64,000 bases of DNA from Gimibacter soli (GTDB lineage: Bacteria > Pseudomonadota > Alphaproteobacteria > Sphingomonadales > Kordiimonadaceae): NCBI RefSeq assembly GCF_028463845.1, contig NZ_CP116805.1, positions 2,108,001 to 2,172,000 of the forward strand. The letters are read 5' to 3'. This document shows, piece by piece, positions 1-64,000 of the stretch; position 1 is the first letter of the stretch; the number at the start of each line of letters is the position of its first letter. The translations under genes were made by a program, and so were the position numbers. Below the pieces are notes generated by a model that searched no databases, had not been told where the DNA came from, and was given only the letters and a program-made list of their open reading frames with translations.

Positions 1-284
1 GCGTCAGCGCCGATGACCTGCGCGCCCACTGGATGGATGTTTACGACCTCGCGCCGTTTGTGCAGGTGATGGAAAAGGGCGGCATGCCTTCGACCCGTGC
101 GGTGCGCGGCTCCAACCGTTGCTCGCTTGGTGTATTCGAGGACCGCATGCCGGGCCGGGCGATCCTCGTGTCCGCCATCGACAATCTGGTCAAGGGCTCA
201 TCCGGGCAGGCGATCCAGAATATGAACCTGATGTTCGGGCTGGATGAGACGACCGGCCTGATGCAGGCGCCGATGTTCCCGTGA
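1..284 (+). CDS. argC: N-acetyl-gamma-glutamyl-phosphate reductase, C-terminal part (5' cut by window)
   Basis: This is the C-terminal end of ArgC, the NADPH enzyme that reduces N-acetylglutamyl-phosphate to the semialdehyde in arginine biosynthesis. Reading starts in frame at position 3 and is open from the window edge. The visible ~93 residues carry the family signature near the end ([18 protein letters not shown]) and the PFV and RGSNRC segments typical of the dimerisation/catalytic domain. The TGA stop overlaps the GTG start of the next gene (GTGA), so the two are probably translationally coupled. The N-terminal NADP-binding half lies outside the window. Confidence 0.9.
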
Positions 285-862
285 CGCCCCTGTACCGCGA
301 AACCGATTGCGGCGGGCGGCTTACCCCCTATATGGGGCGCTGGCCCGTTGTGGATGACAGCGCCTTCGTCTTCCACGGGGCACAGGTGATCGGTGACGTT
401 GAAATCGCCGCGAACGTCAGCATCTGGCACAATTGCGTGCTTCGGGGTGACGTCAATCATATCCGCATTGGCGAGCGCACCAATATCCAGGACGGCACGG
501 TCATCCATGTCAGCACCCGCACCCACCCGACCATCATCGGGCGGGATGTGCTCGTCGGGCACAAGGTGATGCTGCATGCCTGCACACTGGAAGACCATGC
601 CTTTGTGGGGATGAGCGCGATCGTGATGGATAATGCCCGCGTCTGCACCGATGGCATGCTGGCGGCGGGCGCGATGCTCACACCCGGCAAGACGGTAGGT
701 TCGGGGGAACTTTGGGCCGGATCACCCGCCAAATTCATGCGCGCCGTGACACCCGAGGAGACCCTGCGGAACCGCAAGATGGCGGCGCACTATCACCGGC
801 TGGCCGAACAGCACAGGATGGACGCGCTGGGACGACCGCACGACTTGCCGGCTTATCCGTGA
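281..862 (+). CDS. Gamma-carbonic-anhydrase-family protein (left-handed beta-helix)
   Basis: The 193-residue protein has the hexapeptide-repeat left-handed beta-helix of the gamma-carbonic-anhydrase/PaaY/YrdA family. Repeats run from about residue 30 to 150 ([22 protein letters not shown], then NIQDGTVIH). Candidate metal-ligand histidines are visible in the VIH, GHK and LHAC segments. The start is GTG at 281, inside the argC stop. Family members bind Zn or Fe and some are bona fide carbonic anhydrases. Activity here is an inference from family membership. A hairpin terminator follows immediately. Confidence 0.85.
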
Positions 863-871
863 GGCAAAAGA

Positions 872-897
872 AAAAGGGCCGGATTTCCGGCCCTTTT
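872..897. terminator. Bidirectional hairpin terminator
   Basis: A stem GGGCCGGA/TCCGGCCC lies at 876-893. It is flanked by an A run on the left and a T run on the right, so it can end transcription from the argC side and from the oppositely oriented gene on the right. Confidence 0.8.
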
Positions 898-920
898 GTT
901 TGTCTCTGCTATCTGTCAGA

Positions 921-1499
921 TCAGAAGGCGAGGCCGTGGGTCTGGCCGACCATGCAAAGCAGCATCGGGATCGACAGCATCGTGTTGGTGCGGCTGAAGA
1001 GCATCGCGGTGCGGGCTGCTTTCGGCTTCAGGGCCGGATCGGCCTCAACGATGCCGAGGGCGATTTTCTGGTTCGGCCAGATGACGAACCAGACGTTGAA
1101 CCACATCACGATGGCCATCCACATGCCGATGCCGATGACGCGGAAGCCTTCGGCAAGCGTCAGGGCCTGAACCAGATAGGGGCCGATAAGCCACAGGCCG
1201 CTCAGGAGCGTGAACATAGCGCCCCAGCGGAACCAGAAGAGGGCAGCCGGCGCGATATGCTTGCCGACAGCGGGTTTCAGCTCGTCCGGGATCGACGGCA
1301 TGGTCGGAATCTGGACGAAGTTGAAGTACCACAGAAGCCCGATCCACATCACGCCCGCCAGAACATGGACATAACGCGCGAAAGTATAGTGATCGAAGCC
1401 GATATTGGCGAAGCCGCCGGTGGCGGCTGCGAGTACGATCAGCGCCAGCACGAAACCGGTAATGACCGTGTTCGGCAATGACTGCAGAATTTTCCCCAT
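921..1499 (-). CDS. PuuD-like urate hydroxylase membrane domain protein
   Basis: This 192-residue integral membrane protein has about five hydrophobic segments and matches the N-terminal membrane domain of PuuD-type urate hydroxylases (Urate_ox_N). The segments YVHVLAGVMWIGLLWYFNF and MWFNVWFVIWPNQK resemble the family's histidine- and tryptophan-rich helices. Full PuuD proteins are about twice as long and end in a cytochrome c domain, which is absent here. Urate oxidation is therefore uncertain. A GGGGGA ribosome-binding site precedes the ATG at 1499. No other purine-catabolism gene is nearby. Confidence 0.7.
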   Translation of the reverse strand: MGKILQSLPNTVITGFVLALIVLAAATGGFANIGFDHYTFARYVHVLAGVMWIGLLWYFNFVQIPTMPSIPDELKPAVGKHIAPAALFWFRWGAMFTLLSGLWLIGPYLVQALTLAEGFRVIGIGMWMAIVMWFNVWFVIWPNQKIALGIVEADPALKPKAARTAMLFSRTNTMLSIPMLLCMVGQTHGLAF

Positions 1500-1595
1500 T
1501 GAATAGTCCCCCTAGACATACGATTAGAAGACCCATGGTAAACCCAACGTAGGGGCTTCTCAAGAAGGAAGTCTGAAGGGCTCGGCTTCAAGCGT

Positions 1596-2483
1596 ATGAT
1601 ACTTCAAGAAAAAACTGCGGGCGATATCGCGGGGGCACTGGAAAGCTGCCGTACGCTTGTGGAATCGCACGATCACGACCGCTATGTGATGGCGCTTTTC
1701 GCGCCGTCCGGCCTGCAGCCACAGCTTTTCGCCCTTCTCGCCTGCAACCATGAAATCGCCAAGACTCGGGAAAGCGTGTCCGACCCGATGATCGGCGAAA
1801 TCCGCCTGCAATGGTGGCAGGAAGCGATTGAAGGGCTGATTGTCGGTGAGGGCAGGGAGCATCCGGTGGTAACGGGGCTCGCTACAGTCAAGGACCTGTC
1901 AGCCATCGCGCCGCTGCTGTTCAGCCTGATCGAGGCACGCCGCAGCGACCTTGACGAGATCGGCCTTGCCGACTTTTTGGCGCTTCAGGCCTACACGGCT
2001 GCCGTTGGCGGCAAACTGAATGAGGCCGTAGCCATTGTGCTTGGCACAAAGGCGGACAGTGAAGGCGCCCGTGCGGCGCGCGCCGCTGGCGACGCCTGGG
2101 CGATGGTTGGCCTTCTCCGCGCCATGATTTTTGAAATCCAGACGGCGAAGGCTGCGTCCTCACGCCTGCTGCCGGGGGCCGAGGTTGAAGGCACACTGAA
2201 CCGCAGCGTCAACACGATCAATGCCGATATGGCACCGTCGCTGATGCCGGTCATCCACCGGATGCTGGATGCGGCAGAGGCGAATATCACCGAAGCACGG
2301 CGCCTTGCGCGCGCGGTGCCGAAAGCGCAGCGTGCGCCGCTCCTCCTCGCAACGCTTGCCGCGCGCCATATTCGGCGGTTCAGGAGCACAGGAGATGGCA
2401 TGTTCAGTCTGCCGGAAGAGGGCCGCATCGGGCCCGGTGGCCTGCTGCGCCTGATGTGGGCGCAAATGATAGGGCGTTACTGA
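1596..2483 (+). CDS. Phytoene/squalene synthase family protein
   Basis: The 295-residue protein belongs to the all-helical trans-isoprenyl synthase family (squalene/phytoene synthase, including the NDUFAF6-like branch). The segment RLQWWQEAIEG near residue 67 and the preceding PMIGEIR match the family core. The aspartate-rich DXXXD motifs of true squalene or phytoene synthases are not obvious, which fits the NDUFAF6-like branch linked to respiratory complex I assembly rather than carotenoid synthesis. No carotenoid or hopanoid genes are adjacent. Function is therefore open. Confidence 0.75.
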   Translation: MILQEKTAGDIAGALESCRTLVESHDHDRYVMALFAPSGLQPQLFALLACNHEIAKTRESVSDPMIGEIRLQWWQEAIEGLIVGEGREHPVVTGLATVKDLSAIAPLLFSLIEARRSDLDEIGLADFLALQAYTAAVGGKLNEAVAIVLGTKADSEGARAARAAGDAWAMVGLLRAMIFEIQTAKAASSRLLPGAEVEGTLNRSVNTINADMAPSLMPVIHRMLDAAEANITEARRLARAVPKAQRAPLLLATLAARHIRRFRSTGDGMFSLPEEGRIGPGGLLRLMWAQMIGRY

Positions 2484-2494
2484 AAAGCCAAAAG

Positions 2495-2525
2495 AGCCCG
2501 CAGAATATTCTGCAGGCTTTACTGT
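2495..2525 (+). terminator. Hairpin terminator after the synthase-like gene
   Basis: The arms AGCC-C-GCAGAAT and ATTCTGC-A-GGCT at 2495-2518 form a stem with one mismatch. It is followed by TTTACTGTTTT and sits 12 bp after the stop at 2483. Confidence 0.65.
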
Positions 2526-2548
2526 TTTCATAGGGAAGCGATCAGGCC

Positions 2549-2731
2549 TCAGGCCTGAACGTCAACGCGCTCGCCCACACCCGGCGCTTTGGCCGAAGGC
2601 TCAGCTTCCTTGCGTTCAACCGCAGAATCCTCAACTGTCTTGCGCTCTTCAGCGGCGGATTCAAGCGATCCTGCGCGACCGGCTGTTGCAACATTCTGGT
2701 TGCTCGTCGCTGCCGTCGATTGGATGTCCAT
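2549..2731 (-). CDS. Small hypothetical protein, 60 aa, charged
   Basis: A short ORF encodes a 60-residue hydrophilic protein rich in Ala, Glu, Ser and Lys, with no hydrophobic segment and no motif I recognise. The start is supported by a GGAGA sequence 7 bp before the ATG at 2731. It sits between two well-supported genes and accounts for most of an otherwise empty interval. It is probably disordered. Reality is moderately supported; function is unknown. Confidence 0.5.
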   Translation of the reverse strand: MDIQSTAATSNQNVATAGRAGSLESAAEERKTVEDSAVERKEAEPSAKAPGVGERVDVQA

Positions 2732-2898
2732 TTCTCATCTCCAAACTACCGCCCTTCTGGGCAGTTCACTCAGCATTGGAAATATAGGTCTTTTGGCCCT
2801 AAATTGCCATTGTTAACGGACAGGCAACCCTGTTTGGGGCCGGATTCAGGCCGATTTCATCGATTCTGTCCCATTCGGGACCAGGTAACAGGCCGGAA

Positions 2899-3750
2899 AT
2901 GACCGTGAAAAAAGATACAATTTTATCCATCCGAATCACTTTGAAGCCGCTTTTCCTGGGGGCAAGCCTGCTTCTTGCTGCCTGCGCGAGCAATGGTCAG
3001 TCGAGCGGGAAACAACCCGAGGGGGGGCTTTCAAAGGCCCTCAAGGGCGACCCGCAGGCCATGTATGAAGTGGGCGAGGGGATGGAGCGGTCCGGCAATC
3101 TGGGTAACGCGCTGGACCTTTATAGCCGGGCTCTTGATGCTGATCCTTCAAACTGGCGGGCCGGGCTCGCTATTGGACGGGTCCTGTTCCGTAGTGGCGA
3201 TGTGGTGGCGGCCCGCAATTATATCGCATCGCTCGGGGTTCGTTTCCCGGACGAGCCGCAGGTTGCCGAGACTCTTGCAGACATGAGCGGGCGGATGGGT
3301 GATTTTGCAGGGGCGGCCAGGGCAATCGAGCCGTGGCTGCGTCAAGTGCCGCCCCGGCCCAGCTTGGCGCTGATTGCGGGCAAGCTCCTTGAAATCAAGG
3401 GTGACGCGGAATCGGCCCGCCAGATGTTCGCGATCGCGCAGGAAGAGCCGTCCCTGAACGGCGAAGCGATGGCCGCATTGACCTGGTCTTTCTCGCAGTC
3501 CGGCAACATGGATACTGCGCGGGTGATGCTGATGGCGATGAGCCAGCAGCCGGCGACCTTGCCGCTCGCTCAAACCATGAGCCGCCTGATCCGGGCGCGG
3601 CAGGGCGAGCAGGTGAAAATTGAAGGCGTGGTGAGCCCCGAGCAGCTGGAGCTGATCGGCCTGCTGCCGACATTGAGCCCGACCGAGGCCGCGGCTGCCG
3701 TCTATTTCGGCTATCTGCCACCCGAACCGGAATCGGCGCCCGAGCCGTGA
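2899..3750 (+). CDS. TPR-repeat lipoprotein
   Basis: The 283-residue protein has an N-terminal signal peptide ending in a lipobox (LLLAAC, Cys about residue 29), so it should be a lipoprotein anchored in the outer or inner membrane. Tetratricopeptide-like helices run from about residue 50 to 230, for example MYEVGEGMERSGNLGNALDL and LYSRALDADPSNWRAGLAIG. The overall form resembles the TadD/PilF class of small TPR lipoproteins, but no Tad or pilus genes are nearby, so its partner is unknown. Confidence 0.8.
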   Translation: MTVKKDTILSIRITLKPLFLGASLLLAACASNGQSSGKQPEGGLSKALKGDPQAMYEVGEGMERSGNLGNALDLYSRALDADPSNWRAGLAIGRVLFRSGDVVAARNYIASLGVRFPDEPQVAETLADMSGRMGDFAGAARAIEPWLRQVPPRPSLALIAGKLLEIKGDAESARQMFAIAQEEPSLNGEAMAALTWSFSQSGNMDTARVMLMAMSQQPATLPLAQTMSRLIRARQGEQVKIEGVVSPEQLELIGLLPTLSPTEAAAAVYFGYLPPEPESAPEP

Positions 3751-3814
3751 TTGATCCTTGCCCCGCAGGCCTGTGCCGGGTAAGCAGGCGGCACCTTTGA
3801 GTGGTTGAAAAAGG

Positions 3815-4120
3815 ATGCCTCCGTTGAAGACCTGCAGCAATATGGCCGAAGTCCGTACCGAGATTGACCGTGTTGACCGGCTGATCGTTCCGCTGCTGCT
3901 CGAGCGTCTCGGTTATATCGAGCAAGCTGGCCATATCAAGGGCAGCCGCGACACCGTGCGCGACGAATGGCGGATCGAGGATGTTGTCTCCAAGGTGAAG
4001 GCCTGCGGCGCCGAAGAGGGCGGCAACCAGCAGTATCTTGAAGATATCTATCGTCATCTGATTGAATGGAGCATCGCCCACGAATTTACCGTGTGGGATG
4101 AAGAGCACCGGCAGGACTGA
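3815..4120 (+). CDS. Chorismate mutase, AroQ/PchB type
   Basis: The 101-residue all-helical protein matches the short AroQ-class chorismate mutases, especially the PchB-like subgroup. Helix 1 has EVRTEIDRVDRLIVPLLLERLGYIEQAG and a later segment reads YLEDIYRHLIEWSIAHE. Chorismate mutases convert chorismate to prephenate; PchB is also an isochorismate-pyruvate lyase. The start could be 3815 or the internal Met at 3842, and neither has a strong ribosome-binding site. No aromatic or siderophore genes are adjacent, so the exact substrate is unresolved. Confidence 0.82.
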   Translation: MPPLKTCSNMAEVRTEIDRVDRLIVPLLLERLGYIEQAGHIKGSRDTVRDEWRIEDVVSKVKACGAEEGGNQQYLEDIYRHLIEWSIAHEFTVWDEEHRQD

Positions 4121-4151
4121 CGCCTGACCGGTCGGTTCCGGGGGAGGGATC

Positions 4152-5645
4152 ATGACCGAGAAGAGCTGCCTTATCGCTATTGACCAGGGCACCACCAGCA
4201 CCCGTGCCCTTGCTTTCGACACTGACCTCAATGAGCTCGCGGTTGCGCAGATTCCGCTTGAGCAGCATTTCCCGCAGAATGGTTGGGTTGAGCACGATGC
4301 TGGCGAGATATGGCAGGCGACGCTCAAGGTTCTGGGGCAAGTGATCGACAAGGCGAAAGCCGCCGGCTACGCGCCGCTTGCCATCGGCATCACCAACCAG
4401 CGCGAAACCACTGTCCTCTGGAACCGGGAGAGCGGCGAACCGCTCCACAAAGCCATTGTCTGGCAGGACCGGCGCACAGCGGCAGCTTGCGCAAAGCTCG
4501 CGGAAGATAAATCCGTCGCCAAAATGGTGCAGGAGCAGACAGGCCTGCTGCTTGATCCCTATTTCAGCGCGACGAAGATTGCATGGCTGCTGGATCATGT
4601 GCCGGGCGCGCGGGAGAAGGCAGCGGCTGGCAAGCTCGCCGCCGGTACAATCGAATGTTATCTCGCTTGGCGCCTCACTGGCGGCAAGCTGCATGTGAGT
4701 GACGCGACGAATGCCTCGCGCACCATGCTGATGGATATTCGCGGGGGAGAGTGGTCGGAGGAGCTCTGCCGGCTGTTCGGGGTGCCGAGGCAGTTGCTGC
4801 CCGAAATTGTTGATAACGCCGGCGCCTTCGGCAGTGTTGCGGATGGATTGCCCGGTGCTGGCCTGCCGATCACCGGAATGATCGGCGATCAGCAAAGCGC
4901 TGCGGTCGGGCAGGCTTGTATCGCGCCGGGGCAGGTTAAAAGTACCTATGGCACTGGATGCTTCCTGTTGCAGCATACGGGTGACCGGATGGTGCTGAGC
5001 CAGAACCGGCTTTTGTCAACGGTTGCGAGCCGCATGAAAGGTAAGCTTGCCTATGCGGTCGAAGGCAGCATCTTCAACGCGGGGACCGTGATCCAATGGT
5101 TCCGTGATGGCATCGGTCTCATTGAAAACTCTGCCGACAGTGAAGCCGCGGCCGTGCGAGCCGGGACGACCGACGGGGTCTATCTGGTGCCGGCCTTCAC
5201 GGGGCTCGGCGCACCGCACTGGGCGCCGGACGCGCGCGGGCTGATTTCGGGGCTTACCCGCGGCACCAATGCCGACCAGCTGGTGCGGGCGGGGCTTGAA
5301 AGCATCGCCTATCAGACAAACGATCTTCTAACTGCGCTGAAGGCTGACGGCGCAGGGAGCGCGAAGCAAATCCGTATCGATGGCGGTATGGCGGCAAACG
5401 GCTGGTTCGCGCAGTTTCTGGCCGATATCTGCGACGCGACGGTTGACCGGCCGCAGATACTGGAGACCACCGCGCTTGGGGCTGCGATTTGCGCCGGGAT
5501 CGGGGCCGGAGTCTGGCCCGATCTGGAGGCGGCTACGCGCAACTGGACGCTCGATCGCCGGTTCGAGCCAGCGATGGATGCGGGCACACGCAAAAAAATG
5601 ACCGCCGGGTGGGACCAGGCGGTCAGTCGCTGCTTGCTCAGTTGA
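4152..5645 (+). CDS. glpK: Glycerol kinase
   Basis: The 497-residue protein has the normal length and motifs of GlpK, the FGGY-family kinase that phosphorylates glycerol to glycerol-3-phosphate. Visible are the N-terminal phosphate-binding loop DQGTTSTRALAFD, GITNQRETT, the WQDRRT segment and the C-terminal IDGGMAANGWFAQFLADI region. A GGGGGAGGG ribosome-binding site precedes the ATG. No glpF or glpD is next to it; the gene appears to be transcribed on its own or with the chorismate mutase 31 bp upstream. Confidence 0.95.
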   Translation: MTEKSCLIAIDQGTTSTRALAFDTDLNELAVAQIPLEQHFPQNGWVEHDAGEIWQATLKVLGQVIDKAKAAGYAPLAIGITNQRETTVLWNRESGEPLHKAIVWQDRRTAAACAKLAEDKSVAKMVQEQTGLLLDPYFSATKIAWLLDHVPGAREKAAAGKLAAGTIECYLAWRLTGGKLHVSDATNASRTMLMDIRGGEWSEELCRLFGVPRQLLPEIVDNAGAFGSVADGLPGAGLPITGMIGDQQSAAVGQACIAPGQVKSTYGTGCFLLQHTGDRMVLSQNRLLSTVASRMKGKLAYAVEGSIFNAGTVIQWFRDGIGLIENSADSEAAAVRAGTTDGVYLVPAFTGLGAPHWAPDARGLISGLTRGTNADQLVRAGLESIAYQTNDLLTALKADGAGSAKQIRIDGGMAANGWFAQFLADICDATVDRPQILETTALGAAICAGIGAGVWPDLEAATRNWTLDRRFEPAMDAGTRKKMTAGWDQAVSRCLLS

Positions 5646-5648
5646 AGG

Positions 5649-6734
5649 CTATTCTGCGGCGCTGGAGCGGCCCATTTCGATCACATCCTCGACGTGCTGG
5701 CGGCGGGCATCATGTTCTGCCGCCACTTTCATGTCATTCTCGGACATGGCGTCCAGATTGACATTGGCGAAGCCAAGGATGCCCATGTCGCCATAGGCTT
5801 TCTGGATGCGGTTGCCCCAAAGGCCAATATCTTTCACCACCGGCACGATGCGGCTGAAAAGCTGGGTGCGGAACATCTGCATGCCTTGCGAGGCCTGCAC
5901 ATAATTCACGCAGTCCTTCACATTGAGGCCAATGGTTTCCCAAACCTCATTGCCCTGGAAACGATCCCTCATCAGGTAGCAGGCTTCCACGAGGAATTCC
6001 TCGCGCTCGTCGCGCTCATGCTGCGTGAGTTCAGGATAATAGGCCCGAAGCGCCAGTCGACCGAATGCCACATGGCGGGCTTCGTCCTGCATCACATAGG
6101 CGTTGACGGCAGAGGCCAGATTGTTTTTCGCGTGGTCGCGGATGCCGGCGAAGGCGGCAAGCGCCAGCCCTTCGATCACCACCTGCATACCAAGGTAGGT
6201 CATGTCCCAGCGGCTGTCGCGGATCACCTGATCAAGGAGCGTCTTCAGGGGGCCGGTGATCGGATAGGCGATGCCCATCTTTTCAACGAGCTTCTTGTAG
6301 GTCTCCACATGCCGCGCTTCGTCCATCACCTGGGTGGCGGCATAGAATTTGGATTCGGTATCCGGCACATTCTGCACGATCTTGGCAGCGCAGATGAGCG
6401 CGCCCTGTTCGCCGTGCAGGAACTGGCTTGTCGACCAGGCCTGCCAGTGCGACCGGCAAACGCCTTGCTCTTCCTTCGACATTTTCATGTAGAAGTCGGC
6501 ACCGTAAAGCGGGAACAGCTCTTCGGGCAGGTCTTGCGGGTTGCCGGGTGTAAGCTCCTGCGACCAGTCGATCCGGGACTCGGTGTCCCACTGCATCGAC
6601 TTGCCCTTGTCGTAAAGGTTCAGGAGATCCTTGCGGTCGTCTGAATAGTTCCAGTTGAAAAGCGTTTCATAATCCTGAGGCACACTCCACATGCTGCCTT
6701 CAAGCGCTTTTGCGTAAATCGGGTCCAGTGCCAT
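5649..6734 (-). CDS. Ferritin-like di-iron oxidase/oxygenase family protein
   Basis: The protein is about 361 residues and has two copies of a DEARHV metal-binding motif, DEARHVETY near residue 137 and DEARHVAFG near residue 220. Upstream glutamates (HGEQGALICAAK and VIEGLALAAF) complete a four-helix di-iron site of the ribonucleotide-reductase-R2/AurF-like superfamily. I place the start at 6734, not the GTG seven codons upstream, because GGGGAGGAG lies just before this ATG. Substrate is unknown; related proteins hydroxylate or N-oxygenate small molecules. It ends 4 bp from the glpK stop, convergently. Confidence 0.78.
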   Translation of the reverse strand: MALDPIYAKALEGSMWSVPQDYETLFNWNYSDDRKDLLNLYDKGKSMQWDTESRIDWSQELTPGNPQDLPEELFPLYGADFYMKMSKEEQGVCRSHWQAWSTSQFLHGEQGALICAAKIVQNVPDTESKFYAATQVMDEARHVETYKKLVEKMGIAYPITGPLKTLLDQVIRDSRWDMTYLGMQVVIEGLALAAFAGIRDHAKNNLASAVNAYVMQDEARHVAFGRLALRAYYPELTQHERDEREEFLVEACYLMRDRFQGNEVWETIGLNVKDCVNYVQASQGMQMFRTQLFSRIVPVVKDIGLWGNRIQKAYGDMGILGFANVNLDAMSENDMKVAAEHDARRQHVEDVIEMGRSSAAE

Positions 6735-6813
6735 GTCTCTCCTCCCCAGGGCCACATGTAACTAGACTATAGCGTCCACTAAATGTGTGGGCATGGCAAG
6801 CCCCAAAATGAAA

Positions 6814-6839
6814 GGGGCCGCATCTTTCGACGCGACCCC
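6814..6839 (-). terminator. Terminator of the glnK-amt operon
   Basis: Read on the minus strand, GGGGTCGCGTC-GAAA-GATGCGGCCCC forms an 11-bp stem with two G-U pairs, followed by TTTCATTTT. It lies 28 bp beyond the amt stop. Confidence 0.85.
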
Positions 6840-6866
6840 CGACAGTCAGACCCGTTCCCCCACGGA

Positions 6867-8186
6867 TCAGACCAGCTTCTGTGACCCCCGACCGAACTCG
6901 GGATAGGCCTCCAGGCCAAGTTCGGTGATGTCGGTGCCGAGATCTTCTTCTTCCGGGGAGAGACGGATGCCGACGGTCAGTTTCAGGGCGAGCCAGGCTA
7001 CAAGGCTGGCAACCACGACCCAGGCGCCGATGGCGGTTACGCCGATCAGCTGGGTTACGAACGGTACGTCGGCTGTGATCGACACAGCGAGGGTGCCCCA
7101 GATCCCGCAGACAAGGTGCACGGGGATTGCACCTACGACGTCATCGATCTTCAGCTTGTCGAGGAGGGGGACAGTGAAGACTACGAGGACGCCCCCGACG
7201 GCACCGATGAGGGTGGCGATGCCAAGGGTGGGGGTATCGGGGCTTGCGGTGATCGAGACGAGGCCGGCAAGGGCGCCGTTCAGGACCATCGACAGATCCA
7301 CCTTGCCGTAAACAAGGCGGGTAACGATCATCGCAGCCACCACACCGCCGCACGCGGCCATGTTGGTGTTCAGGATGATATTGGAGACGGCCACACCATC
7401 AGCAGCGGAGCCGAAAGCGAGCTGCGAACCGCCGTTGAAGCCGAACCAGCCGAGCCACAGGATAAAGGTCCCGAGCGTGGCGAGGGTAAGGTTCGAACCG
7501 GGCATCGGACGCGGCTTGCCATCAGCGCCGTATTTGCCGCGGCGTGCGCCAAGGAGAACGGCACCGACAAGGGCTGCCCAGCCACCGGTGGAGTGAACGA
7601 GGGTCGAGCCGGCGAAGTCCTTGAAGCCCATGGCGGTCAGCCAGCCCTGGCCCCAGACCCAGCTGGCCTGGACCGGATAGATCACAGCAGCAAGGATTGC
7701 GGTGAAGATCAGGAAGGGGAAGAGCTTCACGCGCTCGGCGATGGTGCCGGAGACGATCGAGGCGGCGGTGGCAACGAAAACGACCTGGAAGAAGAAGTCC
7801 GAAGCCGCAGCATAGCCGCCTTCGATCACGGCCCCCTCGGCGAGGACGCCGCTATCATCGGCTGCCCAGAAGGCAAACGTGCCAAGATAGCCGCCCTCGT
7901 CGATGCCATAGAGAAGGTTATAGCCGCAGAGCATGAACATGATGCAGGCGACCGAGAAAAGGCTGATGTTTTTCAGGCAGATCGCGCCGACGTTCTTCGA
8001 CCGGACAAGGCCGGACTCGAGCATGGCGAAGCCCGCCGCCATCCACATGACGAGCGCACCCATCATGATGAAGAGGAAGGTGTTCAACAGGAACTGGGTC
8101 TCGCCGTCCACTGCAGCTTGCGCGGGGAGGGTGGCAAGACTGGTGAAAAGGGCGCCCATGAGCGCTGCTTTGATAAAGGATTTCAT
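6867..8186 (-). CDS. amt: Ammonium transporter (AmtB family)
   Basis: The 439-residue protein starts with a cleavable signal peptide (ending about ATLPAQAA) followed by eleven hydrophobic segments, as in AmtB. The conserved DFAGSTLVHSTGGWAALVGA segment carries one of the twin pore histidines, and the GSNLTLATLGTFILWLGWFGFN region is diagnostic. It conducts ammonium/ammonia across the inner membrane. The gene lies 14 bp downstream of a PII gene, and the PII protein is expected to gate the channel. An AGGAGGG site precedes the start. Confidence 0.95.
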   Translation of the reverse strand: MKSFIKAALMGALFTSLATLPAQAAVDGETQFLLNTFLFIMMGALVMWMAAGFAMLESGLVRSKNVGAICLKNISLFSVACIMFMLCGYNLLYGIDEGGYLGTFAFWAADDSGVLAEGAVIEGGYAAASDFFFQVVFVATAASIVSGTIAERVKLFPFLIFTAILAAVIYPVQASWVWGQGWLTAMGFKDFAGSTLVHSTGGWAALVGAVLLGARRGKYGADGKPRPMPGSNLTLATLGTFILWLGWFGFNGGSQLAFGSAADGVAVSNIILNTNMAACGGVVAAMIVTRLVYGKVDLSMVLNGALAGLVSITASPDTPTLGIATLIGAVGGVLVVFTVPLLDKLKIDDVVGAIPVHLVCGIWGTLAVSITADVPFVTQLIGVTAIGAWVVVASLVAWLALKLTVGIRLSPEEEDLGTDITELGLEAYPEFGRGSQKLV

Positions 8187-8200
8187 CTGTACATGCCCTC

Positions 8201-8539
8201 CTAGAGCGCTTCGCTATCGGTTTCGCCGGTGCGGATCCGCACCACCTGACCGAGATCAAGGACGAAAATCTTGCCGTCACCGATCTGGCCGGTGTGGGCG
8301 GCGGACTTGATAGCCTCGACGGCACGCTCGGCGAGCTCGCTCGCGACGGCGACTTCAAGTTTCACCTTGGGCAGGAAATGCACCTCGTATTCGGCGCCCC
8401 GATAAATTTCTTTCTGGCCTTTCTGACGGCCATAGCCCTGCACCTCAGAAACGGTCATCCCGTTGATGCCCAGCTCATTGAGAGCTTCCCTTACGGGATC
8501 AAGGCGGTGCGGCTTAACAATCGCAATGATGTATTTCAT
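8201..8539 (-). CDS. glnK: Nitrogen regulatory PII protein
   Basis: The 112-residue protein is a canonical PII. It has MKYIIAIVKPHRLD at the start, the T-loop GRQKGQKEIYRGAEYEV with the uridylylatable Tyr about residue 51, and the C-terminal GQIGDGKIFVLDLGQVVRIRTGE. It senses 2-oxoglutarate, ATP/ADP and glutamine status and, by pairing with amt, is GlnK-like. A sigma-54-type promoter lies about 53 bp upstream of the start, consistent with induction on nitrogen limitation. Confidence 0.95.
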   Translation of the reverse strand: MKYIIAIVKPHRLDPVREALNELGINGMTVSEVQGYGRQKGQKEIYRGAEYEVHFLPKVKLEVAVASELAERAVEAIKSAAHTGQIGDGKIFVLDLGQVVRIRTGETDSEAL

Positions 8540-8591
8540 GAAGCCTCCCGAAGTTGGTGTAATAATGTTATTGGTTACCGGGAGGTTAAAG

Positions 8592-8606
8592 GCACGAAGT
8601 GTGCCA
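8592..8606 (-). promoter_or_regulatory. Candidate sigma-54 promoter of glnK-amt
   Basis: On the minus strand the sequence TGGCACA-CTTC-GTGC matches the -24/-12 consensus TGGCACG-N4-TTGC, including both invariant GG and GC at correct spacing. It would initiate roughly 40 nt before the glnK start. I did not find a convincing NtrC dyad upstream. Confidence 0.65.
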
Positions 8607-8782
8607 GAATGAATAATTGTATATATTCAATGGTTTAGTGTAATTTTGCATGATTCTGCATTGTCATAAATTGATCATAAAATATGCACTGCACAAATAT
8701 TGATCAGTTGTTTTGCGCTGCAAAGCAGATTGCCGATCACGCAATGTCCGACTAATCTCTCGTCAGATCAGGAGCTTCCCTC

Positions 8783-9430
8783 ATGCTGGTCGATGGCGAT
8801 CACGTTCATCTTGAGAGACTATCGGTGGACCCCGACGTCTGCCGGCGCTGGCCGCATTTCGCAGGCTATTGCAGGCATCTTGCGAGCGGCCTCAAGGATG
8901 CAGCGAACCGCGATCTTGATGCGTTTCTGCGCGAGGCGCGGGGTTTTGATGCCGCAGGGCGCCATTCGTTCACGGTCTGGATCGTGGGCGCTGCCGAAGC
9001 TTTCTCCCGGCCGCAGGTGCTGATCCGCTTTCTTCTATTTAAGGACATTGTCCGACCGGCACTGGCGGCCTGGATGGACGAGGCGGTCAGTGAGGCAAGG
9101 CCCGGCTTGTGGCTCGCCCGGCTTTATGACTATCGCATTCCCGACGCCCGGGAGCCAAAGGACTATCTGGAAATCGCCCTCGCACGCGAACCGGCAAATC
9201 CGGTGGCAGCAAAAGACATGGTGTCGCTGCTCATCCGGCAGGCGATCGATAACCAGCATGAACTGCCCGCCTATTTTGGTGATCCGGCGGACGATGTGAC
9301 GGCACTGGCGTATGCGGCGAGCCTGTTGCCGGCTGTCGAGGATCAGGATTGGGCGACCAGCCGACGCGAAACAATCGACTATCTTTCGAAAATCGCCGGG
9401 GAGGCCGTGGAAAACGCGGCTTTGGCATAA
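8783..9430 (+). CDS. Hypothetical protein, 215 aa
   Basis: This is a soluble 215-residue protein without signal peptide or clear transmembrane segment. I do not recognise its family. Hydrophobic helices such as RFLLFKDIVRPALAAWMDEAV and a segment resembling an alpha-helical repeat (EIALAREPANPVAAKDMVSLLI) suggest an all-helical fold. The start is supported by AGGAGC 10 bp before the ATG. It stands between glnK (divergent) and a GST gene in the same direction, with about 60 bp between them. Confidence 0.65.
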   Translation: MLVDGDHVHLERLSVDPDVCRRWPHFAGYCRHLASGLKDAANRDLDAFLREARGFDAAGRHSFTVWIVGAAEAFSRPQVLIRFLLFKDIVRPALAAWMDEAVSEARPGLWLARLYDYRIPDAREPKDYLEIALAREPANPVAAKDMVSLLIRQAIDNQHELPAYFGDPADDVTALAYAASLLPAVEDQDWATSRRETIDYLSKIAGEAVENAALA

Positions 9431-9490
9431 TCAAGGGCCGGGCAATGCACCCGGCCTTAACCTCACGACACGACACAAGGAGAGACAAAA

Positions 9491-10075
9491 ATGCTGACTG
9501 TTTATGGTGACAAGCGATCAGGCAATTGCCTGAAGGTGACCTACGTGGCCGACCATCTGGGTATCCCCTACAAATGGGTTGATACCGACATCATGAAGGG
9601 TGAGGCGAAGCGGCCCGAGATCATGGCGGTGAACCCGGCAGGGCAGGTGCCGACCATCGTGATGACCGATGGCCGCGGTATGGGCCAGTCGAATGCGATC
9701 ATTCGTTATCTGGCTGGCGGCAGCCATTTGATTCCCGAAGATCCGTGGGAACGCGCCAAGATGGATGAATGGCTCTTTTGGGAACAATATAGCCACGAAC
9801 CCACAATCGCCGTTGCCCGCTTTCAGCGGCTCTATCTGGGCTGGGAGGAGGGTCAGGTTGATGCCAAGCTGATGCAGAAAGGCAATGCGGCGCTTGATCT
9901 GATGGAAAACCATCTGGACGGCCATGGCTGGCTTGTCGGTCCCCATTGCAGCCTCGCCGATGTGGCGCTGATCGCCTACACCCAGTTTGCCGAGGATGGC
10001 GGCTTCTCGCTGGAAAGGCGACCAAAGATCCGCGCGTGGCTGGATCGGACTAAGGCCTATCTCGTTTCTGGTTGA
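9491..10075 (+). CDS. Glutathione S-transferase family protein
   Basis: The 194-residue protein has an N-terminal thioredoxin-like domain (residues 1-80; VNPAGQVPTIV with the cis-proline, then QSNAIIRYL) and a C-terminal all-helical domain ending in LVGPHCSLADVALIAYT. Ser or Cys at residues 11-13 (RSGNCLK) may be the catalytic position. An AAGGAGAG ribosome-binding site lies before the ATG. The substrate is not predictable. Confidence 0.88.
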   Translation: MLTVYGDKRSGNCLKVTYVADHLGIPYKWVDTDIMKGEAKRPEIMAVNPAGQVPTIVMTDGRGMGQSNAIIRYLAGGSHLIPEDPWERAKMDEWLFWEQYSHEPTIAVARFQRLYLGWEEGQVDAKLMQKGNAALDLMENHLDGHGWLVGPHCSLADVALIAYTQFAEDGGFSLERRPKIRAWLDRTKAYLVSG

Positions 10076-10102
10076 GCGCCTGACGGGACAACTTTCTTGG
10101 CA

Positions 10103-10137
10103 AAAACGGACAATTCGTGAATTCGAATTGCCCGTTT
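10103..10137 (+). terminator. Hairpin terminator or strong dyad after the GST gene
   Basis: The arms AAAACGG-A-CAATTCG and CGAATTG-C-CCGTTTT form a long stem with one mismatch and a 6-nt loop, ending in a T run. It is 28 bp past the stop and 71 bp before the porin start. Confidence 0.7.
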
Positions 10138-10207
10138 TACCAATTATTTAGGATATTGTATGGTACGCGAGTAGTTCCGGTGCTTCTTCATATATGGGGA
10201 GACGAAT

Positions 10208-11518
10208 ATGAAACGGAGCTTTATGGCCCCCGGCCTTCTTTCGCTGTTGCTTGCCACATCCCTCACACCGCCCGCCCTCGCGCAGTCAGCTGCAGAGGAC
10301 AAGGAAACCATTTCGCGCCTTGAAGCGCGGGTCGCAGCCCTTGAAGCGCTCGTTCAGAAGCTTGTCGGTGCTGGCAGCGAAGTTCAGGTTGCTGAAAAGC
10401 GCGAAGTGCCGGCCAATGTCGCCGTGGTTGCCAGCAAGGACCCGGCGCCTGCCGTTGCAACAGCCGATGGCAGCCTTACCTTCAATATCCGCGGCCGCAT
10501 GATGGCCGATTGGGGCATGGGCAGCGACGACCGCGATACGTTCGATTATTCCGGCACCAAGCTCCGCGCCGCGTGGTTCGGCCTTGAGGGAAAGGCCGGT
10601 CCGGATATCGCCTATCGCTTTGAAGCCGATTTCGGCGCCAACAGCGTATCGGTGAAAGATGCTTTCGTCGCCTTCACGCAGGGTGACTGGACCTATACGG
10701 TAGGCCACAGCAAGGTGCCGAACTCGCTGGAATGGCTGACACCGGTCAGCCTGACCAGCGTTCTGGAGCGCAGCGCCTTCCGCAACGCCTTCGGGCTTGA
10801 GCGCGGCATGGGCATCAAGGCGAGCACCGAGGGAGAAAACTGGGGCTTCACGGCAGGTGTCTTCCAGGGCACCAACGAAGCCGTTGCCAACACGGACGAG
10901 GGCGTCACCACGGCCCTGCGTGGCACCTATGGCGGCAAGCTGGAAACTGACGGCGCCTGGATGGTCGGCCTTTCGGGCCGCTGGCGGAAATTCCCCGATG
11001 CCCGCCTCGCCTACCGCTCCAAGGGTACGTCCAACCAGTCCGGTACGCTCATCAGCTTTACCGGGCAGGAAGAGGACATGATGGTTGGCGCGGAAGCCGC
11101 CTTCTCGAACGGGCCTTTCTATGGCGCTGCGGAATTTGCTGTTCTTGATGCCAAAGACATTGGCCCCGCTGGCGAAAGCGGCGGCTTCTCGGGCGGTTAT
11201 GCCGAGATCGGCTATGTCCTGACAGGCGAAACCCGCCCGCTTGACCCTGCTGGCGGTGTATGGGGGCGGCCGAAGGTCGCCAATCCCCTCGGCGAGGGTG
11301 GCAGCGGCATGTGGATGCTGACCGGACGCTATGACCGTGTCGAGCTCAATGGCGGCGGCATTACGGGCGGCGAGATGGAAAGCTATATCCTCAGCCTCAG
11401 CTGGTACATGAACCGTTATCTTCGGACCATTGTTGAATATGGCCATTCGGATGTTTCGATCCCCGGCCTTGATAATGGTGCCGACATGATCGGGCTGCGG
11501 CTTGGCGTCGATTGGTAA
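10208..11518 (+). CDS. OprP/OprO-like outer-membrane porin
   Basis: The 436-residue protein has a signal peptide cleaved after about residue 25 (PPALAQS), a short N-terminal coiled coil (DKETISRLEARVAALEALVQ) and a beta-barrel of the phosphate-selective porin O/P family. Family-like segments include FNIRGRMMADWG, YRFEADFGANSVSVKDAFVAF and the C-terminal barrel strand ending in Trp. Ion specificity cannot be read; no pst or pho genes are adjacent. A GGGGAGA site precedes the ATG. Confidence 0.85.
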   Translation: MKRSFMAPGLLSLLLATSLTPPALAQSAAEDKETISRLEARVAALEALVQKLVGAGSEVQVAEKREVPANVAVVASKDPAPAVATADGSLTFNIRGRMMADWGMGSDDRDTFDYSGTKLRAAWFGLEGKAGPDIAYRFEADFGANSVSVKDAFVAFTQGDWTYTVGHSKVPNSLEWLTPVSLTSVLERSAFRNAFGLERGMGIKASTEGENWGFTAGVFQGTNEAVANTDEGVTTALRGTYGGKLETDGAWMVGLSGRWRKFPDARLAYRSKGTSNQSGTLISFTGQEEDMMVGAEAAFSNGPFYGAAEFAVLDAKDIGPAGESGGFSGGYAEIGYVLTGETRPLDPAGGVWGRPKVANPLGEGGSGMWMLTGRYDRVELNGGGITGGEMESYILSLSWYMNRYLRTIVEYGHSDVSIPGLDNGADMIGLRLGVDW

Positions 11519-11566
11519 TGAGAGACTAGTTTGTTTTTCTGCGGCTGATCGGAAAGGGAGGCCAGA

Positions 11567-12172
11567 ATGAAACTTGGTTCACGTCTTATGAGATCATTGG
11601 GGCAGGGCGTGCTGGCGGGTGGCTTGCTGACGGCTTTCACGCTGCCTGCTGCGGCGCAGTCCGCCAGCCTGATCGACGACAAGGTGATTGCTGAAATTCG
11701 CGAGATTCTGGCCCATCCCGTGGTGCAGATGACCGTCCGTTCCCAGAACCGGAAATACGGCAATCTTGCGCAGTCTGAAATCGACAAGCTGGATGCCCAG
11801 TGGGTGCAGGAACGCCAGCAGGATGACCAGCCGCTGATTGCGGCAGCACTGAATAACCCGGCGTCGATGTATCTGACCCAGATACAGGCAGAATCGCTGG
11901 GGCTTTTTACAGAGATTTTCATCACCGATCAGAACGGCCTGAATGCGGGCCAAAGTTCGATCACGTCCGATTACTGGCAGGGTGATGAAGCCAAATTCAA
12001 GAATACATTCGGTGTCGGGCCAAGCGCTGTCTTCGTTGATGAGCCCGAGCGCGATGATGATACAAAAACCGTCCGTTCGCAGGCAAACGTGACAATCACG
12101 GATGAAAGTGGCCGCGCAATCGGCCACGCGACATTCGAGGTTAACCTGACCGAACTTGCCCGGCGCCAGTAG
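11567..12172 (+). CDS. Secreted PDC/Cache-like sensor protein
   Basis: The 201-residue protein has a signal peptide (cleavage about LPAAAQS, residue 31) and a single periplasmic domain. The helix-strand layout with [13 protein letters not shown], then [12 protein letters not shown], and a closing strand [19 protein letters not shown] is typical of PDC (Cache) sensor domains, which usually sit inside receptors rather than alone. It lies 11 bp upstream of a chemoreceptor gene in the same direction. The likely role is a separate ligand-binding subunit for that receptor. This role is inference. Confidence 0.65.
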
Positions 12173-12183
12173 GAGGCCACGCA

Positions 12184-13980
12184 ATGTCCAGATTGTTCAG
12201 TAATATTTCCCTTATCGCCAAGCTCGGGCTTTCCCTCGGCCTCATCGTGCTCGTTGCCATTGCGCTTAACATCTGGTCAAGCATCGAAGCCGACCAAGTG
12301 GGTGAAGCCAATGCAGAAGTCGACCGGCTGCGGACCATGTCCGATGACTTGCAGTCGCTCAATCGCGGGCTAGAGGCCCAGCGCAGCGCGCTGCTGTATC
12401 TTCTAGTCACCGCAGACCGCTCTATCCTGCCGCAATATGATCGCGGGGTTGAGCAGTTCGATGCGGCTTACAAACGCTTCCGTGCTGGGCTTGATTCCGA
12501 TACCGGCATGCAGCGCGAGATCAGTGATCTTGAAACCCTGCACACAAAGGCGATTGAGTGGCGCACGGGTTATGCCCAGCTGCAGTTGCAGCAGGCACGC
12601 AATTACAAAACGCTGAACCTTGCGAAAGCCGTTGAAGTATCGGGCGAGCCCGGCGACCTGTTTGCTGAAATCGAGAATCTGAGCGCTGCACTCAATACCG
12701 GGATGAATGAAAAGGCGCAGGCAGCGACCTTCAATGCCGGCATGGCGCTGGAGCGGCTCAACCTCGTGAAGACGATATCGCTCGGCTCCACGCTTGTGAT
12801 TTCCGGGCTGGTGATCTGGATGATGCTGCATTTCGTGGCAAAGCCGATCCGGGCCATGACCCGCGCAATGACAGATATCGCCAAGGGTGCCCTGAATACC
12901 GACGTGCCATCCACGGATTCCGCGGACGAAGTGGGTGACATGGCCCGTGCGGTCGAGGTTTTCAAATCGAACGCGATCGAGCGCCAGCGTCTGGAAGCCG
13001 AAGCTGAAGAACAGCGCCAACAGGAAGCGCGGCGGGAGCGTGACGAGCGTGAGCGGGAGGAACGCGAACGCGAGATCGAGTCCGAACGTCAGGCCGAAAT
13101 CCTGCGCCGCCGCGAGGAGAAGGAAGCCCGGATCGTCAGCCTGATTACCGAGTATGACTCCTCGGCGCAGGGTGATTTCGCGCGTGTTACCCAGATTGTC
13201 GACCTGCTGAATGATGTGTCGAACACCATGTCGAGCGCTGCTGTCACCACGCAAGAACAGGCGAACAATGTGGCGCGGGCGGCCGTCAGTTCCAGCGAGA
13301 ATGTCCAGTCGGTTGCAAGCGTGACCGAGGAGATGGACAGCAGCGTGCAGGAAATTGCCCAGCAGATCGATCGTACCTCCCGCCGTACGGCGGACGCGGC
13401 CGAGCTTGTCTCCCGCACGCGGACAGATATGCGTGCACTTGAAGATTCGGCTGTGGCCATTGGCAATGTGATGAAGCTGATCAGCGACATTGCCGAACAG
13501 ACGAACCTTCTGGCGCTCAATGCCACCATCGAAGCCGCCCGTGCGGGCGATGCCGGCCGCGGCTTTGCCGTGGTGGCGGGCGAGGTGAAAAACCTGGCGA
13601 GCCAGACCGGCAATGCCACGAACGAGATCCGTGCCCAGATCGAGGCCGTGCAGGACCAGACCAAATCGGTCGCTGAAGCCATCTCGAATATCGAGGCGGT
13701 CACGCGGGAGATCACCGATATGGCGGCAGCCATCGCCTCCGCGGTGGAAGAGCAGCGCGCCGCGACGAACGAGATTGCCCGCAGCGTTTCGCACGCGGCC
13801 TCCAACACATCGGAGGTCAGCACCAGCATCACCTCGGTGGCCGAAGCGGCGGAATCGAACAGTCAGGTCGCGGTACGGGTCGCAAGCTCGTCGCAGGAGC
13901 TGAAAGTGACGTCCGACCAGATCCGCACGGTCACCCAGCGCTTCATCGAAACGATCAAGCACGAGGCGCTTGCCTCCTGA
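12184..13980 (+). CDS. Methyl-accepting chemotaxis protein
   Basis: The 598-residue receptor has a first membrane helix at about residues 10-30, a periplasmic helical domain to about 195, a second helix at about 200-220, a HAMP domain at about 220-272 and a charged coiled coil at 275-325. The cytoplasmic signalling domain ends at about 590. The hairpin tip [20 protein letters not shown] and [10 protein letters not shown] are intact. No CheR/CheB-docking pentapeptide is seen at the C terminus. An AGGAGG site precedes the start. It appears co-transcribed with the secreted PDC-like gene upstream. Confidence 0.93.
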
Positions 13981-14002
13981 TCGAACAGAGCTTCTGGAAA
14001 AC

Positions 14003-14030
14003 AAAAGGGCGCCCATCGTGGCGCCCTTTT
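14003..14030. terminator. Bidirectional hairpin terminator
   Basis: A perfect 7-bp stem GGGCGCC/GGCGCCC (14007-14026) is flanked by AAAA and TTTT. It separates the chemoreceptor from a convergent gene. Confidence 0.88.
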
Positions 14031-14044
14031 TCATGTGTCGGGTT

Positions 14045-15187
14045 TCAATGGTCCTCGTCGAACCGGTCGATGGAGGCGAAAAGGGCGGTCAGCACCTTGC
14101 GGTCGTCCTCGGGTATCTCCGGCCGCCAGATTTCGAACAGCATGACGGTGCGGTCAGAGGTGCCGCGGTTCCATGCCTCATGCTCGAAACTGTCGTCAAA
14201 AATGAAAAGCTTGCCTTCCTGCCAGGTGCGGGTTTCGGGGCCCACGCGCAGGCCGCATCGGTCCGGGGCAATGAGGGGCAGGTGGCAGATCAACCGAGTG
14301 TTCAACAGGCCATTGTGCGGCTTGATGTGCGTGCCGGGCTTCAGGCGCGAAAACAGCGCCATGGGGGACCGGGATTCGATGGACGGTTGCGGTGTATGCG
14401 ACAAGGCTTCGATGGCGGCCGGGCAATGGTCGGCGAGCGGCTGGCGCTCGCCGCTCTTGTAAAGGTAGGCTGCTCCCCAGCTTGGGTCATCCAATAACGG
14501 ATTGTTGGGGGCCGGGCGACCGGGGGGCGCCTGCACATATGGGGTGAAGGTGCCATCTTCAGTTTCCAGCAAAGCTTTGAGTTCGGCTGTAATAGCTTCG
14601 GTTCGGGCTTCAAGGGCCGGAACCCAATCAAATTCCTCGCGTTCATACCATGCGCGGTGCGGCAGGCCGGGATAGAAGAACATGCTGGGCTGCTGCAGAT
14701 ACAGCGGCGTACGGCCAGTGAGCAGGTCAAACGCTTCCCGGATGCGCGGGCTGCTGGCGGCTACATCAATGCCTGCGGCTTTCATCTGGTCATCGAGATG
14801 AGCCGCATAAACGGCGATGCCTTCCTGCAGATAGGCTTGTGCGCGCTCTGCCCAGGCGCGAAGCGGCGGTGGGGCATTCGGGATATGGGCGACGGTATTG
14901 AGGCCAAGGCGATAGAAATTCTCGGCAGCCCGGCGGTCTCCTTGAGCACGTTTCAGTTCCGCCATGCCGGATATGGCGCCAATGTCGCCGCGCTGTTCGC
15001 GCAGGCGGCGGGACAGGGCTTCTTCCTCGCCTGCCTGATCCCCGCGCTCGTGGCAGGTCTTGGCTATCGCCATCCATGGTGCTGTGCCACCCGCCGCTGC
15101 AATTTGCCGGGCAACTTCCAGCGCGCGGCCCGTGGCACCCTGACGAAGATGACTTTCAAGTTCTTGATAAAGGGCAGGGGCGTTCAA
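14045..15187 (-). CDS. Aspartyl/asparaginyl beta-hydroxylase family protein with TPR-like N terminus
   Basis: The 380-residue protein has helical TPR-like repeats to about residue 130 and a C-terminal Fe(II)/2-oxoglutarate-type jelly-roll domain. The segment HIKPHNGLLNTRLICHLPL and the later FEHEAWNRG supply the two iron-binding histidines, and CGLRVG and RTVMLFEIWRP complete the family pattern. Related bacterial proteins hydroxylate peptide, protein or lipid substrates. The target here is unknown. It is a lone gene convergent with the chemoreceptor. Confidence 0.87.
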   Translation of the reverse strand: MNAPALYQELESHLRQGATGRALEVARQIAAAGGTAPWMAIAKTCHERGDQAGEEEALSRRLREQRGDIGAISGMAELKRAQGDRRAAENFYRLGLNTVAHIPNAPPPLRAWAERAQAYLQEGIAVYAAHLDDQMKAAGIDVAASSPRIREAFDLLTGRTPLYLQQPSMFFYPGLPHRAWYEREEFDWVPALEARTEAITAELKALLETEDGTFTPYVQAPPGRPAPNNPLLDDPSWGAAYLYKSGERQPLADHCPAAIEALSHTPQPSIESRSPMALFSRLKPGTHIKPHNGLLNTRLICHLPLIAPDRCGLRVGPETRTWQEGKLFIFDDSFEHEAWNRGTSDRTVMLFEIWRPEIPEDDRKVLTALFASIDRFDEDH

Positions 15188-15269
15188 AGGGCAACTCCGT
15201 CAGACTGGGCAGCAATGTGGTGGCCCAATCTAACGGCGTTGCCTGAAAATGCAATTCCGCCCTCCCGGC

Positions 15270-15590
15270 TCACTCTGTGCTGGAGATTTTCATCAGCACA
15301 AGGCCTGCGACAATGAGCCCGGCAGCGGCGAGGCGAAGCGGGCTGGTGCTTTCGCCCAGAAATATGACACCGGCTGCAAAGGCGCCAACGGCACCGATCC
15401 CGGTCCAGACCGTGTAGGCAGTACCGAGCGGCAGGCCGCGCATGGCGTACCCGAGAAGCACAATGCTGCCGAGCATCGCGACACCCGTGATGAGGCTGGG
15501 ACCGATTTTGGTGAAGCCGTCCGACTGTTTCATGAAGAAAGCCCAGACGATTTCGAGAAGACCGGCGAACAGAAGGGATATCCAGGCCAT
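15270..15590 (-). CDS. SMR-family small multidrug/guanidinium exporter (SugE/Gdx-like)
   Basis: The 106-residue protein has four membrane helices with the SMR hallmark glutamate in LLEIVWAFFMKQSDGFT. That segment is closer to the SugE/Gdx branch than to EmrE. The start at 15590 is preferred over the in-frame codon at 15641 because AAGGAGAG precedes it. SMR proteins act as dimers exporting cations such as guanidinium or quaternary ammonium. I did not recognise a guanidine riboswitch upstream. Confidence 0.88.
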   Translation of the reverse strand: MAWISLLFAGLLEIVWAFFMKQSDGFTKIGPSLITGVAMLGSIVLLGYAMRGLPLGTAYTVWTGIGAVGAFAAGVIFLGESTSPLRLAAAGLIVAGLVLMKISSTE

Positions 15591-15718
15591 GATATGGCTC
15601 TCCTTGTCAAAGAGCCGGGCCGTCCCGGGCTTGAAGCCCATGCTTGCATAAGTGCAAATGGGGGAGGACGTGGCCTCGCTTCAGCGCATCATATGGGGCT
15701 GCAAGGCGCGATAGTCAA

Positions 15719-15748
15719 AGATGTTTGCAGCCGGGCCAGCAGCAGGGA
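15719..15748 (-). repeat. Copy 1 of a 28-bp exact repeat (remnant of a YdeI-type gene end)
   Basis: About 28 bp starting near 15720 are identical to the last codons of the YdeI-like gene at 16440-16468 (encoding RPCCWPGCKH). Here the motif is not joined to a full gene. Read on the minus strand it still translates as RRPCCWPGCKHL followed by a stop. It looks like the surviving tail of a duplicated or decayed gene. Confidence 0.6.
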
Positions 15749-15776
15749 CGTCGTGCAGGAATCCGGATAGTGCGGA

Positions 15777-16388
15777 CTAATTGCCGCGCGCCGCCTTTTC
15801 GGGGTTGAAGACGGCCGTCGCGATCAGTTGCGTGCGGTCTTGGCGCTCGCCCGGTCCCAGCGCACGTGTGATGACAATTGTGAAAGCGGGTTCTTGCCTG
15901 TCCTGAAACATGGTTGAGGCCAGATTTTCGTTCGACAGGTCTTCCGCGGGTTCCCATGTTTCGGTGAAACGCGGAGAAGCAAGAACGGCTTCGATAGCCG
16001 GCTGCAGATCGGCATTGCCGCCGCCCGTGATATGGCACATCGGTATTTTCCCAGATACGACAAGGACATATCCGGCGCTGTCGGTTGCCTTAATCCGCCA
16101 GAAGGCATTGGCGACCCGCAGGGATTCGGGCGGCAAGGCGGGCGGAATCACTTCTCGTATCGGAACCAGGCGGTCACCCATGCCCATGACATCCATGAAG
16201 CCTTGCGGACCCTTTTGCCAGCTCGCTGGATTGTTGATCCATTCGCGGCAGGCGGCAAGCGCGCCTTCGAAACCGGTTTCAAGCTCGGATTGGGCTGCTG
16301 CCGGTGCGGCGACCATCAGCGAGAGGATGGCGGCCATCCGGATGTTTTTCGAAATCACTTGAGGGTCAGCCTTTTCTGTTCGTGCCAT
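15777..16388 (-). CDS. Hypothetical secreted protein, 203 aa
   Basis: An N-terminal signal peptide (MAAILSLMVAAPAAAQS, about residues 18-34 from the chosen ATG at 16388) precedes a periplasmic domain with a conserved-looking central cysteine (ACREW) and a second cysteine (IPMCHITGGG). I do not recognise the family. The next gene downstream on the minus strand is the SMR exporter. The start could be the internal Met that begins the signal peptide, since no ribosome-binding site is decisive. Confidence 0.65.
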   Translation of the reverse strand: MARTEKADPQVISKNIRMAAILSLMVAAPAAAQSELETGFEGALAACREWINNPASWQKGPQGFMDVMGMGDRLVPIREVIPPALPPESLRVANAFWRIKATDSAGYVLVVSGKIPMCHITGGGNADLQPAIEAVLASPRFTETWEPAEDLSNENLASTMFQDRQEPAFTIVITRALGPGERQDRTQLIATAVFNPEKAARGN

Positions 16389-16434
16389 GCGTGGCCCTAC
16401 AGTAGGCGGGCGGGGGACAGGCAATCAATGGCGT

Positions 16435-16686
16435 TCAACGATGTTTGCAGCCGGGCCAGCAGCAGGGGCGGCGTTTGCCTTCCTCAAGATTCTCGCAGCC
16501 CCAGTTGATGCGTTTCAGGCGAGTTTCCGGCTTCTTGGCATCCTCCACCCAACAGATCCATTCGTTGCGGGCCAGCGGGGTGATATCCATCCATGTGGCG
16601 AGCGCACCGGGCCGCGAGAGCAGGGCGTCTTTCAGGTCGTCCGGCAGGTCATGGACGACACCGGCGGGGAGGGGGCTATCTGGCAT
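16435..16686 (-). CDS. YdeI/OmdA-family small protein
   Basis: The 83-residue protein matches the C-terminal domain of the YdeI/OmpD-associated (OmdA) family. It has PLARNEWICWVEDAKKPETRLKRI followed by the terminal EGKRRPCCWPGCKHR motif. I place the start at the Met at 16686 because GGAGAAGC lies just before it. Family members are implicated in peptide or bacteriocin tolerance, but the biochemical role is not known. The last 28 bp are repeated exactly about 720 bp away. Confidence 0.8.
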   Translation of the reverse strand: MPDSPLPAGVVHDLPDDLKDALLSRPGALATWMDITPLARNEWICWVEDAKKPETRLKRINWGCENLEEGKRRPCCWPGCKHR

Positions 16687-16734
16687 GGTTGCTTCTCCTG
16701 CTACAACGGCGGCGAGCATAGCGAGCCGGGACGG

Positions 16735-16754
16735 ATGGCGGAAGAGGTGGGATT
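16735..16754 (-). repeat. 20-bp copy of the tRNA-Ser 3' end
   Basis: Twenty bases identical to 16902-16921 (CCA, acceptor and part of the T arm of tRNA-Ser) stand alone here, 167 bp from the tRNA in the same orientation. They are followed at once by a perfect terminator hairpin. This could be an attachment-site scar or the relic of a second tRNA gene. Confidence 0.75.
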
Positions 16755-16757
16755 GGC

Positions 16758-16781
16758 AAAAACAGGCGTTGGCCTGTTTTT
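16758..16781. terminator. Hairpin terminator beside the tRNA-Ser fragment
   Basis: A perfect 10-bp stem AAAAACAGGC/GCCTGTTTTT with a GTTG loop works in both directions. It is 4 bp from the duplicated tRNA 3' end. Confidence 0.75.
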
Positions 16782-16871
16782 GGTCCTTCGGACCGCATCC
16801 TTGATGCGCCGGCCGGGTTGGCGCCCGTCCCGAACCGGTGGGTCGTCCACCGCACTGGCTTCAGCATAAAG

Positions 16872-16893
16872 AAAAGGCCCCGCAATCGAGGCC
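16872..16893 (-). terminator. Terminator of tRNA-Ser
   Basis: On the minus strand GGCCTCG-ATTG-CGGGGCC is followed by TTTTC, about 10 bp beyond the tRNA 3' end. Confidence 0.7.
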
Positions 16894-16902
16894 GTTTCTT
16901 TA

Positions 16903-16993
16903 TGGCGGAAGAGGTGGGATTCGAACCCACGGTGGGCTCGCACCCACGGCGGTTTTCAAGACCGCTGCCTTAAACCACTCGGCCACTCTTCCG
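16903..16993 (-). tRNA. tRNA-Ser (anticodon UGA)
   Basis: The minus strand folds as a class II tRNA. It has acceptor CGGAAGAG/CTCTTCCG, D arm GCCGAGTGGTTTAAGGC, anticodon arm CGGTCTTGAAAACCG with anticodon TGA, a long variable arm CCGTGGGTGCGAGCCCACCG, T loop GGTTCGAATCC and an encoded CCA. It is about 91 nt long. Confidence 0.97.
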
Positions 16994-17223
16994 CGTCTCG
17001 AGAAGTCGGCACCTTGTACCGGGCGTCGCGTCGCTGGTCCAGCCTTTTTGAGCGGGGCGGGCGACAGGGTGGATGATTTCTTGCGCGGGGGCGCGGGGCT
17101 TGCTAGAAAAGCGCTAGCGGGGACAAGATATCGCGGTTTTCTGCGACACCTGCCCCTAAATAGCCGATCCTCGCGGAGGCGGGCCTGCCTGCCTTTCCGC
17201 CAACTATCCTAAGGGCAACACGC

Positions 17224-19962
17224 GTGAGCGACACTACGCCGATCGAGCCGCAAGGCCGGGACATCTTCCCGATCACCATCGAAGAGGAAATGAAAAGCTC
17301 GTACCTCGATTACGCCATGAGCGTGATCGTGTCGCGGGCCCTGCCGGACGTGCGCGACGGCCTGAAGCCGGTGCACCGCCGCATCCTCTATTCGATGCAT
17401 GAAAACGGGTTCGAGTGGAACAAGCCGTACCGCAAGTCCGCCCGTATCGTCGGGGACGTGATGGGTAAATATCACCCGCACGGCGATAGCGCGATTTACG
17501 ATGCCTTGGTGCGTATGGCGCAGGATTTCTCCATGCGCGTCACGCTCATCGACGGGCAGGGCAACTTCGGCTCGATGGACGGCGATGGTGCTGCCGCCAT
17601 GCGTTACACCGAAGCCCGGATGGACAAGATTTCCTCGATGATCCTTGCCGATATTGACAAGGACACAGTTAATTTCCAGCCGAACTATGACGAAAGCGAG
17701 CATGAGCCCCAGGTTCTGCCGGCGCGCTTCCCGAATATCCTCGTCAATGGCGGCGCCGGTATCGCCGTCGGTATGGCGACAAACATTCCGCCGCACAACC
17801 TGACCGAAGTGATCAACGGCGTGCTGGCGCTGATCGAGGACCCCGAGATCGATGATCTCGGCCTTATGGAATATGTGAAGGGCCCCGATTTCCCGACGGG
17901 CGGCATCATCCTTGGCGCGGGCGGCATCCGCTCGGCTTACGAGACCGGCCGCGGCTCCATCACCATCCGCAGCCGCACCCATATCGAGGAAATCCGCAAG
18001 GACCGCGAAGCCATTGTCATCACCGAGATTCCGTATCAGGTGAACAAGGCCTCGATGATCGAAAAGATTGCCGAGTGCGTGCAAGGCAAACGGATCGAAG
18101 GCATTTCGGAACTGCGCGATGAATCCGACCGCGAAGGCGTTCGCGTTGTTGTGGAACTGAAGCGCGATGCCGTCGCTGACGTGGTGCTGAACCAGCTCTA
18201 TCGTTTCACGCCGGTGCAAACGAGCTTCGGCATCAACATGCTGGCGCTGAATGGCGGCAAGCCAGAGCAGATGAGCCTTCGGACCATCCTGAAGGCCTTC
18301 ATCGACTTCCGCGAGGAAGTGATCACCCGCCGCACCAAGTTCGAGCTGAACAAGGCCCGCGACCGCGCCCATATCATGGTCGGCCTCGTGACGGCGGTTG
18401 CCAATATCGATGAGGTCGTGGCCACGATCCGCGGTGCTTCGTCGCCGGCGGATGCCCGCGAAAAGCTGATGGATCGGCGCTGGGACGCGACTGAAATCCG
18501 GCCGTATCTGGAGCTGATCAACGAGGTTAGCCACCTCAATGATGATGGCACCTACCAGCTGTCGGACGCGCAGGTTAAAGCCATTCTCGAGCTGCGCCTG
18601 CACCGCCTGACCGCACTCGGCCGCGACGAAATCGGCGGCGAGCTTGAAGAGCTGGCCATCAAGATCCGTGAATATCTCGAAATTCTTGGCTCGCGCGTTC
18701 GCCTCTATGAAGTGCTGAAGCTGGAGATCGAGGCCGTTCGCGATGAATTCGGCAGTGACCGCAAGACCGAGATCGATGTTCTGGGTGGTGGTGCCTTCGA
18801 CGACGAAGACCTGATCGCTCGGGAAGACATGGTCGTGACCGTGACCCACACCGGCTATATCAAGCGCGTGCCGCTTTCCACCTACCGGGCGCAGCGTCGT
18901 GGTGGCAAGGGCCGTTCGGGCATGCAAACGAAGGACGAGGATTTCCTCTCAAAGGTGTTTGTGGCCAATACCCATACGCCGGTTCTGTTCTTCTCGAACA
19001 TCGGCAAGGTTTACAAGCTGAAGGTCTGGCGCCTGCCGCTCGGTACGCCGCAGTCCAAAGGCAAAGCGGTGATCAATCTGTTGCCGCTCGCGCAGGGCGA
19101 GACCATCGCGACCATCCTGCCGCTGCCGGAAGATGAAAACACCTGGGGCGACTTCAACGTGATGTTCGCCACCGCACAGGGTAACGTGCGTCGCAACCGC
19201 CTGTCGGACTTCGCAAACGTGCTCTCGAACGGCAAGATCGCCATCCGCTTTGATAACGATGACGACAAGCTCATCGGCGTTGAAACCTGCACTGAGGATG
19301 ACGACGTGCTGCTGGCGGCTTCCGGCGGCCGCGCGATCCGCTTCAAGGCAACCGATGTTCGCCTGTTCGTTGGCCGCACCGCCACGGGCGTGCGCGGCAT
19401 GAAGTTCGGTGACGGCGAATCCATCGTTTCCATGTGCGTGATCAACGGCACAGACGCCGATACCGAGGAACGCGACGCTTACCTCAAAGCAGCTGACTGG
19501 AAATCGGAACCATCCGAGCCGACCCTTTCGGCTGACCGCATGGCGCAGCTGAAGGCGACCGAGCAGTTCCTGCTGACGGTTACCGACAATGGCTTCGGCA
19601 AGCGCTCCTCGAGCCATGAATACCGCCTGACCAACCGTGGTGGGCAGGGCATCTGGAACGGCCCGTCGGATGATCGCCTGCGTGACCAGATCGGCCCGGT
19701 TGTTGCCGTCTTCCCGATTACGGAAGAAGAGCAGATCATGATGGTGACAGATCAGGGCAAACTGATCCGCACCCCTGTGCATGATGTGCGCATCGCCGCC
19801 CGTAATACCAAGGGTGTCACGCTCTTCAAGGTGGCGGATGACGAGCATATCGTCTCGGTCGCCAAGCTCCTCGATAGCGGTGAGGACGAGGAAGAAGGCG
19901 GCGATACAGTGGAAGGCGCTGAAGGCGCACCCGCTATGGAAGAAGGTGGCTCGGAAGAATAA
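17224..19962 (+). CDS. gyrA: DNA gyrase subunit A
   Basis: The 912-residue protein is a complete GyrA, starting with GTG. The N-terminal breakage-reunion domain includes [28 protein letters not shown] and the catalytic tyrosine in [11 protein letters not shown]. The quinolone-determining segment [17 protein letters not shown] keeps the drug-sensitive Ser and Asp. The C-terminal beta-pinwheel contains the GyrA-box-like [10 protein letters not shown], which distinguishes it from ParC. It ends in a long acidic Glu/Asp/Gly tail. It works with GyrB to introduce negative supercoils. Confidence 0.98.
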
Positions 19963-19989
19963 TCTCTTCTTGAGAAAAGATTTAAGAAA

Positions 19990-20015
19990 GGCGCCCATCA
20001 TTCGGGCGCCTTTTG
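19990..20015 (+). terminator. gyrA terminator
   Basis: The stem GGCGCCC/GGGCGCC (19990-20010) with a 7-nt loop is followed by TTTTGCTTTTT. A weaker A run upstream would let it serve the convergent gene too. Confidence 0.85.
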
Positions 20016-20019
20016 CTTT

Positions 20020-20643
20020 TTATGCAGGGTTGATGAGCAGCAGTAGAAGCGCCCCGCACAGAAGCACGCCGCCCGCCAGCCGGGTGACAAAACGGGCGCC
20101 GCCCTTTTTCACAAGCCATGTCCGAGCATAGCTTGATGCGGCGACCCAGGTGCAATCACCGCCGACGGCGACGATCAGGAAGCCGAAGCCCATGACGATA
20201 AGCTGCGGGGTCAGCGGCAGGTCCCGACTGATGAACTGCGGATAGAAGGCCGCGAAAAAGAGGATCGCTTTCGGGTTGGTCGCAGAGAGCAGCATGGCAT
20301 GGCGAAAGGCCTGCGCGGGTGTTTTGTCCGGCGCTTCGCCGATGGTGACATTGCCTTTGGAGCGCAGCATCTGCACCGCCATATGGGCAAGCAGAATGAC
20401 CCCGCCGTAACGGATTGCGGTGAAGCCCCAGTCGGGCAGGGCCATCAGCACGGCGGAAAAGCCGGCGATATAGATGATCTGGAACAGCACAAGCACAACG
20501 CCGGCCCCCAGTGCGACGGCAAGCCCGTGGCGGCTGGAGCGGCCAAGCGTTTCGGCGATGATCATGCTGACAATCGGGCCGGGCGACAGCACAAGCAGGG
20601 CCGTCGCGGCCAGAAAGCCGGTGAAAAGCAGGGGGTCAACCAA
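20020..20643 (-). CDS. LysE/RhtB-family amino-acid exporter
   Basis: The protein is about 207 residues with six hydrophobic helices and the LysE signature FLAATALLVLSPGPIVSMIIAETLGRSSRHGLAVALGAG. The segment SATNPKAILFFAAFYPQFI is also characteristic. The best start is TTG at 20643, preceded by GAGG at a proper distance; the longer frame to 20724 lacks support. It exports an amino acid or derivative, exact substrate unknown. Confidence 0.87.
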   Translation of the reverse strand: MVDPLLFTGFLAATALLVLSPGPIVSMIIAETLGRSSRHGLAVALGAGVVLVLFQIIYIAGFSAVLMALPDWGFTAIRYGGVILLAHMAVQMLRSKGNVTIGEAPDKTPAQAFRHAMLLSATNPKAILFFAAFYPQFISRDLPLTPQLIVMGFGFLIVAVGGDCTWVAASSYARTWLVKKGGARFVTRLAGGVLLCGALLLLLINPA

Positions 20644-20768
20644 GAGATTTGCCTCGAACTGTCGGTGATGACTTGTAATTTCCGGTTCGTTCGGGAATGT
20701 TGCACGAAAGCGTTTGCCCGGCAATGGGCGGCGCCATACCTGACGGTCACCGAACGGGGGGAATAATC

Positions 20769-21275
20769 GTGAGCATAGAACGCATCGGCGTTTACCCGGG
20801 CACCTTCGACCCGATCACCAAAGGACATATCGATATCATCCGCCGCAGCCTGACGCTGGTAGACCGGCTGATCATCGGTGTGGCAACGAACCCGAGCAAG
20901 GATCCCATGTTCACGCTGGAAGAGCGTGTGGCAATGGTGTTGCGGGAAGCTGGTCCGCTGGCCGAAAAGGCGCAGGTCGCCTTTGAGGTCGTGCAGTTCG
21001 ATGAACTTCTGATGCACTTTGCCGAGCGGATGAATGCCAATATCATCATCCGCGGTCTGCGCGCCGTGGCGGACTTTGAATATGAATTCCAGATGACCGG
21101 GATGAACTATCAGATCAACCCGTCTATCGAAACAGTGTTCCTGATGGCCGATCCGCGCTATCAGACGATTGCATCGAAGCTCGTGAAAGAAGTCGCCATC
21201 TATGGCGGCAAGATCGATGCCTTCGTGCCGCCCCTTGTGGCTGAAGCCGTGCGGACGAAAGTCGATAAACCTTAA
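20769..21275 (+). CDS. coaD: Phosphopantetheine adenylyltransferase
   Basis: The 168-residue protein is CoaD, which adenylylates 4'-phosphopantetheine to dephospho-CoA. The nucleotidyltransferase motif TFDPITKGHIDIIRR and the mid-protein RGLRAVADFEYEFQMTGMN are intact. I chose GTG at 20769 because it gives the family's usual N terminus (MSIERIGVYPGTFDP); the frame extends 24 codons upstream without similarity. A cyclophilin gene follows 28 bp later. Confidence 0.95.
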   Translation: MSIERIGVYPGTFDPITKGHIDIIRRSLTLVDRLIIGVATNPSKDPMFTLEERVAMVLREAGPLAEKAQVAFEVVQFDELLMHFAERMNANIIIRGLRAVADFEYEFQMTGMNYQINPSIETVFLMADPRYQTIASKLVKEVAIYGGKIDAFVPPLVAEAVRTKVDKP

Positions 21276-21303
21276 GAACCGAGAAGCGGGGAAATAACGC
21301 CCG

Positions 21304-21840
21304 ATGAAACCTTTCCTTTATGCCCTGATGATGATGGTGGGACTGATGACCAGTGAAGTTGCCGCAGAAGCGCAAGACCTTGAAAATACCCTGTATCTGG
21401 ACCTCGATACCGGCGGCCGTGTGGTGATTGCCACGCGCCCCGATCTGGCCCCCAACCATGTTACCCGCATCAAGGAACTGGTGCGCCAGGGCTTTTACGA
21501 TGGCACGGTCTTCCACCGCGTCATCGCTGGTTTCATGGCGCAAGGCGGCGATCCGACCGGCACCGGCATGGGCGGCTCGGGCGAGAAAATCCCCGCCGAG
21601 TTTTCGGGCGCGCCCCATCTGCGCGGCACCGTATCGATGGCACGCGCAACCGAACCGGATAGCGCCGACAGCCAGTTCTTCATCTGCTTCACCCGTGTGG
21701 CCCATCTCGACCACCAGTACACCGTCTGGGGACGTGTCGTTTCCGGCATGGAGTTCGTGGACCAGATCGCCGTGGGCGAGCCGCCGCGCAACCCCAGCAA
21801 GATCGTGAAGATGCAGGTGGCAGCGGACGTGAAGGAATAA
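21304..21840 (+). CDS. Secreted cyclophilin-type peptidyl-prolyl isomerase
   Basis: The 178-residue protein has a signal peptide (about residues 1-23, ending near AAEA) and a single cyclophilin domain with FHRVIAGFMAQGGDPTGTG, PAEFSGAPHLRGTVSMAR and SQFFICF. It should act in the periplasm on proline bonds of exported proteins. It lies between coaD and queA, all in one direction with short gaps, so it may share their transcript. Confidence 0.92.
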   Translation: MKPFLYALMMMVGLMTSEVAAEAQDLENTLYLDLDTGGRVVIATRPDLAPNHVTRIKELVRQGFYDGTVFHRVIAGFMAQGGDPTGTGMGGSGEKIPAEFSGAPHLRGTVSMARATEPDSADSQFFICFTRVAHLDHQYTVWGRVVSGMEFVDQIAVGEPPRNPSKIVKMQVAADVKE

Positions 21841-21892
21841 CCGCCCGTCTTTCGCTTGAGGTCATGGGCGCTTTCGGCTAAAGCCAGCGCCC

Positions 21893-24078
<2,186 letters not shown>

Positions 24079-24081
24079 GCC

Positions 24082-25560
24082 CTAGCGCACCGAAATCGGC
24101 TGGAAGAAGGGTATCTGCAGGTTATCGCGCTTGCAGCTGGATGGAGCTTGCCCTTTCGGGTTCTGGAAAAAGGCGTCGATATCATCAAGCACGCAATCGG
24201 CGGCAAGCTGCACCACGTGCCCTGCATTTTCATAGAGGCGGCGCTGCACCATCGGATCGCCTGAAAAGGCATTCTCAACGCTGTTTGCAGGTGTCACAGG
24301 GTCCAACGTGCCGCTCAGCACGAAGGTCGGAATAAGCGGCGCTGACAGCCTGTCGATGCTGTCAGGCGGCGTTACCCCCAGCGCGGTGCAGATATGCTGC
24401 TGGCGGGCTTTCAGATAGGCCAGCATGGGGCGAAGGGTGGGGTAGGTTGCTGCATCGGCATCAAGGGCCTTGTACCAGCGCGTCATCGGCCATTCGCTGC
24501 AGCGGACAATATGATGAACGGCAAAGCTGAGCGCCGGGGTGTCGTCCAGTACATAACCGCTGACGAGACGTGCGAAGCGGCGCTGCAGGTCGGCGTCGCT
24601 GCGGGACGCGGCGATATAGGGCAGGTGTCCGGCTTCCACGGGGCTTGCAAGCGCGGAGATGAGCCGTAGTTCAAGGTGGGCTCGCGCGGGCCGTACATAT
24701 CCAAGCACTTCGCCGGAAGTCTGGTCGCGCAGCCGCATGGCGGGCGCTGATGCCTGATTGAAAGCCGCGAGCCGTGTCATCAGCTTTTCTGCCATGCGTC
24801 GGCCCCGCGTAGGACATTTCCTTCGGTAGCCGCACGCGTCTTCGAGCCGGTCGAGAGCGGCCATCAGATTCTGCCCGCTATGCCAGAAGGCCGGCACCCA
24901 TGGCGTTTCGGGGGAATCAAGGGCAAGGCTGTGCACGAGATCAGGCCGGCGCGCCGCTACATCAAGCGCGATCCGTGCGCCATATGATTCTGCCAGGATA
25001 TCCACCTTGCCTGCGTCCAACGCCGCCAGTGCCGCTGCAAGCCGCGCTGCTGCGGTGGCGGTACTGAGCGCGGTGGTGCTGTTACTTTGCCGTCCGATGT
25101 GACCAAGACAGGCTGCCAGAGGCGTTGCTGGATCACTCGTCATGGGCTCGGCTGCCTCTGGCGTATTTGCAGCTTCCCAAAGCCGTGGGGCGATCTCACC
25201 GGCACAAACAAGGGCCGGATTCACACGGCTATCGAGGCCGGGTGGCACCGCCACGAGCAAGGTCCGCTGCCAGCGGTTCGCGAGCGCCTGCATGCGAGGA
25301 AACTGCCGATCGGGATACAGGCCCGGACCACCAAAAATATAAACAAGCGGGAGGCGCGCTGGTGTGGCGGGGGTGCCGGGGCGAATGATGAGGATATCCG
25401 TTGCATCGGAATTCGGGGCACGACACCGGGCCGGGCCGCCAGTGTCGAGCGTGTCGGGCCCACAAAGTGGAATGTCATCTGCAACAGCATTTTGTGCTGC
25501 TACTGCGCCGGTGAGAGCAGCAGTAAAGGCAAGCACAGACAAGGCCTTGATGAAATTCAT
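24082..25560 (-). CDS. Secreted alpha/beta-hydrolase, tripeptidyl-aminopeptidase-like
   Basis: The 492-residue protein has a signal peptide (about residues 1-28) and an alpha/beta-hydrolase fold. The oxyanion GGPG motif is at about residue 77 (YIFGGPGLYPDR) and the nucleophile elbow is AESYGAR at about 190. The C-terminal TAP-like domain has FVLSGTLDPVTP (acid) and NAGHVVQ (histidine), so the triad looks complete. Several cysteines may form disulphides. The start at 25560 gives a proper signal peptide. The physiological substrate is unknown. Confidence 0.83.
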   Translation of the reverse strand: MNFIKALSVLAFTAALTGAVAAQNAVADDIPLCGPDTLDTGGPARCRAPNSDATDILIIRPGTPATPARLPLVYIFGGPGLYPDRQFPRMQALANRWQRTLLVAVPPGLDSRVNPALVCAGEIAPRLWEAANTPEAAEPMTSDPATPLAACLGHIGRQSNSTTALSTATAAARLAAALAALDAGKVDILAESYGARIALDVAARRPDLVHSLALDSPETPWVPAFWHSGQNLMAALDRLEDACGYRRKCPTRGRRMAEKLMTRLAAFNQASAPAMRLRDQTSGEVLGYVRPARAHLELRLISALASPVEAGHLPYIAASRSDADLQRRFARLVSGYVLDDTPALSFAVHHIVRCSEWPMTRWYKALDADAATYPTLRPMLAYLKARQQHICTALGVTPPDSIDRLSAPLIPTFVLSGTLDPVTPANSVENAFSGDPMVQRRLYENAGHVVQLAADCVLDDIDAFFQNPKGQAPSSCKRDNLQIPFFQPISVR

Positions 25561-25662
25561 TCTGCAGGAACCCGATTGCATGTTCCAATGCTACAAACTT
25601 GGCCGCAAACCCGCAATATTATTAGGGTTTATGGAAAAATGCATAAGGGGCGATACTTTTCC

Positions 25663-25691
25663 TTGACCGATGAAATCGATGCCCCTATGTT
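25663..25691 (+). promoter_or_regulatory. Sigma-70 promoter of tRNA-Lys
   Basis: TTGACC and TATGTT are separated by exactly 17 bp. The -10 box ends 18 bp before the mature tRNA. Confidence 0.75.
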
Positions 25692-25709
25692 CCGCCCCGT
25701 TCCCGACGG

Positions 25710-25785
25710 GGGCCCATAGCTCAGCTGGTAGAGCAACTGACTTTTAATCAGTAGGTCACAGGTTCGAATCCTGTTGGGCTCACCA
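25710..25785 (+). tRNA. tRNA-Lys (anticodon UUU)
   Basis: The 76-nt cloverleaf has acceptor GGGCCCA paired with TGGGCTC, D arm GCTCAGCTGGTAGAGC, anticodon arm CTGACTTTTAATCAG with anticodon TTT, T arm ACAGGTTCGAATCCTGT and an encoded CCA. Confidence 0.97.
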
Positions 25786-25790
25786 TTCAA

Positions 25791-25825
25791 AACAGGGGTT
25801 AGCGATATCTCGCTAACCCCTGTTT
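25791..25825 (+). terminator. Terminator of tRNA-Lys
   Basis: A perfect 15-bp stem (AACAGGGGTTAGCGA and its complement, with a short TATC loop) starts 6 bp after the tRNA and ends in a T-rich run. Confidence 0.85.
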
Positions 25826-25988
25826 CATTTTGTGCGAATTCGGGGCCGAATTCGCCTATCGTACGGTGGCAGAAGGCTTTCCTTGCCAATCGCTCGTCCC
25901 TGCCATTAAAAAGCCGGGTTTGAGGGTTGAGTTTGGCTCGCGAGTGCCTACACTTGATCCAACGTTTCGAGCTTTCCGGGGGGAACAC

Positions 25989-27038
25989 ATGCAGAGTTTC
26001 AAAGGTCTGGCCGCGGCCCTCATGCTGGCAACCACCATGAGTGCTCCGTCGCTGGGCAACGACTCTGCCGAGGCCAAAACGCCCGCTCAGGATCCCGCTT
26101 TCACCGAATGGCTTGCCGGCGTGCGCAGCGAAGCGCTGTCGCGCGGTATTGGCGAGGCCACGCTTGATAATGTGCTGCCTGGCATCAGCCCCATCGAGCG
26201 GGTGATCAAAAGCGACAAGGCCCAGCCCGAATTCAAGGAAACCTACGCCACCTATCTTCAGAAGCGCGTCTCCGACTGGCGCAAGACGAAGGGAGGTGAG
26301 ATGGTTGTCGAACATGCCGACGCTCTAGCTGCGGCCCAAGGCAAATACGGCGTGCAGGGCAGGGTGATCGCTGCCATCTGGGGGATCGAGACCAATTACG
26401 GCACGATCCCGCTCACTTATTCAGCGTTCGATACGATTGCGACCCTCGCCTATGACAAGCGCCGGGCCGACCGTTTCCGCCGTGAACTGTTTGCTGCTCT
26501 CGAGATTGTCGACCGTGGCTATGCCGACCTCGACGAGATGAAAAGCAGCTGGGCTGGTGCCCTTGGCCAGCCGCAATTCATGCCGGAAGCCTATCTGCGC
26601 TTCGCCGTGGATATGGACGGCGACGGCCACCGCAATATCTGGACATCGCACGCCGATGTTTTCGGCTCCATTGCCCATTATCTGAACATGAATGGCTGGA
26701 AGGGGAACGAGACCTGGGGTCGCCCTGTGCGTCTGCCCAAAAAGGGTGGCGCTGATCTGGTTGGCCAGCAGGCTGATGGCGTGACCCCGCCCGCGCACTG
26801 CAAGGCCTACAAGACGCTGGGTGGCTGGCGTTCGCTTGCTGACTGGCAGGCAGCCGGTATCCGCCGTCTTTCGGGCGATGACCTGCCTGCCGTCGATATC
26901 GCTGCAGCACTTGTGGTGGGTGACGAGGAAGACGATCAGGCCTATCTGGTTTATGGCAACTTTTGCTCGATCATGCGGTACAATCCCGCATTCCGTTATG
27001 CGCTTGCTGTCGGGCTTCTGTCCGACACGTTCAAATAG
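25989..27038 (+). CDS. Lytic murein transglycosylase, MltB-like (SLT family 3)
   Basis: The 349-residue protein has a signal peptide (about residues 1-24) and an MltB-type transglycosylase domain. The catalytic Glu is in IAAIWGIETNYG and the supporting motifs are SSWAGALGQPQFMP, DMDGDGHRNIW and FGSIAHYLNMNGW. It cleaves peptidoglycan glycan strands to 1,6-anhydro ends. I chose ATG at 25989, preceded by a GGGGGG run and the signal peptide. rlpA follows 9 bp later, forming a cell-wall cluster. Confidence 0.93.
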   Translation: MQSFKGLAAALMLATTMSAPSLGNDSAEAKTPAQDPAFTEWLAGVRSEALSRGIGEATLDNVLPGISPIERVIKSDKAQPEFKETYATYLQKRVSDWRKTKGGEMVVEHADALAAAQGKYGVQGRVIAAIWGIETNYGTIPLTYSAFDTIATLAYDKRRADRFRRELFAALEIVDRGYADLDEMKSSWAGALGQPQFMPEAYLRFAVDMDGDGHRNIWTSHADVFGSIAHYLNMNGWKGNETWGRPVRLPKKGGADLVGQQADGVTPPAHCKAYKTLGGWRSLADWQAAGIRRLSGDDLPAVDIAAALVVGDEEDDQAYLVYGNFCSIMRYNPAFRYALAVGLLSDTFK

Positions 27039-27047
27039 GTTCGTGCC

Positions 27048-27956
27048 TTGAAAAGTCTTCCGCTTTCCATTCTGGTCGCTTCTTCGGTTCTTGTTGCCGC
27101 TTGCTCGAGCGGCCCATCGCATCAGGGCTCGTCAGTACCCACAGCGCGCAGCAGCACCATTCCGATGACCAAGGATGGTCGCAAGATCGGCAATCCCTAT
27201 CAGGTGGCGGGCGTCTGGTACTATCCGAAGGACGACCCGAGCTACGATGAAACCGGTTATGCCTCCTGGTATGGCACCGAGTTCCACGGCAAGAAGACCG
27301 CGAACGGCGAAGTCTTCGATATGAACACCCTGTCGGCAGCTCACAAGACGCTGCCGCTGCCGTCCTATGTGAAGGTCACGAACCTCGAGAACAACCGCAC
27401 CATGGTCATTCGGGTGAATGATCGGGGACCGTTCGTTTCCGGACGTATCATCGATATTTCGCGGCGCGGGGCCCAGCTTCTCGGCTTCCACGCACAGGGC
27501 CTGACCAAGGTTCGGGTGCAGGTGAGCGACGAATATGGCAATCCGCTGTCGGCTGGCCGGGCGCTGAGTGAAGGCCCGCGGGAGGCTGCACCGGCACAGG
27601 TCGCCTCGAACGATGTTCTGGTGGAAGAAAGCCTTGATGCGCCGGCGGGCGAACCCTTGCCTGTGGCACCTGTGGCCGCGCCGCCGGTGCGGACATCGGC
27701 ACCGGTTGTGGCATCGTCAGCCTCTGGCGGTCACTATGTGCAGATCGGGGCCTTTTCGGATCGCTCCGGCGCCGAGGCGCAGGCCCGCAAACTCGAATCA
27801 ATCGGCGAGCAGGCAGAGATCGAGCCCGTGGAATCCGGTGGTCGCCGCTTGTGGCGTGTGCGGATCGGGCCTTTCTCGCTGAAAAATGTCGCGGATAGCG
27901 TGCTTTCGAAGGTCGTTTCCAACGGCTTTTTTGACGCGCGCGTGATGAGCCGCTAA
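27048..27956 (+). CDS. rlpA: RlpA-like septal lytic transglycosylase with SPOR domain
   Basis: The 302-residue lipoprotein starts with TTG and has a lipobox LVAAC at about residue 20. A double-psi beta-barrel RlpA domain follows at about 65-160, with YASWYGTEFHGKKTANGE, the VRVNDRGPF motif and IIDISRRGAQLLG. A Pro/Ala-rich linker leads to a C-terminal SPOR domain (about 225-302, YVQIGAFSDRSGAEAQ) that would bind denuded septal glycan. This supports a role in daughter-cell separation. Confidence 0.94.
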   Translation: MKSLPLSILVASSVLVAACSSGPSHQGSSVPTARSSTIPMTKDGRKIGNPYQVAGVWYYPKDDPSYDETGYASWYGTEFHGKKTANGEVFDMNTLSAAHKTLPLPSYVKVTNLENNRTMVIRVNDRGPFVSGRIIDISRRGAQLLGFHAQGLTKVRVQVSDEYGNPLSAGRALSEGPREAAPAQVASNDVLVEESLDAPAGEPLPVAPVAAPPVRTSAPVVASSASGGHYVQIGAFSDRSGAEAQARKLESIGEQAEIEPVESGGRRLWRVRIGPFSLKNVADSVLSKVVSNGFFDARVMSR

Positions 27957-28000
27957 ACCAGTTTCTGAACCTTGAAACCAAATAACCATCCGGGAACAAG

Positions 28001-29179
28001 ATGATGCTGAAGACTTCTGCGATTGCTGGTTTGCTGGCAGTCGCCCTCACGGCCAATGCCACCGCCCAGGAAATGGATTCGCCGGCGCGCGAAGCGATCC
28101 TCCTGGACGCCAGCACCAACACCGTACTCTTTGAGAAGAATGCCGACACGCCGTTCCCGCCGGCCTCAATGAGCAAGCTGATGACCGTCTATATGGCCTT
28201 CGACGCCATCAAGCGCGGCAAGCTAAGCCTTGAGGATCAGGTAACCGTTTCGCCCGATACCTGGCGCAAGTGGAACAATCAGGGCTCCACCATGTTCCTG
28301 AGCCCCAATGATGTGGTCACGATCCATGATCTGCTGATGGGCATCATCGTGCTTTCCGGTAACGATGCCTGCGTGGTGCTGGCCGAATATATGGCCGGCA
28401 GCCACGATACCTTCGCCGAGTGGATGAACACCAAGGCGCAGGAAATCGGCATGACGAACAGCTATTTCCTCAATGCCAACGGCTGGCCGGCGGCGGGCCA
28501 TGAGATGAGCGCGCGTGACCTCGCCACGCTTTCCTATCATCTGGCGACCGATTTCCCCGAGCTTTACGAGCTCTTCAAGGTTCGCGAGTTTCTCTACAAG
28601 GATTACAAATCCAACCGTTTCAACCGCAATCCGCTGCTGGGTCGTTTCCCGGGCGCGGACGGCCTGAAGACCGGTCACACGGAAGAATCGGGCTATGGCC
28701 TCACGGCATCTGCCGTGCAGAAGGGCCGCCGCCTGATCCTTGTCGTCGGCGGGCTTTCCTCGATGGCTGAACGCGCGCGTGAGAGCGAGCGGCTGCTGCA
28801 GTATGGCTTCCGCAATTTCGGCTATTATCCGCTCTTCAAGGCTGGTGAGGCCGTCGACAATGCCGATGTATGGCTCGGGCAGGCCGGCACCGTGCCGCTT
28901 GTGGTCGAAAAGGACCTTGGCATCACCCTGTCACGCGGCCAGCGCAGCAAGATGCAGGTGACGGTCAATTATATGGGGCCGGTGAAGGCGCCGATCACCA
29001 AGGGGCAGGAACTTGGCTCGCTGACCATCAGCGCTCCGGACCGCAAGGATGTGACCGTGCCGCTCATCGCTGGTGCTTCTGTTGAGGAAATTAGCGGCTT
29101 TGGCCGTCTCGGCGCAGCGCTCAGCTATTTCATCTTCGGCTCCAGCGCGCCTGCCGAACAACCTGCTGCTGCCGAGTGA
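28001..29179 (+). CDS. D-alanyl-D-alanine carboxypeptidase (DacA/PBP5-like)
   Basis: The 392-residue protein has a signal peptide (about residues 1-22) and the three penicillin-binding motifs: SMSK at about 56-59, SGN in VLSGNDACVVL, and KTG in LKTGHTEESGYG. A C-terminal PBP5-type beta domain follows (about 280-370). It trims the terminal D-Ala of peptidoglycan pentapeptides in the periplasm. It overlaps tmk by a GTGA junction. Confidence 0.94.
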   Translation: MMLKTSAIAGLLAVALTANATAQEMDSPAREAILLDASTNTVLFEKNADTPFPPASMSKLMTVYMAFDAIKRGKLSLEDQVTVSPDTWRKWNNQGSTMFLSPNDVVTIHDLLMGIIVLSGNDACVVLAEYMAGSHDTFAEWMNTKAQEIGMTNSYFLNANGWPAAGHEMSARDLATLSYHLATDFPELYELFKVREFLYKDYKSNRFNRNPLLGRFPGADGLKTGHTEESGYGLTASAVQKGRRLILVVGGLSSMAERARESERLLQYGFRNFGYYPLFKAGEAVDNADVWLGQAGTVPLVVEKDLGITLSRGQRSKMQVTVNYMGPVKAPITKGQELGSLTISAPDRKDVTVPLIAGASVEEISGFGRLGAALSYFIFGSSAPAEQPAAAE

Positions 29180-29826
29180 TCGTGACGCGCGGCCGGTTCA
29201 TTACGCTTGAAGGCGGGGAGGGCGCTGGGAAATCCACCCAGATTCGCCGCCTCGCCGCCCGGCTGCAGGCATCAGGCCTAAAGGTGCTTCTCACCCGCGA
29301 GCCCGGCGGGTCGCCGGGGGCGGAGGAAATCCGCAGCCTTCTGGTGACCGGTGAGCCCGGCCGCTGGACCCCGATGACCGAGGCACTGCTTGTAACCGCC
29401 GCACGGGCCGACCATGTGGCGCGCACCGTTATCCCGGCCCTTGAGCGGGGTGACTGGGTCATTTCCGACCGCTTTTACGATTCCACCATTGCCTATCAGG
29501 GCTATGCCCACGGGCTGGGTGCTGAAAAGATGGAAGACTTGCAGCGACTGGCACTTGGCGATCTGGCGCCTGACCTGACGCTGATCCTTGATCTGCCGGT
29601 GGACGTGGGCCTTGCCCGCGCCGGATACAGGGAAGGGCAGGTGAAAGGCGGCGAGGACCGTTTTGAGCGTATGCCGAAAAGCTTCCACGAAGCGCTCGCC
29701 GATGGTTTCCGCCAGATTGCCGAAACCCACAAGGACCGCTGCGCCCTGATCGACGCGGCGGGCGATGCCGATGCCGTCGAGGCCGCCATCTGGGCGGTGG
29801 CGCAGGCCAGACTGGGGCTCGGCTGA
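29176..29826 (+). CDS. tmk: Thymidylate kinase
   Basis: The 216-residue protein is Tmk, converting dTMP to dTDP. The P-loop EGGEGAGKSTQ is at about residue 10-20, with REPGGSPGAEEIR, the DR(Y/F) site in ISDRFYDSTIAYQG, and GGEDRFERM in the lid. The GTG start overlaps the dacA stop; a second GTG two codons on is also possible. holB follows after one base, an arrangement common in bacteria. Confidence 0.95.
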   Translation: MIVTRGRFITLEGGEGAGKSTQIRRLAARLQASGLKVLLTREPGGSPGAEEIRSLLVTGEPGRWTPMTEALLVTAARADHVARTVIPALERGDWVISDRFYDSTIAYQGYAHGLGAEKMEDLQRLALGDLAPDLTLILDLPVDVGLARAGYREGQVKGGEDRFERMPKSFHEALADGFRQIAETHKDRCALIDAAGDADAVEAAIWAVAQARLGLG

Positions 29827-29827
29827 C

Positions 29828-30958
29828 ATGGCAGAGGCAGCAACCAGCCCGATTTTCGAGGATGACCCGCGTTTCACCCGTGATCTGGTGGGGCATGAGG
29901 CAGCAGAGCGGACGTTTCTGGACGCCTATCTGGGCGGACGCCTGCATCATGCATGGCTGATCACCGGCCCCAAGGGTGTGGGCAAGGCCACGCTTGCCTG
30001 GCGGATTGCCAAGTTCCTGTGCGCTGAAGACGCAGCCGAGGAAGCCGACGCTGGCGGCCTGTTTGGTGATGCTTTGCCGAAAGAGCCACCCCAAAGCCTC
30101 GCGACTGACCCTGAGAATGCTGTGATCCAGCGTATTCTTTCTGGCGGCCACGGCGGCATCCGGGTGATCGAGCGCACGGTCAACGAAAAGACCGGCAAGA
30201 TGCGCACGGAAATCCCCATCGATGACGTGCGCGGGCTGACGAGCTTCTTCCAGCAGACAAGCGCTGAAGGTGGCTGGCGGATCGCCGTTATCGATGCGGT
30301 GGACGAGCTGAACACTGCGGCCTCGAACGCGCTTCTGAAGCTTCTGGAAGAACCGCCGCACAAATCCATCCTTCTTCTCGTCGCGCATGCGCCGGGCCGG
30401 CTGTTGCCGACCATCCGCAGTCGCTGCCGGACGCTGGCGCTGCGGCCACTTTCCGCTGGCGAGGTGGCAAATGTGCTTTCCACCCGCTGCCCGGACCTTG
30501 ATACCGCCAACCTGCAGGGGCTTGCCGCCCTTTCAGAAGGCGCACCGGGCAGGGCGATTGCTCTGCAGGCGCAAGGCGGCATGGTGCTTTATGAAACGCT
30601 TTCCGGCATGATGGCCGCGCTGCCGGACCTGACCATGACAGCGGTTCACGGCCTTGCCGATACGCTGGCCGCTGCCAAAAACGATGCCGATTACCGGCTT
30701 TTCGTTACCCTGACGACCGGCTGGCTGGAGCGGCTGGTGCGTTTCGCGGCCTCCGGCATGGTCGGGCCCGAAGTGGTGCCCGGCGAAACCGCCGCGATGC
30801 AGCGTCTTGGCACGCTTGCGGGGGTTGATCGCTGGCTCGCGCTGTGGGAAAAGGTGGGCCAGCAGTTTGCCCGCGCCGATGCGGTCAATCTGGACCGCAA
30901 GCAGGTCATCCTTTCCTTCTTCACCTCGGCGATGGCCGTGGCACGCGGGCAGGGTTGA
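29828..30958 (+). CDS. holB: DNA polymerase III subunit delta'
   Basis: The 376-residue protein is the clamp-loader delta' subunit. It has a degenerate P-loop ITGPKGVGKATLAWRIAKFL, IDDVRGLTSFFQQTSAEGGWRIAVIDAVDELN, then NALLKLLEEPP and the SRC motif in TIRSRCRTL. The start is the ATG at 29828, two bases past the tmk stop. It loads the beta clamp with the other clamp-loader subunits. Confidence 0.93.
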   Translation: MAEAATSPIFEDDPRFTRDLVGHEAAERTFLDAYLGGRLHHAWLITGPKGVGKATLAWRIAKFLCAEDAAEEADAGGLFGDALPKEPPQSLATDPENAVIQRILSGGHGGIRVIERTVNEKTGKMRTEIPIDDVRGLTSFFQQTSAEGGWRIAVIDAVDELNTAASNALLKLLEEPPHKSILLLVAHAPGRLLPTIRSRCRTLALRPLSAGEVANVLSTRCPDLDTANLQGLAALSEGAPGRAIALQAQGGMVLYETLSGMMAALPDLTMTAVHGLADTLAAAKNDADYRLFVTLTTGWLERLVRFAASGMVGPEVVPGETAAMQRLGTLAGVDRWLALWEKVGQQFARADAVNLDRKQVILSFFTSAMAVARGQG

Positions 30959-30995
30959 TCGCTCGTTTTTTCAGTCCCTATCCCGTGAGAATGCC

Positions 30996-32549
30996 ATGAC
31001 CGACCGGCCGTCCTATTACATCACGACGCCCATCTATTATGTGAACGATGTACCGCACATCGGCCACGCCTATACGACGCTTGCCTGCGATGTGCTGGCG
31101 CGTTTCAAGCGGCTGGCTGGTTTCGACGTGATGTTCCTGACCGGCACGGACGAACACGGCCAGAAAGTGGAAAAGTCCGCCGAGAAAGCCGGCGTCGACC
31201 CGCAGGCCTTCTGCGACCGCGTCTCCGAACGCTTCCGCGATCTTGCGAGCGCGATGAATTATTCGAACGACCAATTCATCCGCACCACCGAAGACCGGCA
31301 CAAGAAAGCTGTTCAACATCTTTGGAAGGAACTCGTCGCAAAGGGTTATATTTACGAAGATAAATACGCTGGCTGGTACTCGGTTCGCGATGAAGCTTTC
31401 TACGGTGAAGGCGAGCTCATCGATGGTCCGGACGGTGGCAAGGTGGCCCCGACCGGCGCACCGGTTGAGTGGGTCGAGGAGCCAAGCTTCTTCTTCAAAC
31501 TTTCGGCGTTCGAGGACAAGCTTCTGGCGCTTTACGACAGCCAGGAAGATTTCGTGCTGCCGAAATCGCGCCTCAACGAGGTACGCAGCTTCGTCAAAGG
31601 CGGCCTTGAGGATCTGTCAATCAGCCGCACCACCTTCAGCTGGGGTGTGCCGGTGCCCGATGTGCCGGGACATATCATGTATGTCTGGATCGATGCGCTG
31701 ACCAACTATCTGACCGCCATCGGTTATCCGGATACGAATAGCGAGACCTACAAGAAATATTGGCCGGCGAATGTGCATATGGTTGGCAAGGATATCCTGC
31801 GCTTCCACGCCGTTTACTGGCCGGCCTTCCTGATGGCGGCTGACCTGCCGGTGCCACAGCGTGTGTTCGCCCATGGCTGGTGGACGAACGAAGGCCAGAA
31901 GATTTCGAAATCGCTTGGCAACGTGATCGACCCCTTCGCGCTCATTGAAAGCCATGGTCTTGATCCGGTTCGTTTCTTCCTGCTGCGCGAAGTCCCGTTT
32001 GGCAACGACGGCGATTTCTCGGAGCGTGCCTTCCTGATCCGCTGCAACGCCGATCTTTCGAACAATTTCGGCAATCTGGCGCAGCGTTCGCTGTCGATGA
32101 TTTTCAAAAACTGCGATGGTGTTGTGCCAACGCCCGGCGCCTTCTCGGATGCCGACAAGGCAATCCTGAATGCCGTTGAGGGCCTCTTGCCTGTCGTGCG
32201 GGGCCATATGGACCGTCAGGCCTTCAACCTGGCGCTCGATGCCATCTGGGGCGTGGTTGGTGAAGCCAACGTCTATATCGCCAACGAAGCGCCCTGGACG
32301 CTGAAGAAAACCGACCCCGAGCGTATGGCAACGGTTCTTTATGTAACGGCTGAGTGCGTGCGCCAGCTGGCCATCCTCATCCAGCCCTTCATGCCGATGG
32401 CGATGGAAAAGATGCTGGACCAGATGGCGGTGGAAGGGCGCGGGTTTGATACCCTTGGCGAGGCTGGCCGCCTGAAGCCCGGCGCGGCGATTGCCCAGCC
32501 GCAAGGCGTGTTCCCGCGCTTTGAAGTGCCGGCCGAGGGTGCTGCCTGA
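30996..32549 (+). CDS. metG: Methionyl-tRNA synthetase
   Basis: The 517-residue protein is a short-form MetRS. The class I HIGH motif is in VPHIGHAYTTL and the KMSKS loop is present as KISKSLGN. FLTGTDEHGQKVEKSA and the anticodon-binding helices (EAPWTLKK) match the family. The C-terminal tRNA-binding domain of long forms is absent. The start at 30996 is the normal N terminus (MTDRPSYYITTPIYYVND). The stop shares bases with tatD (TGATG). Confidence 0.96.
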   Translation: MTDRPSYYITTPIYYVNDVPHIGHAYTTLACDVLARFKRLAGFDVMFLTGTDEHGQKVEKSAEKAGVDPQAFCDRVSERFRDLASAMNYSNDQFIRTTEDRHKKAVQHLWKELVAKGYIYEDKYAGWYSVRDEAFYGEGELIDGPDGGKVAPTGAPVEWVEEPSFFFKLSAFEDKLLALYDSQEDFVLPKSRLNEVRSFVKGGLEDLSISRTTFSWGVPVPDVPGHIMYVWIDALTNYLTAIGYPDTNSETYKKYWPANVHMVGKDILRFHAVYWPAFLMAADLPVPQRVFAHGWWTNEGQKISKSLGNVIDPFALIESHGLDPVRFFLLREVPFGNDGDFSERAFLIRCNADLSNNFGNLAQRSLSMIFKNCDGVVPTPGAFSDADKAILNAVEGLLPVVRGHMDRQAFNLALDAIWGVVGEANVYIANEAPWTLKKTDPERMATVLYVTAECVRQLAILIQPFMPMAMEKMLDQMAVEGRGFDTLGEAGRLKPGAAIAQPQGVFPRFEVPAEGAA

Positions 32550-33364
32550 TGGCCGACGGGTTCGGATATCTGGTCGATAGCCACTGTCACCTGAATTACA
32601 AGGGCCTCAAGGAAGACGAGGGCGCGGTGATCGGTCGTGCCCGCGAGGCCGGCGTCGGCACCATGCTGACGATCAACACCAAACTCCGTGAGTTTGACGA
32701 GTGCCTGCGCATCGCCGAAGCCAATGGCGACATATATGCCAGCGTGGGCATCCACCCGCATGAGGCCGAGAATGAGCCCAATGTGGCACTGGGGGAGCTC
32801 ACGAAGCGTGCAGCGCACCCTAAGGTCGTCGGTATCGGTGAAACCGGCCTCGACTATTATTACGACAATGCCCCGCGCGATCTGCAGCAGGCGAATTTCC
32901 GCACCCATATCCGGGCCGCGCGCGAAACCGGTCTGCCGGTGATCATCCATACCCGCGATGCGGATGAAGACTGCGTGGCGATCCTCAAAGAAGAAATCGC
33001 CGATGGCGGCAGCTTTAAGGGGCTCATCCATTGCTTCACGGCTAGCCAGTGGCTGGCGGATGAAGTGCTGGCGATGGGGCTTTCGATCTCGATCTCCGGC
33101 ATCGTGACCTTCAAAAGTGCGAAGGACCTGCAGGCCACCGTGAGGGCCCTGCCGATGGACCGGCTGCTCGTTGAAACCGACGCGCCCTTCCTGGCGCCCG
33201 TGCCGCACCGGGGCAAGGTGTGCGAACCCGCCTTTGTGGCCGATACGGCGCGCTTCGTGGCAGACCTTAAAGGTGTGAGCTTCGAGGAACTTCAGGAAGT
33301 CACGACGGCCAACTTCTTCAATCTGTTTGACAAGGCGAAGCCGCCGGTGCGGGCAGGGGCATAA
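32549..33364 (+). CDS. TatD-family metal-dependent hydrolase
   Basis: The 271-residue TIM-barrel protein has the TatD metal ligands in LVDSHCHLNY, VGIGETGLDYYYD, VIIHTRDADED, LIHCFTAS and VETDAPFLAP. Members are deoxyribonucleases or exonucleases; this one corresponds to the YcfH-like neighbour of metG/holB in many bacteria. It overlaps metG by one base. Confidence 0.93.
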   Translation: MADGFGYLVDSHCHLNYKGLKEDEGAVIGRAREAGVGTMLTINTKLREFDECLRIAEANGDIYASVGIHPHEAENEPNVALGELTKRAAHPKVVGIGETGLDYYYDNAPRDLQQANFRTHIRAARETGLPVIIHTRDADEDCVAILKEEIADGGSFKGLIHCFTASQWLADEVLAMGLSISISGIVTFKSAKDLQATVRALPMDRLLVETDAPFLAPVPHRGKVCEPAFVADTARFVADLKGVSFEELQEVTTANFFNLFDKAKPPVRAGA

Positions 33365-33368
33365 GGCC

Positions 33369-34121
33369 ATGAAGCTGACGATCCTTGGCTGTGGTACGTC
33401 GGGCGGGGTTCCGCGCCTGCCGGAATATTGGGGCAAGTGCGATCCGAGCGAGCCAAGAAATCGCCGTCGCCGGTCGAGCATCCTCATTGAGGAGGCTGGC
33501 ACCACGCTTCTAGTCGACACCACGCCGGACCTGCGCCAGCAGATGCTGGATGCGGGCGTGCATAAGCTGGACGCGGTTTTCTATACCCACGATCATGCCG
33601 ATCATACCCACGGCATCGATGACCTGCGCGGCTTTTTTCAGGCGACGCGCGAAAAGGTGCCGGTTTACGGCGATGCCTTCACGCTTGAGGTGCTGAAAGC
33701 CAGGTTCGATTACATCTTCCGCCAGAAGGGCGACTACCCGGCCATTGCGAAGGCGCATGTGATGAACGGCCCCGTCAAGGTTGGTCCCATCACCATGATC
33801 CCGTTCGAGCAAGGCCATGGTGATGGCATTTCCTACGGTTTCCGCTTCGGCGACATGGCCTATTCGACGGACCTGAATGTGATGCCGGAAAGCGCCTTTG
33901 AAGCCCTTGAAGGCGTGAAGGTGTGGGTGGTGGATGCGCTGCGGCCCGAACCGCACCCGACGCACACGCACCTTGCCCAGACGCTGGAATGGATCGAGCG
34001 CGTGAAGCCAGCCCGCGCTATCCTCACCCATATGACATGGGACATGGACTATCAGACGCTGAAAGCCTCGCTCCCGGCCGGCATTGAACCTGCCTATGAT
34101 GGCATGGTGATCGAGCTTTGA
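33369..34121 (+). CDS. Metallo-beta-lactamase-fold hydrolase (PhnP-like)
   Basis: The 250-residue protein has the metallo-beta-lactamase HxHxDH motif in YTHDHADHTHGIDD plus downstream histidines (EQGHGDGISY and ILTHMTWD). The N-terminal LGCGTSGGVPRLP is typical of PhnP/cyclic phosphodiesterase-like members found next to tatD. The start at 33369 follows the tatD stop by 4 bp. It is likely a phosphodiesterase; no phn genes are near. Confidence 0.9.
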   Translation: MKLTILGCGTSGGVPRLPEYWGKCDPSEPRNRRRRSSILIEEAGTTLLVDTTPDLRQQMLDAGVHKLDAVFYTHDHADHTHGIDDLRGFFQATREKVPVYGDAFTLEVLKARFDYIFRQKGDYPAIAKAHVMNGPVKVGPITMIPFEQGHGDGISYGFRFGDMAYSTDLNVMPESAFEALEGVKVWVVDALRPEPHPTHTHLAQTLEWIERVKPARAILTHMTWDMDYQTLKASLPAGIEPAYDGMVIEL

Positions 34122-34170
34122 CAGGCGCATTTGCCGCGCTAAGCTCGGCCCATACCGGAGAGGGAAGGGT

Positions 34171-34938
34171 ATGAGCAACAATCCCTGGCATCAGGTGCCG
34201 GAAAGCAACGGGCAGAACGGCCAGAATGGGCAAAACGGGCAGGGCGGCGGGCAAGACCCCCGCGAGCCACGTGGCCGTTTCGGGCTTTTTATCGCCTTCC
34301 TCATCGGCCTCGCACTTCTCATGTTCGTGCTCTATCAGCTCCGGCCCGATGTCGGGCTTGGGCGGCCTGAGGTGTGGCGCTCGCTCCTGATTGTCGTTTT
34401 CGTCGGCGGCTCGGCGATATACTGGAGCAGGGCACGACTTTCCGACCTGATGCGTGCCGCCGGGCTTTGGGTTCTGATCATCGCCGGGATCGGCGCCTTC
34501 TATATGATGGGTAACGATGTTTCGGACCGGATCATGAGCGAACTAGACCCGAGCGGTGTGCGCGGCACATCCGAAGGCCTGATGGTGCGCCGTGCGGCTG
34601 ACGGCCATTTCTGGCTGCGGACGGAACTGAACGGATCGCCGATCCTGATGATGGTGGACACGGGCGCCAGCCACATTGTGCTGAGCCGCGAGGACGCAAA
34701 ACGCGCCGGGATCAATCTCGCGAGCCTTGAATTCACCAGCATCGCCGAAACCGCCAATGGCCGGGTGCGCTTCGCTTTTGCGGGCGGCAACCAGATGGCG
34801 CTGGGCGATGTTGTTTTCGATGATGTCACCGTCACGGTGAATGGTGGCGAGCTGCCGGGTTCACTGTTTGGCATGGCGGGCCTGCGGCGTTTTGGCAGCT
34901 TTGAAATCGCCGGGGATACGCTTATCCTGAAGCCATGA
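34171..34938 (+). CDS. Membrane-anchored retropepsin-like aspartic protease (TIGR02281 type)
   Basis: The 255-residue protein has a Gly/Asn/Gln-rich N terminus with repeated NGQ units (about residues 11-27), two or three membrane helices (about 38-115) and a periplasmic clan AA aspartic protease domain. The catalytic motif is MVDTGASHIVLS. It is a single-domain protease and should act as a dimer. The target is unknown. Confidence 0.85.
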   Translation: MSNNPWHQVPESNGQNGQNGQNGQGGGQDPREPRGRFGLFIAFLIGLALLMFVLYQLRPDVGLGRPEVWRSLLIVVFVGGSAIYWSRARLSDLMRAAGLWVLIIAGIGAFYMMGNDVSDRIMSELDPSGVRGTSEGLMVRRAADGHFWLRTELNGSPILMMVDTGASHIVLSREDAKRAGINLASLEFTSIAETANGRVRFAFAGGNQMALGDVVFDDVTVTVNGGELPGSLFGMAGLRRFGSFEIAGDTLILKP

Positions 34939-34962
34939 TGCATCAATCGGGGAGGCTTCGTG

Positions 34963-35550
34963 ATGAGCCGCAAAATCCTGATCCTGCAAGGCCATCCGGA
35001 CGGGCGCGGCGGCCATTTCTGCCATGCCCTTGCCAATGCCTACGCCGAAGGCGCGGTGAAGGCAGGGCACGCGGTGGGCACAATCGATGTTGCCAGCATC
35101 GAAGGCCTGACCTTCATGACCGACCCGGCCGATTTCGCAAAGCCGGCGCCAGCACCCATCGCAGCAGCGCAGGATGCTGTGATGGAATGCGATCATATGG
35201 TGATCATATTTCCTTTATGGCTTGGTATGTTGCCGGCCACTCTTAAAGCGTTTTTGGAGCAATTGAGCCGCTCTGAATTTGTGCTAGGCGCCAATGACAA
35301 GGGCGGCTGGCCGGCGCAGAAGCTGAAGGGCAGGTCAGCCCATGTGATTGTCACCATGGGCATGCCGGGCTTTGCCTTCCGGCTGTTTTTTCGCGCCCAC
35401 GGCGTGAAGGCGCTCGAGACCGCGTTTCTCAGGATTAGTGGTGTGAAGCCCGTGAAAAACACCTATATCGGTGGTGTTGAAGCCATGGGCGACAAGGGCC
35501 GCAAAGGCTGGCTGGAACGGATCAGGAACGTGGCTGCAAGTTTGCGCTAA
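34963..35550 (+). CDS. NAD(P)H-dependent flavin oxidoreductase, flavodoxin-like fold
   Basis: The ~195-residue protein has the flavodoxin-fold pattern of the KefF/MdaB/NQO family. It has ILILQGHPDGRGGHFCHALANAY at the N terminus and FPLWLGMLPATLKAFLEQ for FMN/FAD contact. The ATG at 34963 has a GGGGAGG site 7 bp upstream, better placed than the GTG at 34960. The 3' end overlaps the convergent YaiI-like gene by 29 bp. Confidence 0.87.
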   Translation: MSRKILILQGHPDGRGGHFCHALANAYAEGAVKAGHAVGTIDVASIEGLTFMTDPADFAKPAPAPIAAAQDAVMECDHMVIIFPLWLGMLPATLKAFLEQLSRSEFVLGANDKGGWPAQKLKGRSAHVIVTMGMPGFAFRLFFRAHGVKALETAFLRISGVKPVKNTYIGGVEAMGDKGRKGWLERIRNVAASLR

Positions 35551-36046
35551 CCAACCGTTTTCGCAACTGAATCAGTGTTTCAAGGCCAACCTTGAAATCC
35601 GACCGCTGACGGTTTGAAAAAGGCTTGTTCATGCCCGAAATCTCGCCCATGGCGCGGAGCTGGCTGTTCAGCTCCCGCATCGCAACCGCCGAGGCGATAT
35701 TCTGCGCCGTGAACGGCCGACCGTCCGGCCCGATGGCAGCACCACCGGCTTTCAGCACGCGCTCGGCCAGCAGAATATCGGCGGTGACGACAATCGAGGC
35801 AGTGCTTGTCCGGTCGGCGATCCAGTTGTCGGCTTCATCGAAACCGTCGCCAACAACGATCTTGTGGACATTGGCGCCGACATCGAGCCGCAGCCACTGG
35901 TTGGACACCAGAAACACCGCCATTCCATGCCGCGCGCCGATCACCAGGATTTCCGATTTCACCGGGCAGGCGTCCGCATCGACAATCAGATGAACCGTTG
36001 CAGGATCAGGGAGCGCGGGCGGAGGATTTTCGCTAACATCGTTCAT
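35522..36046 (-). CDS. YaiI/YqxD family protein (DUF188)
   Basis: The 174-residue protein belongs to the YaiI/YqxD family, with the signature VDADACPVKSEILVIGARHG and later IVVTADILLAERVLKAGG, a PIN-like nuclease fold. The biochemical role is not established. The gene is the last one that looks like core chromosome before the accessory region begins. Its 3' end overlaps the flavin oxidoreductase gene. Confidence 0.88.
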   Translation of the reverse strand: MNDVSENPPPALPDPATVHLIVDADACPVKSEILVIGARHGMAVFLVSNQWLRLDVGANVHKIVVGDGFDEADNWIADRTSTASIVVTADILLAERVLKAGGAAIGPDGRPFTAQNIASAVAMRELNSQLRAMGEISGMNKPFSNRQRSDFKVGLETLIQLRKRLVSANLQPRS

Positions 36047-36202
36047 ATGGGCGTTTTAGTCGCATCGCAGCCAAATGGCCATAGAGATATGCATCTATTG
36101 TTGCCCATAATATAAATTATGCGTTATTTATACGAGGAACCCCCGGCTAGTCCCAATGATGTAGAATTACGGTGAGCCCGGGTGTGCGGTGACTTAGAAA
36201 TT

Positions 36203-36215
36203 GTCACTGAGTGAC
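36203..36215. repeat. 13-bp palindrome in the core/accessory junction
   Basis: GTCACT-G-AGTGAC is a perfect dyad inside the 282-bp gap 36,047-36,328. More GTGAC copies stand at about 36,190 and 36,280. Otherwise this gap shows only AT-rich sequence; it is downstream of the SIR2 operon and upstream of the YaiI-like gene. Confidence 0.4.
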
Positions 36216-36328
36216 TTTGGTTGTGTCATCTTGCGTGAGCGAGCAATTTTCGCAAAGTTCGAACGCATTTCGTAAGTGACGAATCTTTCCAAAAATTGCG
36301 AGTGGGTCCTTGTCATGAATTTTGCGGC

Positions 36329-37114
36329 CTATCGAAATTGGCTGTCTGGAACCCCTGGGGCTCTGCGGATATACCTAATGCCCTCTCGCTCGAAGACAAT
36401 GTCTCGTATAGGGTCCAACCGATTGTCCCAAAATTCCGGGTTTAATTGATCGCGCATCATAGCCGTCATCGCATCACCGTAACGATCCATAAGCTTTTCC
36501 CTAAAAGCCACTTCATGCGTCCATTTGTTTGATCCAATTTCTTGCCGAGCTAAACAATCTGCCTGAAAATGGACAACGATGCCTAAACCGCCCTGATGGC
36601 AAGAAGGCGTAATACAAAACGCGTAATCTATCTGAGAGCTATCGCGTCGAACGCGATCAATAATAAGTTTGCAAAAATTCTCGTGTGTCAGATAGCTGTA
36701 GCCATTGTTAACAACGATGAGAATCCCAGCATGACGTACTGCATTCAAATCTGCTCTGGTGTCTTTTATTTGCGCTGAAGCCTTTTTGAGCGGACCTTGA
36801 AGCGGCTTTGATATGATCTCTTCGATAGCTTCACGGAATGAAACGTCTACGCTATCAAGGTCAATATCGATCTCCGTCTTACCATCACTGCTGCGATCGA
36901 AAATTTTTGCTACTTTGTCTTGACGTCCTGGCTCCAGAATGCCCTCTTTCTCGATTAGTTTAAGCTCAAGAACGGCGTTGGGCCCAATATAGTCGGCGTT
37001 CTTTCTTCCTGCCTTTAGATGCATGAGCTCTTCGTATCGGTGCCACCCTAGATCCTTAATAATGCCGTCGATGAAACTTTCCGTCACCCTTGGCACAGGA
37101 AATAATGGTTCCAT
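36329..37114 (-). CDS. Unknown protein with PD-(D/E)XK-like motif, last gene of SIR2-HerA operon
   Basis: The 261-residue soluble protein has no close family I can name. Residues 41-52 read D-x8-ELK, set in a predicted strand-turn-strand (NADYIGPNAVLELKLI) as in PD-(D/E)XK nucleases. A later Cys/His pair (ITPSCHQGG) may be structural. GGGGAGG precedes the ATG at 37114. It is the fourth gene behind the SIR2, HerA and KTSC genes and probably co-transcribed. A nuclease role in the defence operon is inference; it could also be an unrelated cargo protein. Confidence 0.65.
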   Translation of the reverse strand: MEPLFPVPRVTESFIDGIIKDLGWHRYEELMHLKAGRKNADYIGPNAVLELKLIEKEGILEPGRQDKVAKIFDRSSDGKTEIDIDLDSVDVSFREAIEEIISKPLQGPLKKASAQIKDTRADLNAVRHAGILIVVNNGYSYLTHENFCKLIIDRVRRDSSQIDYAFCITPSCHQGGLGIVVHFQADCLARQEIGSNKWTHEVAFREKLMDRYGDAMTAMMRDQLNPEFWDNRLDPIRDIVFEREGIRYIRRAPGVPDSQFR

Positions 37115-37177
37115 GAGACCTCCCCTGCTTCTCTCAAGCAATATCAAACGGCTGCCTTAAGGTGGCTACTGGTATCT

Positions 37178-37396
37178 TCAAACTCTACTGTATCGATAAT
37201 AACCCTTCACAGATTGGTGCATAAAGGTTCCTTTGGAACCGGCATTTTTTAGGCCGTCCCAGATGTTACTTGGGACATCATAATATTGATATACCGCGCC
37301 AGACAGGAATGTTACCTCAAGTGTTGAGGTAACATCGTCATATCGCAGACTGGCGATATTTGACGAACTGAAGTCTGAATGAATTTCCCAGGCCAT
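37178..37396 (-). CDS. KTSC-domain small protein
   Basis: The 72-residue protein is a single KTSC domain. It has SSNIASLRYDDVTSTLEVTFLSGAVYQYYDVP followed by a helix and the closing GTFMHQSVKGYYRYSRV. KTSC domains occur alone or fused to other enzymes and are of unknown function. Here it lies 4 bp after the HerA-like gene and 63 bp before the next gene, in one operon. AGAGGAA precedes the start. Confidence 0.82.
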   Translation of the reverse strand: MAWEIHSDFSSSNIASLRYDDVTSTLEVTFLSGAVYQYYDVPSNIWDGLKNAGSKGTFMHQSVKGYYRYSRV

Positions 37397-37400
37397 AATA

Positions 37401-39320
37401 TTATTCCTCTCTGATTTTGGGACCTACGTTGGGATTCTGTCTTCTCCAAGCAGTTGTCAGCGATTGATAGCTCTTAGAGTCACGTCCCAGACGAATACCC
37501 CATCCGCCAGGAACCATAGAAATATCAGGGGGCAAATCGTCACAAACGATGGGGTCTAAACTGTCAGGTCTTCTATCGATAGGTGGCGCGATAATATTGG
37601 CACGCATAGGTAATCCAACCGCCTCCCCGACGATAATGGCTTCACCCGTCCGCAATATCGAAAGCATATTGGTTAGGCCATCGAGGTTATCGGAGAGCGT
37701 CCCTGTGACGTGTGATCTATCTGCTGCATTATTTAGGCGAAGCGCAAAAAACGTCCCGCACTGGGAGAGTATCGTGGGATTAATTTCAGACGGACGTTGA
37801 CTTACAACCATCGCGCCAATCCCATACTTCCTGCCTTCCTTTACAATTCGTTGGACGATTGAGGATGCAAGACCATTGTTGCTTTCATTGAGATAGTTGT
37901 GAGCCTCTTCCATGACGAGTAAAAGCGGTCGCTCCCGTCCGCCTTGTGAGAGATTACGTGCCCAGAACAGCCCGTCGTAGAATATCCGCAGAAGAATCCC
38001 AATGACGTCATTGGTTATGGAATGTGGCACCCCTGAAAGATCGAGAATGGTTATTGGTTTTTCTGAACCAATCCAATCCTCCATTAGGTCTGCGAGGTCG
38101 GCATCTGTTTTGCCACTTGAATCCACTGCCCATGGGCCTGGTTTGAGAAAAAAGTCAAATCTCGGGATCCGTAATTTTGCACCAAGGTTCTCAAGCTGAC
38201 CTCGAATGTTCAGAGGATTTGGGAGATAGTTGATTTTCTCAGGATCCCCGGTGAGGTTTTTAACCTTTTTGAAGACTGGTGCAATGCCGGCCATGGCGTC
38301 ACCCCGTAAAGCCGCACCCTCGGGATTGGTTTCGAAGGCCCAGTTCTCTGGCTCAGGCTTTTTATTGGTATCGGAATAATAGGTGCCAAACTCAGCGCAA
38401 TACAGCTCGTGCCAAAGCTCGTGCAAACTGAAAGGTACAGGTGTGTCGACATTCAAGGAATCCGGTGAGGCGCCTTCCTTGGGGTAAGCTTTTAATGCTT
38501 CTGATTTGTAATGAAGAATTTTTTCCAGAATTATGTTTCTTGCCTTCGATTCTGGCGAAATGTCCCCAAATGTAACTTTCAAGAGTTCGTCAAAGCTCAT
38601 AGCCCAATACGGCAGGTATAAGGGCTTTTCGTTGGCGTTCCTAGGATCAGGGGATATCCTATAAATGTTCGCACGATCACCTAATGCCTTGCCGTATTCA
38701 CCATGCAGGTCAATAACGACAATGCGGGCGGAGGGAAATCGCTCAACGTTGGAGAGCGCTGAGAGCAAAGACGCCACTGTAGTGGATTTACCTGAGCCGG
38801 TGGTTCCGACAACAGCAGAATGGCGTGTAACGAGTTTGTTTATATCAACCAATGCATCAATTGACTCTGCGCCAGCGATGTGGCCGACCTTGACAAGGTG
38901 ATTTTGTTTACCTTTTTGGCCATAAATCCCTGCGAGATCATTTTCGGATACTAAATGTACCTCGTCTTCGATGGTTGGGTATTGCGCGATCCCACGGTGA
39001 AAACTCCCGCCTTGATCTCCTTCTCCAACGAGCTGAATTCTGAGCCATCGATGCCCAAACGGTTCTTTTTCGAGCAATGCCTCGGGAACCGCGCCGGCGC
39101 CAACCTGCGTAACGATGCCAAACAGGCTTGTATACCCAATCGGAATTTTTACGAAACTACCAGGTTGACCTATGCGGTATGCCTGTCCGTCAACAAACGT
39201 CAGCCCAGAGAATTGGAAGTTGTTTAAGCGAACACTGACCGATGCCCCACTGACATCTTGCACAGTTCCAATCAATGTGGCCGAAGCGGAAGTTCTATTC
39301 TTCATGTTCGCCCCGCACAT
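37401..39320 (-). CDS. HerA-like hexameric ATPase (DUF87), SIR2 partner
   Basis: The 639-residue protein is a HerA/FtsK-superfamily ATPase. It has an N-terminal HAS-barrel (about 10-125), Walker A at 172-179 (GTTGSGKS), VIDLHGEYG at 203-211, Walker B LLLVMEEAH at 466-474 and sensor/arginine region VVSQRPSEINPTILSQ at 506-520. It starts inside the end of the SIR2 gene (26-bp overlap, or 11 bp if Met6 is used), so translation is coupled. In known SIR2-HerA systems the two proteins assemble into a large antiphage complex. Confidence 0.9.
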   Translation of the reverse strand: MCGANMKNRTSASATLIGTVQDVSGASVSVRLNNFQFSGLTFVDGQAYRIGQPGSFVKIPIGYTSLFGIVTQVGAGAVPEALLEKEPFGHRWLRIQLVGEGDQGGSFHRGIAQYPTIEDEVHLVSENDLAGIYGQKGKQNHLVKVGHIAGAESIDALVDINKLVTRHSAVVGTTGSGKSTTVASLLSALSNVERFPSARIVVIDLHGEYGKALGDRANIYRISPDPRNANEKPLYLPYWAMSFDELLKVTFGDISPESKARNIILEKILHYKSEALKAYPKEGASPDSLNVDTPVPFSLHELWHELYCAEFGTYYSDTNKKPEPENWAFETNPEGAALRGDAMAGIAPVFKKVKNLTGDPEKINYLPNPLNIRGQLENLGAKLRIPRFDFFLKPGPWAVDSSGKTDADLADLMEDWIGSEKPITILDLSGVPHSITNDVIGILLRIFYDGLFWARNLSQGGRERPLLLVMEEAHNYLNESNNGLASSIVQRIVKEGRKYGIGAMVVSQRPSEINPTILSQCGTFFALRLNNAADRSHVTGTLSDNLDGLTNMLSILRTGEAIIVGEAVGLPMRANIIAPPIDRRPDSLDPIVCDDLPPDISMVPGGWGIRLGRDSKSYQSLTTAWRRQNPNVGPKIREE

Positions 39321-40521
39321 TGCCGCTTAAACTCTTTAGAAGATTTGCAAATTGTAGGAAGTCGCCGAGACGCAATTCGCACTCTTGTCGGTCCTCATCA
39401 GCATTGGTATCTCTCGGTGGAATTAATATGCTCTCCATATCTGGAAGCTGTGTTCCCTCTTCAAAATACCACCCACCCAGCTTGCGTCCAATTATGGCTC
39501 CATCAAACGCAACTAAGCTGAGGTTGGGCGATTTGAGCGCGCAATCTCTAGCATTGGCGTATTTTGCATCGTCAATCTTCCCGTAGATAAAAGCGTAGAC
39601 CATCCCAGATGAATTGCTGGCTAAGCTTCGGCACAGCACATCATTTATATGTTCGTCTGAAAAGGAGTAACCTGCCAAGAACAACACAGAACCCGGTTTG
39701 AGCAGAAATTCTTTCAGACGATCTAGCATCGCCAAGTACGGCATTTTCCTGCTCTGGTCATATTTTAGGTGCGATGGATAGATTAAGTAGCGGCTATCAC
39801 TATCAACCTTGTCACTACGCACAACGTTTCCGTTGGAATCTAGGCGCCAATTGATAGAGCCATGCACCTTCCATAGACGCGTCCATCGTGCAGGAAGCAG
39901 TGATTCATTCTCGACAGCGCCAAGGTCAAAAAACGCAGCTTTTGTCCCTACAAATCCATCAAAATAGGGAGCCAACGATTCTTCAAGAGCCTGTTCAAGG
40001 AGCAGATCATAATTGGTTGTGAAGATGTGAACCGGAAAAACCCGTTCAAGTCCTCTCAGCCAGAGAGCCAGATTGTGGTAAGGTGTGTTCGCAGTCGGCA
40101 GGGCCTTATCAACGAGTTGAGAAATATTTTGAGAAATATGCCTGTCTAGCTCTTCGAGCTCGGCGTAATTAAAGCCTCTCACCTGCCCCTTGCCGGCGAC
40201 CGCGCGCAGAGCTCGTACAGCCGTCAAAATATCCTCAATATTGGGGTCCCGCTTACCATCCTCTTTTAAAAGTGTGACAAGTCTATCCCAGTGGCTTGGC
40301 GCTTGCGTTTTGGGTGCTGTGAGCCGCTCTCCAATACATGCTGTAAGTCCCGCAACGTCTGGAATAATTGGACCTGCATCATTTCCCTTTGGGTCCGTAA
40401 TACGTACAGAAAGTGGACACCCTGCTCCGATAAAAAAACCTAACGACTTCTTATTCTGAGAAAGTGCCTGACGAATATAAGTCAATTGCCGAACCACGTT
40501 GTGGGTCACCGTCTCCGCCAT
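39295..40521 (-). CDS. SIR2-domain NADase-type defence effector
   Basis: The 408-residue protein is a SIR2-superfamily member. Visible are FFIGAG at 29-34, TTNYD at 168-172, the candidate catalytic His220 in WKVHGSINW, and GYSFSDEHI at 284-292, the pattern seen in prokaryotic defence SIR2 proteins rather than protein deacetylases. No zinc ribbon is visible. Such proteins degrade NAD+ to abort infection. It is the first gene of a four-gene operon with HerA. GGGGGA precedes the ATG at 40521. Its base composition is AT-richer than the core genes. Confidence 0.88.
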   Translation of the reverse strand: MAETVTHNVVRQLTYIRQALSQNKKSLGFFIGAGCPLSVRITDPKGNDAGPIIPDVAGLTACIGERLTAPKTQAPSHWDRLVTLLKEDGKRDPNIEDILTAVRALRAVAGKGQVRGFNYAELEELDRHISQNISQLVDKALPTANTPYHNLALWLRGLERVFPVHIFTTNYDLLLEQALEESLAPYFDGFVGTKAAFFDLGAVENESLLPARWTRLWKVHGSINWRLDSNGNVVRSDKVDSDSRYLIYPSHLKYDQSRKMPYLAMLDRLKEFLLKPGSVLFLAGYSFSDEHINDVLCRSLASNSSGMVYAFIYGKIDDAKYANARDCALKSPNLSLVAFDGAIIGRKLGGWYFEEGTQLPDMESILIPPRDTNADEDRQECELRLGDFLQFANLLKSLSGNVRGEHEE

Positions 40522-40849
40522 CGCTTTCCCCCTGACGATTCATAAATTTATCACGACTCAAAATTGCATATAACTCTACCATTCAATTGGTGCTGTTGCC
40601 GCCAGATTTTACCATCGATAACTTTCACTTATCGTTGCTAATCGCCCCGGTTTTGCCCGGATTTCCCTGAAATCGACGCCGCAAAGGGCCGGATTCTGCG
40701 CCCTGCCCGCGCCGCCCCCGTCCCCTGAAAAAGCGCGCGCCCTGCCCGGTTTCGCCCCGCGCCCGGCCCGCCCATCCTGCCCGCTTCCCCGTGGCTTGGG
40801 GGCGCCGCCCCGCCATGCTATGCTGCAGCCCTTGGCCCTGGAGGATGCG
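40522..40849. other. Intergenic region between SIR2 operon and tyrosine recombinase
   Basis: This 328-bp gap holds the unseen promoters of two divergent genes. Its left third is AT-rich and resembles the defence operon; from about 40,640 it turns abruptly GC-rich with many C/G runs, like the tni block. The dyad at 40616-40634 lies at the switch. No convincing sigma-70 promoter was found. Confidence 0.6.
40616..40634. repeat. Dyad upstream of tyrosine recombinase 1 (candidate recombination core)
   Basis: CGATAA-CTTTCAC-TTATCG has 6-bp arms and a 7-bp centre. It is preceded by ATTTTACCAT and lies 215 bp before the recombinase start. The dyad at 49782-49800 has the same layout. Use as a strand-exchange core is inference. 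Confidence 0.5.
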
Positions 40850-41923
40850 ATGCCGCTATCCCGCGTGCGCCGCGGCGCCGCCGCGACCGGTTTTGCCGCC
40901 ACCGACGCCGCCGCCCAGCTGATCGGCTGGCTGCCGGTGCGCGATGCCCTCAAACGCGACCTCGAAGCGGTCTATGACCGCGCCGCGGCGCTCGCCCGCA
41001 TGGCGCGCGCCGACCATACCCGCCGCGCCTACAAAACCGCCTGGGGCCAATATGAGGCCTGGTGCCACGGCGTCGGCATCGCACCGCTGGCCGGCGATCC
41101 CGGCACGGTGGCGCTCTATCTCGCCACCCTGTCCCTCAAGGCCCGCCCGGCCACCCTGCAGGCCCGCCTCGCCGCGATCAGCGTCGCCCACCGCCTCGCC
41201 GGGGTGCCGCTCGATACCCGCCATGAAGCGCTGCGGCTGGTCCTCAAGGGCGCGCGGCGCGAACGCGGCGTCGCCCCGGGGCGCCAGGCCAAAGCCTTCA
41301 GCGCCGAGGACCTGGTGATGCTCGGCCCGCTCTATGGGGACAGCCCGCGCGAGCAGCGCGACAAGGCGCTGCTGCTGGTCGGTTTTGCGGCCGCACTCCG
41401 GCGCGCCGAACTCGCCGCCCTTGCCCGCGACGATGTGGCGATCGACCACCACGGCGCCCTGCAGCTCACCGTGCGCCGCGCCAAGGGCGACCCCGAGGGC
41501 GCGGGGGTACGCCTCACCGTCAGCCCGCATCCGGTCGCTGCGGCCTGCCCGGTCGCGGCGCTTGTCGCCTGGCTCTCGGTGCGCGGCGACGCCCCGGGGC
41601 CGCTCTTCTGGCGCGCTGACCGCGGCGGCGGGGTCCGCGCCCGGGCGATCGGTGCCCAGGCGGTCAATGGCGTGGTCAAGGACGCGGCGCGCCGCCTCGG
41701 CTATGACCCGGTGCTTTATAGCGGCCACAGCCTGCGCGCCGGCCTCGCCAGCGCTGCCGCCGACGCCGGCTGCGACCTCAAGGCGATCATGACCCAGACC
41801 CGCCTGAAGAGCCCGGCCCAGGCCGCGACCTATATGCGCGGCCGCCACGCCGGGCGCCTGACCGAGACGGTCTTTGCCGCAGCGGTACAGCACCAGGATC
41901 AGGCCCCCGGCCAGCCGCAATAG
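40850..41923 (+). CDS. Tyrosine recombinase of the tni block
   Basis: The 357-residue protein has a SAM-like N-terminal domain (about 50-140) and a tyrosine-recombinase catalytic domain with Arg184 (ALRRAEL), a lysine near 212, His293-x-x-Arg296 (SGHSLRAG) and Tyr328 (ATYMRG). GGAGG precedes the ATG at 40850. Its 3' end overlaps tniQ convergently by 25 bp. It resembles the second recombinase at 49886 in several blocks (CPVAA, GPLF, HSLR). It may be a resolvase for the tni element. Codon use is extremely GC-rich, suggesting transfer. Confidence 0.85.
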   Translation: MPLSRVRRGAAATGFAATDAAAQLIGWLPVRDALKRDLEAVYDRAAALARMARADHTRRAYKTAWGQYEAWCHGVGIAPLAGDPGTVALYLATLSLKARPATLQARLAAISVAHRLAGVPLDTRHEALRLVLKGARRERGVAPGRQAKAFSAEDLVMLGPLYGDSPREQRDKALLLVGFAAALRRAELAALARDDVAIDHHGALQLTVRRAKGDPEGAGVRLTVSPHPVAAACPVAALVAWLSVRGDAPGPLFWRADRGGGVRARAIGAQAVNGVVKDAARRLGYDPVLYSGHSLRAGLASAAADAGCDLKAIMTQTRLKSPAQAATYMRGRHAGRLTETVFAAAVQHQDQAPGQPQ

Positions 41924-42876
41924 GGCCAGACCATGGCACGGGCGGCGGGCCGGATCAGGCGGGCTTCGCTCTCCGGCCAGGCGCGAGCGCGGGCGACGAT
42001 CCAGTCCCAGGCCTCGTCGGTGACATGCTCCCGGCTCGGGACATAACCATCCTTGAGAATCTCGCCGGCCCAGAAAAAGGCATTATAGAGGACCCAGCGC
42101 CGGTACCCGGCGGGGGACAGTCCGAAATAGTCGATGGTCTCGACCTTGGTCGTGAAACAGGAGGGACACCGTCCCGGCAAAGCCTCGAAGAGCCCCGACC
42201 AGTCGCTGCGCCAGGTGCGGACCAGCAGCGGGCGCAACATGCTGGTCGCCGCGGACAGGCGCGAGAAGGAACAGAAATTGCGGTGCAGGAGGGTGACAAC
42301 GTCGCCGAGCGCGCCGCTTTCGAGCGACCGGATCGTCGCCGCGGCGGCAGGTCCCTGCCCCAGCGCCTGCAGGAACAGGAAGCGTTGCCCGAAGTCGAGG
42401 ATCTCACCAAGTTCATGAGGGCGGATCGCCAGATAGTTTTTAAAGGCCGGGGGGCGCTTCGGCGGACGGGTGTGCCAGGGCTCGACGCAATCGACGAGCG
42501 GCACGAGGTGGCGGTCGCAGAGCAGCGCCAGCCCTCGATGCCAGGCACCGCGCCGCCAGGGCTCCTCACCGCGCGCCAGGTCGTCGTGCCAGCAGACGGG
42601 GCAGATCTGGCACCGGTTGCCGCGGCTCAGCAAGCGCGCCCGAGGCTCGACCATGGCCGCAAGGCGCGCCAGCGGCAGGCCAGCCAGCGCCGCGAAGGCG
42701 CCGAGCCAGGGCGGCGCCTCGCGGTCGAGATCATGGTCGCCAAGCGACGGCGTGTCGAGCAGGCCGAAGTCATAGAGGAGCCTGCCCGGCGGCTGTTCAT
42801 AGCCTGCGGCGAAGCGGTCGAGCCAGCCGCCGAGCATTTCTCCCGGCTGGGGCCTGGGCACATAGCCGAACCGCAT
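41899..42876 (-). CDS. tniQ: TniQ-family transposition protein
   Basis: The 325-residue protein begins with a TniQ domain and carries the zinc-binding pattern C89/C92/C95 (CQICPVC) with C120-x2-H123 (LLCDRHL). TniQ/TnsD proteins recognise target DNA for Tn7-like and Tn5053/Tn402-like transposition. The start at 42876 is one base past the tniB stop; an in-frame extension upstream is only the tniB gene in another frame. The order tniA-tniB-tniQ is canonical. Confidence 0.85.
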   Translation of the reverse strand: MRFGYVPRPQPGEMLGGWLDRFAAGYEQPPGRLLYDFGLLDTPSLGDHDLDREAPPWLGAFAALAGLPLARLAAMVEPRARLLSRGNRCQICPVCWHDDLARGEEPWRRGAWHRGLALLCDRHLVPLVDCVEPWHTRPPKRPPAFKNYLAIRPHELGEILDFGQRFLFLQALGQGPAAAATIRSLESGALGDVVTLLHRNFCSFSRLSAATSMLRPLLVRTWRSDWSGLFEALPGRCPSCFTTKVETIDYFGLSPAGYRRWVLYNAFFWAGEILKDGYVPSREHVTDEAWDWIVARARAWPESEARLIRPAARAMVWPYCGWPGA

Positions 42877-42877
42877 C

Positions 42878-43750
42878 TCAGCGCTCGTCGTCCGGATCGG
42901 CCTGCGTGCCGAGAATGGCGTCGCGGCCGAGATGTTCCGTGCGGTTGCGGATCGCCGCGGTGGCGAGGTCGCGTAGATAATCAATCACCCCGCCGGTCGA
43001 GGCCTTGCCCTGATCGAGGATCTCCTGCAGCAGCACTTTCTCGCGGGCGAGCGCCGGGTCGACGCCCTCGCGCAGCGGCAGGGTGGCCAGGATGGTAGCG
43101 ACAAACTGGCGAAAGGAATCGTCCAGCTTCCATTGACGGAGCTCGAATATGTCGAAGCGATGATAGAGCTGCTCCTCGCCCTGGATCATGGGCAGCAGCG
43201 TTTTCTGGCTGCCAAAGGCGACGATCGAGGCCTGGAGGCCCTCGCTGAGCCGCTGGAGATTGCGGACGATCGTGGCAAAGTCGGCCTTAGTGGGGGTATT
43301 GATCAGGCCCTGGAACTCGTTGATCAGGATCACCTTCGCCCCCATGTTGCCGAGACGGTTCAAGCAGAAATGGAAGAGGATTTCGTCGCGCATGCCGGTA
43401 TGGCCAAGGCCGGCGGCGACGAGCAGGCCGCGGAGGAATCCGTCGGCGGTCGGGGCGTTGGGCATTTCATAGACCAGCGCCGGGCGCTGGTCGTGCGGGC
43501 CGCTGATCTGTCCGACCCCCCGATTTATTTCGCGTCCGACGTGATCAAGCAGGCGCGATTTTCCCATATTGGGATCGGCGGCGACCAGGATCCAGCGGGG
43601 TCGGCTGCGGCGGGGCATCAAGGCGCAGTCGAGGATGGCCTTGCAGATCGGCATGATCATCGGCAGGTCGATCCAATGGTCGCGCCACAAGGCGTCGATC
43701 CGCACCTCGGCCGGGCGCTTCAGAAAATCGTCATCAGAGGTCATCGTCAT
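42878..43750 (-). CDS. tniB: TniB-family AAA ATPase
   Basis: The 290-residue protein is a TniB/TnsC-like ATPase that regulates the transposase. Walker A is AADPNMGKS at 57-65. The Walker B strand reads ILINEFQ (141-147), with Asn in place of the usual Asp, which could lower ATP hydrolysis. It overlaps the tniA 3' end by 17 bp, so the genes are coupled. TniB marks target DNA with TniQ and recruits TniA. Confidence 0.87.
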   Translation of the reverse strand: MTMTSDDDFLKRPAEVRIDALWRDHWIDLPMIMPICKAILDCALMPRRSRPRWILVAADPNMGKSRLLDHVGREINRGVGQISGPHDQRPALVYEMPNAPTADGFLRGLLVAAGLGHTGMRDEILFHFCLNRLGNMGAKVILINEFQGLINTPTKADFATIVRNLQRLSEGLQASIVAFGSQKTLLPMIQGEEQLYHRFDIFELRQWKLDDSFRQFVATILATLPLREGVDPALAREKVLLQEILDQGKASTGGVIDYLRDLATAAIRNRTEHLGRDAILGTQADPDDER

Positions 43751-45371
43751 GCCTCCAACTCAGCAGCGGCAGGGGCTGCCGGGTCAATCGGGGTGGGGTG
43801 CGCTTGGGGGCCGGTTTTGACCGGGCGATCTGTCGCTGGCGCTGCCGGGCGTTCGTTCGGACCTGGTCGTCAAGCTCATAGAGCGCCCCCGTCAGCTCCT
43901 CCTCAAGATCCTTGAGTTTCTGGTCATGATAGTGTGCTTTGGTGCGCTGCCGATCCCTTTGCGTGGCGTCAAGATGGGCAAAGGTCGGCGTTTCCCATGG
44001 CGCCAGCGGTACCTCGAAATAGGTCTGGGAAAAGTCGAGGGAAACATAGACCCGGGTCATGTCGGTACGGTTGAAGCCGGCGCGCACGCGCTGGCCAACA
44101 TGGGGCGCCAGACGGGGGGACTGGTAGGTGCGGCGGTGCACCGTGATCCCCTGTCCGCGGACCAGCGGCGACTTGTGTTCGAGGAGCGCGTGGCGCACCG
44201 CATCCGGGTCGGGGCGAACCAGATGCGGGGGAATATTGGCCTCGAGCTCCTTGAATTTCTGGTAGGGGCTGCAGCCCAGGGCCCGGTGCGGTGTGACATG
44301 GTAGCGCAGGATGTTGAGCACCAGCCAAGTCTCGAACTCCTCGAATGTATAGGCCGCTTCTTTCATCGGGTCATAGCCTTTCTTGGCGACGACATTGCTG
44401 AAGCTGGTCCCCTTGATCATATGCAACTCTCCCATCATACGGCCGATCAGGCGTTCGATATGACCGCCATGATGGGGCTCGCCGACCGGCCGGTAATGGG
44501 GGTGGACCCCCAACCGCACGAGCGCTTCAGGGAGCTCGCCAAATTTGAGGTCGGTGCCATTGTCGGTCCCAAGATTCTGGATCAGGAAGGATGTCGGCCA
44601 GGGGTCATCGATGCCGCGCTCGTGGAAGGGCGCCAGAGAGATACCGGCGCGCTCGATGATCGACCGTTTGGGGCAGCAACACATGAGGATGGTGAGAACA
44701 TTGGTGCGGCCGGTCGGTGGCTTGATATTGATGCCATAGCCGAGGACCATGCGGGTGGCGATATCGACGACCAGGGTCAGCCACAGGCGCAGGATACCGA
44801 GCCCGCAGCCGCGCATATCGACGAAGGCATCGGCCAATGTATGGTCCATCTGGGCATATTCCCCCGGAATGTCGGTGCACAGTTTGCCGGGGAGCCATTT
44901 GAAGGTGTGCGGATCCGCTTTGATCTTGCTGGTTTTTGCCAAGGTTTTTTTGGAGACGGCTTGGGCCCTGCGCCGGAATGTTCTCTGGTCGATGCCGCGT
45001 GTTTTCAAGCGGCGACAGAAGCGGTTGACCAGCTTGGCCATGTCGCGGATCGAACGCTCTTCCCGGAACGGCAGATAGCGCTCGTGGAGCACCCGTTGCA
45101 GGGCATATTCCGTCAGCTCCGGCAGGCGAGCGGCAGGAGCCGTTTTGGGGCGCCGGTAACGGGCCGGCAGATGGGTGGTGAGGAATGGCGCCTTGAGATG
45201 CGCCCGCACATAGCGATAGACCGTTCGCGGCCGCACCCCGAGTTGCTCGGCCGCCTGCCGGGCCTGGCGTTGGGACACCGGGCCCAGCGCGATCGCCGCA
45301 ATGATCTTATGCCGCCGTTTCGCTTCCGCCAGAACCGCTGCGGGAATATTGGTTTCGTCAGGATAGGTCAC
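43734..45371 (-). CDS. tniA: TniA DDE transposase
   Basis: The 545-residue protein is a Mu/TniA-type transposase with N-terminal helix-turn-helix region (about 30-60), an RNase-H-like core and C-terminal Mu-type beta-barrel. The catalytic triad is Asp176 (AQMDHT), Asp270 (GTDNGTD) and Glu306 (GHIERL), a D-x35-E spacing. I chose GTG at 45371 because AGGAGG lies 6 bp upstream; the reading frame continues 47 codons further without similarity. It catalyses DNA strand transfer for the tni element. Confidence 0.9.
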   Translation of the reverse strand: MTYPDETNIPAAVLAEAKRRHKIIAAIALGPVSQRQARQAAEQLGVRPRTVYRYVRAHLKAPFLTTHLPARYRRPKTAPAARLPELTEYALQRVLHERYLPFREERSIRDMAKLVNRFCRRLKTRGIDQRTFRRRAQAVSKKTLAKTSKIKADPHTFKWLPGKLCTDIPGEYAQMDHTLADAFVDMRGCGLGILRLWLTLVVDIATRMVLGYGINIKPPTGRTNVLTILMCCCPKRSIIERAGISLAPFHERGIDDPWPTSFLIQNLGTDNGTDLKFGELPEALVRLGVHPHYRPVGEPHHGGHIERLIGRMMGELHMIKGTSFSNVVAKKGYDPMKEAAYTFEEFETWLVLNILRYHVTPHRALGCSPYQKFKELEANIPPHLVRPDPDAVRHALLEHKSPLVRGQGITVHRRTYQSPRLAPHVGQRVRAGFNRTDMTRVYVSLDFSQTYFEVPLAPWETPTFAHLDATQRDRQRTKAHYHDQKLKDLEEELTGALYELDDQVRTNARQRQRQIARSKPAPKRTPPRLTRQPLPLLSWRHDDDL

Positions 45372-45524
45372 CTGAAGCCTCCTCGGGTTGCGCCGATCGC
45401 ACCGGCGGGCAGCGCCGCAGCCCGGGACGGACCCTTGACGGCCGTGGCAGAAAAGGAAGACGGCGCCCTGCCCCTGGTTGCGCGCTGGCGCTTGCCGCCA
45501 GGCCAAGGTCAAACGTCCTCTTGC

Positions 45525-45544
45525 CGCGAAAAGTGTCTTTCGCG
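45525..45544. repeat. Dyad in the tniA upstream region
   Basis: CGCGAAA-AGTGTC-TTTCGCG has 7-bp arms. It is followed by TTGCTTTCCGCCCCG, which resembles the TTGCTAATCGCCCCG that follows the dyad at 40616. This lies in the 286-bp gap 45,372-45,657, which otherwise holds the tniA promoter region and no gene. Confidence 0.4.
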
Positions 45545-45623
45545 TTGCTTTCCGCCCCGAAATGTGGAAGCTTTAGGTGTCTTATCCGGGCTTCCGTACC
45601 CGTTGCGGATCTCTGGTTTACAG

Positions 45624-45656
45624 CCGCCTGAACCTGCAAAGTTCAGGCGGTTCTGT
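45624..45656. terminator. Hairpin downstream of the coiled-coil/winged-helix gene
   Basis: The arms CCGCCTGAACCT and AGGTTCAGGCGG-like (seen as GCCGCCTGAACCTGCAAAGTTCAGGCGG) form an 8- to 9-bp stem beside A/T-rich flanks, just past the stop at 45658. It could end that transcript before tniA. Confidence 0.55.
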
Positions 45657-45657
45657 A

Positions 45658-46116
45658 TTAGGGGGTCACGCCATGCGCTGCTCCGTTGGTCGCTCGCTCG
45701 CTATACCAGCGATGCGCTGGGTGATCGATCATGCGGCAGGCCCGTCCGGCTCGCTCGAGATCGCGCAAATACAGATAGATGCGGTGGGGATTGGCCCGAA
45801 TGCCGGCGACCTTCAGGCGCTCCATCAGGTCGCGCGTCGTGGCGGCCTCGCTCTTGCGACACGGCAAGAGGGCGGCAACATGATCGCGCACGCCAGATGT
45901 CGCGGCGTCGATCGCCGGACTTGCCGTCGGGGCCTGGTCAAGGTCGGCGTTCGCCAGCAGGTCCTTCAGGGCCTCGATGCCGCCGGCTTTCAGCAGGCGG
46001 TCGTGCTCACATTTCTGCAATTGCTGTTTCAGCTGCTGTTCTCTCTCGAGCAGGCTGTCATGGTCGCGGGTCAAGGCGTCGAGCATCTGCACGACCCGAC
46101 CTGAGAGTTCGGCCAT
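45658..46116 (-). CDS. Hypothetical protein, coiled coil plus winged-helix-like C terminus
   Basis: The 152-residue protein has an N-terminal coiled coil (about residues 5-50, LTRDHDSLLEREQQLKQQLQKC) and a C-terminal helical domain (about 85-135, DLMERLKVAGIRANPHRIYLYLRDLERAG) that resembles a winged helix. I do not know the family. It sits upstream of tniA in the same direction and may be an accessory DNA-binding protein of the element, perhaps analogous to TnpT in the neighbouring module. That link is inference. Confidence 0.55.
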   Translation of the reverse strand: MAELSGRVVQMLDALTRDHDSLLEREQQLKQQLQKCEHDRLLKAGGIEALKDLLANADLDQAPTASPAIDAATSGVRDHVAALLPCRKSEAATTRDLMERLKVAGIRANPHRIYLYLRDLERAGRACRMIDHPAHRWYSERATNGAAHGVTP

Positions 46117-46226
46117 GTGCGTCTCCTCTCCTGTTCTGCGGAGAGCCTATTAGACGCCTTGAGAGCTCATCGATCAACAGAAAAGTGAGGCCGCTGACGG
46201 TGATAGCTTTTTTAAAACAAAGACTT

Positions 46227-46248
46227 GCGATACGGTAGTGCGTATCGC
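46227..46248. repeat. Dyad between the tni block and DUF2130 gene
   Basis: GCGATAC-GGTAGTGC-GTATCGC has perfect 7-bp arms and an 8-bp centre. It lies in a 196-bp gap and shares the CGATA/TATCG arm theme with the dyad at 40616, but spacing differs. Confidence 0.45.
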
Positions 46249-46312
46249 GAAATTTGGGAAAAAAACGGCCGTGCTGCGGACGTCATTATCTCTTCGGGAC
46301 TGTTCTTCGTGA

Positions 46313-47662
46313 TCACTCGCCCGATGGGTTGCCCTTCTTTTTTAGCTCCGCGAACTTGCCCGCCATGGTCGGGTTGCCTTTGGTCAGCTTTTTGATTGTC
46401 ACATCCTGTGCTTTGTCGTTGGCGAGGCGCAGGTTGCGGTCGGTACCAAGCAGGGCTTCCTTGGTTTTCTGAAGATGGTCGATGGACTTGTCGATTTCGG
46501 CAATCGCCGTCTGAAAACGTCGCGACGCGAGGTCAAAGTTCTTGCCGAAGGCTGTTTTGAAAGCCTCCAGTTCGGCTTCAAAATTGGCGACATCGATATT
46601 CTGCGCTTTCACCAATGCAAGCTCGGATTTGTATTTGAGCGAATTCATGGCAGCGTTGCGCAGCAGCGTGATGATCGGGATGAAGAACTGCGGGCGCACC
46701 ACATACATTTTCGGATAGCGGTGGAACATATCGACGATCCCGGTGTTGTAAAGTTCGCTCTCGGGCTCGAGCAACGAGACCAGGACCGCATATTCGCAGC
46801 CTTTTTCGGTACGGTCCTTGTCGAGTTCCTTCAGGAAATCCTCGTTCCTGCTTTTTGTGGCAGTGCGATCACTCTCATTCTTCATCTCGAACATGATCGA
46901 GACGATTTCGGTGCCGGCGTCATCCAAGTCCCGGAAAATATAGTCGCCCTTGCTGCCGCTCCGGGCGTCATTATCCTTCTCAAAATAGGCCTTCGGGAAA
47001 GCCGTCGCCCGGATGCGATTGAACTCGGTCTCACAATGCTGCTCGAGGGTTTCGCCCACCATCTTGGTTGAAAGGCGTGCCTTCATGTCCTTCAGGCGCT
47101 CGATCGCATCGTCGCGGTCCTTGATCTGGGTCTCATACCGTTCTTTGAGGGCCTTTTCGGAGAGTTGTTTCTCGAGCTCTGCCTGCTTGAGTCCGTTCTG
47201 CAGGTCGTCGCGCTCTCTCTCGATCGCGCTGATCGCCTTGGTCACCGCGAGTTCCTGCGCAACATTGAAAGCGTCCAGCCTGGCCTGCAGGTCCTGGATG
47301 GCGGCGTCCTTGGTGTTGACCACCTTCTGCAGCTCGCTTACCAGCGTCTCGCGCTCCTTGTCGGCGGATCCCAAAGCCTCAGTGACGGCGAGTTGACGGG
47401 CAATCTCCCCGGCTTCCAGTTTGGCCTTCAGGGCTTGAATTTCAGCGTCTTTGGAGGACGAAGACTGTTGGTATTCCTTCTCTGCTTTGGCCGTCGCGAG
47501 TTCAACGGCGGTCCGCTTGTCGCGCTCTGCGAGATCGAGGCGCTCGTGCAGCTGCTTTTCGAATTCGTGGTCACGGACTTGCTTCAGAATCTCTGCATAC
47601 CCGGCGCCATCGATTTTGAAAGCCTTGCCACAGTGGGGACACACAATTTCCTGCATAGCCAT
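46313..47662 (-). CDS. DUF2130 coiled-coil protein with nuclease-like motif
   Basis: The 449-residue protein begins with a zinc-knuckle-like CPHC (8-11), continues as a long coiled coil (about 30-200) and ends with the DUF2130 domain. That domain contains D240 in GSKGDYIFR and E259-x-K261 in IMFEMKNE, a PD-(D/E)XK-like pattern. Function of the family is not established; a nuclease role, possibly in defence, is plausible. It lies downstream of an XRE regulator and of the CACTAACAT repeats. An AAAGG precedes the start. Confidence 0.85.
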
Positions 47663-47829
47663 GCGCCTTTCTTGAGTATTCAGTTCAACGAGGATTTCTG
47701 AATGTGTCGAGCTTTACGTTAGGTTGTATGGAACCACTCGGCAACTGCCTGTTCGCTGAATGGATTCAGCCGCGCTGGCAGTCGAGGCAAGATCGACTTC
47801 ACGGCATCCGACTGTCAAAACCTGAAAGG

Positions 47830-47874
47830 TCACTAACATCTGGCTGCACACTAACATTGATGGTGTTAGTGTGC
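47830..47874. promoter_or_regulatory. CACTAACAT repeat cluster with perfect hairpin (candidate operator)
   Basis: CACTAACAT occurs twice in direct order (47831 and 47849) and once inverted. The last two make a perfect dyad GCACACTAACA/TGTTAGTGTGC with a 7-bp centre at 47846-47874. It covers the 3' end of the XRE gene and lies upstream of the DUF2130 gene. It could be an operator or a terminator. Confidence 0.5.
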
Positions 47875-48255
47875 GGGGTCTGTGCTAGTGACGTGAAATG
47901 ATTGGGGAAAGCGATTTCGATTTCCCTCTTCTGGCGGATCTTCGGTGTCGCCCAATCCGCCAAGCGAGACCGGTACATGGCCCGGGAATTCGGCAACGAG
48001 ACTCAACCGCCCGCCCATTGCCTCCACATAGCTGCGCAGTGTCGAAAGCATCAGGTCGCTGCGCTTCTCCATCTTGGCGATGCTTGCCTGGCGAATCCCC
48101 AGCGTCTTGGCCAACTGAACCTGAGTTAATTGCTTGGCTTTGCGGAGTTCTTGAAGCGTCAGATATTCTGCATGTAACAGGTCAGCGGCTGCGTCGATGC
48201 GTTGGCGCCGCGCGGTCGGTAATTTCTCGAGCTTTTCTGTCAGGGATTTGCTCAT
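47866..48255 (-). CDS. XRE-family helix-turn-helix regulator (antitoxin-like)
   Basis: The 129-residue protein has a Cro/C1-type helix-turn-helix at about residues 45-90 (LRKAKQLTQVQLAKTLGIRQASIAKMEKRSD) followed by LRSYVEAMGGRLSL, as in HigA-like antitoxins. AGGAGG is placed 7 bp before the ATG at 48255. No toxin gene is seen next to it, so it is either a solitary regulator or a remnant of a toxin-antitoxin pair. A dyad in its promoter suggests autoregulation. Confidence 0.82.
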   Translation of the reverse strand: MSKSLTEKLEKLPTARRQRIDAAADLLHAEYLTLQELRKAKQLTQVQLAKTLGIRQASIAKMEKRSDLMLSTLRSYVEAMGGRLSLVAEFPGHVPVSLGGLGDTEDPPEEGNRNRFPQSFHVTSTDPAH

Positions 48256-48316
48256 TTTCTGTCCTCCTGGCATGCGGGACTTGGATCTGGCACTCCCTAC
48301 ATCTCATACGCCATAA

Positions 48317-48334
48317 TATAGCCCAAAGGCTATA
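48317..48334. promoter_or_regulatory. Dyad upstream of the XRE gene (candidate operator)
   Basis: TATAGCC-CAAA-GGCTATA has 7-bp arms, 62 bp upstream of the XRE start, in AT-rich sequence suited to a promoter. Such dyads are typical autorepression sites. Confidence 0.5.
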
Positions 48335-48436
48335 GTTTCGCCAGTGTAGGCCTAGTGACCGGGTAGCTGCGAAAAACGACATCTGAGAGAACAAATATAG
48401 AACACTTCTGAATTCCCCTTCTAACGACGATGACGT

Positions 48437-48664
48437 TCACAGCAATTTCCTCTTTTTAATCCAGGCAAGAGCTATTTCATCCATGGCCGTGGCGGGAATA
48501 GCCACCGTTACATTGGCATCATAGCCTGGAATCCCTTTTTCCACAGCAAACATGCTGGCGTGCTCCACCAGGAGATGCACATGCGTCATCGGCTCATCGC
48601 GCAATGTGACTGCCTCGAACAAATGAAAGTTGGCACCGGAACAGATCGTCGATTTCGTGCTCAT
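48437..48664 (-). CDS. Small protein coupled to tnpT-like gene
   Basis: The 75-residue protein has no motif I recognise; it contains HVHLLVEHAS and DEIALAWIKKRKLL. Its ATG overlaps the stop of the tnpT-like gene by 4 bp (ATGA), so it is co-translated with it. The tight coupling supports a real gene, but function is unknown. Confidence 0.6.
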   Translation of the reverse strand: MSTKSTICSGANFHLFEAVTLRDEPMTHVHLLVEHASMFAVEKGIPGYDANVTVAIPATAMDEIALAWIKKRKLL

Positions 48665-49689
48665 TTCACTTGCTTCTCCCCTTGAGTTTTAGCGGTTGTG
48701 CCGTGATGAGTTCCCGCCTTTTCAAACACGGCAAGAATCTTGGCCGTAGTCGCCACTTCAGCCTTGAGGCTTGCAAGCTCAACTTCCTGGGACCGGGTAT
48801 GTGCTTGAACAGCTTCGTATTTGTTTTCGAGTTGATCATACCGACGCTTGAGAGAATCATATTTCTTCTCTGTGTCGGTAAGTTTTTGCAGCTCGTCGGC
48901 CTGGCTCGCCAAAGTCGCGGTCTGGGTCTGGTTTTCCACCTTGAACTGCTCCACGGCAGCGTGAGCATCGGCCAGCCTGGTCGCGAGTGCGCTATTTTCC
49001 TTAACCATGATGGACAGTTCTTCCTGTTTTCCCGCAAGTTTCTGCGACAGGTCACGCTTTTCCACAAGCAACTGCTGCATCTGATGTTCGAACCGGCGGT
49101 TCTCCGCGTCCCTCTGCTCTTTGACGGATTGTCGATAATGCTCCAGGCTGTCGCGGGCATGCTGGTGTTTCTCCTCCAGCGAGGCTATTTGCGATGCCTT
49201 TTCGGACAGCCGCGCGTCCAGGTCTTTATTACTGAGTTCCAGCTTCCTTTTGTCTTGAGCGGCTTCATCTAATGCCCTCTTGCTGCCGGCATGCCGTTCC
49301 TGTTCCTCCTGAAGGTGGTTTGAAAGCCCACTGATCTCCCTATTTCGTTCCGCTAGTTGCGTTTCGCGCTCGGCAATTTCCCGAAACAGCGCAGCTACCT
49401 GTTCGCCATGATCCGTTCTGGCCTTGTCGACCACGGCCTGCGCCTCCTTTTGCAGTTGGTCTGCAAGGTTGGCCACCATGGTGCGCAATGTATCACTCAG
49501 AAAGGCATCGGCATCGATCTTGGTACCCGCTTCGGCTTCCAACTCCCGTAAATAACGGTGAATAGTGGTTTTGGAGCCAGTATTGCCGAGTTCGGCACGG
49601 ACGGCGTCGATGGATGGATTTTCGCCGCGAGCCAGCAATGCCTGCCGTGCCTGCTTGACTTTTTGCTTGTCGATTCCTGTGCGTGCCAC
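48661..49689 (-). CDS. TnpT/KfrA-like coiled-coil DNA-binding protein
   Basis: The 342-residue protein starts with a KfrA-type DNA-binding domain (ARTGIDKQKVKQARQALLARGENPSIDAVRAELGNTGSKTTIHRYL, residues 2-46) followed by a coiled coil of about 280 residues. The GTG start at 49689 has AAGGA 8 bp upstream. It is divergent from a tyrosine recombinase with about 200 bp between. That arrangement matches tnpT-tnpS of Tn4651-type transposons, where TnpT aids TnpS at the resolution site. A plasmid-type KfrA role is the alternative. Confidence 0.8.
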   Translation of the reverse strand: MARTGIDKQKVKQARQALLARGENPSIDAVRAELGNTGSKTTIHRYLRELEAEAGTKIDADAFLSDTLRTMVANLADQLQKEAQAVVDKARTDHGEQVAALFREIAERETQLAERNREISGLSNHLQEEQERHAGSKRALDEAAQDKRKLELSNKDLDARLSEKASQIASLEEKHQHARDSLEHYRQSVKEQRDAENRRFEHQMQQLLVEKRDLSQKLAGKQEELSIMVKENSALATRLADAHAAVEQFKVENQTQTATLASQADELQKLTDTEKKYDSLKRRYDQLENKYEAVQAHTRSQEVELASLKAEVATTAKILAVFEKAGTHHGTTAKTQGEKQVK

Positions 49690-49781
49690 GCCATTTTCCT
49701 TTTTCGTAACATAATACGTAATACGTATATACATACTATAATGGCACTTAAAATTGGAAATAAAATTACAATTTTAACCAT

Positions 49782-49800
49782 TGATAATGGAAGATTATCA
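49782..49800. repeat. Dyad between tnpT-like and tnpS-like genes (candidate resolution core)
   Basis: TGATAA-TGGAAGA-TTATCA has 6-bp arms and a 7-bp centre. It is preceded by ATTTTAACCAT, almost the same as the flank of the dyad at 40616. It lies 85 bp before the tnpS-like start, where the resolution site of TnpS/TnpT systems is expected. Confidence 0.55.
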
Positions 49801-49885
49801 CATGTTATAGGCCAATATGCTGAAAACTAGGGAAAATCTGGTATGATACCTCAGCCACAGGCAGAATGGATAAAGTGAGACCTTC

Positions 49886-50833
49886 ATGAGCCGTATCGAA
49901 GAGTATGTAAGGGCAGCCACCCGGGACAGCACACGCCGGAGCTATGCGTCGGCGATTGAACATTTTGAGGTCAACTGGGGTGGCATGCTGCCCGCGACAG
50001 CCGACAGGATCGCCCATTATTTGGCGGACCATGCCGGCAGCCTTACTCTCAATACTCTCAGGCAACGCCTTGCTGCTATCGGTCGGTGGCACGTAGAACA
50101 TGGATTTGTCGATCCAACAAAGTCGACTCTGGTCAAACGTATCCTGAAGGGCATCGCTGAGTTGCACCCGTATCGGGAGAAGCAGGCGGCGCCGTTGCAA
50201 CTGGTGCAGCTTGAAGCACTCGACAACTATTGGCATGACGGGCTGCAAGCGTGCGCTTCCCTTCCTGGTGAAACACTCAGGCTGCTGCGCAACCGGGCCC
50301 TGATGCTGCTCGGTTTCTGGCGCGCCTTTCGTAGCGACGAATTGTGCCGGATTGAGGTTCAGCATATTGAGTTTGATGCCGATGCGGGGATGACGCTCCA
50401 TTTATGGCGCTCCAAGAGCGATCACAGCCATAGTGGAACGACCTATCGGTGCCCGGCCCTCACCCGACTATGCCCGGTGGCGGCATGCCGGGCTTGGCTC
50501 GAAGCCTCTGGTATCAAGACTGGACCCTTGTTCCGAGGTGTCGATCGGTGGGGTCACCTGCGAAATACTGCACTGCACCCCAATAGTATCGTACCGCTTT
50601 TACGAAACGAACTGGCTGCCGCGGACATAGAGGGCGGTCTATATAGCAGCCACTCACTCCGGCGCGGTTTTGCCTCCTGGGCCAACTCAAACGATTGGGA
50701 TGTCAAGTCGCTGATGGAATATGTCGGCTGGAAGGATGTCAAGTCGGCATTACGCTATGTGGACACTTCAGACCCCTACAAAAAACGCCAGATAGAAGCC
50801 GGCCTCCAGAAGCATGCGGCGAAAGATGCCTGA
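49886..50833 (+). CDS. TnpS-like tyrosine recombinase (cointegrate resolvase)
   Basis: The 315-residue protein has a SAM-like core-binding domain (about 5-90) and a complete tyrosine-recombinase site: Arg149 (FRAFRSDEL), Lys177, His256-x-x-Arg259 (SHSLRRG), Trp282 and Tyr291 (RYVD). It fits TnpS of Tn4651-family transposons, which resolve cointegrates. It is divergent from the coiled-coil gene and lies upstream of the mercury operon. No Tn3 transposase is seen in the window. Confidence 0.82.
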   Translation: MSRIEEYVRAATRDSTRRSYASAIEHFEVNWGGMLPATADRIAHYLADHAGSLTLNTLRQRLAAIGRWHVEHGFVDPTKSTLVKRILKGIAELHPYREKQAAPLQLVQLEALDNYWHDGLQACASLPGETLRLLRNRALMLLGFWRAFRSDELCRIEVQHIEFDADAGMTLHLWRSKSDHSHSGTTYRCPALTRLCPVAACRAWLEASGIKTGPLFRGVDRWGHLRNTALHPNSIVPLLRNELAAADIEGGLYSSHSLRRGFASWANSNDWDVKSLMEYVGWKDVKSALRYVDTSDPYKKRQIEAGLQKHAAKDA

Positions 50834-50905
50834 CAATGGGGACGACATTCTCCCCACAGAGGCCGGTCCCTGCCCAATTGGTCTAAGGGCGCATAGTACG
50901 CGCCG

Positions 50906-51316
50906 CTAGTCTTCCAGAAGCTGATCGATGATGGCGCAATCCGGAGTGTCACCGCCGCTGCATTCCGTCGCCATGCCTTCAAGCGCTGCCTGAAGCTTGA
51001 GAAGGTCCACCACCTTGCTTTTGATCAGTGCCACGTTCGCAAGCGCCATGTCTTTCACATCGTCACAGGCAAAGGTGCCGTCCACCATCTCCAACAGCCC
51101 GGCCACTTCCTGATTTGTGAAACCCAAGGCGCGCGACCGGCGGATGAACTTCAGCCGTTTCAAATGATCCGTGGAATAACACCGATAACCAGAACCCGTG
51201 CGCGGCGGGTCGGGCATCAGGCCGATCTTCTCATAAAACCGGATGGTCTCCAGATTGACCCCGCTCTCTTTCGCGAGCGTTCCTCTCGTGAATTCACGTT
51301 TTTGCGATACGGCCAT
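50906..51316 (-). CDS. merR: MerR-type metal-responsive regulator (mer operon)
   Basis: The 136-residue protein has a MerR helix-turn-helix (about 8-75) with LETIRFYEKIGL, a dimerisation helix and three cysteines placed for metal binding: Cys84, Cys119 and Cys127 (CSGGDTPDC). It is divergent from merT across an operator with 19-bp spacing. The Cys-x7-Cys loop is one residue shorter than in classical MerR, so the specificity is inferred from the neighbouring genes. Confidence 0.88.
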   Translation of the reverse strand: MAVSQKREFTRGTLAKESGVNLETIRFYEKIGLMPDPPRTGSGYRCYSTDHLKRLKFIRRSRALGFTNQEVAGLLEMVDGTFACDDVKDMALANVALIKSKVVDLLKLQAALEGMATECSGGDTPDCAIIDQLLED

Positions 51317-51323
51317 TTTCCTG

Positions 51324-51354
51324 TTGATCCTGTATTTACTACAGGGTGTAGCCT
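51324..51354 (+). promoter_or_regulatory. MerR-regulated mer promoter (19-bp spacer)
   Basis: TTGATC and TAGCCT are separated by 19 bp, and between them lies the dyad CCTGTA-TTTAC-TACAGG. The overlong spacer is the hallmark of promoters that MerR untwists. It points to merT. Confidence 0.88.
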
Positions 51355-51421
51355 ACAGGACATGAGACCATCGGTGCAAGCCGGGGCGATGAAATCAACG
51401 AAACTGTGATGAAGAATATTT

Positions 51422-51793
51422 ATGAGCGACATGGAACAAACAGATGGAACGAAAAACTGGGCCGCGAGCTTTGGCGTGATCGGTGCCATTCTGGCGTCTT
51501 CCTGCTGCATCCTGCCCTTTGTCTTCCTGATGCTGGGCGTCAGCGGCGCCTGGATCGGCAACCTGACGGTACTGGAACCCTACAAAGACTATTTTGCGGC
51601 GGTGACGCTGGTCTTCCTCGGGGTCGGCTTCTGGCAGGTCTATATCAAACCCAAAAGGCAGTGCGCCGAGGGTTACTGCGCAACCCCCAGGTCGGACCGG
51701 ATCATCAAAATCATTCTGTGGGTGTCGGCGGTGCTGGTTCTGCTGGCGCTGACAGTCGACATCTGGGCACCCATCCTTGGCAACTATATTTGA
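51422..51793 (+). CDS. merT: Mercuric transport protein MerT
   Basis: The 123-residue inner-membrane protein has three hydrophobic helices. The first holds the Cys pair in ASSCCILPF, and the loop between helices two and three has QCAEGYC, matching MerT, which brings Hg(II) from MerP to the cytoplasmic reductase. The start is ATG at 51422 or the Met three codons later; no strong ribosome-binding site is visible. Confidence 0.93.
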   Translation: MSDMEQTDGTKNWAASFGVIGAILASSCCILPFVFLMLGVSGAWIGNLTVLEPYKDYFAAVTLVFLGVGFWQVYIKPKRQCAEGYCATPRSDRIIKIILWVSAVLVLLALTVDIWAPILGNYI

Positions 51794-51808
51794 TACGGAG
51801 TAAGCAAC

Positions 51809-52135
51809 ATGAAACATCTTTTGAAAGCAACACTGGTCGGCATCGCCGTCGGTCTGGCAATCCCGGCAGGGGCGAATGCTTCTGACACACAGGTGGTCGC
51901 GGAACAGGCCGCGCAGAAGACCGTTACATTCTCCATTGAGAAAATGACCTGTGCCATGTGCCCGATCACGGTCCGCAAGGCCATGGAAAAGGTAGACGGT
52001 GTGCTGTCGGTCGAAACCGACTATGAAAGCAAAACCGCGACCGTGGTCTTTGACCCGTCAAAAGCGGACACCGACGCCATTGCCGCCGCCTCCACAAATG
52101 CCGGCTATCCTGCAACTGTGGCCCAAGGGTCCTGA
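51809..52135 (+). CDS. merP: Periplasmic mercury-binding protein MerP
   Basis: The 108-residue protein has a signal peptide (about residues 1-25, ending near GANAS) and a single heavy-metal-associated domain with the ligand motif MTCAMCPITVRKAM. It binds Hg(II) in the periplasm and hands it to MerT. It lies 15 bp after merT and one base before merA. Confidence 0.94.
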   Translation: MKHLLKATLVGIAVGLAIPAGANASDTQVVAEQAAQKTVTFSIEKMTCAMCPITVRKAMEKVDGVLSVETDYESKTATVVFDPSKADTDAIAAASTNAGYPATVAQGS

Positions 52136-52136
52136 G

Positions 52137-53582
52137 ATGGCGTTCGACATGCCTGAGAGCAGTTGTTGCAGCGCCAAAGGACCTGGGCAGCAGATGAGCC
52201 TGATGGTCATTGGTGCCGGTTCAGCCGGGTTCTCGGCTGCGATCACGGCTGCGGAGGCTGGAGCGGCGGTAACACTGGTGGGTGCGGGCACCATCGGCGG
52301 CACCTGCGTTAACGTGGGCTGTGTGCCGTCAAAGACTATGATCCGGGCGGTTGAGCCCCTATATCAGGCCCGGCACGCCAGCCGGTTCGATGGCATTTCA
52401 TCCGCTGCGATGGTGTTGAACTGGCAAGCCACGGTTACGCAGAAGCAACAGCTGGTGGATGAGTTGAGGCAAGCCAAATATACCGACGTTCTGCCGTCCC
52501 ACCCCGGCGTGACCTATCTCGAAGGCAGCGCCCGGCTGACGGCGGACGGCGTGCTGGTGGACGGCACGCTCTACAGGCCGGACAGGATCATCATCGCGAC
52601 CGGCTCGTCGAATGCGGTGCCGCCCATTCCCGGCATCGACAGCGTGCCCTATCTGGACAGCACCTCGGCCCTCGCCCTTACGACACTGCCCGCATCCATG
52701 ATCGTGATCGGCGGCGGCGTGATTGGCTGCGAACTGGGCCAGATGTTCGCCCGCGCCGGTGTCAAGGTGACCATCTGTTGCCGAAGCCGCCTGGTGCCCG
52801 GCATGGAAACCGACATCAGCGAGCATCTGGCCCGGTATCTGGAAGACGAGGGTATTCGTGTTCTCACAGGGCTCGATTATCGCTCGGTCTCCCAAGAGGG
52901 CGGTATGGTCACTCTCACCTATCAGCAGGATGGCGACAGGCAAACGGTGGCGGCGGAAACGCTCCTGCTCGCCGCAGGTCGCCGCCCCAACACGGAAGGG
53001 CTGGGGCTTGAAGAAGCCGGGGTCGCCCTGAGCGCAAGAGGCGGGATTGAGGTTGACATCACCATGCGCTCCAGCAACCCCATGGTCTATGCTGCCGGTG
53101 ACGTGACCGGCAGGGACATGTTTGTCTATATGGCGGCATATGGTGCCAAACTGGCGGCGCTCAATGCTGTCGGCGGCGAGGAACGCCCCTATGATAATGC
53201 TGCCATGCCCGAGGTAGTTTTCACCGATCCGCAAGTCGCCTCCGTGGGGCTGACGGCAGCACAGGCAAGGGGGCAAGGCATCGATGTGAAGACCAGCCTG
53301 ATCACCCTGGATCATGTACCGCGTTATCTGGCGGCCCGCGACACACGCGGGCTGATCAAGCTGGTGGCCGACAAGGCGACCGACCGGCTCCTGGGTGCGC
53401 ATATATTGGCACCCGAGGGTGGGGAACTCATCCAAACCGCGGTGATGGCGATCAAGGCAGGCATGACGACGAAAGAGCTGGGGCAGACCATATTCCCCTA
53501 TCTGACAGGGGTGGAAGGCTTGAAGCTTGCCGCACAAACCTTCGACAAGGATGTCAGCACCCTGTCGTGCTGCGCGGGATAG
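52137..53582 (+). CDS. merA: Mercuric reductase MerA
   Basis: The 481-residue flavoprotein reduces Hg(II) to Hg(0) with NADPH. It has the FAD fold VIGAGSAGFSAAITAAEAG, the redox pair in GGTCVNVGCVPSK, the second nucleotide fold VIGGGVIGCELGQ and the C-terminal Cys pair LSCCAG. The N-terminal metal-binding (NmerA) domain is missing, leaving only a short ESSCCS tail. The start at 52137 follows merP directly. Confidence 0.95.
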   Translation: MAFDMPESSCCSAKGPGQQMSLMVIGAGSAGFSAAITAAEAGAAVTLVGAGTIGGTCVNVGCVPSKTMIRAVEPLYQARHASRFDGISSAAMVLNWQATVTQKQQLVDELRQAKYTDVLPSHPGVTYLEGSARLTADGVLVDGTLYRPDRIIIATGSSNAVPPIPGIDSVPYLDSTSALALTTLPASMIVIGGGVIGCELGQMFARAGVKVTICCRSRLVPGMETDISEHLARYLEDEGIRVLTGLDYRSVSQEGGMVTLTYQQDGDRQTVAAETLLLAAGRRPNTEGLGLEEAGVALSARGGIEVDITMRSSNPMVYAAGDVTGRDMFVYMAAYGAKLAALNAVGGEERPYDNAAMPEVVFTDPQVASVGLTAAQARGQGIDVKTSLITLDHVPRYLAARDTRGLIKLVADKATDRLLGAHILAPEGGELIQTAVMAIKAGMTTKELGQTIFPYLTGVEGLKLAAQTFDKDVSTLSCCAG

Positions 53583-53620
53583 AGCGGGAGAGGGTATAAA
53601 GAGCAGCGAGGAGAGCCGAG

Positions 53621-54178
53621 GTGGCCACGACAGACCTGAAACTGGAAGCGTGCGGCACGTTGCCAAGGCCGGGCCCGGTCGGACGCCTGATTCGCCTCCT
53701 GTTCGGGGCTATGTGCTTATATTATGTGGCCGGTTTGTGGGCGGTGCGCGGCGATTTTATTACCAGCGAAGGTGCCATCCGCCCGCTCTTGTGGAATGGT
53801 ATCGTCATCGGCCTCGTGCTGGTCAGCTATGTGGTCAACATCGGCTTTTCCCGCTCCTGGAAGAAATGGCCCGCTGCCGTAAGCGCGGCGGCTTTGGCGG
53901 GCATGGCCTTGGTGGGCTACATTCAAGCTGACAAGTATGAAACGCCCTTGCTCGCGCATACCGTCCACATCTGGGAGCTTTATATCTTCAGCCAGCTCGG
54001 TCTGGCCTTTGTCGTCGCTGCCCTGATTGGAACGCCGGGCTGTGAAATGCGGACGTTCCACCACCTTTATTCCCTGATCACCGGCAAACCAACCAAAGAG
54101 CATCACTGCCCTATTGGACCGCTTGGGCCGGTTGACCGGTGGGAGGCTAGTTCCACAGCCGATGATCCCAAAAGCTGA
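53621..54178 (+). CDS. Hypothetical membrane protein of the mer operon
   Basis: The 185-residue protein has about four hydrophobic helices (for example LIRLLFGAMCLYYVAGLWAV and AAVSAAALAGMALVGYI) and Cys residues in GTPGCEMRTFHHLYSLITG and HHCPIGPLG, which could bind metal. It is 38 bp downstream of merA in the same direction. I do not recognise the family; a role in mercury handling is inferred only from position. Confidence 0.65.
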   Translation: MATTDLKLEACGTLPRPGPVGRLIRLLFGAMCLYYVAGLWAVRGDFITSEGAIRPLLWNGIVIGLVLVSYVVNIGFSRSWKKWPAAVSAAALAGMALVGYIQADKYETPLLAHTVHIWELYIFSQLGLAFVVAALIGTPGCEMRTFHHLYSLITGKPTKEHHCPIGPLGPVDRWEASSTADDPKS

Positions 54179-54188
54179 TTGCCTATTG

Positions 54189-54518
54189 CTACAGGGTCGG
54201 TCGTGGGCCCCATAGGATAATCGCTGCGCCAATCAAACAGATTGACGCACCTATCAGATCCCACCGGTCCGGCCACTTGCTTTCCACGAGCCAAAGCCAC
54301 ACCAATGACGCAGCGATATAGACGCCACCATAGGCGGCATAGGCGCGTCCGGCAAAATCGCTATCGATTTTCGTCAAAAGAAAAGCAAAGAGTGCGAGTG
54401 ATACGACGCCCGGCGCTATCCAGAAGGGAGACTTTCCGAGCCGCAGCCACGCCCAAAAGGTGAAGCACCCCGCGATTTCTGCAATGGCTGCGCCGATATA
54501 AATTAAAGGTGTCATCAC
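54189..54518 (-). CDS. YnfA-family membrane protein (UPF0060)
   Basis: The 109-residue protein has four membrane helices and the UPF0060 features [18 protein letters not shown] and [21 protein letters not shown]. The fold is related to small multidrug transporters. It faces the mer operon convergently, 10 bp from the last gene. Confidence 0.88.
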
Positions 54519-54612
54519 CTACCTCCCGATCATTGGTACGCCCAATGGCCCCCCCTTGCGCCAGCAGCAGCTCACCATCCCATTTGGTCCGTTGGTTTGA
54601 AATCAGCCGCTC

Positions 54613-55035
54613 CTATCCATGTTCCTGACAAAGGCTATGATCGGCAAGAACTTTGATAATCCGGCAATCCGAAATGGTTCCGCCTGAGCAATGATTGATC
54701 ATGCGTTTCAATTCCGTTTGCATGACTTCGAGCGCTGCGATCTTGCGGTCTACCCGCTTCAGGTGGGCACGTGCGATCGCATCCACCTCTTCGCATGGCC
54801 TGTCGGGCTGGTCGGAAAATTCCAGAAGGTTTCTGATATCATCAAGGGAGAAACCCAGTTCGCGGCTATGGCGAATGAAGGTCAGGCGTTCAAGATGAAT
54901 TTCATTGTACACGCGCCGGTTATTTGTAGTCCGTATCGCTTTCGGCATGACACCGATCTCTTCATAATAACGGATCGTCTGCACCTTGGTGTCCGTGCGT
55001 TTGGCCAATTCACCGATCATAAAATCCTGGGCCAT
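54613..55035 (-). CDS. MerR-family Zn/Cd/Pb-type sensor
   Basis: The 140-residue protein is a MerR-family regulator with IGELAKRTDTKVQTIRYYEEIG, three cysteines in the metal loop positions (Cys81, Cys116, Cys124) and an extra Cys136/His139 at the C terminus, like CadR/ZntR/PbrR. It is divergent from a cation-diffusion transporter across a 19-bp-spacer promoter, so the divalent metal exporter is its likely target. Confidence 0.87.
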   Translation of the reverse strand: MAQDFMIGELAKRTDTKVQTIRYYEEIGVMPKAIRTTNNRRVYNEIHLERLTFIRHSRELGFSLDDIRNLLEFSDQPDRPCEEVDAIARAHLKRVDRKIAALEVMQTELKRMINHCSGGTISDCRIIKVLADHSLCQEHG

Positions 55036-55046
55036 AAATTTTCTCC

Positions 55047-55077
55047 TTGCTCCTACAGCGACTGTAGCATGTAGGGT
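55047..55077 (+). promoter_or_regulatory. MerR-type promoter (19-bp spacer) of the CDF gene
   Basis: TTGCTC and TAGGGT are separated by 19 bp with the dyad CTACAG-CGA-CTGTAG between them. It drives the transporter gene at 55115. Confidence 0.87.
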
Positions 55078-55114
55078 TTAATACAAGAAACCGACAGTGA
55101 TTCGAGGAAGAAAA

Positions 55115-55777
55115 ATGTCCGGCGATTGTGGATGCAGCGCAAACCAGAGTTTTGACGGCAGGTCTCCCGCCTATAAGCGGATTCTGATTGTGATCATTGC
55201 CATCAACCTTGGTATGTTTTTTGTCGAGCTGTTTGGTGGCCTTGCGGCAGGTTCCATGGCCCTGCTGGCGGACTCGCTTGATTTCCTGGGCGATAGCGCC
55301 ACCTACACGATCTCCCTTATTGTTATCGGGATGCCGCTCGCGGTGCGGGCCAAGGCCGGTCTTTTCAAAGGCATATCCCTTTTTGCAATCGCCGCCTGGG
55401 TGCTGGGCAGCACTTTCTACCGCGTCTTCATTGAAGGCGTGCCCGAAGCCCTGACTATGGGAGCGATTGGTGTAGCTGCCTTCGCCGCTAACGTGATTAG
55501 CGCCGTCTTGCTGCTCAAATACAAGGATGGCGACAGCAACGTTCGCTCGGTCTGGCTCTGCAGTCGCAACGATGCCATCGGCAATCTCGCTGTTATCCTC
55601 GCCGCATCAGGTATTGCCGCAACGGATGCCGCCTGGCCGGACCTTCTGGTTGCGGGTATTATGGGCAGTCTCTTCATCCATTCTGCCACAAAAATTGTCC
55701 AGCAATCCTGGAGGGAACTGTCTGACGAGAGGCAGCGTCAGAACACCGGCAGTGACAACTGCCGCGAAAATCTGTAA
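55115..55777 (+). CDS. Cation-diffusion-facilitator family metal exporter
   Basis: The 220-residue protein has five or six hydrophobic helices and CDF metal-site motifs ADSLDFLGDSATY and CSRNDAIGN (asparagine-aspartate pair), with a Cys-rich N terminus (MSGDCGCSAN). It lacks the usual C-terminal cytoplasmic domain, making it a short CDF. GAGGAAG precedes the ATG at 55115, preferred over 55097. It should export a divalent metal. Confidence 0.86.
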   Translation: MSGDCGCSANQSFDGRSPAYKRILIVIIAINLGMFFVELFGGLAAGSMALLADSLDFLGDSATYTISLIVIGMPLAVRAKAGLFKGISLFAIAAWVLGSTFYRVFIEGVPEALTMGAIGVAAFAANVISAVLLLKYKDGDSNVRSVWLCSRNDAIGNLAVILAASGIAATDAAWPDLLVAGIMGSLFIHSATKIVQQSWRELSDERQRQNTGSDNCRENL

Positions 55778-55821
55778 GAAATCAACAGGCATGAACCCGA
55801 GCGAAGATGTAACCCTGAACG

Positions 55822-56136
55822 ATGGCTAAATATTTAAAAATATTGCTGCTGTTTATCTTCGTAACCGCGCCTTTCCTGGACATCGCGTTTCTTGATAGTC
55901 AGGAATCCGTCGATCATTTCAGCGAAGCCTATCACGACATCGTGAAACATGAAAAAGTTGCCCCAGCAGACCTGCACTGTATCTGCCATGTCATTCATCA
56001 CGGTGCCTATATCTGCAAGACTGCTGCCCTGACGATCGACGAAACGCATTTTAAAACGCGCCGGGTCGCCAATATTGCGGCCAACGGTCTAAACCCCAGG
56101 CCGGGCCTCCAGCCACCTTCCGCCACACTCTCCTGA
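55822..56136 (+). CDS. Small secreted Cys/His protein upstream of czc genes
   Basis: The 104-residue protein has an N-terminal hydrophobic segment (KYLKILLLFIFVTAPFLDIAF) and a metal-binding-like cluster HCICHVIHHGAYICK at about residues 51-65. I do not recognise the family. Position before an RND efflux operon and the Cys/His cluster suggest periplasmic metal binding or sensing, which is inference. Confidence 0.6.
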   Translation: MAKYLKILLLFIFVTAPFLDIAFLDSQESVDHFSEAYHDIVKHEKVAPADLHCICHVIHHGAYICKTAALTIDETHFKTRRVANIAANGLNPRPGLQPPSATLS

Positions 56137-56225
56137 AGATGTCCCTGCGTGGATTAAGCCAGAGCTTTCTTGCCGGAAAGCCTGATGGTTCGCGCATGTA
56201 TCAATCATTTTGAGAGTGAACAAGC

Positions 56226-57467
56226 ATGAAATATATGCGACATGCCCTAATGGGCGTCGCGGCGATCGGCCTTTGCACCGGCATGGTGCAGAGCGGCCCC
56301 GCCGCGTGTGCGGACGGCCAGAAGCGTCCCGTCCTTCATGAATTTATTGAGCAGGTCACGAACGAGCACCCAGCCCTGATGGCGTCGGAAGCGGCTTTGG
56401 CCGCCGCGCGTGCCAGGGCCAAGGGTCAATCGCGCCCGATCTATAACCCTGAAGTCGAAGTTGCTTACGAGAATGCCGCGGAGGTGACCAAAGAAGTTGG
56501 TCTGTCACAAACCTTCGACTGGTCGGGCAAGCGCAAGGCCCGTAGCGGTGTTGGCCGCGCCGAAGTCGATGCGGCGGAAGCCCGCTTTGAAATCGCCAGG
56601 AAAGCCCTGCTAAGCGACATTCTGAAGGCGCTTTCCGATTATCAAACTGCCTCCCGGCTTTTGGAGGTTGCGTCGCAGCGCGAAACCCTGAGTGAGAGAT
56701 TTCTCGATCTTGCTACCCGCCGCCAAAAGGCGGGCGAGATGCCGCAGGCAGAGCTGCTGACGGCCCGGTTGGCCCTCGCGGAAGCACGCGCGGCGAAGAA
56801 TGCGGCTATGCTCGCCCTGTCGATGGCGGAAGAAGGCCTGGTAGCAATCACCGGTGAGGATCGGCAGATATGGCCGCACCTGACGGGGGCTCCACTCCAA
56901 ACCGTCGTCGCACCGGAAACGGCTGCTTATGAAGGTCTTCCCGAACTGCGCCTCGCTCAGGCACAAACCGAGATCGCCAGAGCCCGGATCAGGGTCGCGA
57001 AGACCGAGCGCATGCCCGATCCCACCGTTGGCGTCAGGGTTGGTGAAGAAGGCAACAGCAGCCTTGTGGGCCTTTCTGCCTCCATTCCCATCCCGATCCG
57101 TAACAGTTATCGCGATGAAGTTAACGCTGCCGGGTCCGACCTTGTGGAAGCACAGCAGAGTTATTATGCGGAAAATCGGCGGATACGGGCTCGTTATGAT
57201 GCCAGCCTGAAACGCTATATGGCCGCCTCCCGGGCATGGAGCCTGTGGCAGGACCAGGGCGCCGACCCGCTGAAGGAGCAGCGGTTGCTGCTCGACAAGC
57301 TTCTGGAAGCGCGCCAGATCGGCGCCATCGATTATCTGATCCAACTGAATCAAACATTCGCAACCGAAGAGGCCTCTGTCGAGCTGAAAGGCCGGCTCTG
57401 GAACGCCTGGATCGACTGGCAGGATGCCGGTGCAACGGTTGAAGAATGGCTGGAGACAATTCAATGA
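56226..57467 (+). CDS. czcC: Outer-membrane factor CzcC (TolC family)
   Basis: The 413-residue protein has a signal peptide (about 1-28) and the long helical hairpins of the TolC/CzcC family, for example NPEVEVAYENAAEVTKEVGLSQTFDWSGKR and PIPIRNSYRDEVNAA. It forms the outer-membrane channel of a tripartite heavy-metal efflux pump. Its stop overlaps the start of the adaptor gene (ATGA). Confidence 0.9.
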   Translation: MKYMRHALMGVAAIGLCTGMVQSGPAACADGQKRPVLHEFIEQVTNEHPALMASEAALAAARARAKGQSRPIYNPEVEVAYENAAEVTKEVGLSQTFDWSGKRKARSGVGRAEVDAAEARFEIARKALLSDILKALSDYQTASRLLEVASQRETLSERFLDLATRRQKAGEMPQAELLTARLALAEARAAKNAAMLALSMAEEGLVAITGEDRQIWPHLTGAPLQTVVAPETAAYEGLPELRLAQAQTEIARARIRVAKTERMPDPTVGVRVGEEGNSSLVGLSASIPIPIRNSYRDEVNAAGSDLVEAQQSYYAENRRIRARYDASLKRYMAASRAWSLWQDQGADPLKEQRLLLDKLLEARQIGAIDYLIQLNQTFATEEASVELKGRLWNAWIDWQDAGATVEEWLETIQ

Positions 57468-58639
57468 AATACTCAATAAAATTTGCCCTGCTGGCGCTGG
57501 TTTCACCGCTCGCCATCAACGCGGCCACTTCCGGCCTGGTGCCCCAGTATAATGCGGTATTTGCCTCTGAGCAGGACGAACATGGCAACGACCATGCTGA
57601 AGCAGAAGGCGAAGGGCATGGCGAAGAAGAAAACGTCAAAATGACTGACGCGGAATTGCATGAAGCTGGCGTCGTTACTGCCAGCGTCGCACCGCGCCCA
57701 CTGGCAGAGACCTTGTCCGCACCGGGTGAAGTCACGGTCAATCAATATGCCACCCTGCAAGTGACACCACGTATTGAGGCCCAGGTCGTTGCGCGCCACG
57801 TCCGGATGGGGGATGCGGTCAGGAAAGGCCAGCCTCTTGTGACCCTGTCCAGCGTGGATATGGCCGAAGCGCAGGCCAGCCTCATCCTGGCGGACCAGGA
57901 ATGGCAAAGGGTTCAGAAGCTCGGGCGGGATGTTGTCTCCGAACAACGCTTCCTTGAAGCGAAGGTGGCGGCACAACAAGCAAAGGCCAAAGTGCTCGCC
58001 TACGGCATGTCGGAGGTGCAGGTCAAAAACCTGCTGGCAAACGAGGTGTCTGCCGCCACGGGCGAATTTGACCTGCTGGCCAACCAGGACGGCACCATCA
58101 TTCATGACACGTTCGTTGTGGGGCAGATTGTTGAACCCGGCAACATACTGTTCGAGGTGAGCGATGAAAGCCGGATTTGGGTGGAAGCCCAACTGTCGCC
58201 GGAAAAAGCCGCCTTGATCGAGCGTGGTGCTCAGGCCTGGGTCACAAAGAGTGGCGTTTCAATGACTGGGACCGTGGTTCAGGTTCACCACCGTGTGGAT
58301 GAGGCGACACGAACCCTGTCTGTCCGGATTGAAGTGGACAACAGGCAAGACAGCCTTCATGCGGGCCAATTTGCCGGCGTTGAAATTCAGACCGGCGAAA
58401 CCGATCGGGTCGTTGCTGTGCCGGATTCCGCAATCGTCCTTCTCGAAGGCCAACAAGTGGTGTTCAAGCGCGAAGGCGATGAACTGCACCCCATGCCGCT
58501 TGACACCGGAATCTCCAAGGGCGGCTGGACCGAGGTGAAAGCCGGTCTCTTCACTGGCGATGTGATCGTTGTCGAAAACGCCTTCCATATCAAATCCCTC
58601 ATCTTGAAGTCCAAGATGGGTGAAGGCCACGGGCATTAG
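57464..58639 (+). CDS. czcB: RND efflux periplasmic adaptor (CzcB-like)
   Basis: The 391-residue protein has a signal or anchor segment (about 1-25), a His/Glu-rich stretch (DEHGNDHAEAEGEGHGEEE, about 35-55) that probably binds metal, a lipoyl/barrel-sandwich domain (VTPRIEAQVVARHVRMGDAVRKGQPL), a helical hairpin and a C-terminal membrane-proximal domain. The start at 57464 overlaps czcC; an upstream in-frame Met is not needed. Confidence 0.92.
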   Translation: MKYSIKFALLALVSPLAINAATSGLVPQYNAVFASEQDEHGNDHAEAEGEGHGEEENVKMTDAELHEAGVVTASVAPRPLAETLSAPGEVTVNQYATLQVTPRIEAQVVARHVRMGDAVRKGQPLVTLSSVDMAEAQASLILADQEWQRVQKLGRDVVSEQRFLEAKVAAQQAKAKVLAYGMSEVQVKNLLANEVSAATGEFDLLANQDGTIIHDTFVVGQIVEPGNILFEVSDESRIWVEAQLSPEKAALIERGAQAWVTKSGVSMTGTVVQVHHRVDEATRTLSVRIEVDNRQDSLHAGQFAGVEIQTGETDRVVAVPDSAIVLLEGQQVVFKREGDELHPMPLDTGISKGGWTEVKAGLFTGDVIVVENAFHIKSLILKSKMGEGHGH

Positions 58640-58648
58640 GAGGCGTAC

Positions 58649-61600
58649 ATGTTGAATAAACTCGTAGAAAGCGCGCTCCAGTATAAATTTCTGGTGATCA
58701 TCGCGTTTCTGGTCGTCGGCTTCATGGGCTGGCGCGCCGTCAACACCGTTCCGATCGATGCCTTTCCGGATGTCACTCCGGTACAGGTGAATATTTATAC
58801 GGAATCGCCCGGCTTGGCGGCTGAGGACGTGGAACAGCTGCTCACGTTCCCGGTGGAATCCGGCATGGCCGGTTTGCCCGGCGTGCAGGAAATCCGCTCC
58901 GTCAGCCTTTTTGGCCTCTCTTATGTTGCTGTCTATTTTGAAGACGACATGGACATCTATTTCGTGCGACGCCTCGTCATGGAGCGGCTGGCTGAAGTGG
59001 GTGACCGTATTCCGGAAGGCTATGGCACACCGGAGATGGGCCCCAACACATCGGGGCTCGGCCAGGTCTTCTGGTACACGGTCGAGCAGGCAGATGAAAA
59101 GCTGGCCGGTGCCAACAGCGAGATGGACCTGCGTACCTTGCAGGACTGGACCATCCGGCTGATCCTGAGAACAGCGCCCGGTGTGGACGATGTCATGTCC
59201 TGGGGTGGCCAGGAACGCCAGTATCAGGTTCAGATCGATCCCCTCAAACTGATCAAATACGATCTCGGTTACCGCGATGTGATGGAAGTGATCCAAGCTA
59301 ATAACCGGCAGGTAGGCGGTCAATATATCGATCAGGGGCCGGAACAGTATCTGGTTCGCGGCCTCGGCCTCGTACGCGGCGAAGAGGACCTCGGCAACAT
59401 TGTCGTCAAGGAGGCCGACGGTACGCCGGTGTACCTGAAGGATATTGCGACAATCTCGCAAGCCGGGGCGCTCCGGTTCGGCGCTGTCACCCGTGATGGC
59501 AAGGAAGTCGTGCTCGGCATGGCCTTGTCCCGGATTGGGGAGAATGCCAAAAACGTGGTCGATGCGGTCAAGGATAAGGTCGGTATTGTAGAACAGGCAT
59601 TGCCGGACGGTGTGGTGATCAAGCCGATCTACGACCGGACCGAACTCGTGGAAAAAGCCGTTTCAACCGCCGAGAATGCGCTCATTGAGGGCTCCATTCT
59701 GGTGGCGATCGTGCTGTTTCTGTTTCTTGGAGAATTGCGGTCTGCTCTGGTCGTCATCGCTGCCTTGCCGCTCGCCATGCTGATCGCCTTCATTTTCATG
59801 GAAAATGCTGGGCTTTCCGCCAACCTGATGTCGCTGGCGGGTCTTGCCATCGGCATCGGTATGATGGTGGACGGCGCGGTCGTGATGGTCGAAAACTCGT
59901 TCCGGGTTATGGCCGAACGGCGGGAAGCCGGGGAAGATGTCCACCGGACCGCAGCGGTACTTGAGGCTGCGCGTGAGGTGGCAAACCCGATTTCGTTCGC
60001 GATCCTGATCATTATCGTGGTGTTTCTGCCGCTCTTCAGTCTGGAAGGTCTTGAAGGCAAGCTTTTCAAGCCGATGGCCTTCAACATCAGCTTCGCCATG
60101 GCGGGCTCGCTCCTGCTCACGCTGACCATCATCCCGGTGCTGGCAGCACTGATCCTCAAACCAAAGAAGGAGAAAGATACTTTCCTTGTCGCCTGGATCA
60201 AGCGGCGGTATCTGCCGCTGCTTGCATGGGCCCTTGGTCACAGGAAAGCTGTCGTAAGCGGCGCGGTCGCGCTTCTGCTTGGCAGCCTGGCGCTGTTCCC
60301 GTTTCTCGGTAAGGAGTTCATGCCGCAACTGCAGGAAGGTTCGATCATGTGGCGGGTAACCTCCATCCCGTCCACATCGCTCGACCAGTCGATCAAGATA
60401 TCGAAGGATATCGAGTTGGCACTGGGCAAGTTTCCGGAAGTGGAAACGACGATCGCCATGATTGGCCGTGCCGAAAAAGGTGAAACCGCAGATGTGAACT
60501 ATATGGAGATTTATACCGCGCTCAAACCGCATGATGAATGGAGTAACGACCGGTCCATCGAAGAATTGGCCGCTGCCATGCGGGAAGAACTGGAAAAAGT
60601 TGTTCCCACATCTGTCGTTGCTTTCACGCAGCCCATTCAGATGCGGGTGGAGGAATTGATCTCCGGTGTGCGGGCCACGCTTGCGGTTAAACTCTATGGT
60701 GAAGACCTGGGCGAGCTTGACCGGCTCAGTGCCCGGATCAAGGAGGCCGTATCTTTGGTTCCTGGTGTCGCTGACCTGTCGCTTGAAGCCAATATCGGCA
60801 AACCGCAGATCCGTATCCAGGTGAACCGTCCTGCGCTCGCGCGTTACGGAGTGAACGCTGACGATATCCTCGATATCGTTCGTACCGGTATCGGCAACGA
60901 GCCGGTCAGTACCCTGATCGACGGCGTCAAACGCTTTGACATCACGGCGCGCCTTCAGGATGCCTCGAAAGCTTCCGTGGAAGCGATCAAGAGGATACCG
61001 GTGCGGACATCATCGGGTGCCATCATATCGCTCGCCGATGTGGCCGATGTCAGTGTTGCTGAAGGCTATAGCTTCGTGCGGCGCGAGCAGTTGCAGCGCT
61101 ATGCGGTCATCCAGATGGATGTGCGCGGACGCGACGTGGATGGCTTCGTTCAAGACGCCAATCGGGTGATTGAAGAGAAGGTCGATATGCCGCCAGGCTA
61201 CTGGGTCGAATGGGGCGGCGCTTTTGAAAACCAGCAACGCGCACTCGCGCGTCTGTCGGTGATTGTACCGTTGACGATCTTCTTCATCTTTGTGCTCCTC
61301 TATACGGCCTTCAACTCGGTACGCTTTGCCACACTGATTATCGCCAACGTGCCGTTCGCGACCGCCGGTGGCCTGATCGGGCTGTTTATCACGGGGCAAT
61401 ATGTATCGGTGCCGTCGGCTATCGGCTTTATCGCGGTGTTTGGCGTGGCCATGCTCAACGGCATCGTGCTCGTGAGTTTCATCAACGAGCTCAGGGCCAA
61501 AGGCATGAGTGTGCGAGACGCGGTGCAAAGGGGAACGGAGCTCAGGCTCAGACCGGTACTCATGACCGCCAGCGTTGCCATCCTCGGCCTTGTACCTATG

Positions 61601-61777
61601 CTGCTCTCCAGCGGCGTCGGTGCGGAGACACAGCGGCCGCTTGCGACCGTCGTGGTTGGCGGCCTGGTCACATCGACGCTGCTGACACTCGTGCTGCTGC
61701 CGGTGATCTACGACTGGATGGAAAGCCTGGGCGGCAAGACAAAACCCCTTCCTTCAAAAAGTGAGGTATCATCATGA
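58649..61777 (+). CDS. czcA: Heavy-metal RND efflux pump (CzcA family)
   Basis: The 1042-residue protein is an HME-type RND pump with twelve membrane helices and two large periplasmic loops. Characteristic segments include PIDAFPDVTPVQVNIYTESPG near the N terminus, LAIGIGMMVDGAVVMVENSF (helix 4 aspartate) and the second-half VPSAIGFIAVFGVAMLNGIVLVSF. It drives Co/Zn/Cd-type cations out by proton antiport with CzcB and CzcC. It overlaps the PII-like gene by ATGA. Confidence 0.95.
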   Translation: MLNKLVESALQYKFLVIIAFLVVGFMGWRAVNTVPIDAFPDVTPVQVNIYTESPGLAAEDVEQLLTFPVESGMAGLPGVQEIRSVSLFGLSYVAVYFEDDMDIYFVRRLVMERLAEVGDRIPEGYGTPEMGPNTSGLGQVFWYTVEQADEKLAGANSEMDLRTLQDWTIRLILRTAPGVDDVMSWGGQERQYQVQIDPLKLIKYDLGYRDVMEVIQANNRQVGGQYIDQGPEQYLVRGLGLVRGEEDLGNIVVKEADGTPVYLKDIATISQAGALRFGAVTRDGKEVVLGMALSRIGENAKNVVDAVKDKVGIVEQALPDGVVIKPIYDRTELVEKAVSTAENALIEGSILVAIVLFLFLGELRSALVVIAALPLAMLIAFIFMENAGLSANLMSLAGLAIGIGMMVDGAVVMVENSFRVMAERREAGEDVHRTAAVLEAAREVANPISFAILIIIVVFLPLFSLEGLEGKLFKPMAFNISFAMAGSLLLTLTIIPVLAALILKPKKEKDTFLVAWIKRRYLPLLAWALGHRKAVVSGAVALLLGSLALFPFLGKEFMPQLQEGSIMWRVTSIPSTSLDQSIKISKDIELALGKFPEVETTIAMIGRAEKGETADVNYMEIYTALKPHDEWSNDRSIEELAAAMREELEKVVPTSVVAFTQPIQMRVEELISGVRATLAVKLYGEDLGELDRLSARIKEAVSLVPGVADLSLEANIGKPQIRIQVNRPALARYGVNADDILDIVRTGIGNEPVSTLIDGVKRFDITARLQDASKASVEAIKRIPVRTSSGAIISLADVADVSVAEGYSFVRREQLQRYAVIQMDVRGRDVDGFVQDANRVIEEKVDMPPGYWVEWGGAFENQQRALARLSVIVPLTIFFIFVLLYTAFNSVRFATLIIANVPFATAGGLIGLFITGQYVSVPSAIGFIAVFGVAMLNGIVLVSFINELRAKGMSVRDAVQRGTELRLRPVLMTASVAILGLVPMLLSSGVGAETQRPLATVVVGGLVTSTLLTLVLLPVIYDWMESLGGKTKPLPSKSEVSS

Positions 61778-62091
61778 AAGAGATCAAAGCCTTCATTCAC
61801 CGAAACAGGATTTCGGATGTGGTGCATGAGCTGAAACAGGCGGGATATAAATATATCTCGGTCGTCGATGTGCTGGGGCTCCTCAAAGCCCTCGGTTCTC
61901 AGGAGCAGCAATATTCCGTTGATCTGGGCACCAAGGTGGTGTCCGAAATCAAGCTGGAACTGGTGTGCGACGATGGCCAACTGGATGATGCTATCGACAT
62001 CATCAGCCGTCAGGGCCGGACCGGCCAGAAGACGGGAGGCTGGATCTATGTGACCGACGTGGAACAGGCCATCAAGATCGACGGCAGCTAA
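61774..62091 (+). CDS. PII-like protein coupled to czcA
   Basis: The 105-residue protein has the PII superfamily fold: KEIKAFIHRNRISDVVHELKQAG, a variable T-loop region, LELVCDDGQLDDAIDII and the closing GQKTGGWIYVTDVEQAIKI that parallels the PII GDGKIF signature. The T-loop uridylylation tyrosine of GlnK is not evident. The ATGA overlap with czcA points to a role tied to the pump, perhaps metal sensing or complex control, rather than nitrogen control. Confidence 0.82.
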   Translation: MKEIKAFIHRNRISDVVHELKQAGYKYISVVDVLGLLKALGSQEQQYSVDLGTKVVSEIKLELVCDDGQLDDAIDIISRQGRTGQKTGGWIYVTDVEQAIKIDGS

Positions 62092-62239
62092 TGCTCTGCC
62101 CATGCCTGCTGATGCACTGCGCCAATTGTGCTCAGCAGGCAGCCCTGCGGCGGGATAACCTCGCGGTCCTGTCGCCGGTTCCAAGGGGTATCGGACGGCC
62201 AGTCAGTCAGACTGTATTGACAATCCGGCTGTACCCCAC

Positions 62240-62280
62240 GGCCTGGCAACATATGACCCCCATCTACACGTTGCCAGGCC
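62240..62280. terminator. Long hairpin after the czc operon
   Basis: GGCCTGGCAAC and GTTGCCAGGCC form a perfect 11-bp stem with a 19-nt loop, followed by ACCTTTT. It lies in the 210-bp gap between the PII-like and cytochrome genes. Confidence 0.6.
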
Positions 62281-62301
62281 ACCTTTTGGGCCTGTCCCAC
62301 C

Positions 62302-62811
62302 ATGAAAGCCGAGCACAGGGAACTCCAAAGGATGAAAGCCGAAAAGAAAAATTCGATCCTGAAATACACGGCAGCGCTTGGGGCTGTGTCCGCGTCACTC
62401 TACCTGCTGTCCTATTATGAGGCGCAGACCCTCCCGGATATGACACTTCATCCGCAAAACCCGGACTTGGTGCAGCGCGGTCAAGTTCTGTACAGCCAAT
62501 ATTGTGCTGGATGCCACGGCGACAACCTTGAAGGACAACCGGGTTGGCAGGAAAAGAAGGCACTTGAACGGCGCCGCGCGCCTCCGCTTGATGCGACAGG
62601 GAAAGCCTGGAGGCACTCCGATAAATCGCTTTTCATAATGACCAAATTCGGTGTTCATGCGCTTGAGGGTATGGGCACATTGAACAGCGACATGCCCGCC
62701 TTTGAGGACACCCTTAAGGACGAAGAGATTGTCGCCGTCCTTTCCTATGTCGAGAGCACATGGCCCAAAGGCGACACAGACGAACGTGAAAATACGTCAG
62801 GGCCAGAATGA
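62302..62811 (+). CDS. Membrane-anchored c-type cytochrome
   Basis: The 169-residue protein has an N-terminal membrane helix (about 20-40, YTAALGAVSASLYLLSYY) and one cytochrome c domain with the haem site CAGCH at about residue 70 and a likely Met ligand in LNSDMPAFEDTL. It could transfer electrons at the inner membrane. The Met at 62332 is an alternative start; the first 10 residues repeat (MKAE twice). Confidence 0.85.
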   Translation: MKAEHRELQRMKAEKKNSILKYTAALGAVSASLYLLSYYEAQTLPDMTLHPQNPDLVQRGQVLYSQYCAGCHGDNLEGQPGWQEKKALERRRAPPLDATGKAWRHSDKSLFIMTKFGVHALEGMGTLNSDMPAFEDTLKDEEIVAVLSYVESTWPKGDTDERENTSGPE

Positions 62812-62883
62812 GGTTGTGCATTGCCCTCTCGTGTCTCATATTAATTCTCAATTACATTTTTTGAAACGACTGGTAGCCCAACA

Positions 62884-64000
62884 ATGACCCGACTAAATTG
62901 TTTACTCCTCAGCCTTATCCTGCAGTTCACCTTTCTGACCGGCACGTATGCGAATGACAGCGCCCGCCTGGTTCAGCTCGTTGACTATGTTGGCGTGGAC
63001 TATAGCGAGGCGGTTTCAAACGGCGTTGTTGTCAACCAGCTTGAATACGAAGAAATGGTGGAGTTTTCTGGCATCATTGAGATCGAATTGCAAAAGATGG
63101 CCACTGCATCAGAAATGCAGGGTTTGCTTGAGCAAGCGAAAGACCTGAAAGGCCTGATCCTTTCAAGAGCGCCGTCGGCAAAGGTCAAATCGCTCACACA
63201 GTCGATGCGCGCAACCATCATTCAGATGTCGGGCCTGAAGGTCACTCCGGATCAGGCTCCCGACATAGGCCGCGGCAAACTACTATATCAAGGGGAGTGC
63301 GCTGCGTGCCACGGCGCTGGCGGCAGCGGGGACGGTGAGCTTGCCGAGGAGTTGGACCCGCAGCCAACCGACTTCACGGATGAGGCGCGCTATAGCCAGC
63401 GTTCGCTCTACGCCTTGTATAACACCATCACGAACGGGGTCGAAGGAACCGGGATGGCTGCCTATGCGCATCTTTCAGCGGATGACCGGTGGAATCTCGC
63501 CGCCTATGTCGGGCAATTTGGTGCCATAGGAGACATGGCACACAAAGGCAGACAGATATGGCATCAATCTGATGCCTCAGCCCCGATTGACATCGAAAGA
63601 TATGCCGGGTTGTCACCAGAGGAGGCAGCGGAAAAGTGGGCCAGCGGCGCAGAGGTGATGGCATACCTGCGAACCGAACCGACGGCTTTGTTTGATCGCA
63701 AGGACCAGCCGCTTGATGTGGCAATTGCCTTGCTTCGATCCGGCCTGGACAGCTACGAGAATGGAGATGCCGAGAATGCCTATACAGCGACCCTTGCCGC
63801 TTACCTCGAAGGTTTCGAGCTTGTGGAGGCCAGCCTGTCCGCCATCGACGCTCCATTGATGCGGCAAATAGAAGCACAGATGATGCAACTCCGTAGCGCA
63901 ATCCGCACCGAAGTTCCGGTGGGTGAAGTCACGTCCCGTGTCCAGGAATTACAGTCCCTATTGCAGCGCGCCAAGACTGCCTTCAGCAATAACGAAGGGC
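62884..64000 (+). CDS. Cytochrome c/FTR1-type iron permease, N-terminal part (3' cut by window)
   Basis: From ATG at 62884 the reading frame stays open to the window edge (372 residues visible). It has a signal peptide (LLLSLILQFTFLTGTYA), a helical segment, a haem-binding CAACHG at about residue 140 and a following region rich in helices (SLDSYENGDAENAYTATLAAYLEGFE) that matches the EfeO-like part of cytochrome c/FTR1 family iron permeases. The permease helices would lie beyond the window. It probably imports iron or handles metals. Confidence 0.75.
   Translation, partial: MTRLNCLLLSLILQFTFLTGTYANDSARLVQLVDYVGVDYSEAVSNGVVVNQLEYEEMVEFSGIIEIELQKMATASEMQGLLEQAKDLKGLILSRAPSAKVKSLTQSMRATIIQMSGLKVTPDQAPDIGRGKLLYQGECAACHGAGGSGDGELAEELDPQPTDFTDEARYSQRSLYALYNTITNGVEGTGMAAYAHLSADDRWNLAAYVGQFGAIGDMAHKGRQIWHQSDASAPIDIERYAGLSPEEAAEKWASGAEVMAYLRTEPTALFDRKDQPLDVAIALLRSGLDSYENGDAENAYTATLAAYLEGFELVEASLSAIDAPLMRQIEAQMMQLRSAIRTEVPVGEVTSRVQELQSLLQRAKTAFSNNEG

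What the first reader, a model, noticed from the sequence alone, without database searches (positions are those of the whole stretch)
36329..37114. Orphan protein with a possible nuclease core
The strand-like NADYIGPNAVLELKLI holds a D...ExK spacing of PD-(D/E)XK enzymes, but the rest of the protein is unlike families I can name. If it is a nuclease, the defence operon would have both an NAD-depleting and a DNA- or RNA-cleaving arm.
Basis: partly seen in the sequence, partly recalled or inferred. Interest (0 to 1): 0.6.

Follow-up and report, generated by a model that had tools for sequence, protein, structure and literature searches.

The report
Likely nuclease beside SIR2-HerA defence genes
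The unnamed protein next to a known anti-phage gene set belongs to a small, undescribed protein family whose fully conserved residues include those expected of a DNA-cutting enzyme, so it is probably a nuclease carried as an optional extra with that defence system.

Summary
The ORF is real, on the minus strand: 261 aa, ATG at 37114 behind a good ribosome-binding site, 63 nt after the KTSC gene of a SIR2-HerA-KTSC set. The D...ExK spacing alone is chance level: a loose form occurs in 31 of 54 window ORFs. The protein is not an orphan, though. Sixteen family members were aligned, the window's included; the others are 18-29% identical to it. In 16 of 16, D41, E50, L51, K52, A112, Q115, N136 and W198 are invariant. 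AlphaFold models give the PD-(D/E)XK order, with D41 facing E50 on one hairpin. Fold searches are weak: BsmI ranks first but nearly ties with unrelated folds. I call a nuclease likely (about 0.8); activity and substrate are untested. The link to SIR2-HerA is looser. All 23 HerA loci examined have SIR2-HerA-KTSC, but only the window has this gene next. Three others carry an unrelated D...ExK protein in the same slot and one a SLATT protein. GC content marks the four window genes as one block. A nuclease arm added to an NADase system is plausible, not shown.

The parts
36329..37114 (-). The ORF of the finding, 261 aa: predicted PD-(D/E)XK nuclease of an undescribed family; D41, E50, K52 (active-site candidates), Q115, N136
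37178..37396 (-). KTSC domain protein, 72 aa, 63 nt upstream of the ORF's ATG
   Evidence: (Pfam KTSC E 5.9e-23)
37401..39320 (-). HerA-type ATPase/translocase, 639 aa
   Evidence: PADLOC HerA PDLC04105 E 1.5e-155
39295..40521 (-). SIR2-domain protein, 408 aa, predicted NADase
   Evidence: PADLOC SIR2 PDLC04094 E 3.1e-130
36058..40700 (.). Low-GC block (mostly 44-51% GC in 400-base windows) holding the four genes; backbone shared with a same-genus genome ends near 36057

Best explanation
The ORF encodes a metal-dependent nuclease with a PD-(D/E)XK-type core: helix 1 carrying E12, a beta hairpin carrying D41 opposite E50 with K52 on the same face, a long helix carrying Q115, then a strand ending in N136. 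It belongs to an unnamed family that mostly travels alone, in prophage ends and variable regions. Here it was acquired with, and is probably transcribed after, SIR2-HerA-KTSC. It most likely acts as an additional anti-phage effector that cuts nucleic acid, alongside NAD+ depletion by SIR2-HerA. Shown: the family, the invariant residues, the predicted secondary-structure order, the neighbourhood. Inferred: the catalytic fold, nuclease activity, substrate, co-transcription, role in defence.
For: D41, E50, L51, K52, A112, Q115, N136 and W198 are identical in 16 of 16 members; E12 in 15 of 16. Separately built profiles of the two subfamilies align over 207 columns with 98.1% probability and the ELK motifs in register. 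The model of the window protein (mean pLDDT 63, pTM 0.68) has H12-21, E42-44, E47-54, H91-122, E129-136, H144-158, E164-175. The model of relative L010 (pLDDT 79.4, pTM 0.80) has the same order with D49, E60, K62, Q129. In both, the hairpin register puts D opposite E (my inference from strand limits; I had no coordinates). Four BsmI restriction-enzyme entries take the top four rows for the L010 model and ranks 1, 3, 6 and 7 for the window model: Z 6.2-6.9, rmsd 3.6-4.1, 130-151 residues aligned. GC of the four genes is 43-49%, against 59% for the chromosomal DUF188 gene and 63-75% for the recombinase and Tni genes.
Against: Z is below 8, and Rossmann dehydrogenases (up to 6.3) or acetyl-CoA carboxylase domains (up to 6.6) are practically tied with BsmI. 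Foldseek gives no PDB or viral match at E <= 0.001. No profile library names any family member a nuclease. The window model is of moderate confidence, with residues 172-185, 189-198 and 227-261 poorly modelled. The gene is not conserved with SIR2-HerA-KTSC: it follows KTSC in 1 of 23 loci.
Confidence: 0.72

Rival explanations
1. It is a PD-(D/E)XK nuclease but unrelated in function to SIR2-HerA-KTSC: a stand-alone defence or superinfection gene that landed next to the operon.
For: None of the 15 other family members scanned lies beside SIR2 or HerA; the one KTSC-like hit lies about 6 kb away in L024. Relatives sit singly, for example beside a tyrosine integrase at a viral contig end and near the end of Acinetobacter phage AbIPP1. 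G781 carries both a relative and a SIR2-HerA-KTSC set on one contig, about 378 kb apart.
Against: Same strand, 63 nt gap, no terminator-like site on the minus strand between KTSC and the ORF, shared low GC. The slot after KTSC holds an unrelated D...ExK protein in 3 of the 22 other loci.
Confidence: 0.45
2. It is a true fourth subunit: HerA or KTSC delivers DNA to it, giving one complex with NADase and DNase arms.
For: A paper passage reports HerA-KTSC systems with an endoDNase in place of the sirtuin (PMC9503650, passages read). Another summarises E. coli SIR2-HerA as having NADase, helicase and nuclease activities (PMC11559045, passages read). Three loci carry a different predicted nuclease 2-5 nt after KTSC.
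Against: 17 of the 23 loci show no co-directional ORF of 100 aa or more within 100 nt after KTSC (an 18th, L052, has only a transposase-like ORF 87 nt on), so the core set does without one. The two fourth-gene families are not detectably related (hhalign probability 0.1%). This family normally lives alone.
Confidence: 0.25
3. It is not a nuclease: the conserved D/E/K/Q/N set serves another alpha/beta enzyme or a binding fold.
For: Structural hits to Rossmann dehydrogenases and acetyl-CoA carboxylase are nearly as good as to BsmI; no library names a nuclease.
Against: No GxGxx[GA] motif in the window protein. The hairpin-first strand order and the D/ExK/Q pattern fit PD-(D/E)XK (recalled definition) better than Rossmann, and the invariant set contains the catalytic residues expected.
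Confidence: 0.18

Closest known systems
PD-(D/E)XK nuclease superfamily (restriction-endonuclease-like fold)
   Same: Conserved D, ExK, a helix-1 acidic residue and a glutamine in the long helix; predicted helix, strands, helix, strand order
   Different: No sequence match to any named family; D to E spacing of only 9-11 residues; some 36-41 residues between the ExK strand and the long helix
SIR2-HerA anti-phage system (Nezha)
   Same: SIR2 and HerA neighbours score as PADLOC SIR2 and HerA
   Different: Here with KTSC and one further gene; the further gene is not part of the described two-gene system
HerA-KTSC-endoDNase systems mentioned in PMC9503650 (passage)
   Same: HerA, KTSC and a predicted endonuclease together
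   Different: There the endoDNase is said to replace the sirtuin; here the sirtuin is present too
phrog_20483 (phage family, unknown function)
   Same: Matches 3 of 5 family members scanned, best E 9.8e-6
   Different: Does not match the window protein itself
BsmI restriction endonuclease, residues 466-676
   Same: Best-ranked solved structure for both models, Z 6.2-6.9
   Different: Not significant; no sequence match. That this BsmI region is a nuclease domain is recalled, not checked

Membership tests
PD-(D/E)XK nuclease superfamily | Conserved D and (D/E)xK | tested here: met
   D41, E50, K52 in 16 of 16 members
PD-(D/E)XK nuclease superfamily | Core order helix, strands with D and ExK on adjacent strands, helix, strand | tested here: met
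   Predicted secondary structure of two models; predictions, not a solved structure
PD-(D/E)XK nuclease superfamily | D, E and K cluster in space | tested here: inconclusive
PD-(D/E)XK nuclease superfamily | Clear fold match to a solved member | tested here: inconclusive
   BsmI first, Z 6.2-6.9, nearly tied with unrelated folds
PD-(D/E)XK nuclease superfamily | Metal-dependent phosphodiester cleavage | not testable with these tools
   bench assay needed
SIR2-HerA (Nezha) defence system | Adjacent SIR2 and HerA genes | tested here: met
SIR2-HerA (Nezha) defence system | The ORF is a conserved component | tested here: not met
   follows KTSC in 1 of 23 loci examined; family profile finds nothing in nine HerA stretches
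phrog_20483 | Window protein matches the profile | tested here: not met
   no hit at E <= 1, though relatives match

The most novel reading that the evidence does not exclude
The slot after KTSC in SIR2-HerA-KTSC systems is an exchangeable effector position, filled by at least two unrelated PD-(D/E)XK-like nuclease families or by a SLATT membrane effector. Some of these systems would then couple NAD+ depletion to nucleic-acid cleavage, which contradicts the published idea that sirtuin and endonuclease exclude each other in HerA systems.
Probability: 0.3. Interest if true: 0.65.

Novelty: new variant of a known kind. Interest (0 to 1): 0.45.

Why it matters
If true, it adds an undescribed nuclease family to the anti-phage repertoire and shows that SIR2-HerA-KTSC sets can carry an optional nuclease. 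That bears directly on a proposal in print (PMC9503650, passage read): because sirtuin and endoDNase are mutually exclusive in HerA systems, the sirtuin may act on DNA. Loci with both would weaken that argument and give a direct test: does each arm protect alone?

Tried and rejected
Sequence searches with the single protein found no relatives in genome contigs, viral contigs or, apart from its own genome, in 385 genomes of the class; a plasmid and a phage hit opened the family. Profile and phmmer searches of solved structures gave nothing significant. Viral scans with A2, with the L005 protein and with A7 found nothing. Fold searches were not decisive: Foldseek no hit at E <= 0.001. In VIA-align, entries I recall as PD-(D/E)XK folds other than BsmI appear low in the window-protein list (SfsA 4dap Z 4.4, Hef 1j24 Z 3.9), and I recognise none among the other rows for L010.

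A common origin of the window family and the 345-aa fourth-gene family was tested and not found at this sensitivity. Transposon ends: no convincing inverted repeat joins the 36051-36340 region to the rest of the window, so I do not claim that the block is cargo of the Tni element. Empty-site comparison with the same-genus genome G744 fixed only the left limit of shared backbone.

In the count I left out ORFs under 100 aa as possible fourth genes (a 77-aa ORF 14 nt after KTSC in L031, a 63-aa ORF 132 nt after in L049) and ORFs more than 70 nt away (a 207-aa transposase-like ORF at 87 nt in L052). I opened 14 of 31 plasmid records with a HerA match, all 7 non-own genome matches and the single viral one. 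L029/L030, L032/L054 and L052/L053 look like near duplicates.

The BsmI active-site position could not be checked: paper searches did not list its structure paper. PMC11418745 is not held.

Full report
What is there. The reading frame at 36329-37114 is on the minus strand: 261 aa from the ATG at 37114. On the plus strand the same stretch has 11 stops. The ATG follows a GGGGAGG stretch, and the gene starts 63 nt after the stop of a 72-aa KTSC-domain gene. In transcription order the minus strand reads SIR2 (39295-40521), HerA (37401-39320), KTSC (37178-37396), then this ORF. SIR2 and HerA score strongly against PADLOC's SIR2 and HerA models. No terminator-like site was found on the minus strand between KTSC and the ORF.

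Is the motif more than chance. By itself it is not: D-x(6,30)-[DE]-x-K is in 31 of 54 non-overlapping window ORFs, a stricter form in 5 of 54, and a form fitted to this protein in 1 of 54. The protein has no Pfam, PADLOC or NCBIfam match.

The family. tblastn found a relative on a Ciceribacter thiooxidans megaplasmid (28% identity, E 9e-11) and a weak one in Acinetobacter phage AbIPP1 (E 0.3). A profile of the three found G570 and G600 in 398 genomes of the phylum. Later profiles found viral contigs L007 and L018, eight loci in genome contigs and G781. The weak phage hit is borne out: its protein is 43% identical over its length to the L007 protein. Sixteen distinct members were aligned. D41, E50, L51, K52, A112, Q115, N136 and W198 are identical in 16 of 16; E12, G23, A40, G138, I162 and D163 in 15 of 16. 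Profiles of the window's subfamily (A7, with the Ciceribacter and G781 proteins) and of the other subfamily (A5) align over 207 columns at 98.1% probability with the NAD-F/Y and ELK motifs in register. Family members are rare: with the single sequence 1 of 385 class genomes, the window's own; with profiles 3 of 398 phylum genomes and 3 of 118 close relatives, each count including the window's own.

Structure. The AlphaFold2 model of the window protein has pLDDT 63 and pTM 0.68; that of relative L010 has 79.4 and 0.80. Both give helix 1, a beta hairpin with D just before its first strand and ExK in its second, helices, a long helix with the invariant Q, a strand ending at the invariant N, helix, strand. 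That is the order expected of a PD-(D/E)XK core (recalled). From the strand limits (42-44 with 47-54; 50-52 with 57-63) D41 falls opposite E50, and D49 opposite E60; the K two residues on faces the same side. This is inference, as I could not measure distances. VIA-align ranks BsmI residues 466-676 first for both models (Z 6.2-6.9), but dehydrogenases and acetyl-CoA carboxylase come within 1 Z unit, and Foldseek finds nothing at E <= 0.001. The fold evidence is therefore consistent, not conclusive.

Is it part of the defence operon. I examined 23 HerA loci including the window: 14 plasmid records of 31 with a match, 7 genome loci, 1 viral contig and the window. All 23 have SIR2, HerA and KTSC. 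A co-directional gene of at least 100 aa within 70 nt of KTSC occurs in 5 of 23: this ORF in the window; a different 343-345 aa protein in Paracoccus zhejiangensis (L028), G042 (L034) and G752 (L044, same taxonomic family as the window); and a SLATT-domain protein in Pseudoalteromonas (L051). The 345-aa proteins share a TGDIV...IECK pattern and a following Q, again D...ExK-like, but are not detectably related to the window family. The window family profile hits none of the nine HerA stretches searched with it (L026-L034). Conversely, sixteen stretches round other family members were searched for SIR2, HerA, KTSC and the 345-aa family; they cover 15 members, as L007 and L017 are the same contig. 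The only hit is a KTSC-like ORF in L024, about 6 kb from the family member. So the gene is an optional neighbour, not a conserved part.

Composition links the four window genes: GC 47.8 (SIR2), 48.8 (HerA), 42.9 (KTSC) and 46.1% (the ORF), third-position GC 41-48%, against 59.0% for the DUF188 gene and 62.6-74.8% for the tyrosine recombinase and TniQ/TniB/transposase genes. The low-GC block runs from about 36.05 to 40.7 kb, and 86% DNA identity with same-genus genome G744 stops at about 36057. This suggests joint acquisition; low GC is common in defence genes (recalled), so it is not proof.

Mechanism. Most likely a metal-dependent nuclease that adds a cutting activity to, or simply travels with, an NAD+-depleting system. 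Whether HerA or KTSC feeds it DNA is open. [quoted passage not shown] PMC11559045 describes SIR2-HerA (Nezha) as an NAD+-depleting complex and notes reported nuclease activity of the E. coli version. PMC7824862 mentions KTSC only as an RNA-binding domain in jumbo phages. In three searches, from their listings and the passages read, I saw no paper describing SIR2, HerA, KTSC and a nuclease as one gene set; the library lacks most subscription journals.

Verdict. I rate it a new variant of a known kind, interest 0.45.

Noticed in passing
L028:7129-8166, L034:5380-6417, L044:4538-5569: An undescribed 343-345 aa family with a D...ExK-like TGDIV...IECK pattern sits directly after KTSC in three SIR2-HerA-KTSC loci; no significant Pfam match.
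   Followed up: partly
L051:5256-5810: A SLATT-domain (two-transmembrane effector) gene follows KTSC in a Pseudoalteromonas SIR2-HerA-KTSC locus.
   Followed up: partly
window 46313-47662: A DUF2130 gene lies beyond the Tni genes; DUF2130 or DUF2130-like genes also follow SIR2-HerA-KTSC in two Bradyrhizobium plasmids (L029, L030) and G567 (L046).
   Followed up: no
window 40796-45512: Tyrosine recombinase, TniQ, TniB and Mu-type transposase genes with 63-75% GC lie next to the low-GC defence block; no matching ends were found.
   Followed up: partly
L007:190-969 and L003:2665-3423: Family members at a viral contig end beside a tyrosine integrase and near the end of Acinetobacter phage AbIPP1, positions typical of phage-carried accessory genes.
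   Followed up: partly
L002:7977-9323, L022:8645-10000: The closest relatives are about 450 aa, with a C-terminal extension that the window protein lacks.
   Followed up: no

Follow-up and report, generated by a model that had tools for sequence, protein, structure and literature searches.

Transposons related to Tn5053 and Tn402 usually encode a serine resolvase. In Gimibacter soli, a tniABQ operon is accompanied instead by a gene for a tyrosine recombinase, which raises two questions: does this recombinase belong to the transposon as a replacement for the serine resolvase, and where does such an element insert? We analyzed a 64,000-nucleotide stretch of the chromosome (contig NZ_CP116805.1, positions 2,108,001 to 2,172,000), referred to here as the window. 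Coordinates are window positions, and those above 64000 continue the same numbering beyond its end.

The tni genes and a convergent tyrosine recombinase gene

The region from 40850 to 45371 is the transposition and resolution core only, not the whole element. It contains the following genes:

40850-41923, plus strand: tyrosine recombinase TyrRec (357 amino acids; Phage_integrase is its only Pfam match), proposed cointegrate resolvase
41899-42984, minus strand: tniQ (Pfam TniQ, 52 bits)
42878-43750, minus strand: tniB, AAA ATPase (Pfam TniB, 75.8 bits)
43734-45371, minus strand: tniA, DDE transposase (Pfam Mu-transpos_C; NCBIfam IS481/IS21-like rve region)

tniA, tniB, and tniQ form one operon, as in the Tn5053/Tn402 family. 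tniQ and the TyrRec gene are convergent and their 3′ ends overlap by 25 bp, so there is no room for a transposon end between them. The original prediction had described a tniABQ element with a convergent tyrosine recombinase here, and the Pfam matches bear this out. It had also seen no serine recombinase, and an iterated HMMER search of the whole 36.8-kb element gave the same outcome; no serine recombinase was found by this search in any of three delimited elements, of which this is one. Pfam revealed no serine recombinase among the ORFs scanned and no TnsA family member among the main ORFs scanned.

The closest solved structure to TyrRec is Cre (E about 1e-30). Residues R184, K212, H293, R296, and Y328 are invariant across the five elements described below. 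However, the sixth active-site position, which is Trp315 in Cre, aligns with Leu319 in all five, and not with His or Trp. The catalytic residues had been predicted to be complete, which holds for five of the six positions (R, K, H, R, and Y) but not for the sixth. Therefore, catalysis by TyrRec is not assured.

Conservation in related elements

The order tniA-tniB-tniQ-TyrRec occurs in all five such elements of the same bacterial family (4 genomes). These are the window element, copy 2, which is a divergent second element of the home genome (TniA 35% and TyrRec 62% identical), and one element from each of three other genomes. The TniA tree and the TyrRec tree each place all five in a single clade, with 100/100 support. 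TniQ and TyrRec-pair scans of genome contigs returned no relatives.

In a related alphaproteobacterial element, carried by an Azospirillum plasmid (L072), exactly the same convergent slot holds a serine recombinase, as a swap of resolution system predicts. Together with the conserved gene order, this comparison of sequences supports the swap that had been proposed. According to the original prediction, a relative that has tniR but lacks the tyrosine recombinase would indicate chance adjacency. Such a relative was found, but it is outside the TyrRec clade and therefore argues for replacement, not chance. A swap of this kind has precedent, because tyrosine resolvases have already been reported in Tn5053-clade Tn7-like transposons (Benler 2021, PMC8649781).

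Ends of the element and its cargo

The element is 36,756 bp long (36183 to 72938) and extends past the end of the window. Its boundaries and other contents are as follows:

36178-36182 and 72939-72943 (the latter beyond the window), no strand: target-site duplication CCGGG, 5 bp, left and right copies
36183-36260, plus strand: cargo-side end LE, 5′-TGTGCGGTGACTTAGAAATTGTCACTGAG..., sharing about 72% identity over 76 bp with the ends in genomes G427 and G447
36329-37147, minus strand: cargo, 272-amino-acid protein with no match in Pfam, NCBIfam, or PADLOC
37401-39320, minus strand: cargo, HerA-type helicase, one partner of a predicted HerA-SIR2 anti-phage pair (Pfam DUF87/HerA_C; PADLOC HerA, 517 bits)
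39295-40521, minus strand: cargo, SIR2-domain protein of the predicted HerA-SIR2 pair (Pfam SIR2_2; PADLOC SIR2, 433 bits)
45372-64000: remainder of the element within the window, with a DUF2130 gene, an HTH gene, and parts of a nested Tn3-family metal-resistance transposon
48661-49734, minus strand: TnpT-like protein of the nested transposon (Pfam KfrA_N)
49886-50833, plus strand: TnpS-like tyrosine recombinase of the nested transposon (Pfam Phage_integrase)

LE matches the right end at 25 of 32 positions as a terminal inverted repeat. It contains a repeat resembling a TniA site, GACTTAGAAATTGTCACT, at 36191, and the right end (genome position 2180938) has more copies. Both ends of the window element have TGT/ACA termini and transposase-site repeats. 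Searches for long terminal repeats found none near tniA or within the region; they missed the tniA-side end because it is 27 kb away, at 72938, where it was located through the target-site duplication. Duplications flank three elements (CCGGG/CCGGG, ATGGC/ATGGC, and CCCGG/CCCGG), and none was found for the G441 element; for the G447 element, the sequence covered the cargo-side end. In three elements, the delimited ends enclose TyrRec and the tni genes together. TyrRec is inside the element and conserved as a core gene. The 5-bp duplications and TGT/ACA ends indicate DDE transposition, and on account of the duplications and DDE-type ends we rejected a Xer-integrated island (IMEX).

The nested TnpT-like and TnpS-like genes are divergent, with a palindrome, GATAA-TGGAAGA-TTATC, between them at 49783-49799, and a Tn3 transposase is encoded at 64950-67076. 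This pair belongs to the nested Tn3-family mer transposon, not to the tni core. Across the elements, the cargo includes defense systems (HerA-SIR2, Mko, and Pycsar) and metal resistance.

A palindromic core 5′ of TyrRec

A candidate site of action for TyrRec lies 5′ of its gene:

40616-40634, plus strand: core CGATAA-CTTTCAC-TTATCG, proposed resolution (res) site of TyrRec

The motif CGATAA-N7-TTATCG is found 5′ of TyrRec in all five family elements. A GATAA-N7-TTATC core is also 5′ of 9 of 22 distant TyrRec relatives, compared with 0 of 348 control windows. No core was found in G400, G388, or G430, all of which are genomes without a TyrRec match. Another palindrome, GATAC-N8-GTATCGCGAA, is 5′ of tniA in both home-genome copies and was at first considered as a resolution site. 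However, the regions examined in the G441 and G427 elements lack it, and it was therefore superseded by the core 5′ of TyrRec.

Insertion beside dif

The cargo-side end of the window element is close to the chromosomal dif site:

36098-36128, minus strand: dif, AATAACGCATAATTTATATTATGGGCAACAA, the proposed insertion target (17-bp core 36106-36122, center 36114)

This sequence is unique in the 3.59-Mb genome. Relatives without the element have the same dif sequence immediately downstream of the same gene block, that is, dif is native there. The congener G441 lacks this insertion and has 132 bp between its dif and the native right flank. The cargo-side end is 69 bp from the dif center in the window element and 54 and 55 bp from it in two further genomes. 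These three insertions have differing flanking 5-mers and are on either side of dif. Copy 2 and the G441 element are not at dif but 56 to 60 bp from another palindrome, GTGTTATA-GGGGG-TATAACAC, so insertion at dif does not hold across the clade. The five insertions are beside dif (three) or the other palindrome (two), and not at a serine-resolvase res site. No Rfam family or tRNA marked the loci searched.

We lean toward the view that this TniABQ branch hunts dif through recognition by TniQ, probably of XerC/XerD-bound dif, with the cargo-side end placed 54 to 69 bp away on either side. By analogy with Tn5053, the elements look like dif-site hunters, and targeting of this kind seems to be previously undescribed.

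Alternative explanations

TyrRec might be unrelated cargo or a neighbor beside which the tni element chanced to insert. Its relatives are mostly stand-alone genes (18 of 385 genomes of the class have one), no carrier in the class outside the home genome has tni genes within about 8 kb, and some plasmid tni elements adjoin unrelated tyrosine recombinase genes. However, convergence with tniQ in five of five elements (4 genomes), the single clade in both trees, and the ends that enclose TyrRec with the tni genes make this explanation hardly credible; the adjacency is not chance. It is also very unlikely that the position reflects a hot spot at the terminus or XerCD-type integration with no targeting by the transposon. 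Other unrelated DNA (72.9-78.3k, numbered as in the window) does separate dif from the native flank, but the duplications and termini point to DDE transposition, and three genomes have the same end facing dif at 54 to 69 bp, on one side of the site or the other and next to differing 5-mers.

Two further explanations concern what TyrRec does. Instead of being a resolvase, it could be a TnsF-like target selector, directing TniQ by binding to DNA that resembles dif. The Tn6022 target selector TnsF is a tyrosine recombinase derivative (PMC10293859), the TyrRec core and dif have inner ATAA/TTAT arms in common, and elements of the clade sit at dif. However, TnsF has N-terminal zinc fingers and no catalytic chamber (PMC10293859), whereas R-K-H-R-Y is conserved in TyrRec. 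Also, elements with a TyrRec of this one clade sit at two different targets, and the core is 5′ of TyrRec's own gene, with the motif also present at relatives that have no tni genes. We consider this role unlikely. A possible, although doubtful, main role is cargo exchange, in which core-core recombination among elements or circles would shuffle the genes past the core. Conserved sequence stops at the core, with wholly different cargo past it, the TniA and TyrRec trees are discordant within the clade, and G427 has two cores around a 4.4-kb segment. However, the G427 spacers differ (GCACAAG and GTGATAG), a mismatch that tyrosine recombination usually does not tolerate, and the other elements showed no further core at the distal end of their cargo. 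Cargo exchange is compatible with resolution and is not an alternative in kind.

Proposed mechanism and its implications

We are fairly confident that the whole is a replicative TniABQ (Tn5053/Tn7-like) transposon, resolved by TyrRec at the core and targeted by TniQ near a palindrome, here dif (for further precedents, see PMC11406308 and PMC7157771). Several features can be read directly in the DNA: how the genes are ordered and that this order is conserved, the core and the ends, the target-site duplication, and the location beside dif. From these, we infer that TyrRec is a cointegrate resolvase acting at the palindromic core. TniA, aided by TniB and TniQ, would join the TGT/ACA ends to the target and generate the 5-bp duplication. 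There was no TnsA homologue among the ORFs scanned, and therefore transposition should be replicative, giving cointegrates. These would be resolved by the convergent Cre-like TyrRec at CGATAA-N7-TTATCG 5′ of its own gene, with TyrRec and the core replacing the serine TniR/res pair. TniQ-dependent targeting would set the cargo-side end 54 to 69 bp from a palindrome, which in the window element's branch would be chromosomal dif, probably sensed with XerCD bound, much as Tn5053 senses resolvase-bound res.

Hunting of res sites has been described for plasmid serine-resolvase sites. dif is a single-copy, XerCD-bound site in nearly every chromosome. If our proposal is correct, a dif-targeting branch would have a safe, conserved home for its transposons, and one tyrosine recombinase site would be sensed as a target while another is used to resolve. 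Known proteins would then allow a direct test of whether TniQ senses the sequence, a bend, or the bound recombinase. In addition, the five elements define TyrRec and its core as a pair for the study of cointegrate resolution in Tn7-like systems that lack TnsA. Because they carry defense and metal-resistance cargo, they may also explain the accumulation of such genes at the replication terminus in this group.

Comparison with known systems

The element resembles the res-site hunters Tn5053/Tn402 (TniABQ-R) in its tniA-tniB-tniQ operon, TGT/ACA ends, transposase-site arrays, 5-bp duplications, absence of TnsA among the main ORFs scanned, and target beside a site-specific recombination site. However, its TniA shares no more than about 30% identity with the plasmid TniA proteins found, a tyrosine recombinase and palindromic core replace the serine TniR/res, and the target is chromosomal dif (or another palindrome) and not plasmid res. 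By features, it is like Tn7-like clade 3 with a tyrosine tnsR (Benler et al. 2021, PMC8649781), with no TnsA among the main ORFs scanned and a proposed tyrosine resolvase, but for the present elements we delimited the cis site, the ends, the duplications, and the dif target.

TnpI/irs (Tn4430) and TnpS-TnpT/rst (Tn4651) of the Tn3 family belong to replicative transposons and pair a tyrosine resolvase with a palindromic core next to its gene, the arrangement proposed here. However, their transposase is Tn3 TnpA, whereas here it is TniA with TniB and TniQ, and unlike in TnpS-TnpT/rst, no TnpT-like helper adjoins TyrRec. TnsF of Tn6022 and Tsy is likewise a protein of the tyrosine recombinase fold encoded with tni/tns genes (PMC10293859), but Tn6022 TnsF is catalytically dead, zinc fingered, and targets comM, whereas TyrRec keeps R-K-H-R-Y and its own core. 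Finally, Cre-loxP and plasmid dimer resolution include the closest solved relatives of TyrRec and have inverted arms flanking a short spacer. Their spacer is 8 bp, whereas that of the TyrRec core is 7 bp, and TyrRec has Leu at the Trp315 position and is linked to a transposon.

A tyrosine recombinase gene is conserved beside tniABQ

At 40850 to 45371, Pfam matched TniQ, TniB, the TniA transposase, and the recombinase (TyrRec, window 40850 to 41923, + strand), bearing out the original prediction of tniABQ with a convergent tyrosine recombinase. The 3' ends of tniQ and the TyrRec gene overlap, which leaves no room for a transposon end between them. The closest solved relative of TyrRec is Cre (E about 1e-30). 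Its catalytic residues had been called complete; R184, K212, H293, R296, and Y328 are invariant, but the position of Cre Trp315 is occupied by Leu.

Gimibacter soli, whose 3.59-Mb genome is a single contig, has a divergent second element, copy 2, at 1.619 to 1.625 Mb with identical gene order (62% identity to the window element in TyrRec and 35% in TniA). When 30 genomes from this bacterial family were searched, G441, G447, and G427 proved to have close homologues of TyrRec, each convergent with tniA-tniB-tniQ. The quartet is kept in all five elements, and these form one clade with 100/100 support in maximum-likelihood trees of both TniA and TyrRec. Therefore, the adjacency of the recombinase to tniABQ, as originally proposed, is not due to chance. 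Within the clade, TyrRec from the window clusters with those of copy 2 and G441, and TniA from the window with those of G447 and G427. Because these inner orders disagree, the trees suggest that the recombinase module has been exchanged between elements.

TyrRec relatives beyond this clade had no tni genes nearby. Some of the closest are on plasmids, in the vicinity of genes for partition or replication. This TyrRec was absent from the other alphaproteobacterial tni loci fetched, and in an Azospirillum plasmid tni element, a serine recombinase occupies the same convergent slot. Two plasmids have a tyrosine recombinase gene beside tniABQ on the tniA side (L054, 4749 to 8545; L074, 5117 to 8644); possibly these are further tni elements drawn to tyrosine recombinase loci.

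A palindromic core precedes the recombinase gene

The palindrome CGATAA-N7-TTATCG lies 5' of TyrRec in 5/5 elements (window 40616 to 40634), with a chance expectation of about 0.1 matches per genome. Most spacers are alike (GTGATAG, GTGAAAG, and GTGTAAG; G427 has GCACAAG). The sequence was absent from three genomes of the family in which TyrRec had no match. G439 encodes a distant TyrRec and lacks tni genes, and one core lies just 5' of that recombinase gene. Furthermore, GATAA-N7-TTATC lies 5' of nine of the 22 distant TyrRec genes and occurred in 0 of 348 control windows. Because the motif tracks TyrRec genes, near and distant, and not controls, this family of recombinases most likely uses it as its cis site.

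Other palindromes were also seen. G427 has a second core with another spacer 4.4 kb past the first (L115, 14543 to 14561), which may be left over from the capture or exchange of cargo. At G447:C28:89443 (L125, 9444), a core sits just 5' of a TyrRec gene that is degraded; this is apparently a dead copy of the module. A solitary core at G000:C1:2864665-2864683 (L124, 9666) has neither a TyrRec nor a tni gene nearby. GATAC-N8-GTATCGCGAA lies 5' of tniA in both G. soli elements (window 46225 to 46251; L004, 6943 to 6969), with no other mismatch-free copy in that genome, and was not found in the examined regions of the G441 and G427 elements.

The elements insert close to a palindrome

The cargo-side end was located by comparing elements, and the opposite end was traced from the duplication CCGGG. 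Two other elements were delimited likewise.

36098-36128 (window): dif, unique in the G. soli genome
36183 (window): cargo-side end, conserved among elements, 5'-TGTGCGGTGACTTAGAAATTGTCACTGAG
72938 (window numbering; genome 2,180,938): other end, 5'-TGTAAGCGGACTTAGAAAATGTCACTGAG
205790-221392 (G427): element, ATGGC on both sides
1602150-1632998 (genome): copy 2, CCCGG on both sides
1633048-1633068 (genome) / L106, 4045-4070: palindrome GTGTTATA-GGGGG-TATAACAC, near the cargo-side end of copy 2 and of the G441 element

The window element is 36,756 bp long. Of 32 positions compared between its two ends, 25 match, against at most 19 after shuffling. Repeats resembling GACTTAGAAATTGTCACT are concentrated at the ends. 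No serine recombinase had been seen originally, and none was found inside the three delimited elements either. Pfam scanning of the main ORFs found no TnsA family. TnsA-less Tn7-like elements form cointegrates (PMC11406308, PMC8649781), and therefore cointegrates are expected here.

Relatives that lack the element have this dif, too, directly downstream of the same genes. In the congener G441, whose flank is 88% identical, dif is followed 132 bp on by the sequence starting at 78292 in G. soli, so the insertion falls within that interval. The dif center and the cargo-side end are separated by 69 bp in the window element; for G427 the distance is 54 bp and for G447 55 bp. The flanking 5-mers differ among these three, and in G447 the cargo-side end is on the opposite side of dif. 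Therefore, these are three separate insertions. The probability that, by chance, all three lie no more than 70 bp from a site with one copy per genome is negligible.

Copy 2 and the G441 element are 60 bp and 56 bp, respectively, from GTGTTATA-GGGGG-TATAACAC, the G441 value being counted from the same sequence. Three copies of the tniA-side end lie between native flanks at that G441 locus, indicating repeated insertion there. Together, the distances at dif and at the second palindrome indicate that the clade places the same end 54 to 69 bp from a palindrome. In G441, an insertion that has a transposase gene on one side interrupts this palindrome.

Cargo and a probable nested transposon

The elements carry HerA-SIR2 (window), MkoA/B (G441), and a Pycsar cyclase (G447). 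A 272-amino-acid protein with no family match (window 36329 to 37147) adjoins the HerA-SIR2 pair and is a possible third component. The mer and RND efflux genes are nested within the window element:

48661-64000, on to 67076 (window numbering; L136): probable nested transposon of the Tn3 family, comprising TnpT-like, TnpS-like, mer operon, RND efflux, and Tn3 transposase genes
49886-50833: second tyrosine recombinase, divergent from a KfrA_N protein gene, palindrome between the two
64950-67076 (window numbering): Tn3-family transposase, adjoining an insertion sequence with an rve transposase

The second recombinase, KfrA_N protein, palindrome, and Tn3-family transposase together resemble a Tn3 transposon of the TnpS/TnpT type that is nested in the element. 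This recombinase is distinct from the proposed tni resolvase.

Discussion

We propose that TniABQ would transpose replicatively to dif and that TyrRec would then resolve the product at its core. In the literature searched, which most subscription journals lay outside, we found no report of dif as a TniABQ target. Tyrosine resolvases in Tn5053-clade elements have already been reported by Benler et al. (PMC8649781), and Tn5053 is cited in PMC11406308 as seeking out resolvase-bound res. The layout of TyrRec and its core matches those of TnpI/irs and TnpS-TnpT/rst (PMC7157771; PMC4619425).
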